Positions 1 to 64,000 of a DNA stretch of 64,000 nt are shown here, piece after piece. Every line of letters starts with the position of its first letter. Within the stretch, counting starts at the first letter, position 1. The notes below the pieces were generated by a model. It ran no database searches. It saw only the letters and a program-made list of their open reading frames with translations, and had not been told where the DNA came from. The translations under genes were made by a program, and so were the position numbers. The DNA comes from Oerskovia merdavium (GTDB lineage: Bacteria; Actinomycetota; Actinomycetes; Actinomycetales; Cellulomonadaceae), in contig NZ_JACSQF010000008.1 in the NCBI RefSeq assembly GCF_014836755.1, forward strand, positions 34,761-98,760. Direction: 5' to 3'.

Positions 1-1
1 A

Positions 2-38
2 TGGTGGTGGCTACACGAAAACACCACCCGCCCCCTGG
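2..38. repeat. Partial copy of a dispersed intergenic palindrome
   Basis: The first bases carry a GGTGGTGGCT...ACACCACCC segment that resembles the right arm of the palindromes at 14112-14163 and 16893-16962. Its left arm would lie before the window. It is more diverged than the other two copies, so membership in the family is likely but not certain. Confidence 0.45.
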
Positions 39-91
39 CGGCCCAGCCCGGGCATCCGGCCGAGACACCCGGGACGCCCGCTCCGGCGTCG

Positions 92-159
92 GGCCGGCGG
101 GCCGGCGGGCCGGCGGGCCGGCGGGCCGGCGGGCCGGCGGGCCGGCGGGCCGGCGGGCC
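92..159. repeat. Octamer tandem repeat (GGCCGGCG) x 8.5
   Basis: Eight perfect head-to-tail copies of the 8-base unit GGCCGGCG are followed by GGCC. Each unit contains the palindrome GCCGGC. The array lies in the non-coding gap downstream of the esterase stop codon, so it encodes nothing obvious. Such an array can expand or contract by slippage and is a likely assembly trouble spot. Confidence 0.9.
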
Positions 160-219
160 AAGCCAACAGAACCGGCGAGCTGTTTTCTCGAACGCGACCA
201 GGCCTCGAGCCGCCCGAAC

Positions 220-855
220 CTACCGAGCCTGAGCAGCCGGCAGCACCTTCTCCAGGAACGCCGACACGTCGGCGAGCTCCTCGGCGCTGATCGAGTGCGG
301 CAACCCCGGGTAGACGACCTCGGTCACGTCGGTGAACCGCGGCAGCCAGGTCGACGTCCGCGCGGTCGCGTCGGGCGCGATGACCTGGTCCGCGTCGCCG
401 TGACCGAAGAACACCGGCGGCCGGCGCGCCGCGAGCGCCGAATCGCCGGGCAGCTCCGCGTCGAGCACGAAGCCCGAGAGCACGACGCCCGCCGCGAACC
501 GCTCGGGCGCGGCCCGCAGGAGCTGGGTCACCATGAGCCCGCCCTGCGAGAACCCCACGGGTACGACGGCAGTCCCCGGCTCGACGTTCACGTCGAGCCA
601 GGCGAGCACCGCGGCGGTCGCGGCAGCCACAGGCTGCGGGTCAGGCCGCCCGGGCACCCCGAGAGGGAACCACGAGAACCCTCCGTTGCCCGCGGCCAGG
701 GGCGCTCGCAGCGAGGCCCAGTCCCACACCGCCGGCAGGTGCCCGGCGATCGCGGGCAGGTCGTGCTCGTGCGAACCGAACCCGTGGAGCAGCAGCAGGA
801 GCGGTCGCCCCGCCTGGTTGCTGCCGCGGACGTGGACCGTGATGTCAGCGCTCAT
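220..855 (-). CDS. Alpha/beta hydrolase, phospholipase/carboxylesterase family
   Basis: This 211-residue cytoplasmic protein belongs to the small alpha/beta-hydrolase (carboxylesterase/YpfH) family, which cleaves ester or thioester bonds. Visible landmarks are the oxyanion-hole strand LLLLLHGFGSHEHDL near residue 20, the nucleophile elbow GFSQGG with its catalytic Ser, the acid-residue strand FFGHGDADQVI and the late catalytic His in YPGLPHSIS. The ATG at 855 is chosen because AAGGA lies about nine bases upstream and the hydrolase fold begins right after it; the open frame further upstream has no homologous look. It stands alone and is divergent from telA. The substrate cannot be told from sequence. 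Confidence 0.85.
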   Translation of the reverse strand: MSADITVHVRGSNQAGRPLLLLLHGFGSHEHDLPAIAGHLPAVWDWASLRAPLAAGNGGFSWFPLGVPGRPDPQPVAAATAAVLAWLDVNVEPGTAVVPVGFSQGGLMVTQLLRAAPERFAAGVVLSGFVLDAELPGDSALAARRPPVFFGHGDADQVIAPDATARTSTWLPRFTDVTEVVYPGLPHSISAEELADVSAFLEKVLPAAQAR

Positions 856-931
856 GCCGAGAATCCTTCCATGGGGAGTTCTCACCCCCCTCAGGGCGTG
901 AAAGAGTAAAGAACCGGCCACCCGTCGCGGA

Positions 932-1008
932 TATACTCCCGGGACCGGTCGGTGGACCGGCTTGCCCGGTTCGCCGGGTTTCAGGGGTGGGTCTCGCGCT
1001 GACCCCTG
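932..1008 (+). promoter_or_regulatory. Putative promoter and structured leader of the telA-pknG operon
   Basis: TATACT at 932-937 is a near-ideal -10 hexamer in otherwise GC-rich DNA; no convincing -35 was found. The leader that follows holds two hairpins in a row: CCCGG-TTCG-CCGGG (965-978, a UUCG tetraloop) and CAGGGGT...ACCCCTG (982-1008). About 130 bases then separate the expected start of transcription from the telA start codon. Whether the hairpins regulate is unknown. Confidence 0.4.
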
Positions 1009-1072
1009 CTCCAGGATCGGCGTCCGGTCAGCGCCCCGGCAGCCGACCGGCAGAATCGAGCGAAGGATCACG

Positions 1073-2290
1073 ATGACCGAGGCAGCACCGCTCCAGCCCC
1101 CCGCCGCGACCGAGCACCTGGTGCTCTCGGCACCCGAGCCCGTGAAGCCCGTCGCGACCACGCAGGCTCCCGCGATGGCCCCGCGTGTCGACGAGGCAGC
1201 GATCCCCGGCCTGGACCAGAAGGTCACGTCCTACCTGGACGCGCTCATGGCCTCCGACGCCCGCTCCCCCGAGTTCGCCGCCAAGGCCAACGACGTGCGC
1301 ACCATGGGCGACCAGGACATCCGCACCGCTGCCGACTCCTCGAACCGCCTGCTGGCCACGCCCGTGCGCGCCCTCAAGGAGGGCGGGCTGTCCGAGGGCT
1401 CCAAGGTGGGCAGCACGCTCCTCGAGCTGCGCCGCACGGTCGAGAACCTCGACCCGTCCGAGGCGAGCATGGGCCGCAAGATCCTCGGCTTCATCCCGTT
1501 CGGCGACAAGCTGACGGACTACTTCCGCCGCTACGAGTCGGCCCAGGGCCACCTCAACGCGATCATCCGTGCGCTCTACGACGGCCAGGACGAGCTCCGC
1601 AAGGACAACGCGGCCCTCAACCTCGAGAAGCAGCACCTGTGGGACACCATGGCACGGCTCAACCAGTACATCTACGTGGCCGAGCGCCTCGACGCGCAGC
1701 TGTCCGCCAAGACCGCCGAGCTCGACGCGACGGACCCGGAGAAGGCCAAGGCCCTGCGCGAGGACGTCCTGTTCTACGTCCGCCAGAAGCACCAGGACCT
1801 CCTGACGCAGCTCGCGGTGTCCATCCAGGGCTACCTCGCGATCGACATCGTCATCAAGAACAACGTCGAGCTCATCAAGGGCGTCGACCGCGCGACCACC
1901 ACGACCGTCTCCGCGCTGCGCACGGCCGTCATCGTGGCCCAGGCCCTCGCCAACCAGAAGCTCGTCCTGGACCAGATCACGGCGCTCAACACGACCACGT
2001 CGAACATGATCGCCTCGACGTCCAAGATGCTCGCGGACCAGTCGGCGTCCATCCAGTCGCAGGCCGCGAGCGCGACCGTCGGGCTCCCCCAGCTCCAGGC
2101 CGCGTTCCAGAACATCTACGCGACCATGGACTCGATCTCGACGTTCAAGGTCCAGGCGCTCGACTCGATGGCGCAGACCATCGGCGTCCTGGAGACCGAG
2201 ACGACCAAGGCCCGCGAGTACCTGGACCGCGTGGCCCAGGGCGACCAGACCGGCGCCGCCACGGGCGCGCTCGACCTCGGAAAGGTCTGA
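1073..2290 (+). CDS. telA: TelA-family protein (toxic anion resistance)
   Basis: This 405-residue, mostly helical cytoplasmic protein belongs to the TelA/KlaA family (tellurite or toxic-anion resistance, also linked to envelope-antibiotic tolerance in Firmicutes; biochemical function unknown). Recognisable are the GRKILGFIPFGDKLTDYF segment near residue 140, which is typical of the family, and long helices with regular Gln/Leu spacing up to the C terminus. Length matches the family (about 380-400). The ATG at 1073 is chosen for the AAGGA eight bases upstream. It is the first gene of the ten-gene operon ending at 14039, ten bases ahead of the next gene. Here it probably works with the AAA+ ATPase and vWA protein rather than in metal resistance. 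Confidence 0.88.
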   Translation: MTEAAPLQPPAATEHLVLSAPEPVKPVATTQAPAMAPRVDEAAIPGLDQKVTSYLDALMASDARSPEFAAKANDVRTMGDQDIRTAADSSNRLLATPVRALKEGGLSEGSKVGSTLLELRRTVENLDPSEASMGRKILGFIPFGDKLTDYFRRYESAQGHLNAIIRALYDGQDELRKDNAALNLEKQHLWDTMARLNQYIYVAERLDAQLSAKTAELDATDPEKAKALREDVLFYVRQKHQDLLTQLAVSIQGYLAIDIVIKNNVELIKGVDRATTTTVSALRTAVIVAQALANQKLVLDQITALNTTTSNMIASTSKMLADQSASIQSQAASATVGLPQLQAAFQNIYATMDSISTFKVQALDSMAQTIGVLETETTKAREYLDRVAQGDQTGAATGALDLGKV

Positions 2291-2300
2291 TCCGGACACC

Positions 2301-2858
2301 ATGGGCTGGTTCCAGAACCTGTTCGGCGGCGGGCGCAACCGCCCGCCGGAGATCCCTGCGCTGCCTCCGGCGCCCACGAGCGCGGACATCCTCGCCTCGG
2401 TCGACGCCGTCCAGGCGCAGATCGAGGGCAGGGTCCCGCCCGCGGTGACCGCGCGCGTGAACCGCATCGCCAAGACCGTGGACGACATGGCGCCGCGCCT
2501 CGACCGCCTGGGGGGCGGCACGGCCCAGGCGCACACGGTCGTGGCGACCGCGACGAGCTACCTGCCGGAGGCCGTGGGCGGCTACCTGCGCCTGCCGCGC
2601 GACTTCGCGGACACGCGCGTCATCAACCGCGGCAAGACGTCGCTCATGATCCTGTGCGACCAGCTCGACCTGCTGGGCGTGACGCTCGACAAGATCTCGG
2701 ACGCGGTCTCGCGCGCCGACGCCGTGGCGCTCGTGGCGCACGGGCAGTTCCTCGCGGAGAAGTTCCAGACATCCTCGATCGCCCTGGCCCCCGAGGCCGG
2801 GCTCGGCTCGGCCCAGCCGCAGGCGCCGGGGACCCCGGGCGGGCTGGAACGACCATGA
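2301..2858 (+). CDS. XpaC-like helical protein, TelA partner
   Basis: This 185-residue protein has no confident family. It starts with a short Gly/Trp-rich stretch (MGWFQNLFGGG), then a Pro-rich linker, then helices. The segment TSYLPEAVGGYLRLP followed by a long amphipathic helix resembles the C-terminal part of XpaC (DUF 5-bromo-4-chloroindolyl phosphate hydrolysis family), whose gene sits beside telA in Bacillus. The match of context and pattern suggests an XpaC-like TelA partner, but this is inference. Its stop overlaps the ATPase start by four bases (ATGA), so the two are translationally coupled. Confidence 0.6.
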   Translation: MGWFQNLFGGGRNRPPEIPALPPAPTSADILASVDAVQAQIEGRVPPAVTARVNRIAKTVDDMAPRLDRLGGGTAQAHTVVATATSYLPEAVGGYLRLPRDFADTRVINRGKTSLMILCDQLDLLGVTLDKISDAVSRADAVALVAHGQFLAEKFQTSSIALAPEAGLGSAQPQAPGTPGGLERP

Positions 2859-4600
2859 GCGCCGCGCGCCAGGGGGCGCTCGCCCGCAGCATCGCGGTGC
2901 TGACCACGGTGGGTCGCCAGGCGGGCCTCGTGCCCGACGACGTCACGCGCGAGGGCGAGCGTCTCGCCGCCGCGGTGGCCGAGTCGTCCACGGGCGCCGC
3001 GCCCGCGTGGCTCGAGGCCGTGGGCCGCGCCCCCGACGACTTCACCGCGTTCTTCGAGGCCGCCCAGCGCGGTCGCCGGTGGCGCTCGGCCCCGACCGAC
3101 CAGCTCACGACCCTCGTGCTGGCCGGCTCGGAGCACGCCGGCGCCTACGCCGAGGCGCTCGCGAGCGTGATCGACGCGGCCGGCGCCCTGGGCTCCCCCG
3201 GGCTCGCGGTATCGGCCAACGCCGCGTCCACGACGGCCGTACAGCGGGCCGCGGCCCAGCCCCGCACCACGCCGCAGCCGGCAGGGCCATCAGTGCCGTC
3301 AGCGCCGGCGGGCCCCCCGGCGGCCGGGCCTCACCCGCACGGCAAACCCACCCGCTTCCCCGCGCCCTCGTTCGACCCGACCCTCCCGAGCGGCACGAAC
3401 CCGTTCGACCTGGGGTCCCTCGTCGGCGCGGGCGGGCTGCGGCCCCCTGCTCAGGACGTCGTCCCCACGGTCGACGCGATCCTCGACGCCCTGGGTGCGC
3501 GCACCCCGGGCGACGCGGCCCCCCCGACGCACGCGACGCCGTCGGGCACACCGGCCGCCGGCGGCCCGCAGAGCGCGACCACGGGCGACGCCCCCGCCGA
3601 GGAGGAGACCGAGGCCGAGCCGCCCCGGTCGCTCGAGGAGCTCCTGGCCGAGCTCGACGCCCTGATCGGGCTCGACCGGGTCAAGCACGAGATCCGTCAG
3701 CAGACCGAGCTCCTGCGCATCGAGCAGCTCCGCACGGCCGCAGGCCTGACCCGGCCCACGCTCACGCGCCACCTCGTGTTCCTCGGCAACCCCGGGACGG
3801 GCAAGACGACCGTCGCCCGCCTGGTCGCCGGGATCTACCGCGCGCTCGGGCTGCTGAGCAAGGGGCACCTGGTCGAGGTCGACCGTTCCGAGCTCGTCGC
3901 GGGCTACCTGGGCCAGACGGCCGTCAAGACCTCGGAGGTCGTGGCGACCGCGATCGGCGGCGTCCTGTTCATCGACGAGGCCTACGGCCTCGCGGAGGAC
4001 CAGTACGGCGCCGAGGCGATCAACACGCTCGTCAAGGACATGGAGGACCACCGCGACGACCTCGTGGTGATCGTCGCCGGGTACCCCGGCCCCATGGCCT
4101 CCTTCATCGCGACCAACCCCGGCCTCGAGTCGCGCTTCTCGACGACCATCACGTTCGACGACTACTCGGACGCCGAGCTGCGCGGGATCTTCGAGCGCAT
4201 GGCCACCTCGGCCGACTTCGAGCCGCTGCCCACGACCCTCGACCGGTTCGAGGAGATGGTCTCGCTCGTCCCGCGCACCGAGGGGTTCGGCAACGGACGC
4301 CACGCGCGCAACGTCCTGGACGGGGCCATCGCCCGTCACGCGTGGCGCCTCAAGGACACGCCCGAGCCCACGCTCGACGAGCTGCGCCGCCTCCTGCCCG
4401 AGGACCTGCTCCCCGCGGGCGAGGCGCCCGAGAGCATCCTGCAGGCGACGCCCACCGAGGACGCCGCGCCTGCGGACGTGCTCGACGAGCCCAGCTCGGC
4501 GGACGACGACCTCGACCTCGCCGAACCCGCCGAGGACCACCAGCCCGACGACGACCAGCCCACCGACGCGACCGTCTCCCCTCAGGAGGAGCCTGCATGA
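2855..4600 (+). CDS. CbbX/SpoVK-type AAA+ ATPase
   Basis: A 581-residue protein. Residues 1 to about 250 are Ala/Pro-rich and poorly conserved; the C-terminal half is an AAA+ ATPase of the CbbX/SpoVK class. Walker A GNPGTGKT is at about 311-318, Walker B VLFIDEAYGL ends near Asp374, and the ESRFSTT arginine-finger segment is at about 427. An acidic tail (DEPSSADDDLDLAEP) closes the protein. CbbX relatives remodel other proteins by threading them through a hexamer. The start at 2855 is the ATG that overlaps the previous stop; its own stop overlaps the next start. In this operon it could be the remodelling motor working with the vWA protein, as MoxR/vWA pairs do (inference). Confidence 0.88.
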   Translation: MSAARQGALARSIAVLTTVGRQAGLVPDDVTREGERLAAAVAESSTGAAPAWLEAVGRAPDDFTAFFEAAQRGRRWRSAPTDQLTTLVLAGSEHAGAYAEALASVIDAAGALGSPGLAVSANAASTTAVQRAAAQPRTTPQPAGPSVPSAPAGPPAAGPHPHGKPTRFPAPSFDPTLPSGTNPFDLGSLVGAGGLRPPAQDVVPTVDAILDALGARTPGDAAPPTHATPSGTPAAGGPQSATTGDAPAEEETEAEPPRSLEELLAELDALIGLDRVKHEIRQQTELLRIEQLRTAAGLTRPTLTRHLVFLGNPGTGKTTVARLVAGIYRALGLLSKGHLVEVDRSELVAGYLGQTAVKTSEVVATAIGGVLFIDEAYGLAEDQYGAEAINTLVKDMEDHRDDLVVIVAGYPGPMASFIATNPGLESRFSTTITFDDYSDAELRGIFERMATSADFEPLPTTLDRFEEMVSLVPRTEGFGNGRHARNVLDGAIARHAWRLKDTPEPTLDELRRLLPEDLLPAGEAPESILQATPTEDAAPADVLDEPSSADDDLDLAEPAEDHQPDDDQPTDATVSPQEEPA

Positions 4601-5964
4601 GCCAGACCCTGACGCCGCCGCCCGGGTCCGCCCCCGCGCCCGGTCGGGCCGTCCAGCCCGCCCACCCCGGTCAGCCGGGCGGGCAGGCCGGAACGGCGCC
4701 CACGACGCAGGCCCAGGAGCGTGCGGAACGCCGGGCCGGGGTCCGCAGCGCGCTGCGCCGCACCCCGGGCAAGCTGCGGATCGCGCTCGCGGTGTGCGTG
4801 CTCGCCTCGATCGTCTTCGGTGCGCTCGGCTTCCAGGCCGCGCGCGTCCAGGGGATCGCGCTCGAGGACGCGCGCTCGGACACGAGCCAGCTCGTGGGCA
4901 TCCAGGACGTGCGCAACAACCTGGTCGTGGCCGACGCGTCCGCGACCAACGCGTTCCTGGTCGGAGGCCTCGAGCCCGCGGACCAGCGCGAGCGCTACGA
5001 CGACGCGATCGCGAACGCCTCGATCCGTCTCGCCGAGCTCGCGGGCGCCAACAGCGCCGACGCGACCGAGCTGGGCGTGGTCGCGTCGCAGGTCACGGTC
5101 TACACGGGGCTGATCGAGCAGGCGCGAGCGAACAACCGGCAGGGCTTCCCGGTGGGCTCGGCCTACCTCGACCAGGCCTCGACGCTGCTGCGCGACGAGA
5201 TCCTGCCGACGCTCACGACGCTCGTCGACGACAACGCCGAGCGCGTCGCGTCCGACCTGTCGATGGTGCGCAACGCGATGTGGATCCTCGCGGCTGGACT
5301 GCTGTGCCTCGCGCTGCTGATCGTCACGCAGGTCTGGCTCGCCAAGCGCACGCACCGCGTCCTCAACGTGGGCCTGCTGGTCGCGAGCATCGTGATCCTG
5401 GTCGTGGGCGTGGGCGGGGCCGTCCTGCTGAGCCAGACCAACAGCGCGGCCGCCGCGGTCCGCGACGGCCCGTACGCCGCGACGCTCGCGGCCTCGACCG
5501 CGTACTCCGAGGCCAACGACGCCAAGGCCATGGAGAGCTTCACGCTCATCAAGCGCGGCTCGGGCCAGACGTACGAGGAGTCGTTCGTCGAGCTGACGGC
5601 CGACGCGACGCAGCGACTCGACCAGGCGGGGGCCGACGGGAACCTCGACGGCACGTCCGCCGGGTACCTGGGCGAGTGGATCACCCAGCACCAGGCCATC
5701 CGCGCGCTCGACGACGCGGGAGACTGGGACGGGGCGGTCGCGCTCGCGACGAGCTCGGACGAGGGCGGTCCGAACGCCGCGTTCGCCGCGTTCTCGCAGA
5801 CGGTCACGTCCGACATCGCCGAGAACATCAAGGCCACGCAGGCTGACCTCGCCTCGGCCGGCAACCGCTCGGCCCTCGCGGGCTGGCTCCTGCTGGCAGC
5901 GGGTCTCGCCGCGGCGGTCCTCGCCTGGCGCGGCCTGAACGTCCGACTGGAGGAGTACCGGTGA
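4597..5964 (+). CDS. glnX: GlnX-like four-pass membrane protein
   Basis: A 455-residue membrane protein with a Pro/Ala-rich cytoplasmic N terminus of about 50 residues. Four hydrophobic segments are visible: IALAVCVLASIVFGALGF, WILAAGLLCLALLIVTQVW, VGLLVASIVILVVGVGGAVL and AGWLLLAAGLAAAVLAW. Two extracellular helical loops of roughly 130-140 residues lie between segments 1-2 and 3-4. This layout and its place directly before a GlnH-type binding lipoprotein and PknG match GlnX of the mycobacterial glnX-glnH-pknG module, where it passes amino-acid binding by GlnH to the cytoplasmic kinase. It overlaps both neighbours by four bases. The assignment rests on layout and context more than on sequence motifs. 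Confidence 0.75.
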   Translation: MSQTLTPPPGSAPAPGRAVQPAHPGQPGGQAGTAPTTQAQERAERRAGVRSALRRTPGKLRIALAVCVLASIVFGALGFQAARVQGIALEDARSDTSQLVGIQDVRNNLVVADASATNAFLVGGLEPADQRERYDDAIANASIRLAELAGANSADATELGVVASQVTVYTGLIEQARANNRQGFPVGSAYLDQASTLLRDEILPTLTTLVDDNAERVASDLSMVRNAMWILAAGLLCLALLIVTQVWLAKRTHRVLNVGLLVASIVILVVGVGGAVLLSQTNSAAAAVRDGPYAATLAASTAYSEANDAKAMESFTLIKRGSGQTYEESFVELTADATQRLDQAGADGNLDGTSAGYLGEWITQHQAIRALDDAGDWDGAVALATSSDEGGPNAAFAAFSQTVTSDIAENIKATQADLASAGNRSALAGWLLLAAGLAAAVLAWRGLNVRLEEYR

Positions 5965-6959
5965 TCACCTCGACCTTCCGCAAGAGCGGGCGCATGGGCG
6001 CCCTGGTGGCGCTGGGGCTCTCGGGCGCCCTGGTCCTGGCCGCCTGTGCCACGCCCGACGCAGCCCCCTCCGCGGGAGCGCCCGTCGCCTCGGTCGTGGG
6101 GACGTCGGGCGGAGCGGCCGGGTCCTCGGTCGCCGCTGCGGCGACGTGCGAGAACCCCGTCGCGTCCTACGCCCCCGACGGGCCGCTGCCCGGACCGGGA
6201 GCTCTGCCCGCGGGCAGCACCATGGCCGCGATCCGCGACCGCGGCTCGCTGATCGTCGGCGTCTCGGCCGACACGCTCCAGCTCGGGGCCCGCAACCCGC
6301 TCAGCGGGCAGATCGAGGGCTTCGACATCGACGTGCTGCACCAGGTGTCGAACGCGATCTTCGGTGACCCGGACCGGCTGCAGTTCCGCGTCATCACCTC
6401 GGGCCAGCGCCTCGAGGTGCTCGAGAACGGCGAGGTCGACGTGGTCGCCCGTGCCTTCACGATCAACTGCGAGCGCTGGGAGACCATCGCGTTCTCCTCG
6501 GAGTACTACCACGCGGGCCAGAAGGTCCTCGTGACGCGCGACTCCGAGGCGCAGGGCATCGCAGACCTCGCGGGCCAGCGCGTGTGCGCACCGGACGGCA
6601 CCACGACGCTCGAGCGCCTCCAGGAGTACCCCGACATCACCGCGGTCCCCGCGACCACGCACACGGGCTGCCTCGCGCTGTTCCAGCAGGGCAAGGTCGA
6701 CGCGATCACGGGCGACGACACGATCCTCGCGGGCTTCGCGGCCCAGGACCCGTACGCCAAGGTCGTGGGTCAGGCGATCTCGGACGAGCCCTACGGCCTG
6801 GGCATCCCGGCCCAGAACGTCGACATGGTCAAGTTCGTCAACGGCGTCCTGGAGCAGATGCGCACCGACGGCACGTGGACGGCGCTGTACGACGAGTGGC
6901 TCGGCGTGCTCGGCCCGGCCCCCGCGCCGCCCGTCGCCGTCTACGGCCGCACGCCGTGA
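5961..6959 (+). CDS. glnH: GlnH-like amino-acid-binding lipoprotein
   Basis: A 332-residue solute-binding protein of family 3. The signal peptide ends in lipobox LAAC with the lipidated Cys at 29, so it is tethered to the outer face of the membrane. The two-lobed fold is marked by GSLIVGVSADTLQLG, the GFDIDVLHQVSNAIFG strand-helix, NGEVDVVARAFTIN and GKVDAITGDDTILAGF. In mycobacteria GlnH binds Asp/Asn/Glu-type ligands and signals to PknG. No ABC permease or ATPase is encoded nearby, so a sensing role is more likely than transport. The GTG start overlaps the stop of the GlnX-like gene. Confidence 0.88.
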   Translation: MITSTFRKSGRMGALVALGLSGALVLAACATPDAAPSAGAPVASVVGTSGGAAGSSVAAAATCENPVASYAPDGPLPGPGALPAGSTMAAIRDRGSLIVGVSADTLQLGARNPLSGQIEGFDIDVLHQVSNAIFGDPDRLQFRVITSGQRLEVLENGEVDVVARAFTINCERWETIAFSSEYYHAGQKVLVTRDSEAQGIADLAGQRVCAPDGTTTLERLQEYPDITAVPATTHTGCLALFQQGKVDAITGDDTILAGFAAQDPYAKVVGQAISDEPYGLGIPAQNVDMVKFVNGVLEQMRTDGTWTALYDEWLGVLGPAPAPPVAVYGRTP

Positions 6960-8149
6960 CCTCTGCCTCGTCCGCCTCGCCTGCTGCCGGGCCGCCCGTC
7001 GCCCCCCGGACCCAGCAGGCTCCGAGCGCGCCCGGACGTCTCGGCGAGGCGATCCCCGCGGCCGAGCTCTACGAGTACCTCTCCCGGCTCGAGGAGTGGC
7101 TGCGCGCCCGGCGGACCGAGCTCGACCGCCTCGACGCGGCCGCCCAGTCCGCGGCGTCCCCCGAGACGTACACGGCCGACATGCTGCTGGCCATGACCCT
7201 CTGGCAGGCGGCCCGCACGCGCGCCGACGAGATGGGCGCCGTGTGGGACTCGGGGCGCGCCGACGCGGTGGGCCGCGAGAAGATCTCCCAGCTCGTCTGG
7301 GGTCGGCTCAGCTCGCCCGACGGCTCGTCGCTCGTCTCGCTCGTGGAGGCCACGCGGCTGTGCGACGCGATCGTCTCCGCGCTGCGCACCCGTCTGTCGT
7401 TCGACCCGAACGCGGCCGACGAGGTCGCGCGCTTCCGCGGGCTGCGCGCCGAGCTGGCGCGCTGCGACGAGCTCGCGGGATCCGACACCACGGCTCGCGG
7501 ACGCGTCGAGAAGCTGCGCGAGCGGTGGACGAGGCTGCGCGACAAGGCGTCGAACGGCGCCGACGTCACGGGCCCCCTCACCGAGCTCGAGGCCGAGGTC
7601 GCGCGCACCGAGCGGGACCTCATCGTGGGCGCCTCCGAGCGCCGCGAGCTCGCCCGCGACCGCAAGCAGGCGGTCGAGCGCTATGCGGCCCTCGAGGCGC
7701 GCGAGCCCTCGCTGCGCGAGCTCGCGGCCCGGTGCCGGCGCGAGATCGCCGCTCCCCCGCGCCTCGCGGTGCCCGACGTCTCACGGCTGGGCGAGGTCCC
7801 CGCGGACCGCGCCGGGCTCGACGGGTTCCTCACGCGCCTCGCGACCGTCGCGCGCGCGTTCGACACGGTCGAGGCCTCCTACTCCGCGCCGCTGCGCGAG
7901 CGCGCCGAGCTCCGCTACCGGCTCGACGCGTACCGCGTGCGGGCCGACTCGAACGGGCGCAGCGCGTCCCCCACGGTCCGGTCGGGACTCGCCGAGGCCC
8001 GCGCGGCGGGCGAGGCCGTACCGTGCGACGTCGTCCTCCTGCGCTTCCTCGTCGAGCAGTACCAGTTCCTGACCCGCGACCTGCCTGCTCACCTCTCGTC
8101 TCCCGCCCCTGGATCGTCGCCCGTCCCGGGCCAGGAAGGATCGTCCTGA
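6956..8149 (+). CDS. Helical protein of unknown function in the pknG operon
   Basis: A 397-residue soluble protein that I do not recognise. After an Ala/Pro-rich start it is rich in Arg, Glu, Ala and Leu with heptad-like patches (for example LRERWTRLRDK and LEAEVARTERDLIVG), so it is probably a coiled-coil or helical-bundle scaffold. There is no signal peptide, membrane segment or Cys cluster. The GTG at 6956 overlaps the glnH stop and its TGA overlaps the pknG ATG, so it is translated with both. The position between the sensor lipoprotein and the kinase suggests a cytoplasmic adaptor (inference). Confidence 0.7.
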   Translation: MTSASSASPAAGPPVAPRTQQAPSAPGRLGEAIPAAELYEYLSRLEEWLRARRTELDRLDAAAQSAASPETYTADMLLAMTLWQAARTRADEMGAVWDSGRADAVGREKISQLVWGRLSSPDGSSLVSLVEATRLCDAIVSALRTRLSFDPNAADEVARFRGLRAELARCDELAGSDTTARGRVEKLRERWTRLRDKASNGADVTGPLTELEAEVARTERDLIVGASERRELARDRKQAVERYAALEAREPSLRELAARCRREIAAPPRLAVPDVSRLGEVPADRAGLDGFLTRLATVARAFDTVEASYSAPLRERAELRYRLDAYRVRADSNGRSASPTVRSGLAEARAAGEAVPCDVVLLRFLVEQYQFLTRDLPAHLSSPAPGSSPVPGQEGSS

Positions 8150-10506
8150 TGACCACATCGACCACGCAGGAGCCGTGCGCCCAGCCGGGCTGCGACGGCT
8201 TCATCGAGGACGGCTACTGCAACGTCTGCGGCTCGCCGGGCGGATCGTCCGCGTCGCCCGTGCCCTCCACGGGGGGTGCCACGGGCACGACGACGTCGCC
8301 CGGCGCGGCAGCGTCGCCGTCGGCCATGCTCGGCACGGGGATCGCCCAGGCCGCACCGAACTACGCCGCCGGTCCCGGACCCGAGGGCGAGGCCGTGTCC
8401 ACGCGCACGGGCCGGACCAGCTCGACCCAGCTCGCGAGCGCCGCGCTGGGCTCGGCCCGCTCGGCCGTCACGGGCACCAAGTCCACGCGCCGTGTCGGCA
8501 CGTCCTCGACGCGTCTGCGCGGGCACCGCCTGGGCGCGGGCCTCACGACCGTCCCCAGCGCCCCCGTCCGCGACCCGCTCCAGGCCATCATGGCCGTGCC
8601 CGAGCTCGCCGAGTCCAAGCGCTTCTGCCCCACGTGCGGCGCCAAGGTGGGCCGCTCGCGCGACGGCGTCCCGGGCCGCACCTCGGGATTCTGCCCCCAG
8701 TGCCGCACCGCGTTCTCGTTCGACCCGCAGCTCTCGCCCGGCGACGTGGTCGGCGGACAGTACGAGGTCGTGGGCTGCCTCGCGCACGGCGGGCTCGGCT
8801 GGATCTACCTGGCGCGCGACCAGAACGTCTCGGGCCGCTGGGTCGTCCTCAAGGGCCTGCTCAACTCGGGAGACCCCGACGCGTTCGCGGCCGCGATCTC
8901 CGAGCGCCAGTTCCTGGCCGAGGTCGAGCACCCGCTCATCGTCGAGATCTACAACTTCGTCATGCACGACGGCGCGGGCTACACCGTCATGGAGTACGTG
9001 GGCGGCAAGTCGCTCAAGGAGATCCTCAAGGACCGCCGCGACGAGAACGGCGGCGTGGTCGCCCCGCTGCCCGTGGACCAGGCGCTCGCGTTCGTGCTCG
9101 AGATCCTGCCGGCGTTCGCCTACCTGCACGACCTGGGCCTGATCTTCTGCGACTTCAAGCCCGACAACATGATCCAGCAGGGCGACGGCGTCAAGCTCAT
9201 CGACCTGGGCGGCGTGCGGCGCCTCGACGACATGACGTCGGCGATCTTCGGGACCGTGGGCTACCAGGCCCCCGAGGTCGCCGAGGTCGGCACCTCGGTC
9301 GCGTCCGACATCTACACGATCGGGCGCACCCTCGCCACGCTCGTGCTCGACTTCCGCGGCAACCAGACGACGTACGTCTCCTCCCTGCCGCCGGTCGCCG
9401 AGACGCCCGTCTTCCAGAAGTACGACTCGTTCTACCGCCTGCTCGCCAAGGCCTGCGCGCTCGACCCGTCCGACCGCTTCGCGACGATCGACGAGATGCG
9501 CGCCCAGCTCATCGGGGTCCTGCGCGAGGTCGTCGCGACCGACCGGGGCCCGGGCAGCGGGGCGCTGCACTCGGCCGCGTCGATGCTCTTCGAGGCCCCG
9601 GTGTCCGACGACGCCGACGCGCCGCTGACCTGGGACGCGCTGCCCGCGCTCAAGGTCGACGAGTCCGACCCCATGGCCAGCTGGCTCGCGGGCGTCAACA
9701 TCGCCGACCCCGCGGCGCGCATGGCCGCGCTGGCCGCGGCCCCCGAGGGCACGGTCGAGGTCCGCCTCGCCTACGCCCGGGCCGCGATCGAGCACCGTCG
9801 CTTCACCGAGGTCGAGAAGACCATCGCCTCGATCCTCGCCGACGACCCGTGGGAGTGGCGGGCCGCGTGGATGGGCGGGCTCGCCGAGCTCGCACGCGGC
9901 GAGGCCGCCGCGGCGCGCGCCTCGTTCAACGCGGTCTACGGCCAGGTGCCCGGCGAGCTCGCGCCCAAGCTCGCGCTCGCCGTCTCGTGCGAGGTCAGCG
10001 GCGAGCCGGACATCGCCGAGTCCCTCTACGTGATCTGTGCCCGCTCGGACGCCAACTACACGGCCCCGGCGGCGTTCGGGCTCGCCCGGATCCGCCAGGC
10101 CCGCGGTGACCTCGACGGCGCGCTGCACGCCCTGGACCTGGTCACCCCGACCCGGAGCTCGTACACCGACGCGCGCATGCGCCGTGCGCGCCTGCTCGCA
10201 GGGTCCGGCCGTGGCCTCCCGGCCCTGGCCGAGGCGCTCGCGAGCGTCGAGTCGGTCGCGATCCCCCAGCGGGAGCGGGTCTCGCTCTCGATCGACGTGC
10301 TGAGCTCGGCGCTCGCGGAGGTCACGACCGCGTCGACGAAGCAGGTCGGCACCGTGCGCATCGGCGGTGTCGAGCCCAAGGAGCCGCCGCTCCGCGACGC
10401 CCTCGAGGGGGCCTACCGCGAGATGGCGACGCTGACCGACGACAAGATCGCGCGCATCGACCTCGTGGACCAGGCCAACGCCGTGCGCCGCTGGACCACG
10501 ACGTGA
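8149..10506 (+). CDS. pknG: Serine/threonine protein kinase PknG
   Basis: A 785-residue soluble kinase with the full PknG layout. An extra N-terminal zinc ribbon (C10, C15, C24, C27) comes first, then a Ser/Thr/Arg-rich linker, the rubredoxin-like ribbon (C160, C163, C182, C185), a kinase domain at about 200-470 and a TPR-like tail to 785. Kinase landmarks are AHGGLGWIYLA, the ATP Lys235 in VVLKGLL, catalytic Asp335 in FCDFKPDN and metal Asp352 in LIDLGG. Known PknGs phosphorylate the FHA protein GarA/OdhI to control 2-oxoglutarate/glutamate flux. Here an FHA protein and a phosphatase lie downstream in the same operon. The first zinc ribbon is not part of the mycobacterial enzyme as I know it. 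AGGAAGG precedes the ATG. Confidence 0.95.
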   Translation: MTTSTTQEPCAQPGCDGFIEDGYCNVCGSPGGSSASPVPSTGGATGTTTSPGAAASPSAMLGTGIAQAAPNYAAGPGPEGEAVSTRTGRTSSTQLASAALGSARSAVTGTKSTRRVGTSSTRLRGHRLGAGLTTVPSAPVRDPLQAIMAVPELAESKRFCPTCGAKVGRSRDGVPGRTSGFCPQCRTAFSFDPQLSPGDVVGGQYEVVGCLAHGGLGWIYLARDQNVSGRWVVLKGLLNSGDPDAFAAAISERQFLAEVEHPLIVEIYNFVMHDGAGYTVMEYVGGKSLKEILKDRRDENGGVVAPLPVDQALAFVLEILPAFAYLHDLGLIFCDFKPDNMIQQGDGVKLIDLGGVRRLDDMTSAIFGTVGYQAPEVAEVGTSVASDIYTIGRTLATLVLDFRGNQTTYVSSLPPVAETPVFQKYDSFYRLLAKACALDPSDRFATIDEMRAQLIGVLREVVATDRGPGSGALHSAASMLFEAPVSDDADAPLTWDALPALKVDESDPMASWLAGVNIADPAARMAALAAAPEGTVEVRLAYARAAIEHRRFTEVEKTIASILADDPWEWRAAWMGGLAELARGEAAAARASFNAVYGQVPGELAPKLALAVSCEVSGEPDIAESLYVICARSDANYTAPAAFGLARIRQARGDLDGALHALDLVTPTRSSYTDARMRRARLLAGSGRGLPALAEALASVESVAIPQRERVSLSIDVLSSALAEVTTASTKQVGTVRIGGVEPKEPPLRDALEGAYREMATLTDDKIARIDLVDQANAVRRWTTT

Positions 10507-11738
10507 GCGCGGAGGACACCGGCGTGCTCGCGCCCTGCGCCACGTGCGGCGAGGTCCCCGCTCCCGGGGCGAGGTTCTGCGAGAACTGCGGCTCCGACGT
10601 CGGGCCGGCGGCGGGCGCCGCGGGCGGGCCGCCCGTCCTGGCGCGCCCTCCCGTGCCCGCGCTGCCCGAGCCTCCTGCCGACCTCAAGCCGACCGATCCC
10701 CCGGTCGACCCGGCGTCCGACCCCGTGCCCCCGCCCCCTCCCGTCGCCACTCACCGCCCCTGCACGAGCTGCGGCGGGACCGTCGCGGACGACGGCTACT
10801 GCGAGCAGTGCGGCGAGAAGGCCCAGGTCGAGCGCGACCACTGGGCCGAGCGACCCGCGCCCTGGGTCGCGGGCGTGTGCGACCGCGGCATCCGCCACGC
10901 GCGCAACGAGGACGCCATGGCGCTCGCCGCGTCGGGCGATCCGGCCACGGCCGGGCGCTTCGCGGCGCTCGTGGTGTGCGACGGGGTCTCGGCCGCGCCG
11001 GACTCGGACGTCGCGAGCCTCGCGGCCGCGCGTGCGGCCCGGGACGTGCTCGCGTCGGGCGGGCCCGACGGCGCCACCCCCGTCACGGGGGACGTCACCG
11101 AGCGCATCCAGGCCTGGCAGGCCCTCATGGTCGCGGCCTCCACGACCGCGAACGACGCCGTGCTGGTCGCGGTGGGCGACAAGGCCGAGCGGGCCGAGCC
11201 GCCGTCGTGCACGTTCGTCGCGGCCGTCGTGGACGGCCCGCTGATCGTCGCGGGGTGGGTCGGCGACTCGCGCGCCTACTGGATCCCCGACACCGGCACG
11301 GCCCGCCAGCTCAGCGTCGACGACTCGTGGGCGCACGAGCTCATGGCCATGGGCACCCCGCGCCACGTGGCCGAGAACTCGCCCCAGGCGCACGCGATCA
11401 CGCGCTGGCTCGGCCCCGACTCGACCGACCCGGCCGCGCGGTGCGCCCCGACGGTCCCGGACTCGTCGGGCTGGCTGCTGGTCTGCTCGGACGGCCTGTG
11501 GAACTACTGCTCAGCGGCCGACGACCTCGCGGACCTCGTGCGCTCGACCGAGGCCTCGACGGGGCGCGAGCCCCGGGCGCTGGCCACCGAGCTCGTGCGC
11601 TGGGCCAACGCCCAGGGCGGCCGCGACAACATCACGGCGACCCTCGCCCGGTTCGAGGCGCTCCCCGCCTCGACCACCTCCGATAACCTGCACACAGACG
11701 CTGTCACGGGCGACGAGCCCGCGACGCGCGCCCTCTGA
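10503..11738 (+). CDS. PP2C-family protein phosphatase with zinc ribbons
   Basis: A 411-residue cytoplasmic phosphatase. Two short zinc ribbons open the protein (CATCGEVPAPGARFCENCG near residue 10 and CTSCGGTVADDGYCEQCG near 86), joined by a Pro-rich linker. The PP2C domain follows, with metal-binding motifs RHARNEDAMAL, VVCDGVS, GWVGDSRAYW, LLVCSDGLWNY and GGRDNITATLARF. It is expected to remove phosphate placed by PknG on Ser/Thr of shared targets. The GTG start overlaps the pknG stop by four bases. A kinase and phosphatase coupled this tightly suggest a reversible switch. Confidence 0.93.
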   Translation: MSAEDTGVLAPCATCGEVPAPGARFCENCGSDVGPAAGAAGGPPVLARPPVPALPEPPADLKPTDPPVDPASDPVPPPPPVATHRPCTSCGGTVADDGYCEQCGEKAQVERDHWAERPAPWVAGVCDRGIRHARNEDAMALAASGDPATAGRFAALVVCDGVSAAPDSDVASLAAARAARDVLASGGPDGATPVTGDVTERIQAWQALMVAASTTANDAVLVAVGDKAERAEPPSCTFVAAVVDGPLIVAGWVGDSRAYWIPDTGTARQLSVDDSWAHELMAMGTPRHVAENSPQAHAITRWLGPDSTDPAARCAPTVPDSSGWLLVCSDGLWNYCSAADDLADLVRSTEASTGREPRALATELVRWANAQGGRDNITATLARFEALPASTTSDNLHTDAVTGDEPATRAL

Positions 11739-11760
11739 TCCACGAAGGAGCCCAGAACCC

Positions 11761-13044
11761 ATGGCCGAGTTCTCCGCCGAGGTCTTCCAGAACGAGTTCC
11801 TGTCCGAGGGCGCCACGGATGTGCACGCCATCGTGACGGTGACCGCCCGAGGGGCAGGTCAGGCCGGTGCCGCGACCTCCGGGGGCGGCGTCGCCGAGAT
11901 CATCATGGTCGACACGTCCGGCTCGATGTCGGGACGCAACATGGAGTCCGCCAAGTACGCGGCGCAGGTCGCGGTCGACCAGATCCTCGACGGGACCTGG
12001 TTCGCGATCGTCGGCGGCAGCCATGTCGCGCAGCGCGCGTTCCCCTATCCCAACGCGCGCGTCGCGATGGTCCAGATGGAGCCTGCGGCGCGTGAGGAGG
12101 CCAAGCGGGCCATCGCGATGATGAGCCCGTCGGGCGGCACCGCGATGAGCACGTGGCTCCAGCTCGCTGCCCAGCTCTTCGACACCGTCCCCCAGGCCGC
12201 GCAGCGCCACGCGATCCTGCTGACGGACGGCAAGAACGAGTCCGAGCCGCGCGAGAACCTGTCGCAGGTCGTGCGCAACGTGACCGGGAAGTTCCAGTGC
12301 GACGCGCGCGGCGTCGGGTCCCGCTGGCAGGTCGACGAGCTGCGCGAGATCTCGACGGCCCTGCTCGGGACGGTCGACCTGATCGCCGACCCGAGCGAGA
12401 TCGCGGCCGACTTCTCCTCGCTCATCCAGAAGTCCATGTCGCGTGGCGTGGCCTCCGCGGACCTGCGCGTGTGGGCCCCGCAGGGCGCGCAGGTGCTGTT
12501 CGTCCGCCAGGTCGCCCCGACGGTCGAGGACCTCACGACGCGCCGCGCCGTGGTCAACCCGCTCACGGGCTCCTACCCCACGGGGTCGTGGGGCGACGAG
12601 TCGCGCGACTACCACGTGGCCGTGCGCGTGGCCTCGAAGCCCGTGGGCTCCGAGCAGCTCGCCGCGCGGGTGCAGCTCGCCGTGAACGGCGAGGTGGTCT
12701 CGTCGGGTCTGGTCAAGGCCAAGTGGTCCGACGACGGTGCGCTCACCACGCGCATCAACCCCGAGGTCGCGCACTACACGGGCCAGGCCGAGCTCGCGTC
12801 CGCGATCCAGGAGGGCCTCGCGGCCAAGGCTGCGGGCGACGAGGCGACGGCCACGGTCAAGCTCGGCCGCGCGGTCCAGCTCGCGGCCGAGACGGGCAAC
12901 GACGAGGCGACCTCGCGCCTGCGCAAGGTCGTGGAGATCGAGAGCGAGGAGCAGGGCACGGTGCGCCTCAAGCGCAACACCGACAAGCTCGACGAGATGG
13001 CCCTCGACACGGCCTCGACCAAGACCACGCGGGTCAAGCGATGA
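11761..13044 (+). CDS. von Willebrand factor A (vWA) domain protein
   Basis: A 427-residue protein without signal peptide. A vWA domain spans about 45-215 with an intact metal-ion-dependent adhesion site: D51-x-S53-x-S55 in MVDTSGSMSG, T127 in SGGTAMS and D156 in LLTDGKNE. A beta-rich middle follows, then a charged helical C terminus after about residue 340. The architecture resembles TerY-like and other cytoplasmic vWA proteins that partner with AAA+ ATPases. An AAGGAG ribosome site lies upstream in a 22-base gap, the widest gap within this operon. The stop overlaps the FHA gene start by four bases. Confidence 0.9.
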   Translation: MAEFSAEVFQNEFLSEGATDVHAIVTVTARGAGQAGAATSGGGVAEIIMVDTSGSMSGRNMESAKYAAQVAVDQILDGTWFAIVGGSHVAQRAFPYPNARVAMVQMEPAAREEAKRAIAMMSPSGGTAMSTWLQLAAQLFDTVPQAAQRHAILLTDGKNESEPRENLSQVVRNVTGKFQCDARGVGSRWQVDELREISTALLGTVDLIADPSEIAADFSSLIQKSMSRGVASADLRVWAPQGAQVLFVRQVAPTVEDLTTRRAVVNPLTGSYPTGSWGDESRDYHVAVRVASKPVGSEQLAARVQLAVNGEVVSSGLVKAKWSDDGALTTRINPEVAHYTGQAELASAIQEGLAAKAAGDEATATVKLGRAVQLAAETGNDEATSRLRKVVEIESEEQGTVRLKRNTDKLDEMALDTASTKTTRVKR

Positions 13045-14039
13045 GCGCGATCTGCCCCAACGGGCACGCGTCCGAGTCGACCGACTACTGCGACGTGTGC
13101 GGCGAGCCCATGGGGGCCGCGTCGAGCAGCGCGTCGGGGGCGGTGTCCTCCGGCTCCGCGGGGGCCGGCGCGCCCGCCGCCTGCGAGGGTGCCGGTGGTG
13201 GCGAGCCGATCACGTGCCCGCACTGCTCGTTCCCGGCCGCGGCCGGTGCGCTGTTCTGCGAGAACTGCGGCTACGACTTCACGACGGGCTCGCTGCCCGA
13301 GCCCGCCGGGGCGCCGTCGGCCGCGACCCCCGCGCCGCTCGCTCCCCCGGCGTCCTCGCTCGACCTGGACCCGGTAGCCCCTCCCGCAGGGTCGCCCGCG
13401 GCCGCGCCGTCGCCCGACCCCCTGTCGGCTCCGGCGGCCCTCACGCCGCCCGGGGTCGATCCCGGGGCGGGTGGCCCGTCGACTGCCGCGGTCGCCGCCG
13501 GTGCCCCGGGGACGGGTCCGCTCGTCGCTCCCGGTGCTCCTGCCGACCCGGCCGAGGGCGAGGCGACGTCCGCGCGGACGGGCGCGACGCCGTCGGGCTC
13601 CGGGACGCACCTGCCCACCCCGCCCGTGCCGGGCGAGGACCAGTGGGTCGTCGAGGTGTGGATCGATCCCGACTGGTACCAGGCGCAGAAGGCCGAGGAC
13701 CCGTTGCCCTCGGCCGGGCTGCCGGGGCTCGTGGTGCTGCGCGAGCGCAGCGTGCTCGTGGGACGTCCGTCGGCGTCGCGCAACATCCACCCGCAGATCG
13801 ACTGCGGCGCCGACTCGGGCGTCTCGCGGCGGCACTGCCAGCTCAACACCGACGGGCAGCGCTGGTGGGTCGAGGACCTCCAGTCGTCCAACGGGACGTA
13901 CCTCAGCCCTGCGGGCGGCGAGCTGCCGATCGACCCGATCCCCGCCGGCCAGCGCCGCGAGGTCGCCGACGGCGACCGCATCTACCTCGGTGGGTGGACG
14001 CGGCTCGTGATCCGCAAGGCGATGCCCGGCGAGGTCTGA
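13041..14039 (+). CDS. Zinc-ribbon and FHA-domain protein
   Basis: A 332-residue protein with an N-terminal ribbon (CPNGHASESTDYCDVCG), a second ribbon (CPHCSFPAAAGALFCENCG near 58), a long Pro/Ala linker and a C-terminal FHA domain at about 230-330. FHA landmarks are R242 in VGRPS, S262-R-R-H in GVSRRHC and N284 in SSNGT, the residues that read phosphothreonine. GarA/OdhI, the known PknG targets, are FHA proteins, but this one lacks their obvious N-terminal ETT phosphosite. It could be a PknG target that uses Thr residues of the linker, or a reader that gathers phosphorylated partners. It is the last gene of the operon. Confidence 0.9.
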   Translation: MSAICPNGHASESTDYCDVCGEPMGAASSSASGAVSSGSAGAGAPAACEGAGGGEPITCPHCSFPAAAGALFCENCGYDFTTGSLPEPAGAPSAATPAPLAPPASSLDLDPVAPPAGSPAAAPSPDPLSAPAALTPPGVDPGAGGPSTAAVAAGAPGTGPLVAPGAPADPAEGEATSARTGATPSGSGTHLPTPPVPGEDQWVVEVWIDPDWYQAQKAEDPLPSAGLPGLVVLRERSVLVGRPSASRNIHPQIDCGADSGVSRRHCQLNTDGQRWWVEDLQSSNGTYLSPAGGELPIDPIPAGQRREVADGDRIYLGGWTRLVIRKAMPGEV

Positions 14040-14111
14040 CCCTCGTGGTGTGACGGCGGGCGGCGCGAGGCCCCCGTCGGGCGCGCCCTCCGGCGAGGTC
14101 TGAGATCGGGG

Positions 14112-14163
14112 GGTGTCGTCCGCGCAGCCACCACAATGGTGGTGGCTGCGCGAACAACACACC
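14112..14163. repeat. Dispersed intergenic palindrome, copy B
   Basis: Two arms of about 23 bases (GGTGTCGTCCGCGCAGCC... and ...GGCTGCGCGAACAACACACC) face each other around a 3-4 base centre. The same arm sequence recurs at 16893-16962 and in part at 2-38. The element lies after the FHA gene and could end operon transcription, but there is no T-run. Confidence 0.75.
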
Positions 14164-14268
14164 TGTCCCCGGGCACCGGTCGAGCCGCGGACCGTCAGGA
14201 GATCGCCCCGTCCTGACGCGTGGGGGGACGGCTCGTTCCCCGGTTGCACGCCCCTCCTCGCGGAGTAC

Positions 14269-14282
14269 GCTCAAAAATGAGC
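14269..14282. promoter_or_regulatory. Candidate TetR operator
   Basis: GCTCA-AAAA-TGAGC is a perfect inverted repeat 22 bases ahead of the TetR start codon. It stands out as an A-rich patch in GC-rich DNA, and its spacing suits binding by a TetR dimer. It probably gives autoregulation and control of the downstream ohyA gene. Confidence 0.45.
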
Positions 14283-14304
14283 ACACTCACCAGGAGGTGG
14301 TGTC

Positions 14305-15012
14305 GTGATCGCCACGGCAGCAGCGAACGAGCTCCGCACGACTCCCCCGACCGGGCGCCGCCAGCGTGCGATGCGCGAGAAGGAGAAGCGCATCTTCGAG
14401 GCGGCCTCGACGCTGTTCGACCAGCGCGACTTCCAGCACGTCGTGACCCAGGAGATCTCCGAGCGTGCCGACGTCGCGGTCGGGACCCTGTTCCGGTACG
14501 CGGCGTCCAAGGGCGAGCTGCTGCTCATGGTCTACAACGAGCACCTCCGCGAGGCTGTCGCGGCCGGCGAGAGAGCGTCGGCCGGGATCGACGATCCGCC
14601 CGACGCCGTGGTCGCGCTCGTCGCACCGATCCTCGTCGAGAGCTCGAAGCACGCGCAGAACGCGGCGGCCTACCAGCGCGAGCTGTTGTTCGGCTCCCCC
14701 GAGGAGAAGTACCGGATCGAGGGACTGGCCCTCGTCGAAGGCCTCGAGGCGCGGATCGCCGAGCGGCTGGTCGCGGCGGCGAGCCCCGCCCTCGGTGCGC
14801 CGGGCACCGCTCCCGGCCCAGCGGTGGAGGTACCCGACGCCGTCGGGCAGGACGCCTCCCGGGTGGCCCGCAGCGTCTTCGCGGTGCTCCACCTGCTGCT
14901 CGCCCAGGCCTCGACCGGCGCGCACGCGAGCCGAGACGCCTCGGTCGAGCTCGACGCGCAGGTGCGCCAGATCGTCCGCGGGTTCCTCGCGACCGTCGCC
15001 CCCGCCCCCTGA
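14305..15012 (+). CDS. TetR-family transcriptional regulator
   Basis: A 235-residue regulator. The helix-turn-helix lies at about 24-70 (IFEAASTLFDQRDFQHV, then ISERADVAVGTLFRYAASKGEL); the rest is a helical ligand-binding and dimer domain. The GTG start has an AGGAGGT site six bases upstream. It is followed after 80 bases by oleate hydratase on the same strand, so a fatty acid or acyl-CoA is a reasonable inducer (inference). It is probably a repressor of the pair through the inverted repeat at 14269-14282. Confidence 0.9.
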   Translation: MIATAAANELRTTPPTGRRQRAMREKEKRIFEAASTLFDQRDFQHVVTQEISERADVAVGTLFRYAASKGELLLMVYNEHLREAVAAGERASAGIDDPPDAVVALVAPILVESSKHAQNAAAYQRELLFGSPEEKYRIEGLALVEGLEARIAERLVAAASPALGAPGTAPGPAVEVPDAVGQDASRVARSVFAVLHLLLAQASTGAHASRDASVELDAQVRQIVRGFLATVAPAP

Positions 15013-15092
15013 CGTCCGGGCCGAGGGCGGAGATCCCGCCGCGGCCCGTGCTGCACCCACTTCAGAAGATCCGTCGATGAAGGGAATGGCAC

Positions 15093-16862
15093 ATGTTCTA
15101 CAGCAGCGGCAACTACGAGGCGTTCGCGCGACCGCGCAAGCCCGAGGGAGCGGAGAGGAAGTCGGCCTGGTTCGTCGGCGCCGGCCTCGCGTCCCTGTCC
15201 GGGGCAGCCTTCATGATCCGTGACGGGCAGGTCCCCGGGAGCCAGATCACGATCCTCGAACGCCTCAAGCTGCCGGGCGGCGCCCTCGACGGCATCCGGG
15301 AGCCCAAGAAGGGATTCGTCGTGCGCGGCGGACGCGAGATGGAGGACCACATGGAATGTCTGTGGGACCTCTTCCGGTCGGTGCCGTCGATCGAGATCGA
15401 CGGGGCGTCGGTCCTCGACGAGTTCTACTGGCTCAACAAGGACGACCCGAACTTCTCCCTGCAGCGCGTGACCGAGAAGCAGGGGCAGGACGCGCACACC
15501 GACGGCCTCTTCACGCTCAACGACAAGGCCCAGAAGGACCTCGTCAAGCTCTTCCTCGCGACCCGCGAGGAGATGGAGGGCAAGCGGATCAACGAGGTCC
15601 TGGGCAAGGACTTCCTCGCGAGCAACTTCTGGCTCTACTGGCGCACCATGTTCGCGTTCGAGGAGTGGCACAGCGCCCTGGAGATGAAGCTGTACCTGCA
15701 CCGGTTCGTGCACCACGTCGGCGGCCTGCCCGACTTCAGCGCCCTGAAGTTCACCAAGTACAACCAGTACGAGTCGCTCGTGCTGCCGCTCACCCGCTGG
15801 CTCATCGACCAGGGCGTGACGTTCCACTTCCAGACCGAGGTCACGGACATCGACTTCGACATCACGCCCGAGCGCAAGCTCGCGACGCGGATCCACTGGA
15901 TCAAGGACGGCGAGGAGGGCGGCGTCGACCTGGGCGAGGACGACCTGGTGCTCACCACGATCGGCTCGCTCACCGAGAACTCCGACGACGGTGACCACCA
16001 CACCGCCGCGAAGCTCGACGAGGGCCCGGCCCCGGCCTGGGACCTGTGGAAGAACATCGCCCGGCGCGACCCGTCGTTCGGGCGCCCCGAGGTGTTCTGC
16101 ACCAACATCCCCGAGAGCAAGTGGGAGTCGGCCACCGTCACCACGCTCGACGCCCGCATCCCGGAGTACATCCAGAAGATCGCCAAGCGCGACCCGTTCA
16201 GCGGCGGCGTCGTGACGGGTGGGATCGTGACCGTGCGCGACTCGGCCTGGCTCATGAGCTGGACGGTCAACCGGCAGCCGCACTTCAAGCAGCAGCCCGA
16301 GGACCAGATCGTTGCCTGGGTCTACTCGCTGTTCGTCGACACCCCCGGGGACTTCGTCAAGAAGCCCATGCAGGAGTGCACGGGCGAGGAGATCACGCAG
16401 GAGTGGCTCTACCACCTGGGCGTTCCCGTCGAGGAGATCCCCGAGCTCGCGGCGACGGGTGCCATGACGGTGCCCGTCATGATGCCGTACGTGACCTCGT
16501 TCTTCCTGCCCCGCCGGGCAGGCGACCGCCCCGACGTCGTCCCCGAGGGGGCCGTGAACTTCGCGTTCATCGGCCAGTTCGCCGAGACCACGCGCGACAC
16601 GATCTTCACGACCGAGTACTCGGTGCGCACCGGCATGGAGGCGGCCTACCAGCTCCTCGGGATCGAGCGGGGCGTGCCCGAGGTCTTCAACTCGACCTAC
16701 GACGTGCGCAAGCTGCTCGCCGCGACCACGCGCCTGCGCGACGGCGAGGAGCTGCACATCCCCGGCCCCGGCATCCTGCGCAACCGCCTGCTGCGCAGGA
16801 TCGACGCGACCGAGATCGGAGAGCTGCTCAGCGAGTTCGGGCTGCTGCACGAGAAGAAGTAG
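15093..16862 (+). CDS. ohyA: Oleate hydratase (FAD-dependent)
   Basis: A 589-residue enzyme of the myosin-cross-reactive-antigen family, which adds water across the C9-C10 double bond of oleate to give 10-hydroxystearate. The FAD-binding turn WFVGAGLASLSGAAFM is at about 26, and the conserved GGREMEDHMECLWDLF, NPxKYNQYESL-like (KYNQYESLVLPL) and FIGQFAETTRDTIFTTEYSVRT segments are all present. Length is normal for the family. AAGGGA precedes the ATG. In other bacteria the enzyme detoxifies unsaturated fatty acids; pairing with TetR suggests induction by them. The reaction at C10 of oleate is also where TmsB (37127-38401) methylates. Confidence 0.95.
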   Translation: MFYSSGNYEAFARPRKPEGAERKSAWFVGAGLASLSGAAFMIRDGQVPGSQITILERLKLPGGALDGIREPKKGFVVRGGREMEDHMECLWDLFRSVPSIEIDGASVLDEFYWLNKDDPNFSLQRVTEKQGQDAHTDGLFTLNDKAQKDLVKLFLATREEMEGKRINEVLGKDFLASNFWLYWRTMFAFEEWHSALEMKLYLHRFVHHVGGLPDFSALKFTKYNQYESLVLPLTRWLIDQGVTFHFQTEVTDIDFDITPERKLATRIHWIKDGEEGGVDLGEDDLVLTTIGSLTENSDDGDHHTAAKLDEGPAPAWDLWKNIARRDPSFGRPEVFCTNIPESKWESATVTTLDARIPEYIQKIAKRDPFSGGVVTGGIVTVRDSAWLMSWTVNRQPHFKQQPEDQIVAWVYSLFVDTPGDFVKKPMQECTGEEITQEWLYHLGVPVEEIPELAATGAMTVPVMMPYVTSFFLPRRAGDRPDVVPEGAVNFAFIGQFAETTRDTIFTTEYSVRTGMEAAYQLLGIERGVPEVFNSTYDVRKLLAATTRLRDGEELHIPGPGILRNRLLRRIDATEIGELLSEFGLLHEKK

Positions 16863-16892
16863 GGCGGGTCGTCGCACCGCGTCCGGCTCCCC

Positions 16893-16962
16893 GGGGGTGG
16901 GGTGCGTTGTTCGCGTCGTCGCAACAATCGTGGTGGCTGCGCGAACGACACACCCCACCCCC
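16893..16962. repeat. Dispersed intergenic palindrome, copy C
   Basis: Long arms GGGGTGGGGTGCGTTGTTCG and CGAACGACACACCCCACCCC face each other 31 bases after the ohyA stop. The core GTGGTGGCTGCGCGAAC matches copy B at 14112-14163. It is long enough to act as a terminator for ohyA; the repeated sequence marks it as a member of a family. Confidence 0.75.
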
Positions 16963-17020
16963 TGGGCCGTCCCTACCGGGAACGGGGTGCGTCCGGACGA
17001 CCACGCACATCGACGAGCGC

Positions 17021-17046
17021 ATCCTGCCCCCTCGAGGGGGCAGGAT
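17021..17046. promoter_or_regulatory. Perfect 26-bp palindrome over a ribosome-binding site
   Basis: The two 13-base halves (ATCCTGCCCCCTC and GAGGGGGCAGGAT) are exact reverse complements with no spacer. The palindrome ends six bases before the ATG at 17053, so its GAGGGGGCAGG half is also the only plausible ribosome-binding site. It could be an operator for a DNA-binding protein, or an RNA hairpin that hides the ribosome site. Confidence 0.7.
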
Positions 17047-17052
17047 GCCGGT

Positions 17053-17574
17053 ATGAGCACAGCATCAGCCGGCCCTCTGTCCGGCTACGTTCTCGAGGTG
17101 GTGCGCAACGACAGGTCCACGACCCTGTGGTGGGGTGAGGGTGCCGACGGCGGCGACGTCGTCGCGACGCGCAGCGGCAGGGTGCTCACGTGGACGAGCC
17201 CCGAGGCCTGCTTCGCCGCGGCGGCCGTCGAGGGCTGGGACGTGGCTCACGACGAGGCGACGCGGATGGACCTGACTCCGGTCCTCGAGTGGCTGGCTCG
17301 CCGACGAGCCCTCGATGCGGCGGCGGCTCTGAACGCGTGGAACCTGGCAGGCGACATGGCGCGCAGCACCAGGACACCCTGGGGAGACCGTGGGCGCGTC
17401 GCGGATGCCTGTCACGACAAGCTCACCGTGGCGTGCATCCCGTGGCTCGTCGGGCAGGACGACCGCTCGCCCCGTTGGACCGTGACCGAGGAGCGCTACC
17501 TGCGCAAGCGGGTCGGTGCGGCGGTCGCGCTGTTCGACCAGCAGGTCGCGGGGCGTCGCCACCTCCGCCCCTAG
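17053..17574 (+). CDS. Hypothetical protein under a palindrome
   Basis: A 173-residue soluble protein I cannot assign. It starts with a beta-rich section holding LWWGEG and a Ser/Thr-rich strand, followed by helices (VLEWLARRRALDAAAALNAWN) and an Arg-rich C terminus. It has two Cys residues apart from each other and no signal peptide or membrane segment. The ATG at 17053 is the first start after the palindrome. It is unlinked to neighbours: a palindrome repeat lies before it and an inverted repeat after it. Confidence 0.65.
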   Translation: MSTASAGPLSGYVLEVVRNDRSTTLWWGEGADGGDVVATRSGRVLTWTSPEACFAAAAVEGWDVAHDEATRMDLTPVLEWLARRRALDAAAALNAWNLAGDMARSTRTPWGDRGRVADACHDKLTVACIPWLVGQDDRSPRWTVTEERYLRKRVGAAVALFDQQVAGRRHLRP

Positions 17575-17620
17575 ACCCGCGCCGGGACGATTCCTCAAGC
17601 CGGGACCCCCACGCAAGGCC

Positions 17621-17645
17621 CCGGTTGGAGGTTTCCTCCAACCGG
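17621..17645. promoter_or_regulatory. Inverted repeat before bioY (operator or terminator)
   Basis: CCGGTTGGAGG-TTT-CCTCCAACCGG has perfect 11-base arms around TTT. It lies 46 bases after the stop of the hypothetical gene and 124 bases before the bioY start. It does not match the BioQ operator pattern I know (TGAAC-N3-GTTAC), and there is no T-run after it. It is either the terminator of the upstream gene or a site that controls the biotin cluster. Confidence 0.5.
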
Positions 17646-17768
17646 TTGTCGACTTCCGCCAACGCACGCTGCTCTCCCTGATTCGTGGCGCCGACGCACC
17701 GGCCCCCTGTCCCCGACAAGAGTGGACACGTGCCACCCGGCACCTCACGCCCTTCCCGAGGAGACCCC

Positions 17769-18512
17769 GTGGCCCGCGCAGTGCGCACCGACCTGCCCGC
17801 AGAACTGCCCGCTGACGTCCCCGCGAGCGAGCACCCCGACGCACCGGTGTCGCACGAGCCGGCACCCCGCAGTGCGGGTTCCGAGACCTCCGCGACCTCC
17901 CGCTGGCGCATCACCGCCGCCGACGCAGCCCGCATCGCGACCTTTGCCGCACTGACCGCGGTCCTCGGCATGCCCGGCTCGCTGGCCCTGTTCGGCAACG
18001 CGGTCCCGATCACGCTCCAGACCCTGGGCGTCATGCTCGCCGGCGCCCTCCTCGGCGCGTGGCGCGGTGCGCTCGCGATGCTCACCTTCCTCGCCCTGGT
18101 CGCGGCGGGCCTCCCGCTCCTGTCGGGCGGCCGCGGCGGCCCCGCGGTCTTCGTGGGCCCGTCGGTCGGCTACCTGATCGGGTTCGTGGCGGGCGCTGCG
18201 GTCGTCGGCCTGATCGTCGAGCGCTTCCGCACCCTGACGTTCTGGCGGGTCCTGGTCGCGAGCGTCGTGGGCGGCATGCTCGTCATGTACGCCCTGGGCA
18301 TCCCGCTCCAGGCGCTCGTCACGGGCTTCCCGCTCCAGACCGTCGCGACCGGGTCGCTCATGTACCTCCCGGGCGACCTCCTCAAGGCCGTGATCGCGGC
18401 CTCGGTCACGGTCGGCGTGGTCCGCGCCTACCCTGCGGCCTCGCCGCTGCGCCGCCCCCAGAGCCCCCGACGCTCCACCGAGCAGCGGTCCGCCGCGAGC
18501 CCCGCGGCCTGA
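17769..18512 (+). CDS. bioY: BioY, biotin-binding component of an ECF transporter
   Basis: A 247-residue membrane protein. After about 45 Ala/Pro-rich cytoplasmic residues come six hydrophobic segments with the BioY signatures FAALTAVLGMPGSLALFG, PITLQTLGVMLAGALLGAWRGALA and the GGPAVFVGPSVGYLIGF turn that forms the biotin pocket. The GTG at 17769 follows GAGGAG and is preferred over the ATG 84 bases upstream, which has no ribosome site. BioY binds biotin and docks on the BioM-BioN module encoded at 21145-22517. A ligase and a thiolase-like gene are inserted between the parts of the transporter. Confidence 0.93.
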   Translation: MARAVRTDLPAELPADVPASEHPDAPVSHEPAPRSAGSETSATSRWRITAADAARIATFAALTAVLGMPGSLALFGNAVPITLQTLGVMLAGALLGAWRGALAMLTFLALVAAGLPLLSGGRGGPAVFVGPSVGYLIGFVAGAAVVGLIVERFRTLTFWRVLVASVVGGMLVMYALGIPLQALVTGFPLQTVATGSLMYLPGDLLKAVIAASVTVGVVRAYPAASPLRRPQSPRRSTEQRSAASPAA

Positions 18513-18518
18513 TCGACC

Positions 18519-18524
18519 TACGAT
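18519..18524 (+). promoter_or_regulatory. Leaderless promoter -10 box of the acyl-CoA ligase
   Basis: TACGAT is followed by six bases (CCCCTC) and then the ATG at 18531. This spacing puts the start of transcription at or next to the start codon, so ligase-thiolase-bioM-bioN can be made apart from bioY. Confidence 0.5.
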
Positions 18525-18530
18525 CCCCTC

Positions 18531-19964
18531 ATGCCCGTCGCCCGCACCGTCATCGCGCACGCCCGCAGCTCCGCAGGGGGTCGCTGCGCGCTGCGCTCAC
18601 CGGAACGCTCCCGCACCTACCGAGCCCTCGCCGCGGACGTCGTGGCGGGCGCGGAGTTCCTGCGGGCGACCGGGACGGTCATGGGCGATGTCGTCGCGAT
18701 CTCGCTGCCCGACCCGGTCGACCTCCTCACGGCCCTCCTCGCGGTCGACCTCGCGGGAGCCACTCCCCTGGTCTGCGACCACTCGTGGTCGCGGGCCCAG
18801 CGCGCCGAGGTCCTGCGGACCATCGCCCCGGCGGGCTTCGTCGAGGTCCCGCTCCCGCGCGGCAGCGCCACGGACGCGCTCGCCCCGCTCAGCGGCCCGG
18901 TCACGAGCACCCTGCCCGACGACGTCGCTCCCCTCGAGCCCTCGGCTGCGGACCTCGCGTGGGCCGGCTTCTCGTCGGGCAGCACGGGTCGCCCGCGCGC
19001 CGTGGTCCGCACGCGCGGCTCGTGGGTCGGGTCGTTCGAGGCGGCGGCCCGCCTCACGGGCACCAAGCCCGAGGACACCGTGCTGGTGCCCGGCCCGCTC
19101 GCGTCCTCGCTCTACTGCTTCGCGGCCGTGCACGCGCTCGCGACCGGGGCGTGCGTCCAGCTCGCCAAGGGGGACGCTGCGATCACGACGGCCCTGGCGA
19201 CCTCCGACGTCGTGCACCTCGTCCCTTCGGCGCTCGAACCGATCCTCGACGCGATCGAGGCGGGGGCCCCGAGCCGTCTGCGGACCGCCGTGGTCGGCGG
19301 TGCCTCGCTGCCCACGGACGTGCGCGAGCGCGCGGCGCGCGCCGGGGTCGCCGTCGTGACCTACTACGGGGCCGTCGAGCTGTCGTTCGTGGCGATCGAC
19401 ACCGACGGCACGGGTCTGCACCCGTTCCCGGGCGTCGAGGTCGAGGTGCGCGAGCTGCCCGGTGCGACGCTGGGCGAGGTCTGGGTGCGGTCACCCTGGG
19501 TCGCGCAGGGGTACCTCGCCCGCGCGACCGGCCCGTTCCGCCGCGAGGGCGAGTGGTCGACCGTGGGCGACCTCGCGGAGCTGCCCGCCCCCGGGGACGA
19601 GGACGCTCCCCTGGTCCTGCGCGGGCGCGGCGACGGCGCGATCCTCACGGGCGGCGCGACCGTGGTCCCCGAGGACGTCGAGGTCGTCCTGCGCGCGATC
19701 CCGGGCGTCGAGGACGTCGTGGTCGTCGGCACCCCGCACCGGCGCCTGGGCGCGGTCGTGACGGCCGTGGTGCAGTGCGCCGACCGCCCGGGCCTCCGCG
19801 CCCACCTCGAACGGGTCGCCCGCGCCTCGCTCTCGGCCGCCCAGCGACCGCGCCGCTGGTACGGCGTGCGCGAGCTGCCGCGGACGCCGTCGGGCAAGGC
19901 GGCGCGCGGCGCGATCAGCGAGGCTCTCCTGTCCGGCGGCCCCGCGTACGAGGCGCTGCGGTGA
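18531..19964 (+). CDS. AMP-dependent acyl-CoA ligase
   Basis: A 477-residue adenylate-forming enzyme of the ANL superfamily. The P-loop GFSSGSTGRPRAVVR is near 146, the substrate-pocket motif YYGAVELSF near 281, GEWSTVGDLAEL near 342 and the C-terminal catalytic Lys in RTPSGKAARGAI near 460. It activates a carboxylic acid as acyl-AMP and then acyl-CoA. It is somewhat short (most are above 500) because the N-terminal subdomain is trimmed. Inside a biotin transport cluster, pimelate or another biotin-chain precursor is an attractive substrate, but this is inference. Its stop overlaps the thiolase GTG. Confidence 0.9.
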   Translation: MPVARTVIAHARSSAGGRCALRSPERSRTYRALAADVVAGAEFLRATGTVMGDVVAISLPDPVDLLTALLAVDLAGATPLVCDHSWSRAQRAEVLRTIAPAGFVEVPLPRGSATDALAPLSGPVTSTLPDDVAPLEPSAADLAWAGFSSGSTGRPRAVVRTRGSWVGSFEAAARLTGTKPEDTVLVPGPLASSLYCFAAVHALATGACVQLAKGDAAITTALATSDVVHLVPSALEPILDAIEAGAPSRLRTAVVGGASLPTDVRERAARAGVAVVTYYGAVELSFVAIDTDGTGLHPFPGVEVEVRELPGATLGEVWVRSPWVAQGYLARATGPFRREGEWSTVGDLAELPAPGDEDAPLVLRGRGDGAILTGGATVVPEDVEVVLRAIPGVEDVVVVGTPHRRLGAVVTAVVQCADRPGLRAHLERVARASLSAAQRPRRWYGVRELPRTPSGKAARGAISEALLSGGPAYEALR

Positions 19965-21148
19965 GCGCCTCCCCCGACTCCCCCGTGATCGTCGCCGCGC
20001 GGCGTACCTGGATCGGCACGGCGGGGCACGGGCACGCAGACCTGTCGGCGACCGACCTCGCCGCCCCCGTCCTCGGAGCGGTGCTCGCCGACCTCCCGGC
20101 AGGCCACGGCCTGGGCGTCGAGGACGTCGTGCTCGGGAACTGCACGGGACCTGGCGGGAACCTCGCGCGCGTCGCGGTCCTCGCCGCCGCCCTGCGCGAC
20201 CCGGCAGGACCGCTGTCCGAGCGCGTCCCCGGCCTCACGATCGACCGGCAGTGCGGCAGCGGGCTGGCCGCGGTCCTGCTCGCGGCCCAGGGTGTCCGCG
20301 CCGGCGACGGCGACCTGGTGCTGGCCGGTGGTGTGGAGAGCGCCTCGACCGCCCCGCTGCGCGCCCACCGCCCGCCCCGCGGGTCGGGTGCCCAGCCGGT
20401 CCCCTACGACCGCGCCCCCTTCACACCCTCCGCGCTCGGCGACCCCGACATGGGCGCCGCGGCAGACACCCTCGCTCGCGAGCACGGCATCGACCGCGAG
20501 CGCCAGGACGCCTACGCCGCCCGTTCGCACGCCCGCGCCCTCGCGGCGCACGCGGCGGGCCGCTTCGGCGCGGAGGTCGTCCCGGTGGATGGCCTCGCCC
20601 GTGACGAGCGCGCCCGCAGGCTCGACCCCGCGCTGCTCGCGCGCCTCCCGTCCGCCTTCACGCCGGGCGGCGACGGGACAGCGGGCAACGCGAGCCCGGT
20701 CAGCGACGGGGCCGCCGCGGTCGCGGTCGTCCCCGAGCGGGTCCGGGCACGGCTGGGCGTGCCGGGCCTGCGGCTCGTGGGCGGCCTGACGCGCGGCTGT
20801 GACCCGCGCCTGCCCGGGTGGGGCCCGGTCCCGGCGGTGCGCGAGCTGCTGGAACGCACGGGCCGCAGCACCGACGACCTCGCGGCTCTCGAGCTCGTCG
20901 AGGCCTTCGCGGCGCAGGTCCTGGCGTTCACGGGAGCGTTCTCCCTGCCCGACGACGACGCACGCCTCTGCGCGGACGGCGGCGCCCTGGCCCTGGGTCA
21001 CCCGTGGGGCGCGAGCGGAGCGGTGTCGGTCGTGCGGCTGTTCAGCCGCCTCGTGCGCTCGGGCGCTCCGGCGGGTTCGCTCGGGCTCGCGGCCGCAGCG
21101 GTGGGCGGGGGCCTGGGCGTGGCCGGGCTGTTCGAGGTGGTCCGGTGA
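19961..21148 (+). CDS. Thiolase-family protein with altered active site
   Basis: A 395-residue thiolase-fold protein. The first catalytic Cys is kept in IDRQCGSGLAAV (near 92) and the His in LGHPWGASGAV (near 348). Two hallmarks are missing: the NEAF motif reads LVEAFAAQ (Asn to Val) and the second Cys loop, usually CxGGG, reads AAVGGGLG (Cys to Ala). It can probably still form an acyl-enzyme, but normal Claisen condensation or thiolysis is doubtful. It overlaps the ligase before it and bioM after it by four bases each, so it is translated with them. The frame is intact and does not look like a decaying gene. Confidence 0.88.
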   Translation: MSASPDSPVIVAARRTWIGTAGHGHADLSATDLAAPVLGAVLADLPAGHGLGVEDVVLGNCTGPGGNLARVAVLAAALRDPAGPLSERVPGLTIDRQCGSGLAAVLLAAQGVRAGDGDLVLAGGVESASTAPLRAHRPPRGSGAQPVPYDRAPFTPSALGDPDMGAAADTLAREHGIDRERQDAYAARSHARALAAHAAGRFGAEVVPVDGLARDERARRLDPALLARLPSAFTPGGDGTAGNASPVSDGAAAVAVVPERVRARLGVPGLRLVGGLTRGCDPRLPGWGPVPAVRELLERTGRSTDDLAALELVEAFAAQVLAFTGAFSLPDDDARLCADGGALALGHPWGASGAVSVVRLFSRLVRSGAPAGSLGLAAAAVGGGLGVAGLFEVVR

Positions 21149-21906
21149 GAGGGACGAGCGCGCGGAGAGCGGCTGCGACAGAAGCACCGCGCCATGCGAC
21201 CGAGCCGCCCGAGGTGGGCTGCGTCGTCGGGCTCGAGGACGTGCACGTGCGCCTGGGCGAGCGCGACGTCCTGCGCGGGATCACCGCGGAGCTGCACGAG
21301 CGGCGCATCGGGATCGTGGGGGCCAACGGCTCGGGCAAGAGCACCCTGGCCCGGCTGCTCGACGGGCTCGTCCTGCCCACGCGCGGGACCGTCCGCGTCG
21401 ACGGCCTGGACACCCGCCGCTCAGGTGCCCAGGTCCGCCGGCGCGTGGGCTTCGTGTTCTCCGACCCCGACGCCCAGATCGTCATGCCGACCGTTGCCGA
21501 GGACGTCGCCTACTCGCTGCGCCGCAGCGAGCACGACCGTGCCGCGCGCGACCGGCTCGTCGCCGACTGGCTCGCGCGCCACGGCCTCGACAGGCACGCC
21601 GACCACCCCGCGCACCTGCTCTCGGGCGGCCAGAAGCAGCTCCTCGCGCTCACGTCGGTGCTCGTCAGCGGTCCGCGCCTCGTGGTGGCCGACGAGCCCA
21701 CGACCCTGCTCGACCTGCGCAACACGCGCCGCGTCGCGGCGCTGCTGGCCGAGATCCCGCAGCAGGTCGTGCTCGTCTCGCACGACCTCGACCTCATGGC
21801 GGGCTACGACCGCGTCCTCGTGGTCGACGAGGGCCAGGTCGTGGCCGACGACGAACCCGCGCCGGCGATCGCGTACTACCGCCGGCTCCTGGACGAGCGG
21901 CCGTGA
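21145..21906 (+). CDS. bioM: BioM, ECF transporter ATPase
   Basis: A 253-residue ABC ATPase. Walker A GANGSGKST is near 57, the Q-loop region FSDPDAQIVMPTVAEDV near 100 is typical of energy-coupling-factor ATPases, the signature is LSGGQKQ, and Walker B VVADEPTTLLD is followed by VSHDLD. It powers biotin uptake through BioN and BioY. The GTG start overlaps the thiolase stop and its own stop overlaps bioN. Only one ATPase is encoded, which points to a homodimer as in classical BioMNY. Confidence 0.93.
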   Translation: MRGTSARRAAATEAPRHATEPPEVGCVVGLEDVHVRLGERDVLRGITAELHERRIGIVGANGSGKSTLARLLDGLVLPTRGTVRVDGLDTRRSGAQVRRRVGFVFSDPDAQIVMPTVAEDVAYSLRRSEHDRAARDRLVADWLARHGLDRHADHPAHLLSGGQKQLLALTSVLVSGPRLVVADEPTTLLDLRNTRRVAALLAEIPQQVVLVSHDLDLMAGYDRVLVVDEGQVVADDEPAPAIAYYRRLLDERP

Positions 21907-22517
21907 GCGGGACGAGCGCAGCAGCCGGGGCCTACGTCGTCGGGCGCTCGCTGCTGCACCGCGCGCCCGCCGGACCCAAGCTCGCCGCGCTCATGCTCTG
22001 CTCGCTCGCCCTGCTGCTGGTCCGCTCCCCCCTGGGCGTCGTGCTCGCTGCACTCGTGGTCGCGAGCCTCTACGCTCTCGCAGGCGTCGGCGGTCGCGCC
22101 GCATGGGGGCAGGTGCGCCCCCTGCGCGTGTTCGTGCCCGTGCTCTTCGCGCTCCAGTGGTGGCTCATGGACCTCACGTCCGCAGCCGTGCTCAGCACGC
22201 GGCTCGTGGTCCTCGTGGCGCTCGCGGGACTCGTCACGTGCACCACGCGGGTCGCCGACCTGCTCGGGGCGATCGAGCGCGGGCTCGCACCCCTGGGGCG
22301 CGTGGGCGTGGACGTCGAGCGCATCGCGCTCGTGCTCGCCCTCGCTCTGCGCAGCGTGCCCGTGATCGCGGACCTCGCGGGACGGGTCCGCGACGCGCAG
22401 CGGGCGCGTGGGCACGAGCGCGACGTCAGGGCGTTCGCCGTGCCGCTCGTCGTGGGCGCGATGCGCCAGGCCGACGCCCTGGGTGAGGCCCTGCGGGCGC
22501 GCGGGTTCGACGACTGA
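21903..22517 (+). CDS. bioN: BioN, ECF transporter transmembrane (T) component
   Basis: A 204-residue EcfT-family membrane protein. Four or five hydrophobic segments are visible, for example LAALMLCSLALLLV and TRLVVLVALAGLVTC. The two Ala-Arg-Gly coupling motifs that contact the ATPases are AQRARG near 164 and ALRARG near 197. It is at the small end for the family, as BioN proteins are. It is the last gene of the cluster and shares four bases with bioM. Confidence 0.92.
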   Translation: MSGTSAAAGAYVVGRSLLHRAPAGPKLAALMLCSLALLLVRSPLGVVLAALVVASLYALAGVGGRAAWGQVRPLRVFVPVLFALQWWLMDLTSAAVLSTRLVVLVALAGLVTCTTRVADLLGAIERGLAPLGRVGVDVERIALVLALALRSVPVIADLAGRVRDAQRARGHERDVRAFAVPLVVGAMRQADALGEALRARGFDD

Positions 22518-22533
22518 GGTCGTCGTCGCCGCC

Positions 22534-23469
22534 TCAGGCCCGGCGCCGCGCCAACCAGTCGATCGCGACGAACCCCTGACGTCGCTGGAACGCGCGCAGG
22601 GTCGGCATGTTCTGCGGTGCGGGGTGCCGCGCGGCGTCGAAGAAGTAACCCGCGAGCCCTGCGAGGAAGGCGTCGACGTGCTCGCGCGTGGCCCCGCGGA
22701 AGAGCGGGTGCGACGACGCGATCGCGTCGACGTCGACCGTGCTGTCGTTGACGCGCGCGTCGAGCAGCAGGGTCAGGGCGTCGATCCAGCGAGCACCCGT
22801 GGCGGCCCACGGCCAGTCGACGACCCACACGCGCGAGGACTGGTCGACCAGCACGTTGTCGAAGCGGAGGTCGAGGTGGACGAGGCGGTCGCCGTGCGCG
22901 GCCTGCGCGGCCGTCGCCGCGAGCGCCTCGAGCTCGTCGAGGTGCTCGACCGCCCAGGCAGGAAGACCCACCAGGTGACCGTCGGCGCGCAGCCGGGACC
23001 AGCCCGCGAACGTGGGAGCGAGCTCGGTCGTCGCGTCAGGGAACGGTGAGACGCCGGACCCGTCGCGGACCACGGGGAGCTCGAGCAGCGCGCCGAGCAC
23101 CGCGATGAGCTCGCGGCGCTCGGGCGGCAGGTCGGGGTGGCGCCCCTCGACGTCCTCGACGACGAGCGCGACCCACTCGTCGCTCTGGTGCGCCCCCAGG
23201 AGCCGGGGCGCGGGGGCCGCGCCGGGCAGGCGGCGCAGCACGTCGAGCTCGCGGCGATGGATGTCGTACGCGTCGGCGTTGCGCGAACGGCTCACGGCCT
23301 TGACGAAGGCGCGAGCACCCGAGGCGGTGCGCACACGGTCGGCACTGCCTGGAGAGTAGCCCTGGACCTGGCTCGCGGCGAAGACCACCGGCCCGCCCAG
23401 GATCTCCTCGACGTCCGTGCGCACCTGCGGTGCGAGCTCCTGCCAGGTCGTGCGCCGCGTCGAGTCCAC
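22534..23469 (-). CDS. Aminoglycoside-phosphotransferase-like (APH) kinase
   Basis: A 311-residue protein with the APH/choline-kinase fold. Landmarks are the ATP Lys in RAFVKAVSRS near 54, VALVVEDVEGRHPDL, the catalytic loop LVHLDLRFDNVLV near 196 (Asp replaces the more usual HGD) and metal Asp in VWVVDWPWA. The family phosphorylates small hydroxylated molecules and is usually not a resistance gene in this setting. A -10 box TAGTCT lies six bases before the GTG at 23469, indicating a leaderless message. The gene is convergent with bioN, only 16 bases away. The substrate is unknown. Confidence 0.85.
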   Translation of the reverse strand: MDSTRRTTWQELAPQVRTDVEEILGGPVVFAASQVQGYSPGSADRVRTASGARAFVKAVSRSRNADAYDIHRRELDVLRRLPGAAPAPRLLGAHQSDEWVALVVEDVEGRHPDLPPERRELIAVLGALLELPVVRDGSGVSPFPDATTELAPTFAGWSRLRADGHLVGLPAWAVEHLDELEALAATAAQAAHGDRLVHLDLRFDNVLVDQSSRVWVVDWPWAATGARWIDALTLLLDARVNDSTVDVDAIASSHPLFRGATREHVDAFLAGLAGYFFDAARHPAPQNMPTLRAFQRRQGFVAIDWLARRRA

Positions 23470-23539
23470 CCGGCGAGACTAGTGCGCGGGCGCGGCGTGC
23501 ACGGACAGCGCGCGCCCGCGAGTCTGCGGAGCGCGCCGC

Positions 23540-24085
23540 CTACGTGCCCGCGGGCGTCGGCTGCTTCTCGATCTCGACCCTCGTCATCTCGGGCGTGAAC
23601 GCGTAGACGGCCTCGCCCTCCGCCGAGATCCACCACTTGCCGCACATCACGGTGCTCCTGGCCTCCTGGTCCTCCGGCCACCAGCTCGCGAGCAGGGTGG
23701 AGTCGGTGCGGTAGTCGTCGGCCACCAGGTCGCCGCGCTCGGGCCTGGCGACCAGCGGGTCGTCGGCCGAGACGGCCGTGCAGTCGGCAGGCAGGCCGTC
23801 GAGCGACCCCTGGAACGTCACCAGGCGCTCGTCGCCCGTGGTGCGGAAGATCCCCCGGACCTTCGCGGCGTCGTCGGGCACCCAGGTCGGGACGACCTTC
23901 TCGTCCTTGCCCTCCTTGCCGGTCTCGAACGCGAAGGTCTTGGTGTGGCCGGCGTCGCGTTCCTCGAGCCCCTCGGCGATCGAGCCGCACGCGCTGAGCG
24001 TGAGGGCCGCGAGGCCTCCGAGGGCGACGACGAGGAGCGTGCGGGGGCGGCGGGACATGGACGGGGACGTGGTGTTCGTGGTCAT
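23540..24085 (-). CDS. Hypothetical lipoprotein
   Basis: A 181-residue protein with signal peptide and lipobox LSAC (Cys near 33), so it is anchored outside the membrane. The mature part has two further Cys residues that could form one disulfide, and a C-terminal segment KWWISAEGEAVYAF. No family recognised. TAGCGT seven bases before the ATG points to a leaderless message. Confidence 0.75.
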   Translation of the reverse strand: MTTNTTSPSMSRRPRTLLVVALGGLAALTLSACGSIAEGLEERDAGHTKTFAFETGKEGKDEKVVPTWVPDDAAKVRGIFRTTGDERLVTFQGSLDGLPADCTAVSADDPLVARPERGDLVADDYRTDSTLLASWWPEDQEARSTVMCGKWWISAEGEAVYAFTPEMTRVEIEKQPTPAGT

Positions 24086-24306
24086 GGCATTGACGCTACG
24101 GACGCGTCCCGGGGCACCGCGTCGGGTCCTGGTCGGGTCCTGCGGGCTCGTGGCTGCACCGCTCGCCGGACTCTCCTGCCGACCGGCTCCACCCCTCGGT
24201 GCAGGCCGGGGGCAGGTGTCCCAGGGTCATCCCCTAGGCGGTGCGGCGCCCGGTTCGTCCCGTCCGCCCCACTGGTCACCCGTCGGCCCCCACCGCGTCG
24301 GGCACC

Positions 24307-24339
24307 GTTCACCGACCGGACACCCGCCGCGCCTAGGTT
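24307..24339 (+). promoter_or_regulatory. Possible promoter with PHO-box-like direct repeat
   Basis: The 304-base gap between the divergent lipoprotein and the surface protein holds TAGGTT (24334-24339) as a -10 candidate. Just upstream are GTTCACC and GGACACC spaced 11 bases apart, which recalls the direct repeats bound by PhoP in actinobacteria. The second unit is a weak match. Nothing else was seen in the gap. Confidence 0.25.
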
Positions 24340-24389
24340 CCGAGCGTCTGCCCTGCACCCTGCGGGGCCATCGGAACGAGGAGCACGGA

Positions 24390-26684
24390 ATGCGCGTGGT
24401 TCACCAGTCCCGCCGGCACGGGAAGGCGGCCGGGATCGTGGCCGCCGGCCTCACGGTCGCCGTCGCCGCCGGGACGTTCGGGGTCGTCGGCACCGCCGTC
24501 GCCGCCCCCGACCCGTCCGTCCCCCCTGCCGTCACCCTCTCGCCGCTCGGCACGTACTCCACGGGCCAGCTCGACGAGTCCGCAGCGGAGATCGTCGCGT
24601 TCCACGCGGCCTCGAAGCGCCTGTTCGTCGTCAACGCCCAGTCCGGGAAGGTCGACGTCCTCGAGGCCCAGGACCCCACGGCCCCGACCCGCCTGTTCGA
24701 GCTCGCGGTCGGCGGCACGCCCTCCGCGGACGGCTCGGTCGTGGCGACCGACGCCGTCGTGAACTCCGTCGCGATCCGTCCCGACGGTCTCGCCGTCGCC
24801 GCGGTCGAGTCCAGCACCAAGACCGACGAGGGCTGGGTCGTCTTCTTCGACGCCGCCGCCCCCGTGACCACCCCGGGCACCGCGCCCGCAGCAGCGGTCC
24901 TCGGCGCCGTGCGCGTGGGCGCGCTGCCCGACATGGTCACGTTCTCGCCCGACGGCACGCGCATCGCGGTCGCCAACGAGGGCGAGCCCGCAGACGACTA
25001 CAGCATCGACCCCGAGGGCTCGATCTCGATCGTCACAGCACCCGCGGGCCTCGCGAGCGCCGCCCAGAGCGACGTCCGCACCGCGACGTTCCACGCGTTC
25101 GAGGCGGGTGGACCCAGGACGCTGCCCGCGGGCGTCCGGGTGTTCGGCGGCCGGGAGGCCGCGGGCACGGGCGTCCCCGAGCGTCCCGTCTCGGAGAGCC
25201 TCGAGCCCGAGTACATCGCGTGGGACGCGACCGGCACGGTCGCCTACGCGAGCGTGCAGGAGGCGAACGCGCTCGCGGTCGTCGACGTCGCGAGCGCGAC
25301 CGTGACCGACCTGCTGCCGCTCGGGACGCAGGACCACCTGGCAGCCGGCAAGGGCCTCGACGCGTCCGACAAGGACGGGAAGATCACCATCCGCTCCTGG
25401 CCCGTCAAGGGCCTCTACGAGCCCGACACGATCGCCTCCTACCAGGCGGGCGGCGCGACCTACCTCGTGACCGCGAACGAGGGCGACTCGCGCGACTGGA
25501 AGGGCTGGTCCGAGGTCGCGCGCGTCAAGGACCTCGGCAAGAAGGGCGTGCCCGGCCTGTGCGCCGACGCGTTCTCGTCGTTCGTCGGCGCGCCGGGCAA
25601 CCCCGCGACGCTCGCCGAGCTCACGGCCGACGCCCACCTGGGCCGCCTCAACATCAGCACCGCGAGCGGCCTGCGCGCCGACGGCTCGTGCTACGAGGAG
25701 CTGTACTCCTACGGGTCGCGGTCGTTCTCGATCTGGTCGACCGACGGCCGACAGGTCTTCGACTCGGGCGACGCGTTCGAGCAGCTCGTCGCCTCGGTCG
25801 AGCCCGACTTCTTCAACTCGAACCACACCGGGTCCGGGTTCGACGGGCGCAGCGACGACAAGGGCCCCGAGCCCGAGGGGCTCACGCTGGGTGAGGTCGG
25901 CGGGCGCACCTACGCGTTCATCGGCTTCGAGCGCGTGGGCGGGATCGCGGTCTTCGACGTGACCGACCCCGCGCACGCGACCTACGTCTCCTACGTCAAC
26001 AACCGCAACTTCTCGGTGAGCGCCGAGGCGACGCCCGAGAAGCTCGCCGAGGCCGGCGACCTGGGACCTGAGGGCCTCACGTTCGTCCCGGCGAGCGACT
26101 CGCCCACGGGCTCGCCGCTCCTCGCGGTCGGGAACGAGGTCTCGGGCACCACGACGTTCTACGACGTCGTCGTCCCGGGGGCCGAGCCCGGCGACGGCCA
26201 GATCGACCTGACGGTCACCATCCCGGCCGCTCCCGTCGAGCCGGGCGAGTTCGTCTGGACGGTCGACGGCGGCGCGCGCGTGGTCGACCTCGGCACGGCC
26301 CGGCTCGCGGGCGACCACCTCGCGGCGGCCGGACGCCTGGGCGCCGTGACGGTGACGGACACCCGAGCGACGGCCCCCGCCTGGTCCGTCTCGGCGCAGG
26401 TCGGGGACTTCACCACGACCGCCGGGGCGCGCACCCTCCCCGGCAAGCACCTCGGCTGGACGCCCGCCCTGGTCACGGCCGGCGGCGGGACGCTCGCGGG
26501 CGCACCGGTGGCGTCGGGCCTGGTGAGCGGGAACGGCCTGGCCGACTCCGCCCTGCTCGGATCCGCAGCGGCGGGGCACGAGCTGGGCAGCGCGGTCCTC
26601 GGCGCCGACCTCGACCTGCGCCTCCCGGTCGACGCGGCCGCCGGTACCTACACGGCCACGCTGACCCTCACCGCGATCGGCTGA
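24390..26684 (+). CDS. Secreted choice-of-anchor I beta-propeller protein
   Basis: A 764-residue exported protein. A signal peptide ends near residue 40 (VGTAVAAPDP). Residues 45-590 have the repeated beta-propeller pattern of the choice-of-anchor I family, with the family's NEGDSRDW and TVAVANEG-like (IAVANEGEPADDY) segments and DDKGPEPEGLTLG. The last 155 residues are a separate Ala/Gly/Thr-rich beta domain ending in TYTATLTLTAIG, likely for surface attachment. The ATG at 24390 has GAGGAG upstream. The adjacent gene encodes a membrane-anchored partner, so the pair may form a cell-wall-associated complex. Enzymatic activity is unknown. Confidence 0.85.
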   Translation: MRVVHQSRRHGKAAGIVAAGLTVAVAAGTFGVVGTAVAAPDPSVPPAVTLSPLGTYSTGQLDESAAEIVAFHAASKRLFVVNAQSGKVDVLEAQDPTAPTRLFELAVGGTPSADGSVVATDAVVNSVAIRPDGLAVAAVESSTKTDEGWVVFFDAAAPVTTPGTAPAAAVLGAVRVGALPDMVTFSPDGTRIAVANEGEPADDYSIDPEGSISIVTAPAGLASAAQSDVRTATFHAFEAGGPRTLPAGVRVFGGREAAGTGVPERPVSESLEPEYIAWDATGTVAYASVQEANALAVVDVASATVTDLLPLGTQDHLAAGKGLDASDKDGKITIRSWPVKGLYEPDTIASYQAGGATYLVTANEGDSRDWKGWSEVARVKDLGKKGVPGLCADAFSSFVGAPGNPATLAELTADAHLGRLNISTASGLRADGSCYEELYSYGSRSFSIWSTDGRQVFDSGDAFEQLVASVEPDFFNSNHTGSGFDGRSDDKGPEPEGLTLGEVGGRTYAFIGFERVGGIAVFDVTDPAHATYVSYVNNRNFSVSAEATPEKLAEAGDLGPEGLTFVPASDSPTGSPLLAVGNEVSGTTTFYDVVVPGAEPGDGQIDLTVTIPAAPVEPGEFVWTVDGGARVVDLGTARLAGDHLAAAGRLGAVTVTDTRATAPAWSVSAQVGDFTTTAGARTLPGKHLGWTPALVTAGGGTLAGAPVASGLVSGNGLADSALLGSAAAGHELGSAVLGADLDLRLPVDAAAGTYTATLTLTAIG

Positions 26685-26689
26685 CCGAC

Positions 26690-27736
26690 ATGACCCGTCG
26701 CCACGTGAACGGTGGCACCCGGTCCACCCGGTCCCGCGTCGCGACGGCGCTCCTGGTCGGGGCGGTGGCAGCGCTGCTGTCCGCCGCCCCGGCCGGGGCC
26801 GCGGACCAGCCCGTCGCTCTGCCGGTGACCTGGGGCGTCGCCCCTGCCTCGGCCCCGACCTTCGACTTCGCCCTGGAACCCGGCGCGACCCTCACGGACC
26901 AGCTCGTCGTGACCAACCACGGCGAGGTCCCGCTCGACCTCGCGGTCTACGCCGCGGACGCCTTCACCTCACCTACTGGAGCGCTCGACGTCCTGCCCGC
27001 CGGCACACCGTCCGAGGACCTGGGCGCCTGGATCTCGACCGACGTCCCGCAGGTCGCGGTCGCCCCCGGTGAGCGCGCGACGGTCCCCTTCACCCTCACG
27101 GTCCCGACCGACGCCACGCCCGGCGACCACACGGCTGCGGTCGTGACCTCTCTCGTGACGGGCGCGGGAGCGGGTGGGGTCGCGGTCGACCGGCGCCTCG
27201 GCACGCGTGTCCTGGTCCGCGTCGCGGGCGACCTCGCCCCGTCCGCGACCGTCACGGACGTCGACGCCGACTACGCCGGGTCGTGGAACCCCGCCGGCAC
27301 GGGTGACGCGCACCTCACGTTCACGGTGACCAACACGGGCAACGTGCGCCTCACGGGCCCGCTCGCGGCGACGGTCGCCGGCCCCATGGGTGTCGGGGCC
27401 GTCTCGGTCCCGCTGGGCGACCTCCCCGAGCTCCTGCCGGGCGACGCGATCACCCTCACGGGCACCGCGACGGGGGTGGCGCCGCTCGGGCGCCTGTCGG
27501 CGGCGGTCGCGCTCGCGCCCGTGGTCGCCACGACGGCGACCACCACCCTGCCCGACGACGCCACCTCCCACGCCCTCGACCCCGCCACGGGCGAGGCTCA
27601 CCTGTGGGCGGTCCCGTGGTCGGTGCTCGCGGTGGCGACCCTCCTCGTGGGTGCGGTGCTCGCGTGGCGGACGCTGCGCCGTCGGGCACGCGTGCGCTTC
27701 GAGGCTGCGGTCCAGGACGCGCTCGCGGCCGCCTGA
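26690..27736 (+). CDS. Membrane-anchored surface protein, DUF916/WxL-partner-like
   Basis: A 348-residue protein with signal peptide (cleavage near PAGAAD, residue 38), two immunoglobulin-like beta domains (about 40-165 and 165-295), a C-terminal membrane helix WAVPWSVLAVATLLVGAVLAW and an Arg-rich cytoplasmic tail. The first domain pattern (FALEPGATLTDQLVVTN, YAADAFT) resembles the peptidoglycan-binding DUF916 proteins encoded next to WxL surface proteins in Firmicutes. It starts five bases after the preceding stop, so they form an operon. It probably holds the propeller protein at the surface (inference). Confidence 0.75.
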   Translation: MTRRHVNGGTRSTRSRVATALLVGAVAALLSAAPAGAADQPVALPVTWGVAPASAPTFDFALEPGATLTDQLVVTNHGEVPLDLAVYAADAFTSPTGALDVLPAGTPSEDLGAWISTDVPQVAVAPGERATVPFTLTVPTDATPGDHTAAVVTSLVTGAGAGGVAVDRRLGTRVLVRVAGDLAPSATVTDVDADYAGSWNPAGTGDAHLTFTVTNTGNVRLTGPLAATVAGPMGVGAVSVPLGDLPELLPGDAITLTGTATGVAPLGRLSAAVALAPVVATTATTTLPDDATSHALDPATGEAHLWAVPWSVLAVATLLVGAVLAWRTLRRRARVRFEAAVQDALAAA

Positions 27737-27817
27737 CCGCGCCACGCACCGCCCCGGACCGCCACCGGCAGCCACGCACGGCCCCGGACGGACACCGGAC
27801 CGACACCGGGCGCCCCG

Positions 27818-27863
27818 GTTGTCAGAAGTGGGCCGAGGTATCCCCCGGCCCACTTCTGACAAC
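27818..27863. terminator. Perfect 18-bp stem-loop between convergent genes
   Basis: GTTGTCAGAAGTGGGCCG and CGGCCCACTTCTGACAAC are exact reverse complements around a 10-base loop. It lies between two convergent genes (ends at 27736 and 27940), so it can stop transcription from both sides. No T-run is present, which is usual in high-GC actinobacteria. Confidence 0.7.
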
Positions 27864-27939
27864 ACATCCGTGGCAGGTCGTTGCGGCGGCCGGCTCGCGG
27901 TCCTCACCCCTCGGTCGCCGGCCCCCCTACCGCCAACGC

Positions 27940-29193
27940 TCAGCCCTCAGCCGTCGCCCCGGCCACCGCAGCCTCCTCGGCCGCCGACGCACGCGACCCC
28001 TTGAGCGAGAGCAGCATCGAGACGGCGAGCCCGGCCGCGGTCAGCCCGACCAGCAGGCGGTAGTCGACGACCCCGACGACGGCCGCAGCGACCACGGTCA
28101 TGACGAGCTGCGGGACGTTGAGCAGCATGTTCGTCGCTGCCGACGTGCGCCCCTGGAGCGTGGCCGGCGTCTTCAGCTGGCGCTCGGTGACGAACCCGAC
28201 GATCGCCCACGTGACCCCCAGGCCGATCGCGCCCATGCCCACGACGATCGCCACGAGGTTCGTGCCCAGCGCGGGCAGGATGCCGAGCGTCACGATCCCG
28301 AGCGCGAGCGCGACCAGTCGCTGCGACCCGATCCGCTTGATCATGCGCGCGGCCGTGAGACCCGCGACGATCGCCGTGACGCCCTGGACGCTCGAGATGG
28401 GGCCGAGCATCTCCGGCCCCAGCCCCAGGCCGCTCTCGATGATCGCGAAGCTCACCGCGTTGAGCACACCCACGGCCCCGAACCCGACCGCGAGGGCCAC
28501 CGTCAGGACGCCGAGCGGGGTGGTGCGGAACAGGTGCCGGAACCCCGCCGTGACCTCGGCGAGGAACGGCTCGCGCTCGTCCTGCGGCGTCGGCGGGGTC
28601 TCCACGAGCACGATCCGGGACACGAAGAACGCCGCGACCACGAACGCGACCACGGCCGAGACCACGAGGGGCAGCGGCCCGACCGCGACGTACACACCAG
28701 CGCCCATGACGGGCATGACGAGGCGGAACGTCTGGTCGATCGTCGTGAGCCGGCCGTTGGCAGCCCCCAGGGCCTCGTCGGGCAGGAGGTCGCGGATGAG
28801 CCCCGACTGGGCCGCGGCCGTCGCGAACCCGATCCCCGAGTACAGGACCGTGACCACGAAGATCAGCCAGACCTGCCCAGGACCGCGCACGGCGAACAAC
28901 GAGAGCAGCGAGACCGCGCCGACGAGGTAGGCCACGATCATCATGCGGCGGCGCGAGACGCGGTCGGCGACCTGGCCGAGCAGCGGCGAGACGAGCGCCG
29001 GGAGGCCCAGGGCCGCGAAGACCAGGCCCGCGGTGCCGTTCGAGCCCGTGAGGTCCTTGACCCACACCGCGAAGATGATCGCGAGGACCGAGTCCGCGAA
29101 GTTCGTGAATCCCCACGCGACCGTGAGGAAGCGGAAGGGCCGGGTGCGCAGCGCCTGCTTGACCAGGGTCTCCTCGTCGGTGGTCGTGCTCAT
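27940..29193 (-). CDS. Major facilitator superfamily exporter
   Basis: A 417-residue inner-membrane transporter with about twelve hydrophobic segments. The loop between helices 2 and 3 holds GQVADRVSRRRMMIVAYLVG, the MFS signature, with a related copy after helix 8 (AARMIKRIGSQRLVALALG). It resembles macrolide/tetracenomycin-type drug exporters. The ATG at 29193 overlaps the stop of the ArsR-type regulator by four bases, so both are on one message and the regulator controls its own exporter. Confidence 0.88.
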   Translation of the reverse strand: MSTTTDEETLVKQALRTRPFRFLTVAWGFTNFADSVLAIIFAVWVKDLTGSNGTAGLVFAALGLPALVSPLLGQVADRVSRRRMMIVAYLVGAVSLLSLFAVRGPGQVWLIFVVTVLYSGIGFATAAAQSGLIRDLLPDEALGAANGRLTTIDQTFRLVMPVMGAGVYVAVGPLPLVVSAVVAFVVAAFFVSRIVLVETPPTPQDEREPFLAEVTAGFRHLFRTTPLGVLTVALAVGFGAVGVLNAVSFAIIESGLGLGPEMLGPISSVQGVTAIVAGLTAARMIKRIGSQRLVALALGIVTLGILPALGTNLVAIVVGMGAIGLGVTWAIVGFVTERQLKTPATLQGRTSAATNMLLNVPQLVMTVVAAAVVGVVDYRLLVGLTAAGLAVSMLLSLKGSRASAAEEAAVAGATAEG

Positions 29194-29924
29194 GCGCGGG
29201 GCTCCTCGCCGGTCGGCAGCTCGACCGTGACCGGGCCGTCCGCGGGCGCGCCCGGGGTCCGTGCCGCGGGGCTCCCGGCGTCCGTCGGCGCGTCGGGGTC
29301 GAACGGGTCCGCGTTGACGACGCCGAAGAACCGCGCGGACCGCGATCCCTCGGGGCGCAGCTCGGGGTGCGTCCAGCGGCCTTCGAAGCGGTCCGTGATC
29401 GCCTGGAGCTCGCGCGAGAGCTCGGTCAGCTCCTCGGGCGTCGCCCAGAACGAGCTCTTGGTCATGACCGAGGCGAGCAGCCACTCGTGGGGCTGGCGGG
29501 GCGCGCTGTCGATCCAGTGCGCGACCCGCGCCGCCTCCTGGTCGACGACGATCCGCGCGAGCTCGCCCGCGGCCCGCAGCGACTCGGGCTGCTCGGGGTC
29601 GTAGCGGCTGGTCCGTCCGGTGCCCACGGGCTTCCACGGCTTCTCGCGACCGACCCGCTCGGCGGGCTCGACGAACCCGTACTTGGCAAGCATGCGCAGG
29701 TGGAACGAGCAGCTCGCGACCGACTCCCCCGTGACCTCGGCGCAGCGCGTGGCCGTGGCCTGGCCCTCGTCGTCGAGCAGGTCGAGGATTGCGAGGCGCA
29801 GGGGGTGCGCCAGGGCCCGGATGCGCTCCGGGTCGGAGGTCGTGACGGCCTCGTCGCGCTGCGCCGGGGCCGGGACCTGTGCGGGCGGGTGGGCGACGTC
29901 GTCGGGCGGGGTGCTGGGTGGCAT
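29190..29924 (-). CDS. ArsR-type winged-helix regulator
   Basis: A 244-residue regulator. The DNA-binding domain at about 30-105 reads RIRALAHPLRLAILDLLDD, then CAEVTGESVASCSFHLRML (recognition helix) and a wing with YGFVEPAERVGREKPW. The remainder is a helical C-terminal domain with a disordered, Pro-rich tail. There are no obvious metal-binding Cys clusters, so it likely responds to a drug or metabolite handled by the MFS exporter. A 36-bp palindrome lies 14 bases upstream of the start. Confidence 0.88.
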   Translation of the reverse strand: MPPSTPPDDVAHPPAQVPAPAQRDEAVTTSDPERIRALAHPLRLAILDLLDDEGQATATRCAEVTGESVASCSFHLRMLAKYGFVEPAERVGREKPWKPVGTGRTSRYDPEQPESLRAAGELARIVVDQEAARVAHWIDSAPRQPHEWLLASVMTKSSFWATPEELTELSRELQAITDRFEGRWTHPELRPEGSRSARFFGVVNADPFDPDAPTDAGSPAARTPGAPADGPVTVELPTGEEPRA

Positions 29925-29938
29925 GCCGCCACCCTACG

Positions 29939-29974
29939 ACTCTAAAGAAGTCTTGCGCAAGAGTTCTTTAGAGT
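29939..29974. promoter_or_regulatory. 36-bp palindromic operator of the ArsR/MFS pair
   Basis: Arms ACTCTAAAGAA and TTCTTTAGAGT are exact complements and enclose GTCTTGCGCAAGAG, itself nearly palindromic, so only one base pair of the 36 bp fails to match. It is A/T-rich for this genome, and lies directly before the regulator start codon where the promoter must be. Binding there would block transcription of both genes. Confidence 0.75.
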
Positions 29975-30032
29975 TGCAGGAGCGCGCTCCGGGCACTCCT
30001 CCCAGGTCCGCTACGGACGAGGTTCGGTGACG

Positions 30033-30719
30033 TCATTCGACAGAGACCAGACGCCCCCCGGTGAGCAGCAGCCGCACATCGCAGTGTTGAGCGACGGTCT
30101 CGCTGTGCGTCGCGACGACCATGTGCCGCCCGTCGCGCTGCAGGCGGGCGAAGAGCTGGAGAATGTCCTCCTCAGTACCCTCGTCGAGGGCGCCGGTCGG
30201 CTCGTCGGCGAGGATGATCTCCGGGTCCTTCGCGATCGCCCGAGCGATGGCGACCCGTTGCGCCTCCCCCCCGGAGAGAGTGTTGACTCGTGAACGCTCG
30301 AATCCGCCGAGACCCACCAGTTCGAGACACTCGCGCGCACGGGCCACTGATGCCTTCCGGTCGACCCGGCGGCCCGGGACGCCACGCACCTCCACGCCGA
30401 GAAGGACGTTGCGCAGGACGTTCCGGTCCTCGAGCAGATCGTAGTGCTGCGTCACGATCCCGACTTTCTCGCGACGGAATCGGGCCGCCGCGCTCGGCTG
30501 CCTGCTGACCTGCCTGCCGTCGGCGACATAGGTCCCGTCATACCGGAGATCGAGTCCCGCGAGGATCCGGAGGAGTGTGCTCTTCCCCGAGCCCGAGCGG
30601 CCGAGCACGGCCACCGACCGGACGTCGTCACGGAACGCCAGGTCGAGCCCGTCGAAGAGGACGCGTTGCGCACCGTTCCTGTCCCGCAAGACCTTGGTCA
30701 TACCCTCGAGCCTGATCAT
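30033..30719 (-). CDS. ABC transporter ATPase, bacteriocin-export (lactococcin 972) type
   Basis: A 228-residue ATPase of the MacB/LolD type. Walker A is LGRSGSGKSTLL near 43, signature NTLSGGEAQRVAIARAI near 140, and Walker B ILADEPTGALDEGTEEDI. The ATG at 30719 is used because it overlaps the permease stop and the family begins with this IRLEGMTK-like strand. With the two permeases and the secreted peptide upstream it matches lactococcin-972-type clusters, where the transporter exports the peptide or protects the producer. Base composition is less GC-rich than the surroundings, a sign of transfer. Confidence 0.88.
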   Translation of the reverse strand: MIRLEGMTKVLRDRNGAQRVLFDGLDLAFRDDVRSVAVLGRSGSGKSTLLRILAGLDLRYDGTYVADGRQVSRQPSAAARFRREKVGIVTQHYDLLEDRNVLRNVLLGVEVRGVPGRRVDRKASVARARECLELVGLGGFERSRVNTLSGGEAQRVAIARAIAKDPEIILADEPTGALDEGTEEDILQLFARLQRDGRHMVVATHSETVAQHCDVRLLLTGGRLVSVE

Positions 30720-31996
30720 GACCGACCTCCTGGAACTGCGAAGACCGCTCCGACGAGGAGGCGGTGCTGGACGAGCCCGTCCACGACGAACCAGACGACC
30801 ATGAGCGCGAGAGTCGCCAGGAAGGCTCCCGGGCCCACCCCTGGAAGCAGGGGCAACCCGAGAGCGAACAGCGCCCCCACTGCCACGTACTCGACCATCC
30901 AGAGCCTGCGCTGCAGGCGAACGATACGTGGGAAGCTCCACCCCAGCGTCCACAGCACACTGGCAGCAGGACGCCGCCGAGCGCGCAGGTGCAGCGAGAC
31001 GAACGTCCCCGCGCAGGCCACCCCCCCGGCGAGCAACGCCAGCACGACGACGAGCAACCCGCGGTTGTCCACGATGAGCTGTCTCATCAGACCGAACTGG
31101 ATGAGGTACGTCGGAACGCCGATGAGCGAGTAGTCCTCGAACCCCGTCCTCATCGAGATCTGCCTCAGCTCGTCGGCGACCCCGTCGAAGCCCGTGCCCC
31201 CGCCCGACGCGACGTCAGCGTTGATCATCGCGAACGAGAGGATCCCGAGAAACTCCTGGTCCAGCGAACCGATCTCGGTGAGAGACTCCGGGTACGGCAC
31301 GATCATGGCCGAGTCCAGGTACGTGTTCATCTCTCCCTTGTAGAACATCGCAGACCCCTGCCTGAGGATTCCGACCACCTCGAACTCCATCGGGCGGAGG
31401 TAGAGCGAACCGCTCAACCTCTCTCCGACCTGGTAAACGCCCTCATAGGCACTGCCGAGGAGCACCGGCACCTTTCCGCCCGGATAGTCGACGGTGCCCC
31501 AGTCGATGGACGTGCCGCTGGCTACCTCGATGTCGTAGAACTCCAGGGCCTGACGGTTCATCTGCATCGCTCGGACGTCCTCGACCACCGACCCCGAGGT
31601 GGCATCGACGTACTCGTCCGTGAGCGAGAGCTCGTTCCCGTAACCTGGGTCGAATTCGTCCCCACCCCGGAAGTCCTGCACCGGGATCTGCTGGTCAAAG
31701 GCGGAGAGCAAGGTCAGGTCGTCGGACGTGTTGAGCCCGTCGTAGAACGCACCGAGCTGCTGGATCGACCGTGTTGACTGGCGGAAGGCATAGAAGGCGT
31801 CTGGGTCGGTCAAGGTGTCCACCACACCGAAGAGGTCGACTTCCGTCTCCTCGGAGAACGCCGAGCTGATCGCCGAGGAGACGGAAGTCGCAAAGCTCGC
31901 GACGGTCGCGACGATGAGGAAGAACAGCGCCAGCACGACGACCTTCACCGAGATCGGCACGACGTTTCTTCGTAGGTCGATCAGCACCTCGCTCAC
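30716..31996 (-). CDS. FtsX/MacB-like ABC permease (bacteriocin-associated)
   Basis: A 426-residue permease: one membrane helix near residue 20 (VVVLALFFLIVATVASF), a 270-residue extracellular domain, and three C-terminal helices (LLVVVLALLAGGVACAG; VEYVAVGALFALGLPLL; ATLALMVVWFVVDGLV). This is the MacB/FtsX topology. The GTG start overlaps the stop of the second permease by four bases. In lactococcin-972 clusters one long membrane protein (about 680 residues) usually occupies this place; here the function seems split over two genes. Confidence 0.8.
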   Translation of the reverse strand: MSEVLIDLRRNVVPISVKVVVLALFFLIVATVASFATSVSSAISSAFSEETEVDLFGVVDTLTDPDAFYAFRQSTRSIQQLGAFYDGLNTSDDLTLLSAFDQQIPVQDFRGGDEFDPGYGNELSLTDEYVDATSGSVVEDVRAMQMNRQALEFYDIEVASGTSIDWGTVDYPGGKVPVLLGSAYEGVYQVGERLSGSLYLRPMEFEVVGILRQGSAMFYKGEMNTYLDSAMIVPYPESLTEIGSLDQEFLGILSFAMINADVASGGGTGFDGVADELRQISMRTGFEDYSLIGVPTYLIQFGLMRQLIVDNRGLLVVVLALLAGGVACAGTFVSLHLRARRRPAASVLWTLGWSFPRIVRLQRRLWMVEYVAVGALFALGLPLLPGVGPGAFLATLALMVVWFVVDGLVQHRLLVGAVFAVPGGRS

Positions 31997-32913
31997 GCGC
32001 CCGCACCCCCTTGACGTGCCGCACCGAGCAAGAATGCACCGGCAACCACGGCACTCTGCACCAGGAGTCCCGCACCAAGAACGTCGAGCGGGACGTCAGT
32101 TTTCGACAGGAACGTCGACACCACCGCGACGACAGCAGCGGTCACGATCCCGATCGCGGTCACCTCCGCCAGCAGCCTCAGCCGCGTGAGCGAACGAGGA
32201 ACACCCAGAAGGTGCAGGACCAGGTTCCGCCGACGGGTCGCGAAGCTCAGGAAAACACCTACGAACACCCAGCCCATCGCGACGAGCGCTGCGCCGAGCA
32301 CGAGGATCAACGGGGAGACCACGTCGATGTTCGTCCGGCGGCTGGTGGCTGTCGAGAAGTGCTCGACCGACGCCGCACCGTGCAGCCCTGCATACCGCGT
32401 ACCAGCATCTGGGCCGTCCAGCACGAGCGGCTGCGGTTCGCCCGAGTCGAACAGATCCGGATCGAGCACGAGGATGTCATTGGCCAGCAGGCTGTTCTCA
32501 CGCAGCCCGAGCCGGCCGACGACCTCATAGGATCGCTCCCCGAGTTGGACGAACTCACCGGTCGCCCCCTGAGAGACCACGACCCTGGATCCGACGAGCG
32601 CCACTCCTCGCTCTCCGCTCCGGAAGGTTCGGCCAGCATGAACAGGAAAGCTCAGTCGGGCTGATGAGCTTGCAGCGACGGCACGCACGGTGCCACCTGA
32701 CGTCAGTTCAGTGAAGACTCTCAGGTCACCGTCCGGCGATACCGCGAGCGCCTGTGCCGCGGTCGCGTCGACCAGGACTGCGTCGGCGGAGTAGAGCGAG
32801 TTCCCCTCTAGGTGGATGGCCCGCTGGCGGGAGTCGTAGATCGCAAGAGTCGCGGCGAGCGCCGAGAACAGGAGAAGCAGGAGAGCGCAGATCGCGCGAC
32901 TCTTCACTGTCAT
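31993..32913 (-). CDS. Second MacB-like ABC permease (bacteriocin-associated)
   Basis: A 306-residue permease with an N-terminal helix (ICALLLLLFSALAATLAIY), an extracellular domain of about 170 residues and three C-terminal helices, for example VSPLILVLGAALVAMGWVFVG. It has the same topology as the 426-residue neighbour and probably forms a heterodimer with it. It lies 60 bases after the secreted-peptide gene in the same direction. Confidence 0.78.
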   Translation of the reverse strand: MTVKSRAICALLLLLFSALAATLAIYDSRQRAIHLEGNSLYSADAVLVDATAAQALAVSPDGDLRVFTELTSGGTVRAVAASSSARLSFPVHAGRTFRSGERGVALVGSRVVVSQGATGEFVQLGERSYEVVGRLGLRENSLLANDILVLDPDLFDSGEPQPLVLDGPDAGTRYAGLHGAASVEHFSTATSRRTNIDVVSPLILVLGAALVAMGWVFVGVFLSFATRRRNLVLHLLGVPRSLTRLRLLAEVTAIGIVTAAVVAVVSTFLSKTDVPLDVLGAGLLVQSAVVAGAFLLGAARQGGAGA

Positions 32914-32973
32914 GGTCGACCTTCGTGGTAGGCACTGGGCCGGGAGGGTCGTGAGAACCTCCCGGCCGGCATG

Positions 32974-33483
32974 TCACTTGCCGTAGTAGGTCTTTGCCTT
33001 GCCGTGGCCGCCACTGTTCGCATAGGGGTCGTACGCGACCCACTTGGTGACGGCCTCCGTACCACCGGTCCCCCACTTTCGACCCGAGGTCGCGATCACG
33101 CCCGAGTATGGCCAGTTGTGCTCGAGCTGAGCGGTCGTGTAGTGATACGTACCCACCCACGTGGTCCATCCGTGGGAGCGCTTGTGCGTCGTGCCGCCGA
33201 TCAAGGTGTCCTCGGCCTTCCCCGTGTGCTTCGGGGTCGCAGCCAGGGCGGCGAACGGCAAGGCATGGCCATGTGCGGCGAACGCACCGCCGTCCTCCGA
33301 CCAACCACCGAGCACATCGTTCGCCTGGGCCGACGTGGCGGGAACTAGAAGAGTTGCACCGAGGATTCCGGCGACGATGGCGGAGTACAGACGGTTTTCA
33401 TGCGGCCCCCAGGTCGAGTGTGGTTGCGCGGGAGCCGACAGTTGCACAACCCCCCCGCTGTGAATACGCGCAGAGTAGCCCAT
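32974..33483 (-). CDS. Lactococcin-972-like secreted peptide, start frameshifted
   Basis: The open frame gives 169 residues. The core is a signal peptide (NRLYSAIVAGILGATLLVPA, cleavage near SAQA) and a mature part rich in Gly, Trp, Tyr and His ending KAKTYYGK. That pattern, plus a dedicated ATPase and permeases, fits the lactococcin-972 bacteriocin family. In this frame the only ATG lies at 33483, which adds a 28-residue stretch unsuited to a signal peptide. An ATG at 33401 is followed by four A's; a fifth A would give MKNRLYSAIVAG, a normal signal start. So the gene may carry a one-base deletion, or the base may be a sequencing error. The true start is therefore unsettled. Confidence 0.6.
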   Translation of the reverse strand: MGYSARIHSGGVVQLSAPAQPHSTWGPHENRLYSAIVAGILGATLLVPATSAQANDVLGGWSEDGGAFAAHGHALPFAALAATPKHTGKAEDTLIGGTTHKRSHGWTTWVGTYHYTTAQLEHNWPYSGVIATSGRKWGTGGTEAVTKWVAYDPYANSGGHGKAKTYYGK

Positions 33484-33524
33484 TTCCGAAGATCAGGCCA
33501 TAAGGGTTGTAAACGCGCACCCGG

Positions 33525-34292
33525 TCAGCCACGCCCGTTCGCCGCCGACAGGCGCTTGATCTCGTGCAGCCTGTCGATCACCACCACGCCCCCGAGGACC
33601 GCGACCGCGAGGCTCGCCCCCGCGAGCACGTCGGTCACGAAGTGATAGCCGAGGTACAGGCGACTGCCCCCCACGACGGCGATCACCACGACGCTCACGG
33701 CGACCCAGACCACGAGCACGAGCCGGCGCTGCCGCCCCTCCTGCCACTGCCGCCACACGAGGTAGCCGCCGACCAGCACGAGCGTCGCGGCACCGATCGT
33801 GTGCCCCGACGGGAACGAGAAGCTGCGCTCGACGCCTGGGACGACCATGGCGGCGTCGTCGGGCCGCGGCCTGGCCACGAGCGCCTTGAGGAGAGTCGAC
33901 ACGACCGTCGAGGCGATCATGGCCCCGGCCAGCAGGCCCGGTTCCCACCAGCGCCGGGTCGCGAGCCCCCACCACAGGCACCCCACGCCGACCAGGATCG
34001 GCAGCACCACCGGGCCGAACAGGTTCGTGACCACGGTCAGGACCGACGTCGCGGTGGCGGTCCGGTGCGCGACCATCCACGCGAGGACGGCGTCGTCGGT
34101 GAACCAGAGGTCGTCGCGCTCGCGCACCGAGTCGTAGACGACCAGGAAGCCCAGCACGCCGATCACGACCAGGACCAGGCCGGGCAGGGCGGCGACGAGC
34201 CGCGCGCGCCACACGCTCCCCGTGCCCGACGGCGCCACCTCCCCCGCGCTCACGTCACGTCGTGCGTCGCTCGGCTCGCTGTCTGCTCCCAT
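33525..34292 (-). CDS. PAP2-family membrane phosphatase
   Basis: A 255-residue lipid-phosphate phosphatase with six hydrophobic segments. The three catalytic motifs are present: KALVARPRP, SFPSGHT and SRLYLGYHFVTDVLAG, with the two catalytic His residues. It likely dephosphorylates undecaprenyl pyrophosphate or phosphatidate. TAGGCT six bases before the ATG indicates a leaderless message. Confidence 0.92.
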   Translation of the reverse strand: MGADSEPSDARRDVSAGEVAPSGTGSVWRARLVAALPGLVLVVIGVLGFLVVYDSVRERDDLWFTDDAVLAWMVAHRTATATSVLTVVTNLFGPVVLPILVGVGCLWWGLATRRWWEPGLLAGAMIASTVVSTLLKALVARPRPDDAAMVVPGVERSFSFPSGHTIGAATLVLVGGYLVWRQWQEGRQRRLVLVVWVAVSVVVIAVVGGSRLYLGYHFVTDVLAGASLAVAVLGGVVVIDRLHEIKRLSAANGRG

Positions 34293-34443
34293 CCAGAGAG
34301 CCTAGGGAGAAAAAGGCGTGCACCGCCCGGTGAAGAGGTGGTTGTGTTGCACCTATCACCGCGGTGGCGTCCGTCCGGTCAGTACCGGGCGGTGGAGGAC
34401 CCGGCCAGGTCCACGAATCCGACGTCACGAAAGACGAACCACC

Positions 34444-34593
34444 ATGCATCCCCAGCTCATGCACGACGTCGCCGACCTCGGTCGGCGCGAACAGCTCCAG
34501 GAGCAGACGCTGCGCCGCAGCAGCCTGCGACGGACGACGACCCGCATCCCGGCGCGCACCCGGCAGGCCCGCCTGCCGCGTCGCACCGCATGA
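34444..34593 (+). CDS. Small basic protein (49 residues)
   Basis: MHPQLMHDVADLGRREQL opens a 49-residue, strongly basic protein with LRRSSLRRTTTRIPARTRQA near its end. Such small Arg-rich proteins starting MHP are frequent in actinobacteria, function unknown. The roughly 150 bases upstream contain complementary 11-base segments (34321-34331 and 34384-34394) that could pair in the leader, and a terminator follows the gene. The gap of 34293-34443 holds nothing else I can name. Confidence 0.5.
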   Translation: MHPQLMHDVADLGRREQLQEQTLRRSSLRRTTTRIPARTRQARLPRRTA

Positions 34594-34641
34594 CGGCGCC
34601 CGGCCGCTCGGCGATCTCCCGCCGACCGGGCACCCACGACC

Positions 34642-34680
34642 GAAGGCCCTGATCTCCTCGTCACAGGAGTCAGGGCCTTC
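34642..34680 (+). terminator. Stem-loop terminator
   Basis: GAAGGCCCTGA and TCAGGGCCTTC pair over 11 bases around a 17-base loop that itself holds CTCCT/AGGAG. It sits between the small gene and orn. Confidence 0.7.
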
Positions 34681-34760
34681 GTGCTGCCCGGCGCGCGGCA
34701 GGGAGCGCGGCCGGAGCGCCGCGGGCGACCCCTCCCCCGCCCACGGCCTAGGCTGTGGGC

Positions 34761-35447
34761 GTGAGCCCTGTGAACACCAATGACCGCATCGTGTGGATCG
34801 ACTGCGAGATGACCGGTCTCGATCTGGGCGCCGACGCGCTCATCGAGGTCGCCGCCGTCGTCACCGACTCCGAGCTGAACGTCCTGGGCGACGGGATCGA
34901 CGTCCTCATCGCCCCGCCGGCCGAGGCGCTCGAGCAGATGGGCGACTTCGTCCGCGAGATGCACACCACGTCCGGGCTCCTCGAGGAGCTGCCGGGCGGC
35001 ACCACCATGGCCGACGCGCAGGCCCGCGTGCTCGAGTACATCCGCACCTGGGTCCCCGAACCGGGCAAGGCACCGCTCGCAGGGAACTCGGTCGGCACCG
35101 ACAAGACGTTCCTCGAGCGCGACATGCCGGAGCTGGTGGGCCACCTGCACTACCGGATCGTCGACGTCTCCTCGATCAAGGAGCTCGCACGGCGCTGGTA
35201 CCCGCGCGTGTACTTCGCGTCGCCTGCCAAGACCGGCGGCCACCGTGCGCTGGGCGACATCCTCGACAGCATCGACGAGCTGCGCTACTACCGCGAGGCG
35301 CTGTTCGTGCCGCAGCCCGGCACCGACTCCAAGACCGCGAAGGCGGTCGCCGAGCGCATCAAGGAGACCTCGGTCTCCAAGTCGATCGGGGCGTCCGGAA
35401 CGGCCGCCAGGACCGGGACCGAGCCGGAGGCCGCACCCCTGTCCTGA
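34761..35447 (+). CDS. orn: Oligoribonuclease
   Basis: A 228-residue DEDDh exonuclease that degrades 2- to 5-base RNA fragments to mononucleotides, an essential last step of RNA decay. The active-site motifs are IVWIDCEMTGLD (first Asp/Glu pair), GNSVGTDKTFLERDMP and HRALGDILDSI with the catalytic His/Asp. A C-terminal Ser/Ala tail extends the usual length by about 25. TAGGCT at 34749-34754 fits a leaderless start at GTG 34761; the GTG at 34755 directly abuts the -10 box and is less likely. Confidence 0.95.
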   Translation: MSPVNTNDRIVWIDCEMTGLDLGADALIEVAAVVTDSELNVLGDGIDVLIAPPAEALEQMGDFVREMHTTSGLLEELPGGTTMADAQARVLEYIRTWVPEPGKAPLAGNSVGTDKTFLERDMPELVGHLHYRIVDVSSIKELARRWYPRVYFASPAKTGGHRALGDILDSIDELRYYREALFVPQPGTDSKTAKAVAERIKETSVSKSIGASGTAARTGTEPEAAPLS

Positions 35448-35516
35448 GACCCCTCAGAAACCAGGTACACTTTTCGACGGCTGCTAAAGAGTTCTTCGGA
35501 GCTCGAGCAGGCCGTG

Positions 35517-35592
35517 GTGGGTATAGCTCAGCTGGTAGAGCACCTGGTTGTGGTCCAGGGGGTCGCGGGTTCAAGTCCCGTTACTCACCCCA
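35517..35592 (+). tRNA. tRNA-His (GTG)
   Basis: A 76-base cloverleaf with anticodon GTG in the loop TTGTGGT, acceptor stem GTGGGTA/TACTCAC, T-arm GGGTTCAAGTCCC and encoded CCA. A G directly precedes the first base and faces C73, as required for the extra 5' G of tRNA-His. A TACACT -10 box is at 35466-35471. Confidence 0.97.
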
Positions 35593-35595
35593 CGG

Positions 35596-35632
35596 AGAGA
35601 GGCCCCTCGCGTTCGCGCGAGGTGCCTCTTCT
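35596..35632 (+). terminator. Terminator of tRNA-His
   Basis: A long hairpin with TTCG loop: CCTCGCG-TTCG-CGCGAGG extended by GAGGC/GCCTC, followed by TTCTC. Confidence 0.8.
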
Positions 35633-35723
35633 CATTCCGGTCACACCCCTCGACCCGCACGGGCGACGGGTGTGATTCCGCTCACCGGTGGCGGCCTCGC
35701 CAGCCCCACCTACAGTGGGTGAG

Positions 35724-37130
35724 GTGTCAGCCCCCGCGAACGTTGCCGTCCGTGGTGAGCACCAGCACGCCGAGGCCGTTGCCACGCTGGTCCGCTCCGC
35801 CGCCGCCGTCGAGTCCGGCCACCCGTTGCGCCTGGCCAAGCGGACCACCAACCTCTTCCGTCCCAGACGCCCGTCGGACGGGCCGGGCCTGGACGCGTCG
35901 GGACTGACGGGTGTCGTCTCGATCGACCCCGCGGCCGGCACCGCGGACGTCCAGGGCCTGTGCACCTACGAGGACCTGGTCGCGGCCACGCTCCCGCACG
36001 GCCTCGTGCCGACGGTCGTCCCTCAGCTGCGCACGATCACGGTCGGTGGCGCGCTGGCGGGCCTGGGCATCGAGTCGAGCTCGCTGCGCAACGGCCTGCC
36101 CCACGAGGCGGTCCTCGAGCTCGACGTCCTGACACCCGCGGGCGAGGTCGTCACGGCGGCGCCCACGGGCGCGCATGCCGACCTCTTCCGCGCGTTCCCC
36201 AACTCCTACGGCACGCTCGGATATGCGACACGGGTGCGGCTCCGCCTGGACCGGACCGAGCCGTTCGTCGCGGTCCGCAACGTGCGCCTCCACTCGGTCG
36301 CCGAGGTCGCGGCCGCGATCGGCAAGATCGCGGCGGACGGGTCGTGGGACGGCGAGCAGGTCGACTTCTGCGACGGCGTGCTGTTCGACCCGGGCGAGCT
36401 GTACCTGTGCCTGGGCCGGTTCGCGTCGCGCGACGAGGCACGGACGCTCGCGCCTGCCCCGAGCGACTACACGGGCCAGGAGATCTACTACCTGTCGCTG
36501 CGCGAGAAGTCGCTCGACGTCCTGCGCACGCAGGACTACCTGTGGCGCTGGGACACCGACTGGTTCTGGTGCTCGCGCGCGTTCGGGGTCCAGAACCCGC
36601 TCGTGCGCAGGCTGTGGCCGCGGCGGTGGCGACGTTCGGACGTCTATCGCCGGATCGTGGGTCTCGACGAGCGCCTGGACCTCACGGGTCGGCTCGCCGA
36701 CCTCCGCCGTCGGCCCCGCAACGAGCGGGTGGTCCAGGACGTCGAGGTCCCGCTCGACCAGGTCGAGAGCTTCATGGCGTGGTTCACGAGCCACGTGCCC
36801 ATGACGCCGGTATGGCTATGCCCGCTGCGCCTCGCGTCGCCCGAGCCCTGGCCGCTGTACCCCCTCGAACCTCACCGGGTGTACGTCAACGTGGGGTTCT
36901 GGGGCGGCGTGCCGATCGCCGAGGGCGCGCACGACGGCGACGTGAACCGCCAGATCGAGATGGCCGTCGCCGTCCGCCACGGCCACAAGTCGCTCTACTC
37001 GACCTCGACGTACGGCCGCGAGACGTTCGACACCCTCTACGGCGGCCTCGACTACGCGGCGGTCAAGGACCGCTACGACCCCGCGGGGCGCACGCCCACG
37101 CTCTACGAGAAGGCGGTACAGGGAGCATGA
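35724..37130 (+). CDS. tmsA: FAD-dependent oxidoreductase, TmsA-like (10-methyl fatty acid synthesis)
   Basis: A 468-residue flavoprotein of the PCMH/FAD-binding_4 fold. The FAD region has GVVSIDPAAGTADVQGLCTYEDL near 60, PTVVPQLRTITVGGALAGLG near 95 and FPNSYGTLGYATRVRL near 160. It is paired (four-base overlap) with a cyclopropane-synthase-type methyltransferase, the arrangement known for 10-methylstearate synthesis, where TmsB adds a methylene group to oleoyl-phospholipid and TmsA reduces it. A TACAGT box seven bases before GTG 35724 supports this leaderless start over the GTG at 35688. Order is A then B here. Confidence 0.8.
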   Translation: MSAPANVAVRGEHQHAEAVATLVRSAAAVESGHPLRLAKRTTNLFRPRRPSDGPGLDASGLTGVVSIDPAAGTADVQGLCTYEDLVAATLPHGLVPTVVPQLRTITVGGALAGLGIESSSLRNGLPHEAVLELDVLTPAGEVVTAAPTGAHADLFRAFPNSYGTLGYATRVRLRLDRTEPFVAVRNVRLHSVAEVAAAIGKIAADGSWDGEQVDFCDGVLFDPGELYLCLGRFASRDEARTLAPAPSDYTGQEIYYLSLREKSLDVLRTQDYLWRWDTDWFWCSRAFGVQNPLVRRLWPRRWRRSDVYRRIVGLDERLDLTGRLADLRRRPRNERVVQDVEVPLDQVESFMAWFTSHVPMTPVWLCPLRLASPEPWPLYPLEPHRVYVNVGFWGGVPIAEGAHDGDVNRQIEMAVAVRHGHKSLYSTSTYGRETFDTLYGGLDYAAVKDRYDPAGRTPTLYEKAVQGA

Positions 37131-38401
37131 CGCAGATCGCAGTGGCCGACGTCCTCGACCAGCTGGCCGACGGCCCGCTCCCGTTCGGGTTCACCGCGTA
37201 CGACGGGTCGAGCGCGGGGCCCGCCGATGCCGCGTTCCACGTCCACCTCGCGAACGAGCGCGGCCTGCGCTACGTCGCGACGGCCCCGGGCGGGCTGGGA
37301 CTGGGACGCGCGTACGTCGCGGGCGACCTCCAGGTCGACGGGGTTCCCGGAGGGGACCCGTACCCCCTGCTCAAGGCCGCCGCGGACGGGTTGCGGCTGC
37401 GCCGGCCGAGCGCAGCGGAGGCCGCGCGGATCGCCCGGGGCCTGGGGCTGGGCGTGCTGCGCCCGCCCGAGCCCCCGCCCGAGGAGCACCTGTCGCGGCT
37501 GCGCCGGCTCACCGAGGGGCTGCGGCACTCGCGCCGGCGCGACGCCGAGGCCATCAGCCACCACTACGACGTCTCGAACGCGTTCTACCGCCACGTCCTG
37601 GGCCCGTCCATGACGTACACGTGCGCGTGCTTCCCGACCCCGCAGTCGACGCTCGAGGAGGCACAGGAGCACAAGTACGCGCTCGTCGCGGGCAAGCTCG
37701 GCCTGCACCCCGGCATGCGCCTGCTCGACGTGGGCTGCGGATGGGGAGGCATGGTCCGGCACGCGGCCCGCTCGGGCGTCCGGGCCCTCGGGGTCACCTT
37801 GTCGCGCCAGCAGGCCGAGTGGGCGCAGGACCAGATCGAGCGCGAGGGTCTCGCCGACCTTGCCGAGGTCCGGTACGCGGACTACCGGGACGTCACGGAG
37901 GGCGGGTTCGACGCCGTGAGCTCGATCGGGCTCACCGAGCACATCGGGGTCGCCAACTACCGCGCGTACTTCACGTTCCTCCAGGGGCGGCTGCGGGACG
38001 GCGGGCGCCTGCTCAACCACTCGATCACGCGCCCGACCAACACCGCCCGCCCCCGTGCGGGCGGCTTCATCGACCGGTACGTCTTCCCGGACGGGGAGCT
38101 CACGGGATCGGGCCGGATCATCTCGACCATGCAGGACGTGGGTCTCGAGGTGCGGCACGCGGAGAACCTGCGCGAGCACTATGCGATGACACTGCGCGAG
38201 TGGGGGGCCAACCTGACCCGCCACTGGGACGAGTGCGTGGCCGACGTCGGGATCGGGACCGCCCGCGTGTGGGGCGTGTACATGGCAGGGTCACGGCTCG
38301 CGTTCGAGCGCAACGAGATCCAGCTGCACCAGGTGCTCGCGGTCCGTCCGGAGCCGGGCGGGGGGGCGGACTTCCCGCTGCGCCCGGACTGGACCCCGTA
38401 G
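37127..38401 (+). CDS. tmsB: SAM-dependent fatty-acid methyltransferase, TmsB/Cfa-like
   Basis: A 424-residue enzyme of the cyclopropane-fatty-acyl-phospholipid synthase family. The SAM-binding loop is LLDVGCGWGGMVRHAA near 202; GVTLSRQQAEWAQ, SSIGLTEHIG, NYRAYFTFLQGRL and the FIDRYVFPDGEL segment with the substrate-site residues follow. The N-terminal 130 residues form the lipid-binding domain. With the TmsA-like reductase it should make 10-methyl branched acids instead of cyclopropanes; a plain Cfa role cannot be excluded. Confidence 0.85.
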   Translation: MTQIAVADVLDQLADGPLPFGFTAYDGSSAGPADAAFHVHLANERGLRYVATAPGGLGLGRAYVAGDLQVDGVPGGDPYPLLKAAADGLRLRRPSAAEAARIARGLGLGVLRPPEPPPEEHLSRLRRLTEGLRHSRRRDAEAISHHYDVSNAFYRHVLGPSMTYTCACFPTPQSTLEEAQEHKYALVAGKLGLHPGMRLLDVGCGWGGMVRHAARSGVRALGVTLSRQQAEWAQDQIEREGLADLAEVRYADYRDVTEGGFDAVSSIGLTEHIGVANYRAYFTFLQGRLRDGGRLLNHSITRPTNTARPRAGGFIDRYVFPDGELTGSGRIISTMQDVGLEVRHAENLREHYAMTLREWGANLTRHWDECVADVGIGTARVWGVYMAGSRLAFERNEIQLHQVLAVRPEPGGGADFPLRPDWTP

Positions 38402-38449
38402 GCCCGACGGCGGCGCTCGCCGTGGCGGTAGCGTGCGGCGTCCGAGGAG

Positions 38450-38839
38450 TCAGGGCTCGTCGCGCGCGGTCGTGAGGTGCGTGCGCACGCACCGCCAGCC
38501 GTCGGCTCCTCGGACGAACACGTCGGTGATCCACTCGTCGGAGCTGAACGCCTGTCCGCGGTAGTGCCCGGTGTTGGCGCCGCGCCCGGTCAGGACGGCG
38601 ACGTCCCCCAGGTCGCGCACGCTGCCCGTGATCTTGCTCATCGTCTCGTGCGTGAGATCCCCTGAGCGGACGAGGGCCAGGAAGGACTCGCGGGACGTGA
38701 TGCCGTCCTCGCCGACGATCTGCCAGTCGTCGGTCGTGAAGCGGCCGATCGCACCGGCGTCGTTGTCGACGATCGCCCGTCCCCAGGCGGCCTCGACCGC
38801 CTCGAGCTCGGTCGTGAGGTCGTGCTCCTCGTCGGTCAT
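38450..38839 (-). CDS. NTF2-like / SnoaL-type protein (DUF4440)
   Basis: A 129-residue small cone-fold protein. It begins with a helix (LEAVEAAWGRAIVDNDAGAI), then FTTDDWQIVGEDGI and beta strands up to GWRCVRTHLT, the DUF4440/SnoaL pattern. ATG 38839 has GGGAG upstream. Members are enzymes, ligand binders or orphan folds; the function here is not known. The 308 bases from 38840 to 39147 hold the Rex box described separately and nothing else I can name. Confidence 0.85.
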   Translation of the reverse strand: MTDEEHDLTTELEAVEAAWGRAIVDNDAGAIGRFTTDDWQIVGEDGITSRESFLALVRSGDLTHETMSKITGSVRDLGDVAVLTGRGANTGHYRGQAFSSDEWITDVFVRGADGWRCVRTHLTTARDEP

Positions 38840-39016
38840 CCGTCGATCTCCCGTCGGTTCCTGGTGCGGCCGGGACGGCCCGTGAAGAGGGCCGTCAGGA
38901 CCTTGGTCCCCCGGCTGCGAACCCTTCGGCACTACGCCCCGGCGGGGTCCGTCGGATCACGCCTCTCCTCATTGACAATCTGTCATCTCCGCGTGACAGA
39001 GGCCACACTCTCACGC

Positions 39017-39046
39017 TTGTGAAGGCATTCACAAGCAGGTTAGGGT
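39017..39046 (+). promoter_or_regulatory. Rex box and promoter of a membrane-protein gene
   Basis: TTGTGAAGGCATTCACAA (39017-39034) matches the actinobacterial Rex consensus TTGTGAA-N4-TTCACAA exactly. TAGGGT at 39041-39046 serves as -10 and its -35 region falls inside the box, so Rex binding would block the promoter. A second motif, TGACA-ATC-TGTCA, lies at 38973-38985. The gene starts 102 bases downstream. Confidence 0.8.
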
Positions 39047-39147
39047 CGACACATCGAAGCGCTCCCAGCCCCGGGTTCGCAACGAAGTTCGGCCCTTTCC
39101 GTTCCTTCACCGCAGGTCGTCCGACCTCTTCCTCTGGGAGTCACACC

Positions 39148-39627
39148 ATGAGCACCAGCACCGCTGGTCCCGCCCGCTCCGTCCGTCTCATCGGCCTCGT
39201 CACGATGATCGCAGGCCTCGTGCTGCTGCTCGCCGGCGCAGCCACCTGGGCCACCATCTCCTCGCAGCTCGCCGCCGAGAAGATCACCGTCTCCGAGGAC
39301 GCCTCGATGTTCGGTGGCTCGCAGGTCCGCGGCCCGTTCACCGCCTACGCCCAGGCAGAGGTCATCAACAAGCACGCGCTCGCTGCCTCGGAGGGCAAGA
39401 CCTACGCCGAGCTCGACAAGGAGGACCCGGCCCGTGCGACCGTCATGAACGGCTCGTTCCTCCGCGCCTCGCTCTTCACCTCGGTCGTCTCCTACGGCGT
39501 CAGCGCACTGGTCATGGGCCTCGGTGTCCTGTTCGGTCTCCTCGGCTACGCACTGCGCCGCATCGGAGCAGCTCCCGCCCTGGTCGCCGGTCCCTCGACG
39601 CCCACCCCTGAGGTCGCCAAGGTCTGA
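39148..39627 (+). CDS. Two-to-three-pass membrane protein, candidate Rex target
   Basis: A 159-residue membrane protein with hydrophobic segments at about 12-34 (LIGLVTMIAGLVLLLAGAAT) and 118-140 (VSALVMGLGVLFGLLGYAL), and an exposed loop between them with YAQAEVINKHALAASEGKTYAEL. Related actinobacterial proteins are often annotated as aromatic-ring-opening dioxygenase LigA, a misnomer. The GGGAG site precedes the ATG. The Rex box above suggests it is made when the NADH/NAD+ ratio rises (low oxygen). Confidence 0.8.
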   Translation: MSTSTAGPARSVRLIGLVTMIAGLVLLLAGAATWATISSQLAAEKITVSEDASMFGGSQVRGPFTAYAQAEVINKHALAASEGKTYAELDKEDPARATVMNGSFLRASLFTSVVSYGVSALVMGLGVLFGLLGYALRRIGAAPALVAGPSTPTPEVAKV

Positions 39628-39689
39628 TCTCGGACCGGCTCCACCGCACGACCCGCACGGCAGATCACCCGGCAGATTCTCCCGGCATG

Positions 39690-39728
39690 GTGAAGGGCCG
39701 ACGAGCACCAGTTCGTCGGCCCTTCATC
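39690..39728. terminator. Bidirectional stem-loop terminator
   Basis: GAAGGGCCGACGA and TCGTCGGCCCTTC are perfect 13-base arms with an 8-base loop between two convergent genes. Confidence 0.85.
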
Positions 39729-39796
39729 ACGTCCGGGCCCGGCCGGCAGCCCGTGTGCCCGCCGAGCAGGACACAGACCGTCGGGGACGGAGAGCG

Positions 39797-40717
39797 TCAG
39801 GCCGTGGGTGCCGCGACCAGGCGCTGCGCCACCGCGTCGGCGAACCGGTCGAGCGACCCCTTGCCGAGCGAGAAGAAGAGCGAGGGCTCGGTGAGCTCGA
39901 CCTCGATGACCATGGGCGCGCCGTCGTCCCCGCCCACCAGGTCGACGCGCGCGTAGAGGTTCGGTTCCTGCCCCGGGACGGCCTTCGCTGCGACCTCGAG
40001 CGCCTGCTGCGCGACCGCGAGCTGCTCGGGGCTGGCCTCGAAGCGGCTCATCTCCTCCTGCTTGTACAGCCCCTGGGTGGGACGGTGCGGCCCGGTGAGG
40101 AGCGCGTTCTTGCGCACCGCGTGCGAGAACTCGCCGTCGATGAAGACCAGGCCGGTCTCGCCGGCCGTGTCGACGCTGCGGACGTAGGGCTGCACCATGA
40201 CCTGGCGGCCCGAGACGAGCAGGTTCTTGGCGTGCTGGATGGCGAGGCCGCGCGAGTGGGCCTCGCCCGACTGGTAGCGCCCGGTGTCCTTGGCCCCAGC
40301 GCTCACGACGGGCTTGATGACGAAGTCGCCCTGCGCGGGCAGGCGCGTGTGGATGGCGCGCGACGACAGGTTCTGGCTCGGGTCGAGCCAGAGCGTCGGG
40401 ATGACCGGGACGCCCTGCTCCTCGAGCTCGCGCAGGTAGCGCTTGTCGGTGTTCCAGCTGATGACCGCTGCGGGGTTCAGCACCCGCCCGGCGCGCTCGG
40501 CCCACTCGACGAACTCGTCGCGGCGCGGCGCGTAGTCCCAGGCGGAGCGCACGACGACCGCGTCGAACGAGGTCCAGTCGACCGTCTCGTCGTCCCACAC
40601 CGAGGGCACTGCCTCGATCCCCCGCGCGGCGAGGGCCCCGACGAGCGGTGCGTCGTCGGGGTCGAGGTGCGGCAGGACGGAGCAGGTGGCGACGGCGATG
40701 CGCGAGGTGGTGGTCAC
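39797..40717 (-). CDS. ATP-grasp superfamily ligase
   Basis: A 306-residue cytoplasmic ATP-grasp protein. Landmarks are the N-terminal VVVRSAWDYAPRRDEF segment, VIPTLWLDPSQ, DFVIKPVVSAGAKDTGRY (nucleotide-binding loop), VMVQPYVRSV and the metal-binding end strand MVIEVELTEPSLFF. Similar proteins are annotated as glutathione-synthase-like or RimK-like; the acceptor and amine substrates are unknown. GTG 40717 follows a TAGGCT box by seven bases (leaderless), preferred to the upstream ATG at 40753. Confidence 0.85.
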   Translation of the reverse strand: MTTTSRIAVATCSVLPHLDPDDAPLVGALAARGIEAVPSVWDDETVDWTSFDAVVVRSAWDYAPRRDEFVEWAERAGRVLNPAAVISWNTDKRYLRELEEQGVPVIPTLWLDPSQNLSSRAIHTRLPAQGDFVIKPVVSAGAKDTGRYQSGEAHSRGLAIQHAKNLLVSGRQVMVQPYVRSVDTAGETGLVFIDGEFSHAVRKNALLTGPHRPTQGLYKQEEMSRFEASPEQLAVAQQALEVAAKAVPGQEPNLYARVDLVGGDDGAPMVIEVELTEPSLFFSLGKGSLDRFADAVAQRLVAAPTA

Positions 40718-40783
40718 GCACAAGAGCCTAGACGCCCTGGGCGCGCTGAACACGTGGGATCGGGTGAGATCTCCGTCGCGCCG

Positions 40784-41830
40784 CTAGACCGCAGCGGCGT
40801 CGGCCGTGCGGCGCAGGGCGGCGAGGATGCCGTCCGCGGTGAAGGAGCCGACGACGTCGCCCACCTCGTCCGCGACGGGCACCCTGCCCATGGCGGACCC
40901 GGGCAGGGCCGCGATCGCCTCGAACGCCTCGGTCAGCGGCGCGCCGAGCCGGATGGGCTCGGGGGCCGGGGCGGAGATCAGCTCGGCCCCGTCGAGGTCT
41001 CCCCGCTGCACCGTGGCCAGGCCGAGCATCCGGACCGGCGCTCCCTCACCGATGAACTCGCGGACCGCGTCGCTCGCGGGGTGCGCCAGGACGGTCAGCG
41101 GCTCGGCGAGCTGTTCGAGGTGCCCGCCGAAGCTGAAGACCGCGATCCGGTCGGCGAGGCGGACCGCCTCGTCGATGTCGTGGGTCACGAACAGGACCGT
41201 GGTCCCGAGCTCGCGCTGGATGCGCCGGAACTCGGTCTGGAGCCGGCGGCGTCCGGCAGGGTCGACCGCGCCGAACGGCTCGTCCATGAGCAGGACGGGC
41301 GGGTCGGTCGCGAGCGCCCTGGCCACTCCCACCCGCTGTCGCTCGCCCCCGGACAGCTCGTGCGGGTAGCGCTCGGCGTAGGTGCCGGGGGCCAGCCCGA
41401 CGAGCTCGAGCAGCTCACCGACCCGCGCCCTGGTGCGTGCCCTGTCCCACCCGAGCAGCCCGGGCACGGTCGCGACGTTCTGGGCCACGGTCCGGTGCGG
41501 GAACAGGCCCACGTTCTGGATGACGTAGCCGATCCTGCGGCGCAGCGCCACGGGGTCGCCCTGCGTGATGTCCTCGCCGCGCAGCAGGATGCGCCCGGCC
41601 GAGGGTTCGACGAGCCGGTTCGTCATGCGCAGCGTCGTGGACTTCCCGCAGCCCGAGGGCCCGACGAGCGCGAGCATCTCGTGCTCGCGGACGCTCAACG
41701 AGAGGTCGCCCACCGCGACCGTGCCGTTGGGGTACTCCTTGCGGACGCCGTCGAACACGATGGCCGACTCGTCGGTGATGCTCGGGAAGGCTGCGGTCGC
41801 CTCGCTGGTGCCTGTCGTGGAGCTCGCCAT
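40784..41830 (-). CDS. Glycine-betaine/choline-type ABC transporter ATPase
   Basis: A 348-residue ATPase of the OpuA/ProV class. Walker A GPSGCGKST near 57, Q-loop GYVIQNVGLFPHRTV, signature HELSGGERQRVGVARAL, Walker B LLMDEPFGAVD and FVTHDIDEA are present. A single CBS-like regulatory region occupies the last 100 residues (RVPVADEVGDVVGSF). It is encoded divergently from the two permeases and the binding protein, 68 bases away. TAGCGT six bases before the ATG marks a leaderless start. Confidence 0.92.
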   Translation of the reverse strand: MASSTTGTSEATAAFPSITDESAIVFDGVRKEYPNGTVAVGDLSLSVREHEMLALVGPSGCGKSTTLRMTNRLVEPSAGRILLRGEDITQGDPVALRRRIGYVIQNVGLFPHRTVAQNVATVPGLLGWDRARTRARVGELLELVGLAPGTYAERYPHELSGGERQRVGVARALATDPPVLLMDEPFGAVDPAGRRRLQTEFRRIQRELGTTVLFVTHDIDEAVRLADRIAVFSFGGHLEQLAEPLTVLAHPASDAVREFIGEGAPVRMLGLATVQRGDLDGAELISAPAPEPIRLGAPLTEAFEAIAALPGSAMGRVPVADEVGDVVGSFTADGILAALRRTADAAAV

Positions 41831-41898
41831 GCCCCGACGCTACCGGGCGCCGCACGTCGTCGCGCGAGCGGTGGGCGGCTCGGGATAGGTTCGACGGC

Positions 41899-42663
41899 AT
41901 GCCACCCAACCCGTGGTTCTCGTGGAGCTACGTCCAGAACAACTGGGGAGAGATCTCCCAGGCGCTCGTCGAGCACACGACGATCACCCTCGAGGCCGTG
42001 CTCATCGCGCTCGTGATCGCGCTGCCCCTCGCGGCCCTCGCGCACCGTGTGCGCTGGCTGGCTGTGCCCGTGCTCGGCATGACGGGCGTCATGTACACCA
42101 TCCCGTCGCTCGCACTCTTCTCGATCCTCGTCCCGTTCACGGGGATCGGGCGGACACCCGTGCTCATCGGTCTGGTCATGTACGCCCTGCTGATCCTGGT
42201 CCGCAACATCCTCGTCGGTCTCCAGGGCGTGGACCCGGACGTCCGCGACGCCGCCCGGGGCCTGGGCTACGGCTCGACCCGGCTCCTGGCGTCGGTCGAG
42301 ATGCCCAACGCGCTCCCGAGCATCATGACGGGCGTGCGCCTCGCGACGGTCTCGACCGTCGCCCTCGTGACCGTGGGGTTCGTCGCAGGCTACGGCGGGC
42401 TGGGCACGCTCATGTTCCGTGGCTTCCGCTCGAGCTACAACGCGCAGATCATGACCGCGACGCTCCTGTGCCTGCTCCTGGCGGTCGTGCTCGACCTCCT
42501 GCTGCTGCTCCTGGGGCGGGCGCTGACACCCTGGTCACGCACGCGCGGCGCCTCGTCGAGGACGGGGGCCCGGGCTGCGGCCGTCGCCACCGGCGCGGCC
42601 ACAGCGCCCGAGCCGCAGGAGCCGCAGGAGCCGCAGGACCGGACGGCGGTGCGGGACGCATGA
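41899..42663 (+). CDS. Glycine-betaine-type ABC permease
   Basis: A 254-residue membrane protein with six hydrophobic segments and the binding-protein-dependent permease loop DVRDAARGLGYGSTRLLASVEMPNALPSIMTG, which contacts the ATPase. The tail after 215 is Ala/Glu/Pro-rich and disordered (a run of EPQ repeats). TAGGTT at 41886-41891 followed by seven bases gives a leaderless start. It overlaps the second permease by four bases. Confidence 0.92.
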   Translation: MPPNPWFSWSYVQNNWGEISQALVEHTTITLEAVLIALVIALPLAALAHRVRWLAVPVLGMTGVMYTIPSLALFSILVPFTGIGRTPVLIGLVMYALLILVRNILVGLQGVDPDVRDAARGLGYGSTRLLASVEMPNALPSIMTGVRLATVSTVALVTVGFVAGYGGLGTLMFRGFRSSYNAQIMTATLLCLLLAVVLDLLLLLLGRALTPWSRTRGASSRTGARAAAVATGAATAPEPQEPQEPQDRTAVRDA

Positions 42664-43340
42664 ACGTCGTCGAGCAGGCCCTGACGTGGCTCAACGACCC
42701 GCTCAACTGGACCGGACCGGACGGGCTCCTGGTCCGCACGGGCGAGCACCTCGAGATGACGGCCGTCGCGGTCCTTCTCGCGGCACTCGTCGCGCTGCCC
42801 GTCGGCATCTGGCTCGGGCACTCCGGGCGCGGGGCCGGGCCGACCATCGTGGTCGTCAACACCTCGCGCGCGCTGCCGACGTTCGGGATCCTGCTCATCC
42901 TCGCCGCTGGCGGGCTGTTCGGGAACCGTGCGGCGGTCATCTCGGCCGTGATCTTCGCGATCCCGCTGATCCTCGCGAACGCCTACACGGGCGTCGCCGA
43001 GGTCGACCCCGACGTCAAGGACGCCGCGCGCGGCATGGGCATGTCGTCGCAGCGCTCGTTGTGGCTCGTCGAGGTGCCGCTCGCCGTGCCGTTGGTCGCG
43101 GCGGGTCTGCGCACCGCGATCGTGCAGGTCATCGCGGTGCTGACCCTCGCGGCGTTCGTGGGGGGCGGGGGGCTCGGGGTCCCGCTGCGGGTCGGCTTCT
43201 CCAACCAGCGGTACGGGCAGGTGCTCGCCGTGGGCGTCGTGATCGCGGTCCTGTGCCTGGTCGTGGACGCGGTCCTCGCCCTGGTCCAGCGAGCCGTGAC
43301 CCCCGCACCGCTGCGAGTCCGGGCCGGGACCTTGCGCTGA
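42660..43340 (+). CDS. Second glycine-betaine-type ABC permease
   Basis: A 226-residue membrane protein with about six hydrophobic segments and the coupling loop DVKDAARGMGMSSQRSLWLVEVPLAVPLVAAG. It pairs with the first permease as a heterodimeric channel, as in OpuB/OpuC. The ATG overlaps the stop of its partner. Confidence 0.92.
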   Translation: MNVVEQALTWLNDPLNWTGPDGLLVRTGEHLEMTAVAVLLAALVALPVGIWLGHSGRGAGPTIVVVNTSRALPTFGILLILAAGGLFGNRAAVISAVIFAIPLILANAYTGVAEVDPDVKDAARGMGMSSQRSLWLVEVPLAVPLVAAGLRTAIVQVIAVLTLAAFVGGGGLGVPLRVGFSNQRYGQVLAVGVVIAVLCLVVDAVLALVQRAVTPAPLRVRAGTLR

Positions 43341-43424
43341 GGTGTCGCTCGGGTTGCCGGTCTGCGGCCCCGGGGGTGGAATGGGTTGTCCGTGCGAGCC
43401 GACGATCGAGAGGCCCCGACACAC

Positions 43425-44441
43425 ATGTCACGGCGATCCACCACCCTTCGCACCCTGTCCGCTTCCGCCCTCCTCGTCCTGGCCCTCGCGGCGTGCGGCG
43501 AGGCCGGCTCCTCCGGTACCGGAGGGAACACCTCCGGCGGTTCGACGTCCACAGCGAGCGGCGCCGCGTGCGAACCGGTCGCCGGTGACGCGCTCGTCGT
43601 CCTCGAGGACGACAAGCACCTCCAGACGGTCGACAACATCATCCCCGCGGCCAACGCCGCCGCGGTGGCGAACCAGCCCGCGGTCCTCGAGCTCCTCGAC
43701 ACCGTGTCCGCGGCGCTGACGACCGACAAGCTCATCGCGCTCAACAAGGCCGTCGACGTCGAGCGGCAGACCTCCTCACAGGTGGCCCAGAAGTTCGTCG
43801 AGGACGAGGGCCTCGCAGCCCAGGACACCCCGGGGACGGGCACGTCGCTGGTCGTGGGGGCGGCGAACTTCTCGGAGAGCACGACGCTCGCGGAGATCTA
43901 CGCGGCCGTGCTGCGCTCGGGCGGGTACGACGTCACCGTGCAGACCGTCGACGCGCGCGAGACGTACCTGCCCGCGCTCGAGTCGGGCCAGCTCAGCGTC
44001 TTCCCCGAGTACGTGGGCACGCTCACCGAGTTCCTCAACAAGGAGATCAACGGCCCCGACGCGGAGCCCCTCGCGAGCGGAGACCTGGACACCACGGTCG
44101 CGGCGCTGCGCGAGCTCGGTGCCGAGAAGGGCCTGACGTTCGGCGAGCCGTCGTCGGCCCAGGACCAGAACGCGTTCGCGGTCACCACGGCCTTCGCCGA
44201 GGAGCACGACGTCTCGACCCTCTCCGAGCTCGCCGAGGCCTGCCCGGGCGGCATCACGCTGGGCGCCGGTCCCGAGTGCCCCGAGCGCGCGTTCTGCGAG
44301 CCCGGGCTCGAGGAGAAGTACGGCCTGAACATCACCAACTTCGTGAACCTGGACGTGGGCGGCCCGCTGACCAAGGCCGCCCTCCTGCAGGGCGAGATCG
44401 TGCTCGGCCTCGTGTTCTCCTCGGACGGCCAGCTCGGCTGA
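43425..44441 (+). CDS. Glycine-betaine-type binding lipoprotein, circularly permuted
   Basis: A 338-residue lipoprotein (lipobox LAAC, Cys24). The domain order is unusual. Residues about 48-125 (DALVVLEDDKHLQTVDNIIP ... LNKAVDVERQTSSQVAQKFV) correspond to the C-terminal end of normal OpuBC/OpuCC proteins. The canonical N-terminal part (SLVVGAANFSESTTLAEIYA) starts only near 141, and the protein ends in LVFSSDGQLG, the point where a normal family member would continue into the DDK segment. So the fold is intact but cut and rejoined at new ends. It should bind a quaternary ammonium osmolyte such as glycine betaine or choline for the two permeases upstream. Confidence 0.88.
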   Translation: MSRRSTTLRTLSASALLVLALAACGEAGSSGTGGNTSGGSTSTASGAACEPVAGDALVVLEDDKHLQTVDNIIPAANAAAVANQPAVLELLDTVSAALTTDKLIALNKAVDVERQTSSQVAQKFVEDEGLAAQDTPGTGTSLVVGAANFSESTTLAEIYAAVLRSGGYDVTVQTVDARETYLPALESGQLSVFPEYVGTLTEFLNKEINGPDAEPLASGDLDTTVAALRELGAEKGLTFGEPSSAQDQNAFAVTTAFAEEHDVSTLSELAEACPGGITLGAGPECPERAFCEPGLEEKYGLNITNFVNLDVGGPLTKAALLQGEIVLGLVFSSDGQLG

Positions 44442-44469
44442 CGAGTAGGCGGCTGCTCGGGGCAGACGG

Positions 44470-45993
44470 TCACAAGCCGTAGGTCTCGAGCAGCCGTAGC
44501 CAGACCTCGCTGATCGTCGGGTAGGCGGGCACAGCGTGCCACAAGCGTGCAAGCGGCACCTGCCCGACGATCGCGATGGTCGCGGCGTGCAGCATCTCCG
44601 CCGCGTCCGGGCCCACGAACGTCGCGCCCACGATCACCTGGCGCTCGGTGTCGACCACGATCTGCGCGGTCCCCTCGTAGCCCTCGGCCACGAGCACGGC
44701 CCCGGACACGGACCCGAGCTTGTACTGCACCGCACGGACCGGCAGGCCCGCCTTCTTCGCCTCGGCCTCGGTCGACCCCACCGACGCGACCTCAGGACGC
44801 GTGAACACGACCTGGGTCCTGGCCCCGTGGTCCGCGGTCGCGGCGTAGCGGCTCCAGGGTTCGGGGACCTCGCGCGCCGCCCCGCCCGCCCCGGCGGCCC
44901 GCGCCTCCTCGGGTCGGACCTTCCCGAACCGTGCCGCGACCACGTCGCCGACGACCCTGCCCTCGTACTTGCCCTGGTGCGTGGTCGCGACCCGTCCCGT
45001 CACGTCACCGCACGCGAACAGCCACCCGCCCTCGACCCCCTGGACCTCGAGCTGGTCGTCGACCGCGAGCGCCTTCCCGGGCTCGAGCCCGACCACCTCG
45101 ACCCCCAGGTCCCCCGTGCGCGGCACCCGACCGGTCGCGACGAGCACCTGTGCGCCGGCGACCCACCCCTTGCCCTGCGGGCCGTCGTACGCGAGGCGCG
45201 CTCCGCCGTCGGGCAGGGAGGTCGCCCCCGTGACGCTCACCCCCAGCCGGACGTCCACCCCGATCGACCGCAGGCCCGTCGCGACGGCCTCGCTCGCGAA
45301 CGGCTCGGAGCGTCCGAGCAGGCGACCGCGCGAGAGCAACGTGACCTTCGACCCGAGGTCGGTGAAGGCCGTGGCCATCTCGACCCCCACCACTCCCCCG
45401 CCGACGACCACCAGCGACGCCGGGACGTCCTGCACGCTCGTCGCCTCGCGGCTGCTCCACGGGTCGGTCTCGGCGAGGCCGGGCGTGTCGGGCAGCACGG
45501 GCACGCTGCCCGTCGCGACGATCACGGCGTGCCGCGCCGCGATCAGGCGGGTCGCGGGGAGGTCGTCGACGTCGGCGTCGGGGTCCTCGGGGCTGACCTC
45601 GACGAGCCTCGGCCCGACCAGTCGTCCCAGGCCGCGCACGAGCGAGATCCCCGCGCCGTCGAGCCACTGGACCTGGCCCGAGTCGTCCCAGTGCGAGACC
45701 ATCTCGTCGCGGCGTGCCAGGATCGGCGCGGGGTCGAGCGTCGGGCTCGCCTCGACGCCCGGCACGGCGCGGGCGGCCGCGAGCGCCGCCCCGGGGCGCA
45801 GCAGCGCCTTGGACGGCATGCACGCCCAGTAGGAGCACTCGCCGCCGACGAGCTCGGCCTCGACCACGGCCACGCTCAGGCCCGTGCGGCTCGCGCGGTC
45901 GGCTGCGTTCTCGCCGACGGGTCCACCGCCGATCACGATCACGTCGAAGGTCTCGTCGGGGGTGGCCTGGGTCCGGGGGTCGCTGCTGCTCAT
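44470..45993 (-). CDS. FAD-dependent pyridine-nucleotide disulfide oxidoreductase
   Basis: A 507-residue flavoprotein of the lipoamide-dehydrogenase/mercuric-reductase family. FAD-binding VIVIGGGPVGENAADRAS near 19, redox pair in GGECSYWACMPSKALL (two Cys four apart, near 52-57), NAD-binding SLVVVGGGVVGVEMATAF near 192, and FACGDVTGRVATTHQGKYEGR. The normal active-site HAHPTLSE of the C-terminal domain reads AVPAYPTISE, with Tyr in place of His. A true lipoamide dehydrogenase is unlikely; no pyruvate-dehydrogenase gene is close. An alternative start (ATG 46002) adds three residues. Confidence 0.88.
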   Translation of the reverse strand: MSSSDPRTQATPDETFDVIVIGGGPVGENAADRASRTGLSVAVVEAELVGGECSYWACMPSKALLRPGAALAAARAVPGVEASPTLDPAPILARRDEMVSHWDDSGQVQWLDGAGISLVRGLGRLVGPRLVEVSPEDPDADVDDLPATRLIAARHAVIVATGSVPVLPDTPGLAETDPWSSREATSVQDVPASLVVVGGGVVGVEMATAFTDLGSKVTLLSRGRLLGRSEPFASEAVATGLRSIGVDVRLGVSVTGATSLPDGGARLAYDGPQGKGWVAGAQVLVATGRVPRTGDLGVEVVGLEPGKALAVDDQLEVQGVEGGWLFACGDVTGRVATTHQGKYEGRVVGDVVAARFGKVRPEEARAAGAGGAAREVPEPWSRYAATADHGARTQVVFTRPEVASVGSTEAEAKKAGLPVRAVQYKLGSVSGAVLVAEGYEGTAQIVVDTERQVIVGATFVGPDAAEMLHAATIAIVGQVPLARLWHAVPAYPTISEVWLRLLETYGL

Positions 45994-46085
45994 GCCTCCC
46001 ATCGTGGCCCGGAGGACGCGGGGCTGCGCGTCGGGCGGTCGGCTCGCCGAGCGGCGGGGCGGGCCGCTCGGCCGCCGGCCGCGGC

Positions 46086-46652
46086 TCAGGCGACGCGCGC
46101 CTCGTCGAGACGGTCGAGGATCTGCGCGACCGTCTCGGCGACGGTCCACCCCGTCGTGTCGAGAAGCAGCCCGCCCGGGGTCTCGCGGGCGGCCTCGGCG
46201 AACTCCTCGGGGGTCCAGGCACCGTAGGCCTGCTTGTGCCGGGCGGCGTCGCGCGCCGCGAGGGTCGCGGCGTCGGGCGTCAGCACGACGGCGTAGCGCG
46301 GGCGGGTGCGCAGGCTCGCCGTGAAGCGGGCCAGGTCCGGCCCCAGCAGGATGTCCTGGACCACTGCGGTGATGCCCGCCGCCGCGTACGTGTCCGCAGC
46401 GTGGGCCGCGAGGGACTGCCGCAGGTCGAGCTGAGCCCGCGCAGCGGGTGAGATCGGCGGGTCCATCGAGGCCTGGCCGCTCACGACGAACCGCCGGAAC
46501 ATGTCGCCGCGCACGTGCGCCGCGAGCGGGAAGGTGCGAGCCAGGGCCTCGGCGACGGTCGACTTCCCGGAGGCCATGGCCCCCGTGACGACCAGGACGG
46601 GAGCCGACGGACCGAGGTGAGCGGCGCCGTCGGGCGGGGAGGTCGAGGACAT
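46086..46652 (-). CDS. P-loop kinase (chloramphenicol-phosphotransferase/AAA type)
   Basis: A 188-residue P-loop protein. Walker A GAMASGKSTVAEAL is near 24-37, RGDMFRRFV follows, then VVQDILLGPDL (Asp of Walker B/DxD) and an Arg-rich lid. The pattern fits small-molecule kinases such as chloramphenicol 3-O-phosphotransferase or adenylylsulfate-kinase-like proteins. TAGGCT six bases before the ATG indicates a leaderless message. Substrate unknown. Confidence 0.8.
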   Translation of the reverse strand: MSSTSPPDGAAHLGPSAPVLVVTGAMASGKSTVAEALARTFPLAAHVRGDMFRRFVVSGQASMDPPISPAARAQLDLRQSLAAHAADTYAAAGITAVVQDILLGPDLARFTASLRTRPRYAVVLTPDAATLAARDAARHKQAYGAWTPEEFAEAARETPGGLLLDTTGWTVAETVAQILDRLDEARVA

Positions 46653-46776
46653 GTCCGGAGCCTAGGTCGCACGGCCCTCGCCGCGAAGCGAATTACCGCC
46701 CCCGACCGGAGCGGAAAAGGGGCGTCAGCTCACTTCTCGGCGAGAGCCGGCCCTGCGGGACCGAAGCCCGGCGGCC

Positions 46777-47514
46777 TCAGACCCGGCGGAACTCGAGATC
46801 CGTGATGGACCGGCCCGCGGCGTGGCCCTTGCCCTCGAAACTCGTGCGCACGCGCCCCTCGAAGCGCGGCGCGACCGCCCCGACCCCGTGGACGTTGACG
46901 AACGACGGGTTCGCTCCGATGACCTCGAGCATCTGGTCGGCGTACTCGGCCCAGTCGGTCGCGAGGCGCCACGTGCCGCCGGGGCGGATCGCGCGCGCCG
47001 CGAGCTCGACGAGCGAGGGCGTGACGAGGCGACGCTTGTGGTGCCGCGCCTTGTGCCACGGGTCGGGGAAGAAGACCCACAGCTCGTCGACGGACCCCTC
47101 GGGGAGCGTCGTCGTGAGGACCTCGGCGGCGTTGGCCTGCAGCAGGCGCACGTTCGTCAGCCCGCGCTGCGTCGCGCGCAGCACGGTCTGCGCGAGCCCG
47201 GGCGTGTAGACCTCGACGGCCAGGAAGTCGCGCTCCGGGGTCGCCTCGGCCGCGTGGACCACGGCCTCGCCCAGGCCCGACCCGACCTCGACCACGAGCG
47301 GAGCCCGGCGACCGAACGTGGCTGCGACGTCGAGGACGTAGGCGGGGTCCACCGAGGTGCGGGCCTCGGCGCGCGGGACGTCGACGACGAGCCGCTCGGC
47401 GTGCTCGTCCCACGCGCGCTGCTGGCGGGGGTTGAGGCGGCCGCTACGACGGACGAAGGACACGATGTCGGTGCGGAAGCCCTGCTCGCGGGCTTCGTCG
47501 AGGGTCTCGGGCAT
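46777..47514 (-). CDS. trmB: tRNA (guanine-N7-)-methyltransferase
   Basis: A 245-residue SAM enzyme that makes m7G46 in tRNA. SAM-binding PLVVEVGSGLGEAVVHAA is near 72, then FLAVEVYTPGLAQ and the family hallmark ELWVFFPDPWHKARHHKRRLV near 143; the GTWRLATDWAEYADQM strand-helix completes the fold. TAGACT six bases before the ATG indicates a leaderless message. Stands alone. Confidence 0.95.
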   Translation of the reverse strand: MPETLDEAREQGFRTDIVSFVRRSGRLNPRQQRAWDEHAERLVVDVPRAEARTSVDPAYVLDVAATFGRRAPLVVEVGSGLGEAVVHAAEATPERDFLAVEVYTPGLAQTVLRATQRGLTNVRLLQANAAEVLTTTLPEGSVDELWVFFPDPWHKARHHKRRLVTPSLVELAARAIRPGGTWRLATDWAEYADQMLEVIGANPSFVNVHGVGAVAPRFEGRVRTSFEGKGHAAGRSITDLEFRRV

Positions 47515-47544
47515 CCGACAAGTCTAGGCGGGCCACGAGGCGGC

Positions 47545-47593
47545 CCCCGGTGCGTAAGGCGGACCTCCTGGAGGTCCGCCTCACGCACCGGGG
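47545..47593 (-). terminator. Near-perfect 49-bp palindrome after trpB2
   Basis: Two 24-base arms (CCCCGGTGCGTAAGGCGGAC... and its complement) differ at a single position around a one-base centre. It lies 90 bases downstream of the trpB2 stop in transcript direction and before trmB. Probably a terminator; such length may also indicate a repeat family. Confidence 0.7.
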
Positions 47594-47683
47594 ACTACTG
47601 CGACCGGGCCGCGGCCGGCAGGACTCGCACGGGCGGCCGGGTCGACAGCGCCCGCGCGCCGCGCCGGTCCCAGCCCGACGGCG

Positions 47684-49030
47684 TCACACGTACTGCGCGT
47701 ACGCCGGCAGGTCGAGCTGGCCGTTGCCCGACAACCCGATCACGACGACCTCGGGCTCCGTGACGGTCCGCGCGTACGCGATCGCGGCGGCGACCGCGTG
47801 CGTCGACTCGGGCGCCGGGATGATGCCCTCCGAGCGGGCGAACTCGAGCCCTGCCCGGAACGCCTCGTCCTGGTCGATCGCGACCGCGTCCATGAGCCCC
47901 AGGTTCACGGCGTGCGACACCATGGGCGACATGCCGTGGTAGCGCAGGCCGCCCGCGTGGATGGCCGGCGGCACGAAGTCCTTGCCCAGCGTGTGCATCT
48001 TGAGCAGCGGCGTGAGGCCCGCGACGTCGCCGTGGTCGTAGCGGTACTCGCCCTGGGTGAGCGACGGGCAGGCCGCCGGCTCGCACGCGACGAGCCGCGT
48101 CGTCGTGCCCTCGCGCAGGTTGCGCCCGAGGAACGGGAACGTGAGCCCCGCGAGGTTCGACCCGCCGCCCGCGCAGCCGAACACGACGTCCGCGCCCGTC
48201 TCCCCCGCCTCCTCGAGCTGGACCAGCGCCTCCTGGCCGATGACCGTCTGGTGCAGCATCACGTGGTTGAGCACGCTGCCCAGCGAGTAGTGCGCCTGCG
48301 GGTCCTGCGCCGCGACCTCGACGGCCTCGCTGATCGCCATGCCGAGCGAGCCCGTGGTGTCCGGGTCGCTCGCGAGGATCGCGCGCCCCGACGCGGTCAG
48401 CTCCGAGGGCGACGAGTGGCACACGCCCCCGTAGGCCTCCATCTGGAAGCGGCGGTACGGCTTGGAGTCGTACGACGCCCGGACCTGCCACACCTCGCAC
48501 GTCAGACCGAGCAGGGCGGCGGCCATCGAGAGCGAGGCCCCCCACTGCCCGGCGCCCGTCTCGGTCGTGAGGCGCGTCGTGCCCTCGATCGCGTTGTAGT
48601 ACGCCTGGGCGATGGCCGTGTTCGGCTTGTGCGAGCCGACGGGGCTCACGCCCTCGTACTTGTAGTAGATGCGGGCGGGCGTGCCGAGCTCGCGCTCGAG
48701 GCGGTGCGCACGGACGAGCGGCGCGGGCCTCCACATCGCGTAGATCTCGCGGATCGTCTGCGGGATCTCGATGTAGCGCTCGGTGCTGACCTCCTGCTCG
48801 ATGAGCGCCATGGGGAACAGCGGGGCCAGGTCCGCAGGCACGAGGGGCTCGAGCGTGCCCGGGTGCAGGTGCGGCGGCACGGGCTCGGGCAGGTCGGCGT
48901 TGAGGTTGTACCAGTGCGTCGGGACGGTGGAGGGGATCTCGACGCCGAGCGGCTCGAGCGAGCGAGCGGTCGGACGGATCGGCACCCGGGGTGCGGCCGG
49001 GACGGAGGTGGAGACGGGGGACGTCGTCAA
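47684..49030 (-). CDS. trpB2: Tryptophan synthase beta-like protein TrpB2
   Basis: A 448-residue PLP enzyme of the TrpB2 group, joining indole and serine to tryptophan. The PLP Lys is in [17 protein letters not shown] near 130, the catalytic Glu in [12 protein letters not shown], the phosphate loop [11 protein letters not shown] and the C-terminal [13 protein letters not shown]. The N-terminal extension lacks the usual TrpA-contact region, so it probably works without TrpA, perhaps salvaging indole. No trpA or other trp gene is nearby. The TTG start at 49030 has AAGGAGAG eight bases upstream; a GTG at 49069 is a weaker choice. A tryptophan attenuator precedes it. Confidence 0.9.
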
Positions 49031-49097
49031 GGGACTCTCTCCTTCATGGATGGGCACGTGCCGGGGCACGTTCCGGGCGATCCACTCCGGGAGACCT

Positions 49098-49158
49098 GCT
49101 GGACCGCCCGTCGTCGGGCTCGGTCAGCACGCCACAGCGTCCGACCGTCAGTGGTCGG
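49098..49158 (-). promoter_or_regulatory. Tryptophan attenuator of trpB2
   Basis: In the RNA read on the minus strand three hairpins compete. Hairpin 1:2 pairs CCGACC/GGTCGG (49153-49158 with 49141-49146) right after the Trp codons. The antiterminator 2:3 pairs CGGTC/GACCG (49143-49147 with 49121-49125), extended by ACGC/GCGT (49129-49132, 49137-49140). Terminator 3:4 (49098-49128) has GCTG-ACCG ... CCCG-ACGA-CGGG ... CGGT-CAGC, 12 pairs. A ribosome stalled at the Trp codons would free region 2 to form 2:3 and let transcription go on. No T-run follows 3:4. Confidence 0.75.
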
Positions 49159-49189
49159 GCCACCAGGTGTGCGCGGTGAGCAGGTTCAC
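49148..49189 (-). CDS. trpL: trp leader peptide (VNLLTAHTWWPDH)
   Basis: Thirteen codons from GTG 49189 to TGA 49148 encode two adjacent Trp residues (codons at 49160-49165). With the upstream ATG at 49201 it would be 17 residues, MVTGVNLLTAHTWWPDH. The GTG is preferred because it lies seven bases after the -10 box, giving a leaderless message, the common form in actinobacterial trp leaders. Low tryptophanyl-tRNA would stall the ribosome at Trp-Trp and allow trpB2 expression. Confidence 0.75.
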   Translation of the reverse strand: MNLLTAHTWWPDH

Positions 49190-49196
49190 ACCGGTG

Positions 49197-49225
49197 ACCA
49201 TAGCCGACGACGGACGGGGTGTGAA
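49197..49225 (-). promoter_or_regulatory. Promoter of trpL-trpB2
   Basis: TTCACA (-35, 49220-49225) and TATGGT (-10, 49197-49202) are 17 bases apart on the minus strand. The leader peptide start follows seven bases after the -10. Confidence 0.6.
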
Positions 49226-49295
49226 ACGGGTCTCACCAGCGGCCTGCAAGGAAGGGCGTGAGGGGGGCCGGCCGCGCGGCGGCGGGCGGGAACGC

Positions 49296-49337
49296 CGAAG
49301 GCCCCTCCCCCGCGTCTCCGCAGGTGAGGGGCCTTCG
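49296..49337 (-). terminator. Terminator of tRNA-Lys
   Basis: CGAAGGCCCCT and AGGGGCCTTCG form 11 base pairs around a 20-base loop just 3' of the tRNA on its strand. Confidence 0.8.
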
Positions 49338-49339
49338 TG

Positions 49340-49415
<76 letters not shown>

Positions 49416-49535
49416 GCGAGAAGAAACACTACTGAACAGGCCCGGTAGAGACAAATCAGGAGGCCGGGCGGGCCTGTGACCTGCGCGACAACCGCCTGCG
49501 CACACGGTTCGCCCGGCCTCTTCTCGCCGGCGGAC

Positions 49536-49946
49536 CTACAGGTACAGGCCGGTCTTGCCGTCGCTCTCCTCGGGCTGCGAGACGGCACTGACGTCCTTCT
49601 CGCGCAGCAGCACGTAGCTCTTGCCGCCCAGCTCGACCTCGGCGCGCTCCTCGGGGTCGAACAGCACGCGGTCCCCGCGGCTCACGTGCCGGACGTTCTC
49701 GCCCGTCGCGACGACCTGCGCCCACGCGAGGCGCTTGGGTCCCACGGCCGTGGCGGGGATCACGAGCCCCGCGGACGACTGCCGCTCGGACGCGTCGACC
49801 TCGGGCAGGACGAGGAGACGGTCGTGCAGCATGCGCAGCGGGAGTCGCTCGGGCGCGGTGGCCGACGGCGTCGCGCGGCTCGCGGAGGCGGCCTTCCGGG
49901 GGGCGGGGGTCGGGGTGTCGTTCGTGCTCGGGGTCGTCTTGCTCAC
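49536..49946 (-). CDS. GroES-family co-chaperonin-like protein
   Basis: A 136-residue protein whose last 95 residues follow the Cpn10 pattern: LPLRMLHDRLLVLPEV, SSAGLVIPATA, AQVVATGENVRHVSRGDRVLF and GKSYVLLREKDVSAV. The first 40 residues are a Ser/Thr/Pro/Ala-rich, low-complexity extension not found in GroES. No GroEL is encoded nearby. The GTG 49946 follows TAGCGT by seven bases (leaderless). It is divergent from bcp. It may be a second, non-essential Cpn10. Confidence 0.85.
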   Translation of the reverse strand: MSKTTPSTNDTPTPAPRKAASASRATPSATAPERLPLRMLHDRLLVLPEVDASERQSSAGLVIPATAVGPKRLAWAQVVATGENVRHVSRGDRVLFDPEERAEVELGGKSYVLLREKDVSAVSQPEESDGKTGLYL

Positions 49947-50010
49947 GACCCCCACGCTACCCGTGTCCTCTAGGCTCGGAGGGAACCGTGAACGCTTCCC
50001 GAGGAGTCCC

Positions 50011-50490
50011 ATGAGCACGCGCCTTGCCGTCGGAGACGACGCCCCCGACTTCACCCTCCCGACCGCCGACGGCGGCTCCGTGACGCTCTCCGAGCTGCGC
50101 GGCAGCTCCGTGATCGTCTACTTCTACCCGGCCGCGTCGACGCCCGGCTGCACCAAGGAGGCGTGCGACTTCCGCGACTCCCTCGCCTCGCTCCAGGGCG
50201 CGGGCTACCAGGTCGTCGGCATCTCGCCGGACCCGCTGCCCAAGCTCGTGAAGTTCGCCGAGGAGGAGCTGCTGACGTTCCCCCTCGCGTCCGACGAGTC
50301 CAGGGCGACGCTCGAGGCCTACGGCGCGTGGGGCGAGAAGAAGCTCTACGGCAAGACGGTGACGGGCGTGATCCGCTCGACCGTCGTCGTCGACCCCGAG
50401 GGCAAGGTCGCGCTCGCGCAGTACAACGTCAAGGCCACGGGCCACGTCGCCAAGCTGCGCCGCGACCTGGGTCTCGACCCCAAGAAGTAG
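50011..50490 (+). CDS. bcp: Thioredoxin-dependent peroxiredoxin (Bcp/PrxQ)
   Basis: A 159-residue atypical two-Cys peroxiredoxin. The peroxidatic and resolving Cys lie five apart in STPGCTKEACDF near 46-51; the fold begins GDDAPDFTLPTADGGSVTLS and ends VVVDPEGKVALAQYNV. It removes hydrogen and organic peroxides in the cytoplasm using thioredoxin. GAGGAG precedes the ATG. TAGGCT at 49971-49976 is a likely -10 in the short divergent region. Confidence 0.95.
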   Translation: MSTRLAVGDDAPDFTLPTADGGSVTLSELRGSSVIVYFYPAASTPGCTKEACDFRDSLASLQGAGYQVVGISPDPLPKLVKFAEEELLTFPLASDESRATLEAYGAWGEKKLYGKTVTGVIRSTVVVDPEGKVALAQYNVKATGHVAKLRRDLGLDPKK

Positions 50491-50600
50491 GCCGCTCATC
50501 GGCGACCGGGGCAGTCGCCGAGCGCCCCGGTCAGGGCCGGTGCCACACCCGGCGAGCCGACGAACGACGCACCCCTCGCGCGCCCGTAGACTGTGCGGGC

Positions 50601-50685
50601 GCGCGAGTGGCGTAATTGGCAGCCGCGCCAGGTTTAGGTCCTGGTGTCTTCGGACGTGCGGGTTCGAGTCCCGCCTCGCGCACCA
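50601..50685 (+). tRNA. tRNA-Leu (TAG)
   Basis: An 85-base class II tRNA with anticodon TAG (loop TTTAGGT), acceptor GCGCGAG/CTCGCGC, variable arm around GTGTCTTCGGACGT and encoded CCA. A -10 box TAGACT lies at 50587-50592, eight bases before the 5' end. Confidence 0.97.
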
Positions 50686-50697
50686 CGTCGGTGCAGG

Positions 50698-51180
50698 TCA
50701 GCCGACCGGCACGTCGATTGCCCCCGGCGCCAGGCCTGGTCGCGGCTCGGCACAGCCGGACTCGTCCGGGTAGCCCCAGCCCTTCACGGGCACGGCGTCC
50801 CCGGCACAGCCGACGAGCTCGCGCTCACCGAGCGGTTCCTCGAGCTCGACCGTCACCTTCCGCACCCCGAAGTCCTCGCTGCACTGGCCCCTGGTGCGGA
50901 GCACGTACGCCCGGACCTCGACGCTCTTCGCGCCCTCCTCGACCTCGATGCCGTCGTCGTCGGTGCACGTGCTGCCGCCGGCGTAGACCCCGAGGTCGAG
51001 TGACGCCCCCTCCTCGGACACCAGGATCCACTCGACCCGCTGTCGTTCGGGCGCGCCCGGACCGCACCCGACGAGCACCCCGGCACCGACCGCGCACACG
51101 ACGGCTCCTGCGAGCACCCGACCGACCGCACCCGGTCCCCTCCGCGCCGACCTGCGCCCGCCCGCTGCCCGTCCCGTCAT
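50698..51180 (-). CDS. Hypothetical lipoprotein
   Basis: A 160-residue exported protein with an Arg-rich start, hydrophobic core and lipobox LVGC (Cys near 39). Four further Cys residues could make two disulfides. A TAGGGT box seven bases before the ATG marks a leaderless message. Family unknown. Confidence 0.75.
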   Translation of the reverse strand: MTGRAAGGRRSARRGPGAVGRVLAGAVVCAVGAGVLVGCGPGAPERQRVEWILVSEEGASLDLGVYAGGSTCTDDDGIEVEEGAKSVEVRAYVLRTRGQCSEDFGVRKVTVELEEPLGERELVGCAGDAVPVKGWGYPDESGCAEPRPGLAPGAIDVPVG

Positions 51181-51273
51181 GTGCGGGACCCTACCGTCCG
51201 CCGGGCCGGCTGCCCGCCCCTCCGACGCCTCGTCGTCCTACCCTGGAAGCAGGTCCCGAGGAGGCGATCCGAC

Positions 51274-51870
51274 GTGCCGAACGGTCACAGGGTTCAAGAG
51301 ACCACCGCGCGCGACGTCGCAGCAGCGATGTCGGCGATCGACCGGCGGCGCTTCCTGCCGCGCAACCAGCGCCCGTACGCGCGCGACGACCGACCCTTGC
51401 CGATCGGGCACGGGCAGACGAACTCGCAGCCACGGACTGTCGCCGACACGCTCCGGCTGCTCCAGGTGCCGCGCGGGGCGCGCGTCCTGGACGTGGGGTC
51501 GGGCTCGGGGTGGACGACCGCGCTGCTGGCTCACCTCGTCGGCCCGGGTGGCAGCGTCGTGGGCGTCGAGATCGACCCGGACCTCGCGGAGTGGGGGGCC
51601 TCCAACCTCGCGAGCTACCCGATGTCCTGGGCGCGGATCGAGGTCGCAGAGCCAGGACTCCTGGGGCGCCCGACGATGGGCGGCTACGACCGCATCCTCG
51701 TGTCGGCGGCCGCCCAGGTCCTGCCGCAGGAGCTGGTCGACCAGGTCGCGATCGGCGGGCGCCTCGTGATCCCCGTGCAGCACGTCCTGGTGCTCGTCGA
51801 GCAGCACCTGACGGGCACCGTCACGAGCCGACACGGTACCTACAGCTTTGTCCCGCTCATCGGCTCGTGA
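51274..51870 (+). CDS. pcm: Protein-L-isoaspartate O-methyltransferase-like protein
   Basis: A 198-residue SAM enzyme. The family motif PLPIGHGQTNSQPRTVA near 47 forms the isoaspartate pocket and LDVGSGSGWTTALLAHL near 74 binds SAM; VVGVEIDPDLA and DRILVSAAAQVLPQELVDQ follow. It repairs spontaneously damaged Asp/Asn residues in proteins. GTG 51274 has GAGGAGG upstream. Its 3' end overlaps the convergent thymidine kinase gene by 14 bases. Confidence 0.88.
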   Translation: MPNGHRVQETTARDVAAAMSAIDRRRFLPRNQRPYARDDRPLPIGHGQTNSQPRTVADTLRLLQVPRGARVLDVGSGSGWTTALLAHLVGPGGSVVGVEIDPDLAEWGASNLASYPMSWARIEVAEPGLLGRPTMGGYDRILVSAAAQVLPQELVDQVAIGGRLVIPVQHVLVLVEQHLTGTVTSRHGTYSFVPLIGS

Positions 51871-52489
51871 CCGTCGGGTCGTCAGGAGCCGCTGCACCGG
51901 GAGTGCCCGTACGCCAGCGCGCCGCCGAGAAGTGGACCCTGCACCGCGCCTGGTAGGACTCGAGGCCGCCGACGTGCTCCGCACCCGCCGTCAGGGCGTC
52001 CCCGTCCGCGGCGGCGACGACGCGCTCGTGGAAGGGCGCGTCCTCCCCGCAGACCGTGCAGACGGCCGTGAGACGGTCGGCACGCTCAGCGAGGGCTCCG
52101 AGGGCCGGGATGGGCTCGAACGGCCGGCCGTCGAACGTCACGTCGAGGCCCGCGACGATCATCACGAGGCCGCCGTCGGCACCGCGCTGCACGACGTCGA
52201 GGAGGTCCGGCCCGAAGAACTGGGCCTCGTCGACCGCCACGAGCTCGACCGACGGGTCGAGGCGGTCCAGGATCTCGGCAGCCGATGCCGCAGGACGCGA
52301 CGGGATGTCCAGACCGGAGTGCGAGCTGACGACGCCCTCGCCGCGCCGGTCGTCGAGCTCGTGGTGCACGACCTCGACGCGGCGCCCCGCGATCTGCGCC
52401 CGGCGCACACGCCGCAGCAGCTCCTCGGTCTTGCCCGCGAACATGGGCCCGCTGATGACCTCGACCCGTCCCCGCCTCACGTCCTCCAT
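51857..52489 (-). CDS. tdk: Thymidine kinase
   Basis: A 210-residue type II thymidine kinase (human TK1-like), which phosphorylates thymidine in salvage. P-loop GPMFAGKTEELL near 14, Walker B VAVDEAQFF near 88, and the zinc lasso with Cys pairs CTVCGEDAPF and YQARCRVHF are present. The start ATG 52489 is close to the family's normal start. Convergent with pcm; overlaps it by 14 bases. Confidence 0.93.
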   Translation of the reverse strand: MEDVRRGRVEVISGPMFAGKTEELLRRVRRAQIAGRRVEVVHHELDDRRGEGVVSSHSGLDIPSRPAASAAEILDRLDPSVELVAVDEAQFFGPDLLDVVQRGADGGLVMIVAGLDVTFDGRPFEPIPALGALAERADRLTAVCTVCGEDAPFHERVVAAADGDALTAGAEHVGGLESYQARCRVHFSAARWRTGTPGAAAPDDPTVTSR

Positions 52490-52532
52490 CGGGCCAGTAC
52501 AGCACCGGCGTCCGACACGGGCCCGCCGAAGG

Positions 52533-53117
52533 TCAGGCGCGTGCTTCCCACTCGCTGCGGAGCACCCCCATGACCACCGCGTCGTACCGCTTCCCGCGCA
52601 CGATCCGCGCATCGCGGAAGCGTCCTTCCTCGACGAACCCGAGGCTGCGTCCGACCCCCAGCATGGGCAGGTTCCCCGACCACGTCGCGAAGTCGAGCCG
52701 ACCCCAGGCGGTCACCTGGAACAGGTAGGTGGTCCACAGGGCGAGCGCCTCGCGCCCGATCCCCCGCCCACGAACGGCCGGGTCGTAGACCCCGACGCCC
52801 ATGCGCGCCCACGACGTCTCCTGCGACTCCCAGTACCAGGAGACGGTCCCCACGAACCGGTCGTCGGCGTCGGCGACCACGACGGTCCGAGGCGGCATCC
52901 CGTCCACCGCCCCGGCAGGGGCGGCAGCCAGGGCCGCGACGCGGGCGTCTGCCTGCGCGTCGTCGGGCACGGGGTAGTACGGCCCGTCCCAGTCGTGCCA
53001 CTCGTGATGGGGCCGCAGCCACTCACGGAAGACGGCGAGGTCCGCGGGTCGCCAGCCTCGGAGCCGGGCAGCATGCCCGACGCCGTAGACCGGCACCCGC
53101 GGGTCCCTCGCCGTCAC
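52533..53117 (-). CDS. GNAT-family N-acetyltransferase
   Basis: A 194-residue acetyltransferase of the RimJ/RimL-like branch. RLRGWRPADLAVFREWLRPH opens the fold, the acetyl-CoA loop is VRGRGIGREALALW near 112, and ARMGVGVYDP, GNLPMLGVGRSLGF and EEGRFRDARIV follow. GTG 53117 has GAAGGA upstream. Substrate unknown. Confidence 0.85.
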   Translation of the reverse strand: MTARDPRVPVYGVGHAARLRGWRPADLAVFREWLRPHHEWHDWDGPYYPVPDDAQADARVAALAAAPAGAVDGMPPRTVVVADADDRFVGTVSWYWESQETSWARMGVGVYDPAVRGRGIGREALALWTTYLFQVTAWGRLDFATWSGNLPMLGVGRSLGFVEEGRFRDARIVRGKRYDAVVMGVLRSEWEARA

Positions 53118-53132
53118 GTGTCCTTCAGCAGG

Positions 53133-56100
53133 TCAGGAGTCGTCGCGCGACTCGTCGTCCGCGACCGTCTCCTCGTCGTTCAGCCCAGCCGTCGGCGCAG
53201 GCTCTCCAGCAGCCTCGTCGCCAGCGGTGGCCGGCTCGGCGTCAGGTTCGACTGCCGTTCCAGGCGCGGCTGCCGCTCCGGACGTGTCTCCCGAGGCCGG
53301 AAACTGGCCCTCGTCGGCGACCTCCGGGGCGCCCTCCACGGCCTCGACGTCCGTCAGGACGGTCTCGACGCCCACGACCTCGGCCTCGGTGATGACCTCC
53401 GAGGTGACGGTCTCCTCGACCGGTGCGACGCCGTCGTGCTCGTGCTCGTGCTCGTGGGCGTGCGCCGCTGCTGCGGCGATCGTCGCGAGCGTGGCCTTGA
53501 CGGCCTCACGGGCCTCCGACGTGACCTCGGGCAGGACCGGCACCGCGGGAGCCGCGGCGACCGGAGCGGTCTCCTTGGTCACGCGCTTGCGGCGCGAGCG
53601 GGACCGCGAGCCCTCCGCCTCGGCAGCGGGCTCCTCCGCCACCGGAGCGGCAGCCACCGGGGCGTGCTGGTGCTGGCCGCCGCCGTTGTTCGAGCCGCCC
53701 GACTTCTCGATCGGGTCGGTGTGCACGATGAAGCCGCGACCGTTGCAGTGGTCGCAGGTCTCGCTGAACGCCTCGACCAGGCCCTGTCCCACGCGCTTGC
53801 GGGTCATCTGGACCAGGCCGAGCGAGGTGACCTCGGCGACCTGGTGCTTGGTCCGGTCGCGGCCCAGGCACTCGACCAGACGACGGAGCACGAGGTCACG
53901 GTTGGACTCGAGCACCATGTCGATGAAGTCGATGACGATGATGCCGCCGATGTCGCGCAGGCGGAGCTGGCGGACGATCTCCTCGGCGGCCTCGAGGTTG
54001 TTGCGCGTCACGGTCTCCTCGAGCGTGCCACCGGAGCCGGTGAACTTGCCCGTGTTGACGTCGACGACCGTCATGGCCTCGGTGCGGTCGATCACGAGCG
54101 ACCCGCCCGAGGGCAGCCAGACCTTGCGATCCATGCCCTTGGCGAGCTGCTCGTCGACGCGGTGCGCCGAGAAGGCGTCCTTCTCCGACGTCCAGCGCGA
54201 GACGCGCTCCTTGAGGTCCGGCGCGAGCTCGGCGACGTAGCTCGAGATCTCGTTCCAGGCGTTGTCGCCCGAGACGACGAGCGAGCTGAAGTCGTCGTTG
54301 AAGATGTCGCGGACGACACGGATCGCGAGGTCGGGCTCGCCCTGGAGCAGTGCAGGGGCGGAAGCCGACTTCGCCTTCTTCTCGATCGCCTCCCACTGGC
54401 CCTGCAGGCGCTCGACGTCGGCGCGCAGCTCGTCCTCGCTCGCACCCTCGGCGGCCGTACGGACGATCACGCCCGAGCCCTCAGGGACGATCTCGCGGAG
54501 GATCTTCTTGAGACGGGCACGCTCGGTGTCCGGGAGCTTGCGCGAGATACCGGTCATGCCGCCACCGGGCACGAACACGAGGTAGCGGCCGGCGAGCGTG
54601 ATCTGCGACGTGAGGCGCGCACCCTTGTGGCCGATCGGGTCCTTGGTGACCTGCACGAGCACGGAGTCGCCCGACTTGAGCGCCTGCTCGATGCGGCGCG
54701 GCTGGCCGTCCAGGCCGACCGCGTCCCAGTTGACCTCACCGGCGTACAGGACCGCGTTGCGCCCCTTGCCCACGTCGATGAACGCGGCCTCCATGGAGGG
54801 CAGCACGTTCTGGACGCGGCCCAGGTAGACGTTGCCGGCCATCGAGACCTGCGACTGCTGGGAGACGTAGTGCTCGACGAGCACGCCGTCCTCGAGCACC
54901 GCGATCTGCGTGCGGCCGTTCTTCTCGCGCACGATCATGGCGCGCTCGACCGACTCGCGGCGGGCGAGGAACTCGGCCTCGGTGATGATCTGGCGGCGGC
55001 GGCCCGCGTCGCGGCCCTCGCGACGGCGCTGACGCTTGGCCTCGAGGCGCGTCGAGCCCTTGAGCGCGGTGACCTCGTCGGACACGCTGGTGCTGCGCTC
55101 GCGCGAGCGGGTGCGGCTCGACGACGACGTCGTCACGGTGACGCCCGCGCTGTCGCCCGACTCGGGGCGGCCGCCACGGCGACGGCGGCGACGGCGACGG
55201 CTCGAACCGACCCCCTCCTCGCCGTCGTGCTCGTCGGCGTGCTCGTCGTGCTGGTCGTCCGTCTCGGCCGAGGGCTCGACCGCGCCGGTCGTGTCGGTCG
55301 CGTCGGCGGAGGGCGACTGCTGCTCGTGCGAGGACTCGTCGTCCCCGTACTCGTCGTCGTCAGCACCTTCCGCGCGCGGCTCCCCGCCGCGCGAACGGCG
55401 GCCACGGCCACCGCGGCGGCGACGACGACGCGGGGCGCCGTCCTCGTCGGTCTCCGTGGCGGGGGCGGGCTCGGCGACCTCGTCGGCCTCGACCACGAGG
55501 TCGAGGTCGTCGAGCTCGAGCGCGTCGGCCGGGATCTCGACGCCCTCGGCGACGAGCTCTGCTTCGATCAGCTCGATCTCCTCGACCGCAGCGAGGTCCG
55601 CACCCACGAGCACGATCTCCGCAGCGGGCGTGACGGCGGCCGGGGCCGCCTCGGGTGCGGCGTCCGGGGCAGCCTCGGTCGCGGGCTGGGTGGTCGGAGC
55701 AGCAGTGGTGCCGGCCGACGCGGGAGCACCCGCGCCACGACGGGCAGAGCGTCCGCGTCCGCCGCGGGTGCGCGCCGGAGCCTCGGTCCGCTGCTCGACG
55801 GCCGGCTCGGGAACCTGCTCGGCGGCCGGGGCCCGGCGAGCCGGCTCGACGCGAGCCGCGGGGGCCTCGGCCGGGGCCGCAGGCTCCTCGGGGGTCCGGG
55901 ACGTCGGCGTGGCGAAGCTGGGCATGGCGTCCGTCGCGAACGGAGACGTCGTGGGACGCACCACGCGGCGCGAGCGACGAGGCGCAGCGGCGGGGTCGGG
56001 AGCCTGGAAGAGCAGCGCGGTCGTCGCGAGGCGCGGCGTCGCGGAGCCGCCGCCCGTCGAAGCGGTCGACGGTGCGGGAGCGGGCTCCGTGGCGGGGGCC

Positions 56101-57077
56101 TCGGGAGCGGCGGCGGCCTGGGCAGCCTGGGTCGCGGAGACCTTGTTGATGCGGCGCGAGCGAACCTTGGGCGCGGCGGGCTCGGCCGGAGCCTCGGCGA
56201 CCGGGGCCTCGGCGACGGGGGCGACGGCCTCGGCCGGCGCGGCGGTCGCGGCCGTCTTCGAGGTCGCACGGCGACGCTTGGCCGGAGCTTTCTCGACCGG
56301 AGCCTTCTCGGCCGGCTCCTCGACGGAGGCGGGCGCCTCGACCGGAGCCGCCTCGGCAGCGCTCGAACGCGTCGCCCGGCGACGCGTGGCGGCCCGCGGT
56401 GCGGCGGTCTCGGTGGGAGCAGTCGCCTCGACAGGAGCAGTGGCCTCGGGGGCCGAGGGCTCGACGGGAGCAACCGTCTCGGTGACGGCAGCCTCTGCGG
56501 CAGGCTTGCGGGTCCGGCGGGCGCGAGCCGGCTTCTCGGCCGGGGCGTCCTGCTCGGTGGCGGGCGCAAGTCCCAGCTCCGACAGCACGTCCAGCACAGG
56601 AGCGTCGGCAGCGGCACGGGCCGCAGCGCCGCGCTTGCCGCCGCGGCGCGGGGCTGCGGGCGGGGCGTCCTGCACGGCGGGGGCGGACTTCTCGGTGACG
56701 ACCTTCGCGGCGGCAGGCTTCTCGGCGGCCGGCTCCTGCACGGGAGCCTGCTCGGTGACGGGCTTCGCGGTCACCGCAGCGGCGGGCGCGTCGACCGGCG
56801 TGGTGGTGGGTCGCACGACACGGCGCGAGCGGCGCGGCGCGGCCTCGGCCGAGGGCAGCTCGATGCCGAGCGAGCCCGTAGGGGCGGAGGGGTTCACGGG
56901 GGCCGGCTGCGCGGGCGTCGTGACGGCGGGGAGGGTGATCTGGGCCGCAGACGGGGCGTCCGGGGTGCCGGGGGCCGCCGTGGTGCGAGTGACCCGTCGT
57001 CGGGCCGGCTTCTTGGCGGGTGCTGCGTCCTGACCGTTCGACGAGCTCGTCGTGTCAGGGGTGTTGTCGAGGGTCAC
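53133..57077 (-). CDS. rne: Ribonuclease E/G with long disordered arms
   Basis: A 1314-residue endoribonuclease. Residues 1 to about 690 and after about 1120 are Ala/Pro/Glu/Arg-rich and disordered. The catalytic part has an S1-like region (MAGNVYLGRVQNVLPSMEAAF near 740), the 5'-sensor, metal-binding D1006 in DVNTGK, DFIDM near 1046 and the zinc link CDHCNGRG (C1108, C1111). The N-terminal arm repeats Arg-rich patches: RRSRRVVRPTT twice and looser RRRATR/RRTRK forms about every 40-60 residues, probably for RNA or protein contacts. It starts the decay of most mRNA and helps rRNA/tRNA maturation. GTG 57077 has AGGAG upstream. Confidence 0.93.
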   Translation of the reverse strand: MTLDNTPDTTSSSNGQDAAPAKKPARRRVTRTTAAPGTPDAPSAAQITLPAVTTPAQPAPVNPSAPTGSLGIELPSAEAAPRRSRRVVRPTTTPVDAPAAAVTAKPVTEQAPVQEPAAEKPAAAKVVTEKSAPAVQDAPPAAPRRGGKRGAAARAAADAPVLDVLSELGLAPATEQDAPAEKPARARRTRKPAAEAAVTETVAPVEPSAPEATAPVEATAPTETAAPRAATRRRATRSSAAEAAPVEAPASVEEPAEKAPVEKAPAKRRRATSKTAATAAPAEAVAPVAEAPVAEAPAEPAAPKVRSRRINKVSATQAAQAAAAPEAPATEPAPAPSTASTGGGSATPRLATTALLFQAPDPAAAPRRSRRVVRPTTSPFATDAMPSFATPTSRTPEEPAAPAEAPAARVEPARRAPAAEQVPEPAVEQRTEAPARTRGGRGRSARRGAGAPASAGTTAAPTTQPATEAAPDAAPEAAPAAVTPAAEIVLVGADLAAVEEIELIEAELVAEGVEIPADALELDDLDLVVEADEVAEPAPATETDEDGAPRRRRRRGGRGRRSRGGEPRAEGADDDEYGDDESSHEQQSPSADATDTTGAVEPSAETDDQHDEHADEHDGEEGVGSSRRRRRRRRGGRPESGDSAGVTVTTSSSSRTRSRERSTSVSDEVTALKGSTRLEAKRQRRREGRDAGRRRQIITEAEFLARRESVERAMIVREKNGRTQIAVLEDGVLVEHYVSQQSQVSMAGNVYLGRVQNVLPSMEAAFIDVGKGRNAVLYAGEVNWDAVGLDGQPRRIEQALKSGDSVLVQVTKDPIGHKGARLTSQITLAGRYLVFVPGGGMTGISRKLPDTERARLKKILREIVPEGSGVIVRTAAEGASEDELRADVERLQGQWEAIEKKAKSASAPALLQGEPDLAIRVVRDIFNDDFSSLVVSGDNAWNEISSYVAELAPDLKERVSRWTSEKDAFSAHRVDEQLAKGMDRKVWLPSGGSLVIDRTEAMTVVDVNTGKFTGSGGTLEETVTRNNLEAAEEIVRQLRLRDIGGIIVIDFIDMVLESNRDLVLRRLVECLGRDRTKHQVAEVTSLGLVQMTRKRVGQGLVEAFSETCDHCNGRGFIVHTDPIEKSGGSNNGGGQHQHAPVAAAPVAEEPAAEAEGSRSRSRRKRVTKETAPVAAAPAVPVLPEVTSEAREAVKATLATIAAAAAHAHEHEHEHDGVAPVEETVTSEVITEAEVVGVETVLTDVEAVEGAPEVADEGQFPASGDTSGAAAAPGTAVEPDAEPATAGDEAAGEPAPTAGLNDEETVADDESRDDS

Positions 57078-57428
57078 GCGATGCGCTCCTGGTACCCCGA
57101 AGGATCGCCCCCACATCGTGCGGCCCGTCGGGCGGTTGTCGTCGGCCGGGGCGTGCGCATCACAGCGCTGTCGTCCCCCGCGACGGAAGTCGGCGGTGGC
57201 GGCTCGAGCAAGGGCGAGCGGCGGGGGGCGCCTCGCCGTCCGGGCCATTCATCCCGGTCGGCGGCGCTCCGCGAGCCGCGGATCGCGGTTGCGACGAGCA
57301 CGTACTGGGCCAGTGGGAGATGTGGTCCCCCCGGCTTGGTCAAGTATCGCACAGCCGAGGTCGATCAGATGGGCAGGTACAGGGTCGGGTGCCGTGTCGT
57401 CCAGAGGACCAAGGTCCCGATCCGGACC

Positions 57429-57446
57429 TTGTGAAGGTTCTCACAA
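57429..57446 (+). promoter_or_regulatory. Rex-like box upstream of cydABDC
   Basis: TTGTGAAGGTTCTCACAA matches the Rex consensus TTGTGAA-N4-TTCACAA with one mismatch. It is 147 bases ahead of the cydA GTG. The 515-base gap from 57078 to 57592 holds this site; no clear -35/-10 pair or other feature was found in the rest. Rex controls cyd operons in other actinobacteria. Confidence 0.8.
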
Positions 57447-57592
57447 ACTGTCGTTTCCCGAGAGTTTTGGCGCCTCCCTGCCTCGCCGATGGTGCAGATT
57501 GGTCATAGCGTCAGGAGTACGACTGCTGACCCTGCCCTGAGCTCACCCTCAGAATCCCCCGGTAGCCCCCAGGAAACCCCCCAGGAGCGTTT

Positions 57593-59113
57593 GTGGACGT
57601 CCTCGATCTCGCGAGGTGGCAGTTCGCCATCACGACCGTCTACCACTTCATCTTCGTGCCGCTGACGATCGGGCTCGCCCCCCTCGTCGCCATCATGCAG
57701 ACCGCATGGGTCCGCACGGGGAACGAGCGGTGGCTCAAGCTCACCAAGTTCTTCGGCAAGCTCCTCCTCATCAACTTCGCGATCGGCGTCGTGACGGGGA
57801 TCGTGCAGGAGTTCCAGTTCGGCATGAACTGGAGCGAGTACTCACGCTTCGTGGGAGACGTCTTCGGTGCCCCGCTCGCCATGGAGGCGCTCGCCGCGTT
57901 CTTCATCGAGTCGACGTTCCTCGGTCTGTGGATCTTCGGCTGGGACCGCCTGTCCAAGCGCGTGCACCTCGCGTGCATCTGGGCCGTCGCGATCGCCGTG
58001 AACCTCTCCGCGTTCTTCATCCTCGCGGCCAACTCGTGGATGCAGCACCCGGTCGGGACGATCTACAACCCCGAGACCGGCCGCGCCGAGATGAACGACA
58101 TCGGTGCGGTGCTCACCAACAACACCCTGTGGGCCGCGTTCCCGCACACCGTGACCGCGGCGTTCCTCACCGCGGGCACGTTCGTGGCAGGCATCGCCGC
58201 CTGGTGGATGGTCCGCCTGGTGCGCACCAAGAAGGCCGAGAACATCGAGCTCGCCCGCAACGTCTACCGCCCGGCGATCACGCTCGGCGTCATCACCATG
58301 ATCATCGCGGGCCTCGGCGTCGCGGTCAGCGGTGACTTCCAGGCCAAGCTCATGTTCCAGCAGCAGCCCATGAAGATGGCGGCCGCCGAGGCGCTGTGCG
58401 AGAGCTCGCCCGACGGGGCCCCGTTCTCCATCCTCGCGATCGGCGACCTGTCCGACTCGTGCGAGGGCGTCAACCACATCCTCGAGATCCCCGGCATGAC
58501 CTCGTTCCTCGCCAAGGGCAGCTTCACGGCCCCGCTGCCGGGCGTCGACGAGGTCCAGCAGACCATGACCGAGCGCTACGGCGACGTCACCGCGGACGGC
58601 GAGCCGGTCAACTACTCCCCCAACCTCGGCCTGACCTACTGGAGCTTCCGGCTCATGATCGGGTTCGCGGTCGGCTCGATCGCGCTCTCGCTCATGGCCC
58701 TGTGGCTCACCCGCAAGGGCAAGGTCACCGACAACAAGTGGTTCGCACGCGTCGGGATCTGGGCCATCCCCATGCCGTTCATCGCGTCGTCGTTCGGCTG
58801 GATCTTCACCGAGACCGGGCGTCAGCCGTGGGTCGTGGCCCCCAACCCGTCAGGGATCGACTCGATCCGCCTGCTCACCGAGCGCGGCGTGTCCACGGTC
58901 GTCGGCCCCGGCGTCGTGCTGACCTCCATGATCGTCTTCACGCTCGTGTACGGAGCCCTCGCGGTCGTCTGGTTCAAGCTCATCCACCGGTACACGGTCG
59001 AGGGCGTGCCGGACGTCGTGCACGACGACTCCCCCGAGGCGCGCGCCAAGGGCGACCCCGACGACCCGGACTCGACCGACGAGTCCGAACGCCCCCTGTC
59101 CTTCGCGTACTGA
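57593..59113 (+). CDS. cydA: Cytochrome bd ubiquinol/menaquinol oxidase subunit I
   Basis: A 506-residue membrane protein that carries the hemes and oxidises quinol, passing electrons to oxygen at low oxygen levels. Heme-ligand regions RWQFAITTVYHFIFVPLTIG and ANSWMQHPVG, and the family hallmark FGWIFTETGRQPWVV near 400 are present; the Q-loop is short as in actinobacteria. The C-terminal tail is acidic. GTG 57593 has AGGAG upstream. First gene of the operon. Confidence 0.95.
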   Translation: MDVLDLARWQFAITTVYHFIFVPLTIGLAPLVAIMQTAWVRTGNERWLKLTKFFGKLLLINFAIGVVTGIVQEFQFGMNWSEYSRFVGDVFGAPLAMEALAAFFIESTFLGLWIFGWDRLSKRVHLACIWAVAIAVNLSAFFILAANSWMQHPVGTIYNPETGRAEMNDIGAVLTNNTLWAAFPHTVTAAFLTAGTFVAGIAAWWMVRLVRTKKAENIELARNVYRPAITLGVITMIIAGLGVAVSGDFQAKLMFQQQPMKMAAAEALCESSPDGAPFSILAIGDLSDSCEGVNHILEIPGMTSFLAKGSFTAPLPGVDEVQQTMTERYGDVTADGEPVNYSPNLGLTYWSFRLMIGFAVGSIALSLMALWLTRKGKVTDNKWFARVGIWAIPMPFIASSFGWIFTETGRQPWVVAPNPSGIDSIRLLTERGVSTVVGPGVVLTSMIVFTLVYGALAVVWFKLIHRYTVEGVPDVVHDDSPEARAKGDPDDPDSTDESERPLSFAY

Positions 59114-59146
59114 CGCGCTCTGACGGCTCAAGGAGACCCAGTACTC

Positions 59147-60322
59147 ATGGAACTCACCATTCTCTGGTTCGTGCTCATCGCGATCCTGTGGATCGGCTAC
59201 CTGGTCCTCGAAGGATTCGACTTCGGCGTCGGCATGCTCATGCCGATCCTGTCCCGCAACAAGGACAAGGCCAAGCAGGACACCGAGCGCCGGCTCATCA
59301 TCAACACGATCGGCCCGGTCTGGGACGGCAACGAGGTCTGGCTCATCACGGCGGGTGGCGCGACCTTCGCGGCGTTCCCCGAGTGGTACGCGACGTTGTT
59401 CTCGGGCTTCTACATCCCGCTGCTGCTGATCCTTCTCGCCTTGATCGTGCGCGGCGTCGCGTTCGAGTACCGCGGCAAGATCAACGACGACCGCTGGCGG
59501 GCGCGCTGCGACCAGGCGATCATCTTCGGTTCGTGGATCCCCGCGATCCTGTGGGGCGTCGCGTTCGCCAACCTCGTCCGCGGTGTCGAGCTCGACGCGG
59601 CGCACCAGTACGTGGGCGGCTTCTGGGCCCTGCTCAACCCCTTCGCGCTCCTCGGCGGGCTCACGACGCTCGTGCTGTTCCTCCTGCACGGTGCGGTCTT
59701 CATCGCCCTCAAGACCGACGGCGAGGTGCGGGTCAAGGCCCGCCGCCTGGCCGGGTACTTCTCGGTCGCCGCGGTCGTCGTGGCCGGCGGTTGGGCCGTG
59801 TGGGCCCAGGTCGCCTACTCGGTGCCGTGGACGTGGGCTGCGGTCGTCGTGGCGGCGCTCGCCCTGGTCGGCGTCGTGATCGCCAACGCCAAGGCGCGCG
59901 AGGGCTGGGCGTTCCTGTTCTCCGCGCTCGCGATCCTCGCGGCGACCGTCCTGATCTTCGGGTCCATGTACCCCGACGTGATGCCGGCCCACGACCCCGC
60001 GAACTCGCTGAACATCGACAACGCGTCCTCGACGCAGTACACGCTGACGGTCATGACCTGGGTCGCCGTGATCCTGGTCCCGGTCGTCCTGCTCTACCAG
60101 TCGTGGACCTACTGGGTGTTCCGCCGCCGCCTGTCGACCAAGGACATCCCGCCGCCCATCGGCCTCTCGCTCAAGAAGATCAAGGACGCCGCGTTCGGCG
60201 GTCCGTCGTCGGGCAGCGCCAGGTCCCTCGACCTGACCCCCGCAGAGGACGACAAGGACACGGGGACGGGCGCGGCGCCGTCGGGCTCGGCGAAGCGCGG
60301 GCCTGGGGACACCTCCGCGTGA
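59147..60322 (+). CDS. cydB: Cytochrome bd oxidase subunit II
   Basis: A 391-residue membrane protein, partner of CydA. The family start LTILWFVLIAILWIGYLVLEGFDFGVGML and TIGPVWDGNEVWLI (near 62) are present, with about eight membrane segments. The last 40 residues are a soluble, Asp/Ser/Gly-rich tail. Its stop overlaps the cydD start by four bases. Confidence 0.95.
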   Translation: MELTILWFVLIAILWIGYLVLEGFDFGVGMLMPILSRNKDKAKQDTERRLIINTIGPVWDGNEVWLITAGGATFAAFPEWYATLFSGFYIPLLLILLALIVRGVAFEYRGKINDDRWRARCDQAIIFGSWIPAILWGVAFANLVRGVELDAAHQYVGGFWALLNPFALLGGLTTLVLFLLHGAVFIALKTDGEVRVKARRLAGYFSVAAVVVAGGWAVWAQVAYSVPWTWAAVVVAALALVGVVIANAKAREGWAFLFSALAILAATVLIFGSMYPDVMPAHDPANSLNIDNASSTQYTLTVMTWVAVILVPVVLLYQSWTYWVFRRRLSTKDIPPPIGLSLKKIKDAAFGGPSSGSARSLDLTPAEDDKDTGTGAAPSGSAKRGPGDTSA

Positions 60323-62100
60323 AGCCCCTCGATCCACGGCTCCTGCGCCAGGCGCGGGCGGCCCGCGGGTACGTCGTGCTCACGGCGGTGCTCGGCCTCG
60401 TGACGGCCGGGCTCGTCGTGGCACAGGCGCTGCTCATCGCGAGCGTCCTGGCCCCCGCGATCCAGGGCAACCTCTCGCTGACCGACGTCGGCACTCCCCT
60501 CACGCTGCTCGCTGCAGTCGTGGTGGTGCGCGCCGGGGTCGCGTGGGCGCAGGAGCGGTTCGCGCTCAAGGCTGCGACCAAGACGATCGCAGAGCTCCGC
60601 GAGCAGGTCGTCAGCCATGCGGTGGCCCTGGGCCCCCGCTGGCTGGCGACCGGCCGCGGGCCCGCGGTCGCGACGCTCGCGACGCGCGGGCTCGACGACC
60701 TCGAGCCGTACATGGTCAGGTACCTGCCCCAGCTCCTGCTCGCGGCGACCGTGACCCCCGCGACCCTCGCGGTCGTCCTGGGGCTCGACTGGATCTCCGC
60801 GATCATCATCGCGGTCACGATCCCCCTCATCCCGGTCTTCATGATCCTCGTGGGCCAGCTCACCGCCGGGACGTCCGAGCGGCGCCTCAAGGTCATGCAG
60901 CGCCTCGGTTCCCAGGTGCTCGACCTCATGGCCGGCCTGCCCACGCTGCGGGCCTTCGGCCGCGAGCACGGGCCCGAGAAGCGCGTCAGGGCGCTCGGCG
61001 ACGCCAACCGGCGCGCCACCATGGGGACACTGCGCGTCGCGTTCCTGTCGGGCATGGTCCTCGAGCTGCTCACGACCCTGTCGGTCGCGCTCGTCGCGGT
61101 CGGGATCGGCTTGCGCCTGGTGTACGGCGAGGTCGGGCTCGAGCCCGCGCTCGCCGTGCTGGTGCTGGCCCCCGAGGTCTACCTGCCGCTGCGGCAGGTC
61201 GGCATGCACTTCCACGCCTCGACCGACGGGATCGCCGCGGCCAACCAGGCGTTCGAGGTGCTCGACGAGCCGTTGCGGCCCGTCGGCACGACGCCCGCCC
61301 CCGCCCTGGCCGGCGCCCGGATCACGTTCGAGGGCGTGAGCGTGCGCGCGGGAGACCGCGACGTGCTCGCCCCCGCGGCGCTCACGACGACCTTCGGCTC
61401 CGCTGCCGGCGAGGCGGGCTCCGCGACGGACGCTCCGTCGTCGGGCACCGTGGTGGCCCTGACCGGGCCCAGCGGGTCCGGCAAGACGACCACTGCGCTG
61501 GTGCTGCTCGGGCTGCTCGCCCCCGACGCCGGGCGCGTCGTGGTGACCCCGCGCGAGGGCGAGCCCGTCGACCTCGCCGAGATCGACCCGACCACGTGGT
61601 GGCCGCAGGTCGCGTGGGTGCCGCAGCGCCCCACGCTCACCCCGGGCACGGTGCGCGACGTCGTGCTCGACGGCCGCGAGGTCCCCGACGACGAGCTCGC
61701 CGACGCCGCACGGCTCTCGGGGCTCGACGCCGTCCTCGACGTCCTGCCCGAGGGCTGGGCGACCCCGATCGGCCAGGGCGGCGTGGGCCTCAGCGTGGGC
61801 CAGCGCCAGCGCGTGGCCCTGACCGCAGCACTGCTGGGCGACCCCGCTCGCGTGCCGCTCGTGGTGCTCGACGAACCCACGGCGCACCTCGACGCGCGCG
61901 GCGAGCGCGCCGTGCTCGACGCCGTCCGGGCCTGGCGCGACCAGGGACGCACAGTCGTCGTGGTCGCGCACCGCACGAGCCTGGTCGAGCTCGCCGACCA
62001 GGTCGTCGTGGTCTCGTCGGCCGCGCTCCCCCCGGCTCCCCGCGCCGCTGCCGACGACGCCGCCTCGTCCTCACCCACCTCGTCTGGAGCCGTCGCATGA
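60319..62100 (+). CDS. cydD: CydD subunit of the heterodimeric thiol/heme ABC exporter
   Basis: A 593-residue fused membrane-ATPase half transporter. Six membrane helices in the first 300 residues, then an ATPase with Walker A GPSGSGKTTTAL near 385, signature GLSVGQRQRVALTAAL near 492, Walker B VVLDEPTAHLD and VVVAHRTSL. With CydC it moves cysteine/glutathione-type thiols (and possibly heme) so that cytochrome bd can mature. Order here is D before C. Confidence 0.93.
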   Translation: MKPLDPRLLRQARAARGYVVLTAVLGLVTAGLVVAQALLIASVLAPAIQGNLSLTDVGTPLTLLAAVVVVRAGVAWAQERFALKAATKTIAELREQVVSHAVALGPRWLATGRGPAVATLATRGLDDLEPYMVRYLPQLLLAATVTPATLAVVLGLDWISAIIIAVTIPLIPVFMILVGQLTAGTSERRLKVMQRLGSQVLDLMAGLPTLRAFGREHGPEKRVRALGDANRRATMGTLRVAFLSGMVLELLTTLSVALVAVGIGLRLVYGEVGLEPALAVLVLAPEVYLPLRQVGMHFHASTDGIAAANQAFEVLDEPLRPVGTTPAPALAGARITFEGVSVRAGDRDVLAPAALTTTFGSAAGEAGSATDAPSSGTVVALTGPSGSGKTTTALVLLGLLAPDAGRVVVTPREGEPVDLAEIDPTTWWPQVAWVPQRPTLTPGTVRDVVLDGREVPDDELADAARLSGLDAVLDVLPEGWATPIGQGGVGLSVGQRQRVALTAALLGDPARVPLVVLDEPTAHLDARGERAVLDAVRAWRDQGRTVVVVAHRTSLVELADQVVVVSSAALPPAPRAAADDAASSSPTSSGAVA

Positions 62101-63968
62101 GCGACCTCGGCACGTCCCCCGACTCCCCCGTCCGCGGTACCGGCACGGCCGACGGAACGGCGACCGATCCCCTGTGGCGCGCGGTACGGCTCCTCGACGT
62201 GAGCTGGGGCCGAGCCGCGCGCGCGATCGGGCTGGGCTCGCTCGCGCTGGCCAGCTCGGTCGGGCTCGCGGCCGTCGCCGCATGGCTCATCGCGCGCGCG
62301 TCCCAGATGCCGCCCGTGCTCCAGCTCTCGGTCGCGACCGTGGCCGTGCGCGCGTTCGGCATCTCGCGCGGGGTGTTCCGGTACCTCGAGCGGCTGGCCT
62401 CGCACGACGTCGCGCTGCGCGGCATGGCCTCGCTCCGCGCCAACGTGTACACCTCGCTGGCCTCCGGACGTACGGCCGCGGTCGCTGGTGTACGTCGCGG
62501 CGACCTGCTCGCGCGCGTGGGTGCCGACGTCGACGCGGTGGGCGACGTGGTCGTGCGCGCGATCATCCCCGCGGGCGTGGCCCTCGTGGTGTCCGCGGGC
62601 TCGGTCATCCTGGTCGGGGTGTTCCTGCCGTCGGCCGGCGTCGCCCTGTTCCTGTGCCTGCTGCTCGCGGGCGTCCTGGGCCCCTGGCTCTCCGCGCGTG
62701 CCGCCCGCCGGACCGAGGAACGCGGCGCGGCCGCGCGCGCAGAGATGACGTCCACGGTGCTCGAGACGCTCGAGGGCTCGGGACCGCTCACGGTCTCGGG
62801 GCGGCTCTCCCAGCGGATGGACGCGTTGCGACGCACCGACCGCGAGCTCGCGGCAGTGACGGACTCGGGGGCCCGGACCTCGGGGACGGCCGCCGCGATC
62901 AACAACGTGGCGATCGGGCTCGCGGTGCTCGCTTCGCTGCTGCTCGGCATCCCTGCCGTCGCCGCGGGGACCCTGGCCCCGGTCGAGCTCGCCGTGATCG
63001 TCCTGACCCCGCTCGCGGTGTTCGAGGCCGCCGGGGTCCTGCCCGCCGCGGCCGTGCAGATGCACCGCTCGCGGCAGGCCGCACGCCGCATCATGGAGCT
63101 GCTCGACGCGGCGGACGAGGACGGCGACGCCGCCGCTCCCGCCCACACGGAACCCGCCGAGCGGTCGGCAGCGCGCGCCACCTCGGGCACCTCCGCACCG
63201 CTGGGCGACCGCCCGGAGGTCGTCGTGGCGGACGCCGCGTGCGGCTGGAACGGCCGCGCGGCCGTGACGGGGATCGACCTCGCGGTCCGCCCCGGTCGGG
63301 CGGTCGCGATCGTGGGACCGTCGGGCGTCGGCAAGACGACCCTGCTCATGACGGCCGCGGGGCTCATCCCGCAGGTCGCGGGACGCGTGAGCCTCGACGG
63401 CTCGCCGGTCTCGTCCTTCGCACCCGACGACGTCGCCCAGCAGGTGGTCTTCGTCGCCGAGGACGGGCACGTCTTCGACACCACGCTGCTCGAGAACCTC
63501 CGCGTCGCGCGCGGCGACGTCACGCCGGACGAGGCCGAGGCCGCCCTGGCCGAGGTCGGGCTCGGCGAGTGGCTCGCAGGCCTGCCCGACGGCGTCGGCA
63601 CGATCCTCGGCCCGGACGCGACGACCATCTCGGGCGGGGAGCGCCGTCGGCTCCTCGTGGCGCGGGCCCTGCTGGCCCCCGCTCCCCTGCTGCTCGTCGA
63701 CGAGCCCGCCGAGCACCTCGATCCGGCGACCGCCGACGAGCTGCTCACCCACCTCGTGGAGACCAGCCGGACGGGTGGGCGCGGCGTGGTCGTCGCGACG
63801 CACCGGCTCTCTGCGCTCGCCGCGGTCGACGAGGTGCTGCTGCTCGGCCGGACCGACGACGCGAGCCCCGAGAGCCCCGCGACCGTGGTCGCCCGCGGCA
63901 CCCACGCGGAGCTGCTCGCGCACGACGAGGGCTACCGCTGGGCGCTCGCGCAGGAAGCCGCGGTCTGA
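62097..63968 (+). CDS. cydC: CydC subunit of the heterodimeric thiol/heme ABC exporter
   Basis: A 623-residue half transporter. Six membrane helices, then an ATPase with Walker A GPSGVGKTTLLMTAAG near 406, a signature reading ISGGERRRLLVARALL, Walker B LLVDEPAEHLD and VVATHRLSA. The catalytic Glu after the Walker B Asp is retained. It overlaps cydD by four bases and closes the operon just before the window ends. Confidence 0.93.
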   Translation: MSDLGTSPDSPVRGTGTADGTATDPLWRAVRLLDVSWGRAARAIGLGSLALASSVGLAAVAAWLIARASQMPPVLQLSVATVAVRAFGISRGVFRYLERLASHDVALRGMASLRANVYTSLASGRTAAVAGVRRGDLLARVGADVDAVGDVVVRAIIPAGVALVVSAGSVILVGVFLPSAGVALFLCLLLAGVLGPWLSARAARRTEERGAAARAEMTSTVLETLEGSGPLTVSGRLSQRMDALRRTDRELAAVTDSGARTSGTAAAINNVAIGLAVLASLLLGIPAVAAGTLAPVELAVIVLTPLAVFEAAGVLPAAAVQMHRSRQAARRIMELLDAADEDGDAAAPAHTEPAERSAARATSGTSAPLGDRPEVVVADAACGWNGRAAVTGIDLAVRPGRAVAIVGPSGVGKTTLLMTAAGLIPQVAGRVSLDGSPVSSFAPDDVAQQVVFVAEDGHVFDTTLLENLRVARGDVTPDEAEAALAEVGLGEWLAGLPDGVGTILGPDATTISGGERRRLLVARALLAPAPLLLVDEPAEHLDPATADELLTHLVETSRTGGRGVVVATHRLSALAAVDEVLLLGRTDDASPESPATVVARGTHAELLAHDEGYRWALAQEAAV

Positions 63969-64000
63969 CACGCGGACCCGAGGCGGGTCGGGCAGGCGAG

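Follow-up and report, generated by a model that had tools for sequence, protein, structure and literature searches.

A block of ten genes in Oerskovia merdavium joins the GlnX-GlnH-PknG sensing module to a vWA protein, an FHA protein and a PP2C phosphatase, and these in turn to TelA, a small helical protein and an AAA+ ATPase. The block is a real, conserved unit of soil actinobacteria. The PknG pathway and the vWA/FHA switch are known kinds of system, and their joining with TelA, the small protein and the AAA+ ATPase in one block is new. Among the titles and abstract openings of open-licence PMC articles, no paper was found that relevantly ties PknG to ArnAB or ArnB, to TelA/vWA/FHA, to TerY/TelA triads, to tellurite or to von Willebrand proteins. 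The block is read here, with slightly better than even confidence, as one signalling unit in which an amino-acid sensor feeds PknG, PknG a vWA/FHA/PP2C switch, and the switch TelA and the AAA+ ATPase. Its interactions, its phosphosite, its co-transcription and its TelA/AAA+ output, be it envelope stress or protein remodelling, are predictions.

Layout and conservation of the block

All ten genes lie on the + strand at 1073–14039 of the window, the 64,000-nucleotide stretch of contig NZ_JACSQF010000008.1 that was analysed.

1073–2290, +: telA, encoding TelA (PF05816), 405 aa; Pfam score 316 bits against a cut-off of 30; TTG 962 is an alternative start
2301–2858, +: gene of a small helical TelA partner, 185 aa, without family; other lineages also have homologues close to telA
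2855–4600, +: AAA+ ATPase of CbbX/SpoVK/EccA type, 581 aa; AAA and AAA_lid_6 domains, Walker A and B conserved
4597–5964, +: GlnX-family membrane signal protein, 455 aa; NF058618, 318 bits against a cut-off of 250
5961–6959, +: GlnH-like solute-binding lipoprotein, 332 aa; SBP_bac_3, PDB 6h1u at E 1e-69, Cys29 conserved
6956–8149, +: all-helical protein, 397 aa, no family; confident AlphaFold model
8149–10506, +: PknG; PknG_rubred, Pkinase and PknG_TPR, with K235, D335 and D352 conserved
8176–8232, +: N-terminal zinc ribbon of PknG, residues 10–28; C10, C15, C24 and C27 are each conserved at 96% (81 rows)
10503–11738, +: PP2C phosphatase, 411 aa, with a pair of N-terminal zinc ribbons; PP2C_2/PP2C, catalytic Asp and eight Cys conserved
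11761–13044, +: vWA protein, 427 aa; VWA_3 and VWA_3_C, MIDAS D51/S53/S55/T127/D156 intact
12991–13041, +: residues 411–427 of the vWA protein, its near-invariant C-terminal tail; proposed phosphosite
13041–14039, +: 332-aa FHA protein carrying two zinc ribbons; R242, S262 and N284 of the pThr pocket conserved

The co-directional array of mostly 4-base overlaps given in the original prediction is borne out, with such overlaps at six of the nine junctions (2855, 4597, 5961, 6956, 10503 and 13041). The 397-aa gene overlaps pknG by 1 nt at 8149, and gaps of 10 bp and 22 bp separate telA from the small gene and pp2c from vwa. ATG 1073 is the likelier telA start because conserved residues begin just downstream of it. 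A promoter/terminator scan detected none and was uninformative; positions 1–20000 contain no Rfam match at the gathering score.

Pfam families were called at scores over their cut-offs, and GlnX through NCBIfam NF058618; the narrower equivalog NF041460 is not reached (137 of 780 bits). The names first given to TelA, the CbbX-type ATPase, GlnX, GlnH, PknG, PP2C, vWA and FHA hold on these family matches, and the label XpaC-like for the second gene is not confirmed. Only the place of this gene beside telA recalls XpaC: none of ten homologues has a Pfam XpaC match at E <= 10 in a search whose HMMER filters may drop weak matches, and the XpaC identity is rejected for want of sequence support. The gene resembles the Bacillus-type TelA-XpaC pair in placing a small helical protein next to TelA and differs from it in sequence. 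The small protein has no PDB match at E <= 0.001, and its model (pLDDT 79.8) aligns only to common helical bundles (best Z 12.1). The 397-aa protein, whose gene between glnH and pknG the original gene list did not name, likewise has no PDB match at E <= 0.001. Its model is confident (pLDDT 91.7, pTM 0.64), and its candidate fold relatives (VIA Z <= 10.9, large rmsd, EzrA among the rows) were set aside, since they could not be told apart from generic long helices.

Of 80 loci found through PknG similarity, 66 show the ten-gene order on one strand, spanning ten named families; so do 6 of the 20 TelA loci that were fetched. Contig ends cut 12 of the 14 loci that lack the full order. Genes were matched at a threshold of 25 bits (the weak cases are telA in L196, 66 bits, and aaa in L239, 46 bits), and flanks exceed 1 kb upstream of telA in 65 of the 80 loci and 3 kb downstream of fha in 62. 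The form occurs in Micrococcales, Propionibacteriales and Kineosporiales. In contrast, the esterase, TetR and MCRA genes that flank the block in the window recur in 1 of 86 loci, so the block is more than a chance assembly. The short distances between its genes also speak for a unit. Confinement to this genome, which would have told against the original prediction, is not what was seen, and the joint encoding of kinase, phosphatase, reader and AAA+ motor is that of a conserved unit.

The PknG neighbourhood and the added TelA genes

In excerpts of two papers (PMC6069109, PMC8546545), PknG is described as part of a three-gene unit, glnX-glnH-pknG in mycobacteria, that acts on GarA/OdhI, in agreement with the original prediction. 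It is the mycobacteria-like group (f6) that has this three-gene form. In a class sample of 46 PknG genomes, 11 of them in f6 and 35 outside it, a vWA gene lies on the same strand within 5 kb of PknG in 30, all of these among the 35. Conversely, of 33 genomes with VWA_3_C, a domain absent from all 11 PknG-bearing f6 genomes, 30 have PknG within 5 kb in the same orientation. Of 14 vWA-pknG loci fetched from beyond the ten-gene lineage, all with a strong vWA match, 13 also have PP2C and FHA genes. Since adjacency of PknG and vWA is usual outside f6, only TelA, the small gene and the AAA+ gene count as added; the merger of two modules first proposed stands for these three and not for PknG and vWA.

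The linkage of TelA to PknG has one apparent origin on the PknG tree. TelA lies apart from PknG, or PknG was not found, in 22 of 29 TelA genomes, so TelA evidently works without PknG; in Nostocoides jenkinsii, both telA and vWA are separated from pknG. The closest PDB proteins to the AAA+ ATPase are CbbX (E 3e-57) and EccA1. It belongs with CbbX, SpoVK and EccA to the AAA+ subfamily that carries AAA_lid_6, but has a long N-terminal region of its own and reaches none of their equivalog cut-offs (CbbX 222 of 459 bits, SpoVK 244 of 423, EccA 226 of 467).

PknG itself is ordered as N-terminal zinc ribbon, Ser/Thr-rich linker, rubredoxin, kinase and TPR, and matches M. tuberculosis PknG (2pzi) at E 1e-169. 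Its ribbon may mark vWA linkage. In a 40-row subset, 20 rows have both, 5 vWA without ribbon, 2 ribbon without vWA and 13 neither; in all loci the counts are 89, 7, 6 and 14, with 5 rows dropped. The association is only suggestive because three of the 20 rows (L130, L131 and L151) resemble rubredoxin knuckles, a further row was left out of the subset for want of a recognised P-loop, contig ends cut some loci, and rows are related.

A possible vWA/FHA/PP2C switch

The central proteins of the block resemble ArnA and ArnB, which with ArnC/ArnD and PP2A regulate the Sulfolobus archaellum. In excerpts of the literature, ArnA, ArnB, the kinase ArnC and the phosphatase PP2A form a nutrient switch tuned by phosphorylation: the C-terminal domain of ArnB holds its phosphosites, which the FHA domain of ArnA binds, and PP2A reverses the phosphorylation (PMC7472852). 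Both systems have a zinc-ribbon FHA protein, a vWA protein of tripartite build, a phosphatase, a Ser/Thr kinase that bears TPR-like repeats, and a link to nutrients. Unlike the archaeal system, the block is bacterial, has two ribbons rather than one, lacks an archaellum, sets sensor and kinase in the same gene block and carries a different Thr tail sequence. Its phosphatase is not of PP2A type but belongs to the PP2C family, and the protein has no PDB sequence match at E <= 1e-10.

The vWA protein has a close homologue along its whole length, tail included, in 4FX5 (Caci_2163 of Catenulispora acidiphila), which its profile matches end to end at E 1e-172. The PDB names 4FX5 only "von Willebrand factor type A"; excerpts of PMC6509490 describe its MIDAS and a tripartite fold shared with the ArnB paralogue vWA2. 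By its sequence, the vWA protein is predicted to have the same beta-sandwich and C-terminal helical domain, and its MIDAS is intact; the FHA protein combines zinc ribbon and FHA domain with a pThr pocket, as ArnA does. The FHA profile matches ArnA over both parts (8s05_C from the ArnAB complex 8S05, E 5e-11; 5a8i, E 7e-11), yet a plant FHA domain (1uht, E 2e-11) outscores it and GarA is close behind (E 9e-10). The vWA profile matches ArnB (8s05_A, E 7e-9) within the vWA domain, at profile positions 50–220, and not along its whole length; better scores go to 4cn8 (E 4e-17) and to inter-alpha-trypsin inhibitor chains. Because other proteins outrank ArnA and ArnB, the likeness rests on domain architecture and the published 4FX5 fold.

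The tail of the vWA protein is its candidate phosphosite. Residues D411, E412, M413, L415, D416, T417, S419, T420, K421, T422 and R424 are kept in all 75 rows of the ten-gene lineage, and the tail ranks third in conservation among 411 stretches of 17 residues. Outside this lineage it varies: some relatives have Ala or Val in place of T417 (Val in 4FX5), S419 and T422 are the most general, and the tail is missing in L146, L160 and L161. It resembles the GarA peptide SDEVTVETTSVFRADFL, given in excerpts of PMC8546545, as D-E-x-x-x-(D/E)-T-x-S. This resemblance is not relied on, since GarA motifs outside mycobacteria differ and T417 is not universal.

In the proposed mechanism, the lipoprotein GlnH and the membrane protein GlnX would tell PknG of an amino acid outside the cell, as published in mycobacteria and corynebacteria. 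PknG would then phosphorylate the neighbouring vWA protein, most likely in the Thr-rich C-terminal tail and the helical domain. Until then the FHA protein would hold the vWA protein only weakly, by a ribbon; once the phosphate is on, FHA-pThr contacts would make the binding tight, and the PP2C protein would undo the mark. These steps follow what has been shown of ArnA and ArnB with ArnC and PP2A. The output may be a membrane-associated remodelling machine made of TelA, its helical partner and the CbbX/EccA-like AAA+ ATPase. A more specific form of this scheme is a self-contained ArnAB-type switch, in which an amino-acid-tuned vWA hub would dock kinase, phosphatase and reader through related zinc ribbons, take up phosphate on its conserved Thr tail and drive a membrane machine of TelA and the AAA+ ATPase. 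It is offered tentatively, as one possibility with about a third of the weight.

Alternative readings and what the block means

A rather unlikely alternative is the ordinary PknG-GarA/OdhI metabolic switch, with vWA, FHA and PP2C modulating PknG or competing with GarA, and TelA and the AAA+ gene sharing a promoter and little else. Like the corynebacterial and mycobacterial pathway, the block has adjacent genes for a GlnX-family protein, a GlnH-like lipoprotein and a PknG with rubredoxin, kinase and TPR, and GarA/OdhI is encoded elsewhere. Homologues of GarA/OdhI occur in all 28 genomes searched (E <= 0.001, each best E 2e-35 or better), although only five of the 28, the genome of this block not among them, pass the family cut-off; an acidic-(Ser/Thr)-Thr motif precedes the FHA domain in 18 by eye. 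The home copy is on contig C43 (E 2e-45), away from the block, so that the FHA protein of the block is rejected as this organism's GarA and is an additional reader. The usual FHA target is thus encoded separately here as well as in mycobacteria. The lack of VWA_3_C in f6 also fits this alternative. It is opposed by the strict order of TelA, small gene and AAA+ gene with the rest across ten families. GarA is moreover retained in five genomes where PknG was undetected (G008, G060, G082, G133 and G247), so its presence is no marker of PknG function. The block differs from that pathway in seven more genes, the extra ribbon of PknG and a GlnH pocket changed at two side-chain positions.

This pocket bears on a less probable alternative, a Ter-like system for xenobiotic or membrane stress, where a TerY-type triad of vWA, PP2C and kinase drives TelA and the AAA+ ATPase while GlnH/GlnX sense a non-nutrient cue. 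Anantharaman and colleagues are said to have covered TerY triads and TelA contexts in 2012. The three activities and TelA are indeed co-linear, and two of three aspartate side-chain contact positions of M. tuberculosis GlnH are changed: the W232 position is His in 62 of 77 rows and T162 is kept in 15, being otherwise mostly Asn or Ala. Against this, the positions that bind the amino-acid backbone are retained. In all 77 rows the positions of R147, S164 (as Ser or Thr), R169 and D250 are unchanged. The block, with PknG as kinase and an amino-acid sensor attached, has no TerB, TerC, TerD or TerZ match among its ten proteins (E <= 0.01) or three flanking ones, and its vWA, PP2C and TelA proteins have no PADLOC match at E <= 0.001. 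A role in defence was rejected, as the PADLOC matches of the kinase and the AAA+ ATPase are merely generic.

The AAA+ ATPase might instead pair with the vWA protein in the manner of a MoxR/vWA or CbbX-like chaperone and pull its C-terminal tail, as CbbX does with such a tail, and tail phosphorylation would gate the pull. The kinship with CbbX and EccA1 and a tail most uniform in the ten-gene lineage and more variable where the AAA+ gene is absent favour this improbable alternative, but S419 and T422 are kept in loci that lack the AAA+ gene, and in L060 the AAA+ gene accompanies telA with no vWA gene within 19 kb. That unrelated genes came together by chance or hitch-hiking, for which the short spacers common in high-GC genomes might speak, is scarcely credible given how the block recurs and its flanks hardly do.

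With a vWA gene beside pknG in 30 of 35 genomes outside f6, the three-gene unit is apparently only one form of the PknG system. The likeness to ArnAB provides a ready experimental template, offers a function for structure 4FX5 and makes further PknG substrates and the role of TelA testable. If the ArnAB-type hub were true, TelA would gain a defined upstream signal in one actinobacterial lineage.

The block and its conservation

Among the matches listed, the closest named relatives of the source genome (4.49 Mb in 46 contigs) are Oerskovia species, with PknG 92% identical. The window holds these features at and around the block.

1-220, + strand: open reading frame whose translation repeats a short peptide of RRAGGPAG type, which hints at a small tandem repeat in the DNA next to the esterase gene
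Upstream of the block, divergent: esterase gene
1073-14039, + strand: ten genes, in order TelA, a 185-aa protein, an AAA+ protein of CbbX/SpoVK/EccA type, GlnX, GlnH, a 397-aa protein (no family assigned in a family profile scan), PknG, PP2C, vWA and FHA
14305-16862: gene for a TetR-type regulator, then an MCRA-family gene (oleate hydratase type)

The original prediction of ten co-directional genes, most overlapping by four bases, is borne out: six of the nine junctions are 4-nt overlaps and one is a 1-nt overlap, while the others are gaps of 10 bp and 22 bp. The set also proves to be conserved beyond the source genome. In a class-wide sample of 148 genomes, TelA exceeded the cut-off in 29, and 20 TelA neighbourhoods were fetched. 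Six of them (L058, L059, L061, L062, L063 and L066) contain the complete block in identical order on a single strand, at 34-70% amino-acid identity to the window over the main aligned segments. Seven PknG proteins of this kind were then aligned as the query for a scan of named genomes, from which the best 80 of 556 relatives were taken as loci. All ten genes occur in order on a single strand in 66 of these at a threshold of 25 bits, with telA of L196 (66 bits) and aaa of L239 (46 bits) as weak members. Because the 80 loci were picked by similarity to the window PknG, 66/80 is not a frequency among actinobacteria, and the class sample gives the fairer view.

Families of the 66 complete-block loci (from the best 80 of 556 relatives)
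Cellulomonadaceae: 17
Nocardioidaceae: 11
Kribbellaceae: 10
Promicromonosporaceae: 9
Intrasporangiaceae: 5
Kineosporiaceae: 4
Microbacteriaceae: 2
Propionibacteriaceae: 2
Beutenbergiaceae: 1
Streptomycetaceae: 1
Without family: 4

The Streptomycetaceae locus (L205, record title Streptomyces sp. SID13031) has the block and clusters with Kribbella on the PknG tree; it is possibly a mislabelled Kribbella relative.

Twelve of the 14 loci without the complete order stop at a contig end, leaving two true departures. The Nostocoides jenkinsii locus (L235) contains 300 N, and that genome carries telA and vWA elsewhere. A search of the Myceligenerans salitolerans genome (L244) found neither TelA nor VWA_3_C, a possible single case of their joint loss; its locus keeps PknG, GlnX, GlnH and PP2C. 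The three genes that flank the block, used as a control, recur in one of 86 loci, that of a sister Oerskovia, with more than 1 kb of sequence before telA in 65 of the 80 loci and more than 3 kb after fha in 62.

PknG arrangements across the class

PknG_TPR exceeds the cut-off in 46 genomes of the class sample and VWA_3_C in 33; in a phylum-wide sample, PknG_TPR does so in 11 of 149. In 30 genomes of the class sample, PknG has a vWA gene no more than 5 kb away on its own strand, that is, 30 of the 46 with PknG and 30 of the 33 with vWA. Of the 46, 7 have TelA at most 12 kb from PknG, and 19 genomes carry both.

HMMs of the ten genes, run on 55 fetched loci, distinguish several arrangements. Genome groups f5 and f63 have the order GlnX-GlnH-(397-aa)-PknG-PP2C-vWA-FHA, the 397-aa match being weak, chiefly in the C-terminal third, and absent from some loci. 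Four of seven f62 loci read PknG-PP2C-vWA-FHA-GlnX-GlnH. Group f6, which lies nearest to the mycobacterial Pfam model and thus appears mycobacteria-like, has GlnX-GlnH-PknG in five of seven loci and a lone PknG in two, and VWA_3_C was found in none of its 11 PknG-bearing genomes. The three-gene operon glnX-glnH-pknG has been reported as widely conserved (Bhattacharyya et al. 2018, PMC6069109); the main text of that paper nowhere uses the word phosphatase, and its Fig. 2B may show more neighbours. Where TelA stands outside the ten-gene block (14 fetched loci), ten loci have a small-gene homologue within about 2.5 kb, and one, L060, has TelA-AAA+.

On a quick PknG tree of 70 rows, which took in 28 of the 80 named loci, a single change explains the TelA-linked clade (SH-aLRT 100); L235 and L244 took the label of their clade although no telA lies close to them, so two later changes have to be added.

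Additional PknG-like kinases were also observed. In L130, L131 and L151 (genomes G023, G123 and G232), a second, very divergent one adjoins a vWA protein with a zinc ribbon at its end rather than a Thr tail. Five f63 loci (L143, L145, L153, L160 and L161) carry a second PknG paralogue accompanied by GlnH- and GlnX-like genes, in several cases on the opposite strand, and L160 and L161 additionally have a vWA gene.

A candidate phospho-switch and its putative output

Kinase residues K235, D335, N340 and D352 of PknG, the PP2C metal-site motifs, the AAA+ Walker motifs, the vWA MIDAS residues and FHA pocket residues R242, S262 and N284 are kept in at least 97% of rows (sets of 71-81). Those of FHA and vWA hold up as well in mixed sets (22 and 28 rows) that reach out to more distant loci. 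Aligned with M. tuberculosis GlnH (reference positions R147, T162, S164, R169, W232 and D250; PMC6069109), the GlnH proteins keep R147, S164 (as Thr or Ser), R169 and D250; T162 is kept in 15 of 77 rows and W232 almost never. The window GlnH probably still binds some amino acid.

The C-terminus of the vWA protein reads DEMALDTASTKTTR(V/I) and then basic residues. Eleven tail positions are identical in 75 of 75 rows of the ten-gene lineage, and the tail ranks third most conserved among the protein's 411 17-residue windows; in each of the other nine block proteins, the final 17 residues rank 80th or lower. In relatives that lack TelA, S419 and T422 are mostly kept while T417 varies, and paralogues L146, L160 and L161 have no such tail. 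So strictly kept an end suggests a binding or phosphorylation motif, and T422, whose +3 residue is aliphatic, would suit an FHA domain.

The FHA and vWA proteins recall the archaeal pair ArnA and ArnB. In PDB profile searches, the FHA protein matches ArnA (8s05_C, 5a8i) across zinc ribbon and FHA together; the plant FHA domain 1uht scores slightly above ArnA and GarA slightly below, both over the FHA domain only. The vWA profile matches 4FX5, the Catenulispora acidiphila protein Caci_2163, over the full length, and ArnB (8s05_A) in the vWA domain; several unrelated vWA proteins score above ArnB. Hoffmann et al. (2019, PMC6509490) describe 4FX5 as sharing its three-part fold with vWA2, a paralogue of ArnB, and show that ArnA binds ArnB in its C-terminal region, which carries the phosphosites. 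In the ArnAB complex (8S05; Watad et al. 2026, PMC12852372), the ribbon grips ArnB loosely, and FHA binding tightens upon phosphorylation by the kinase ArnC, which contains a TPR-like stretch; nutrient state governs this phosphorylation-dependent binding. PP2A reverses the phosphorylation (Ye et al. 2020, PMC7472852). Proteins built like ArnB occur elsewhere, Watad et al. note with the C. acidiphila protein as an example, and mostly outside such multi-phosphorylation processes. PknG does not appear in the main texts of PMC6509490 and PMC12852372, and no publication linking the PknG system with ArnAB or TelA was found in the open-licence PMC literature.

Compared with ArnAB, the window places the same roles (kinase, phosphatase, vWA and ribbon-FHA) side by side and adds a nutrient sensor. 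PknG, PP2C and FHA proteins share related zinc ribbons, D-(G)-Y-C-x-x-C-G, and since the ArnA ribbon docks on ArnB, all three may, by analogy, dock on the vWA protein. A self-contained bacterial ArnAB-type vWA hub driving a TelA/AAA+ membrane machine is a tentative reading that we consider rather doubtful. A conserved ten-gene signalling unit with an ArnAB-like switch and TelA/AAA+ output is the explanation we lean towards, by a little over even chances. Both readings lose a little weight, and three rival explanations gain slightly, because the Arn pair is outscored in sequence by other vWA and FHA proteins.

GarA/OdhI sequences L249-L261, L264, L265, L268, L269 and L272 carry a zinc-ribbon-like CxxC segment ahead of the FHA domain; none was seen in L245-L248, the four sequences from f6.

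In the favoured ten-gene signalling unit, PknG would phosphorylate the vWA tail in response to GlnH and GlnX, the FHA protein would read the mark and PP2C would reset it. The fixed gene order points to TelA, the small protein and the AAA+ protein as the putative output of the switch. Because a GarA homologue is present in every genome tested (28/28), PknG may serve two targets.
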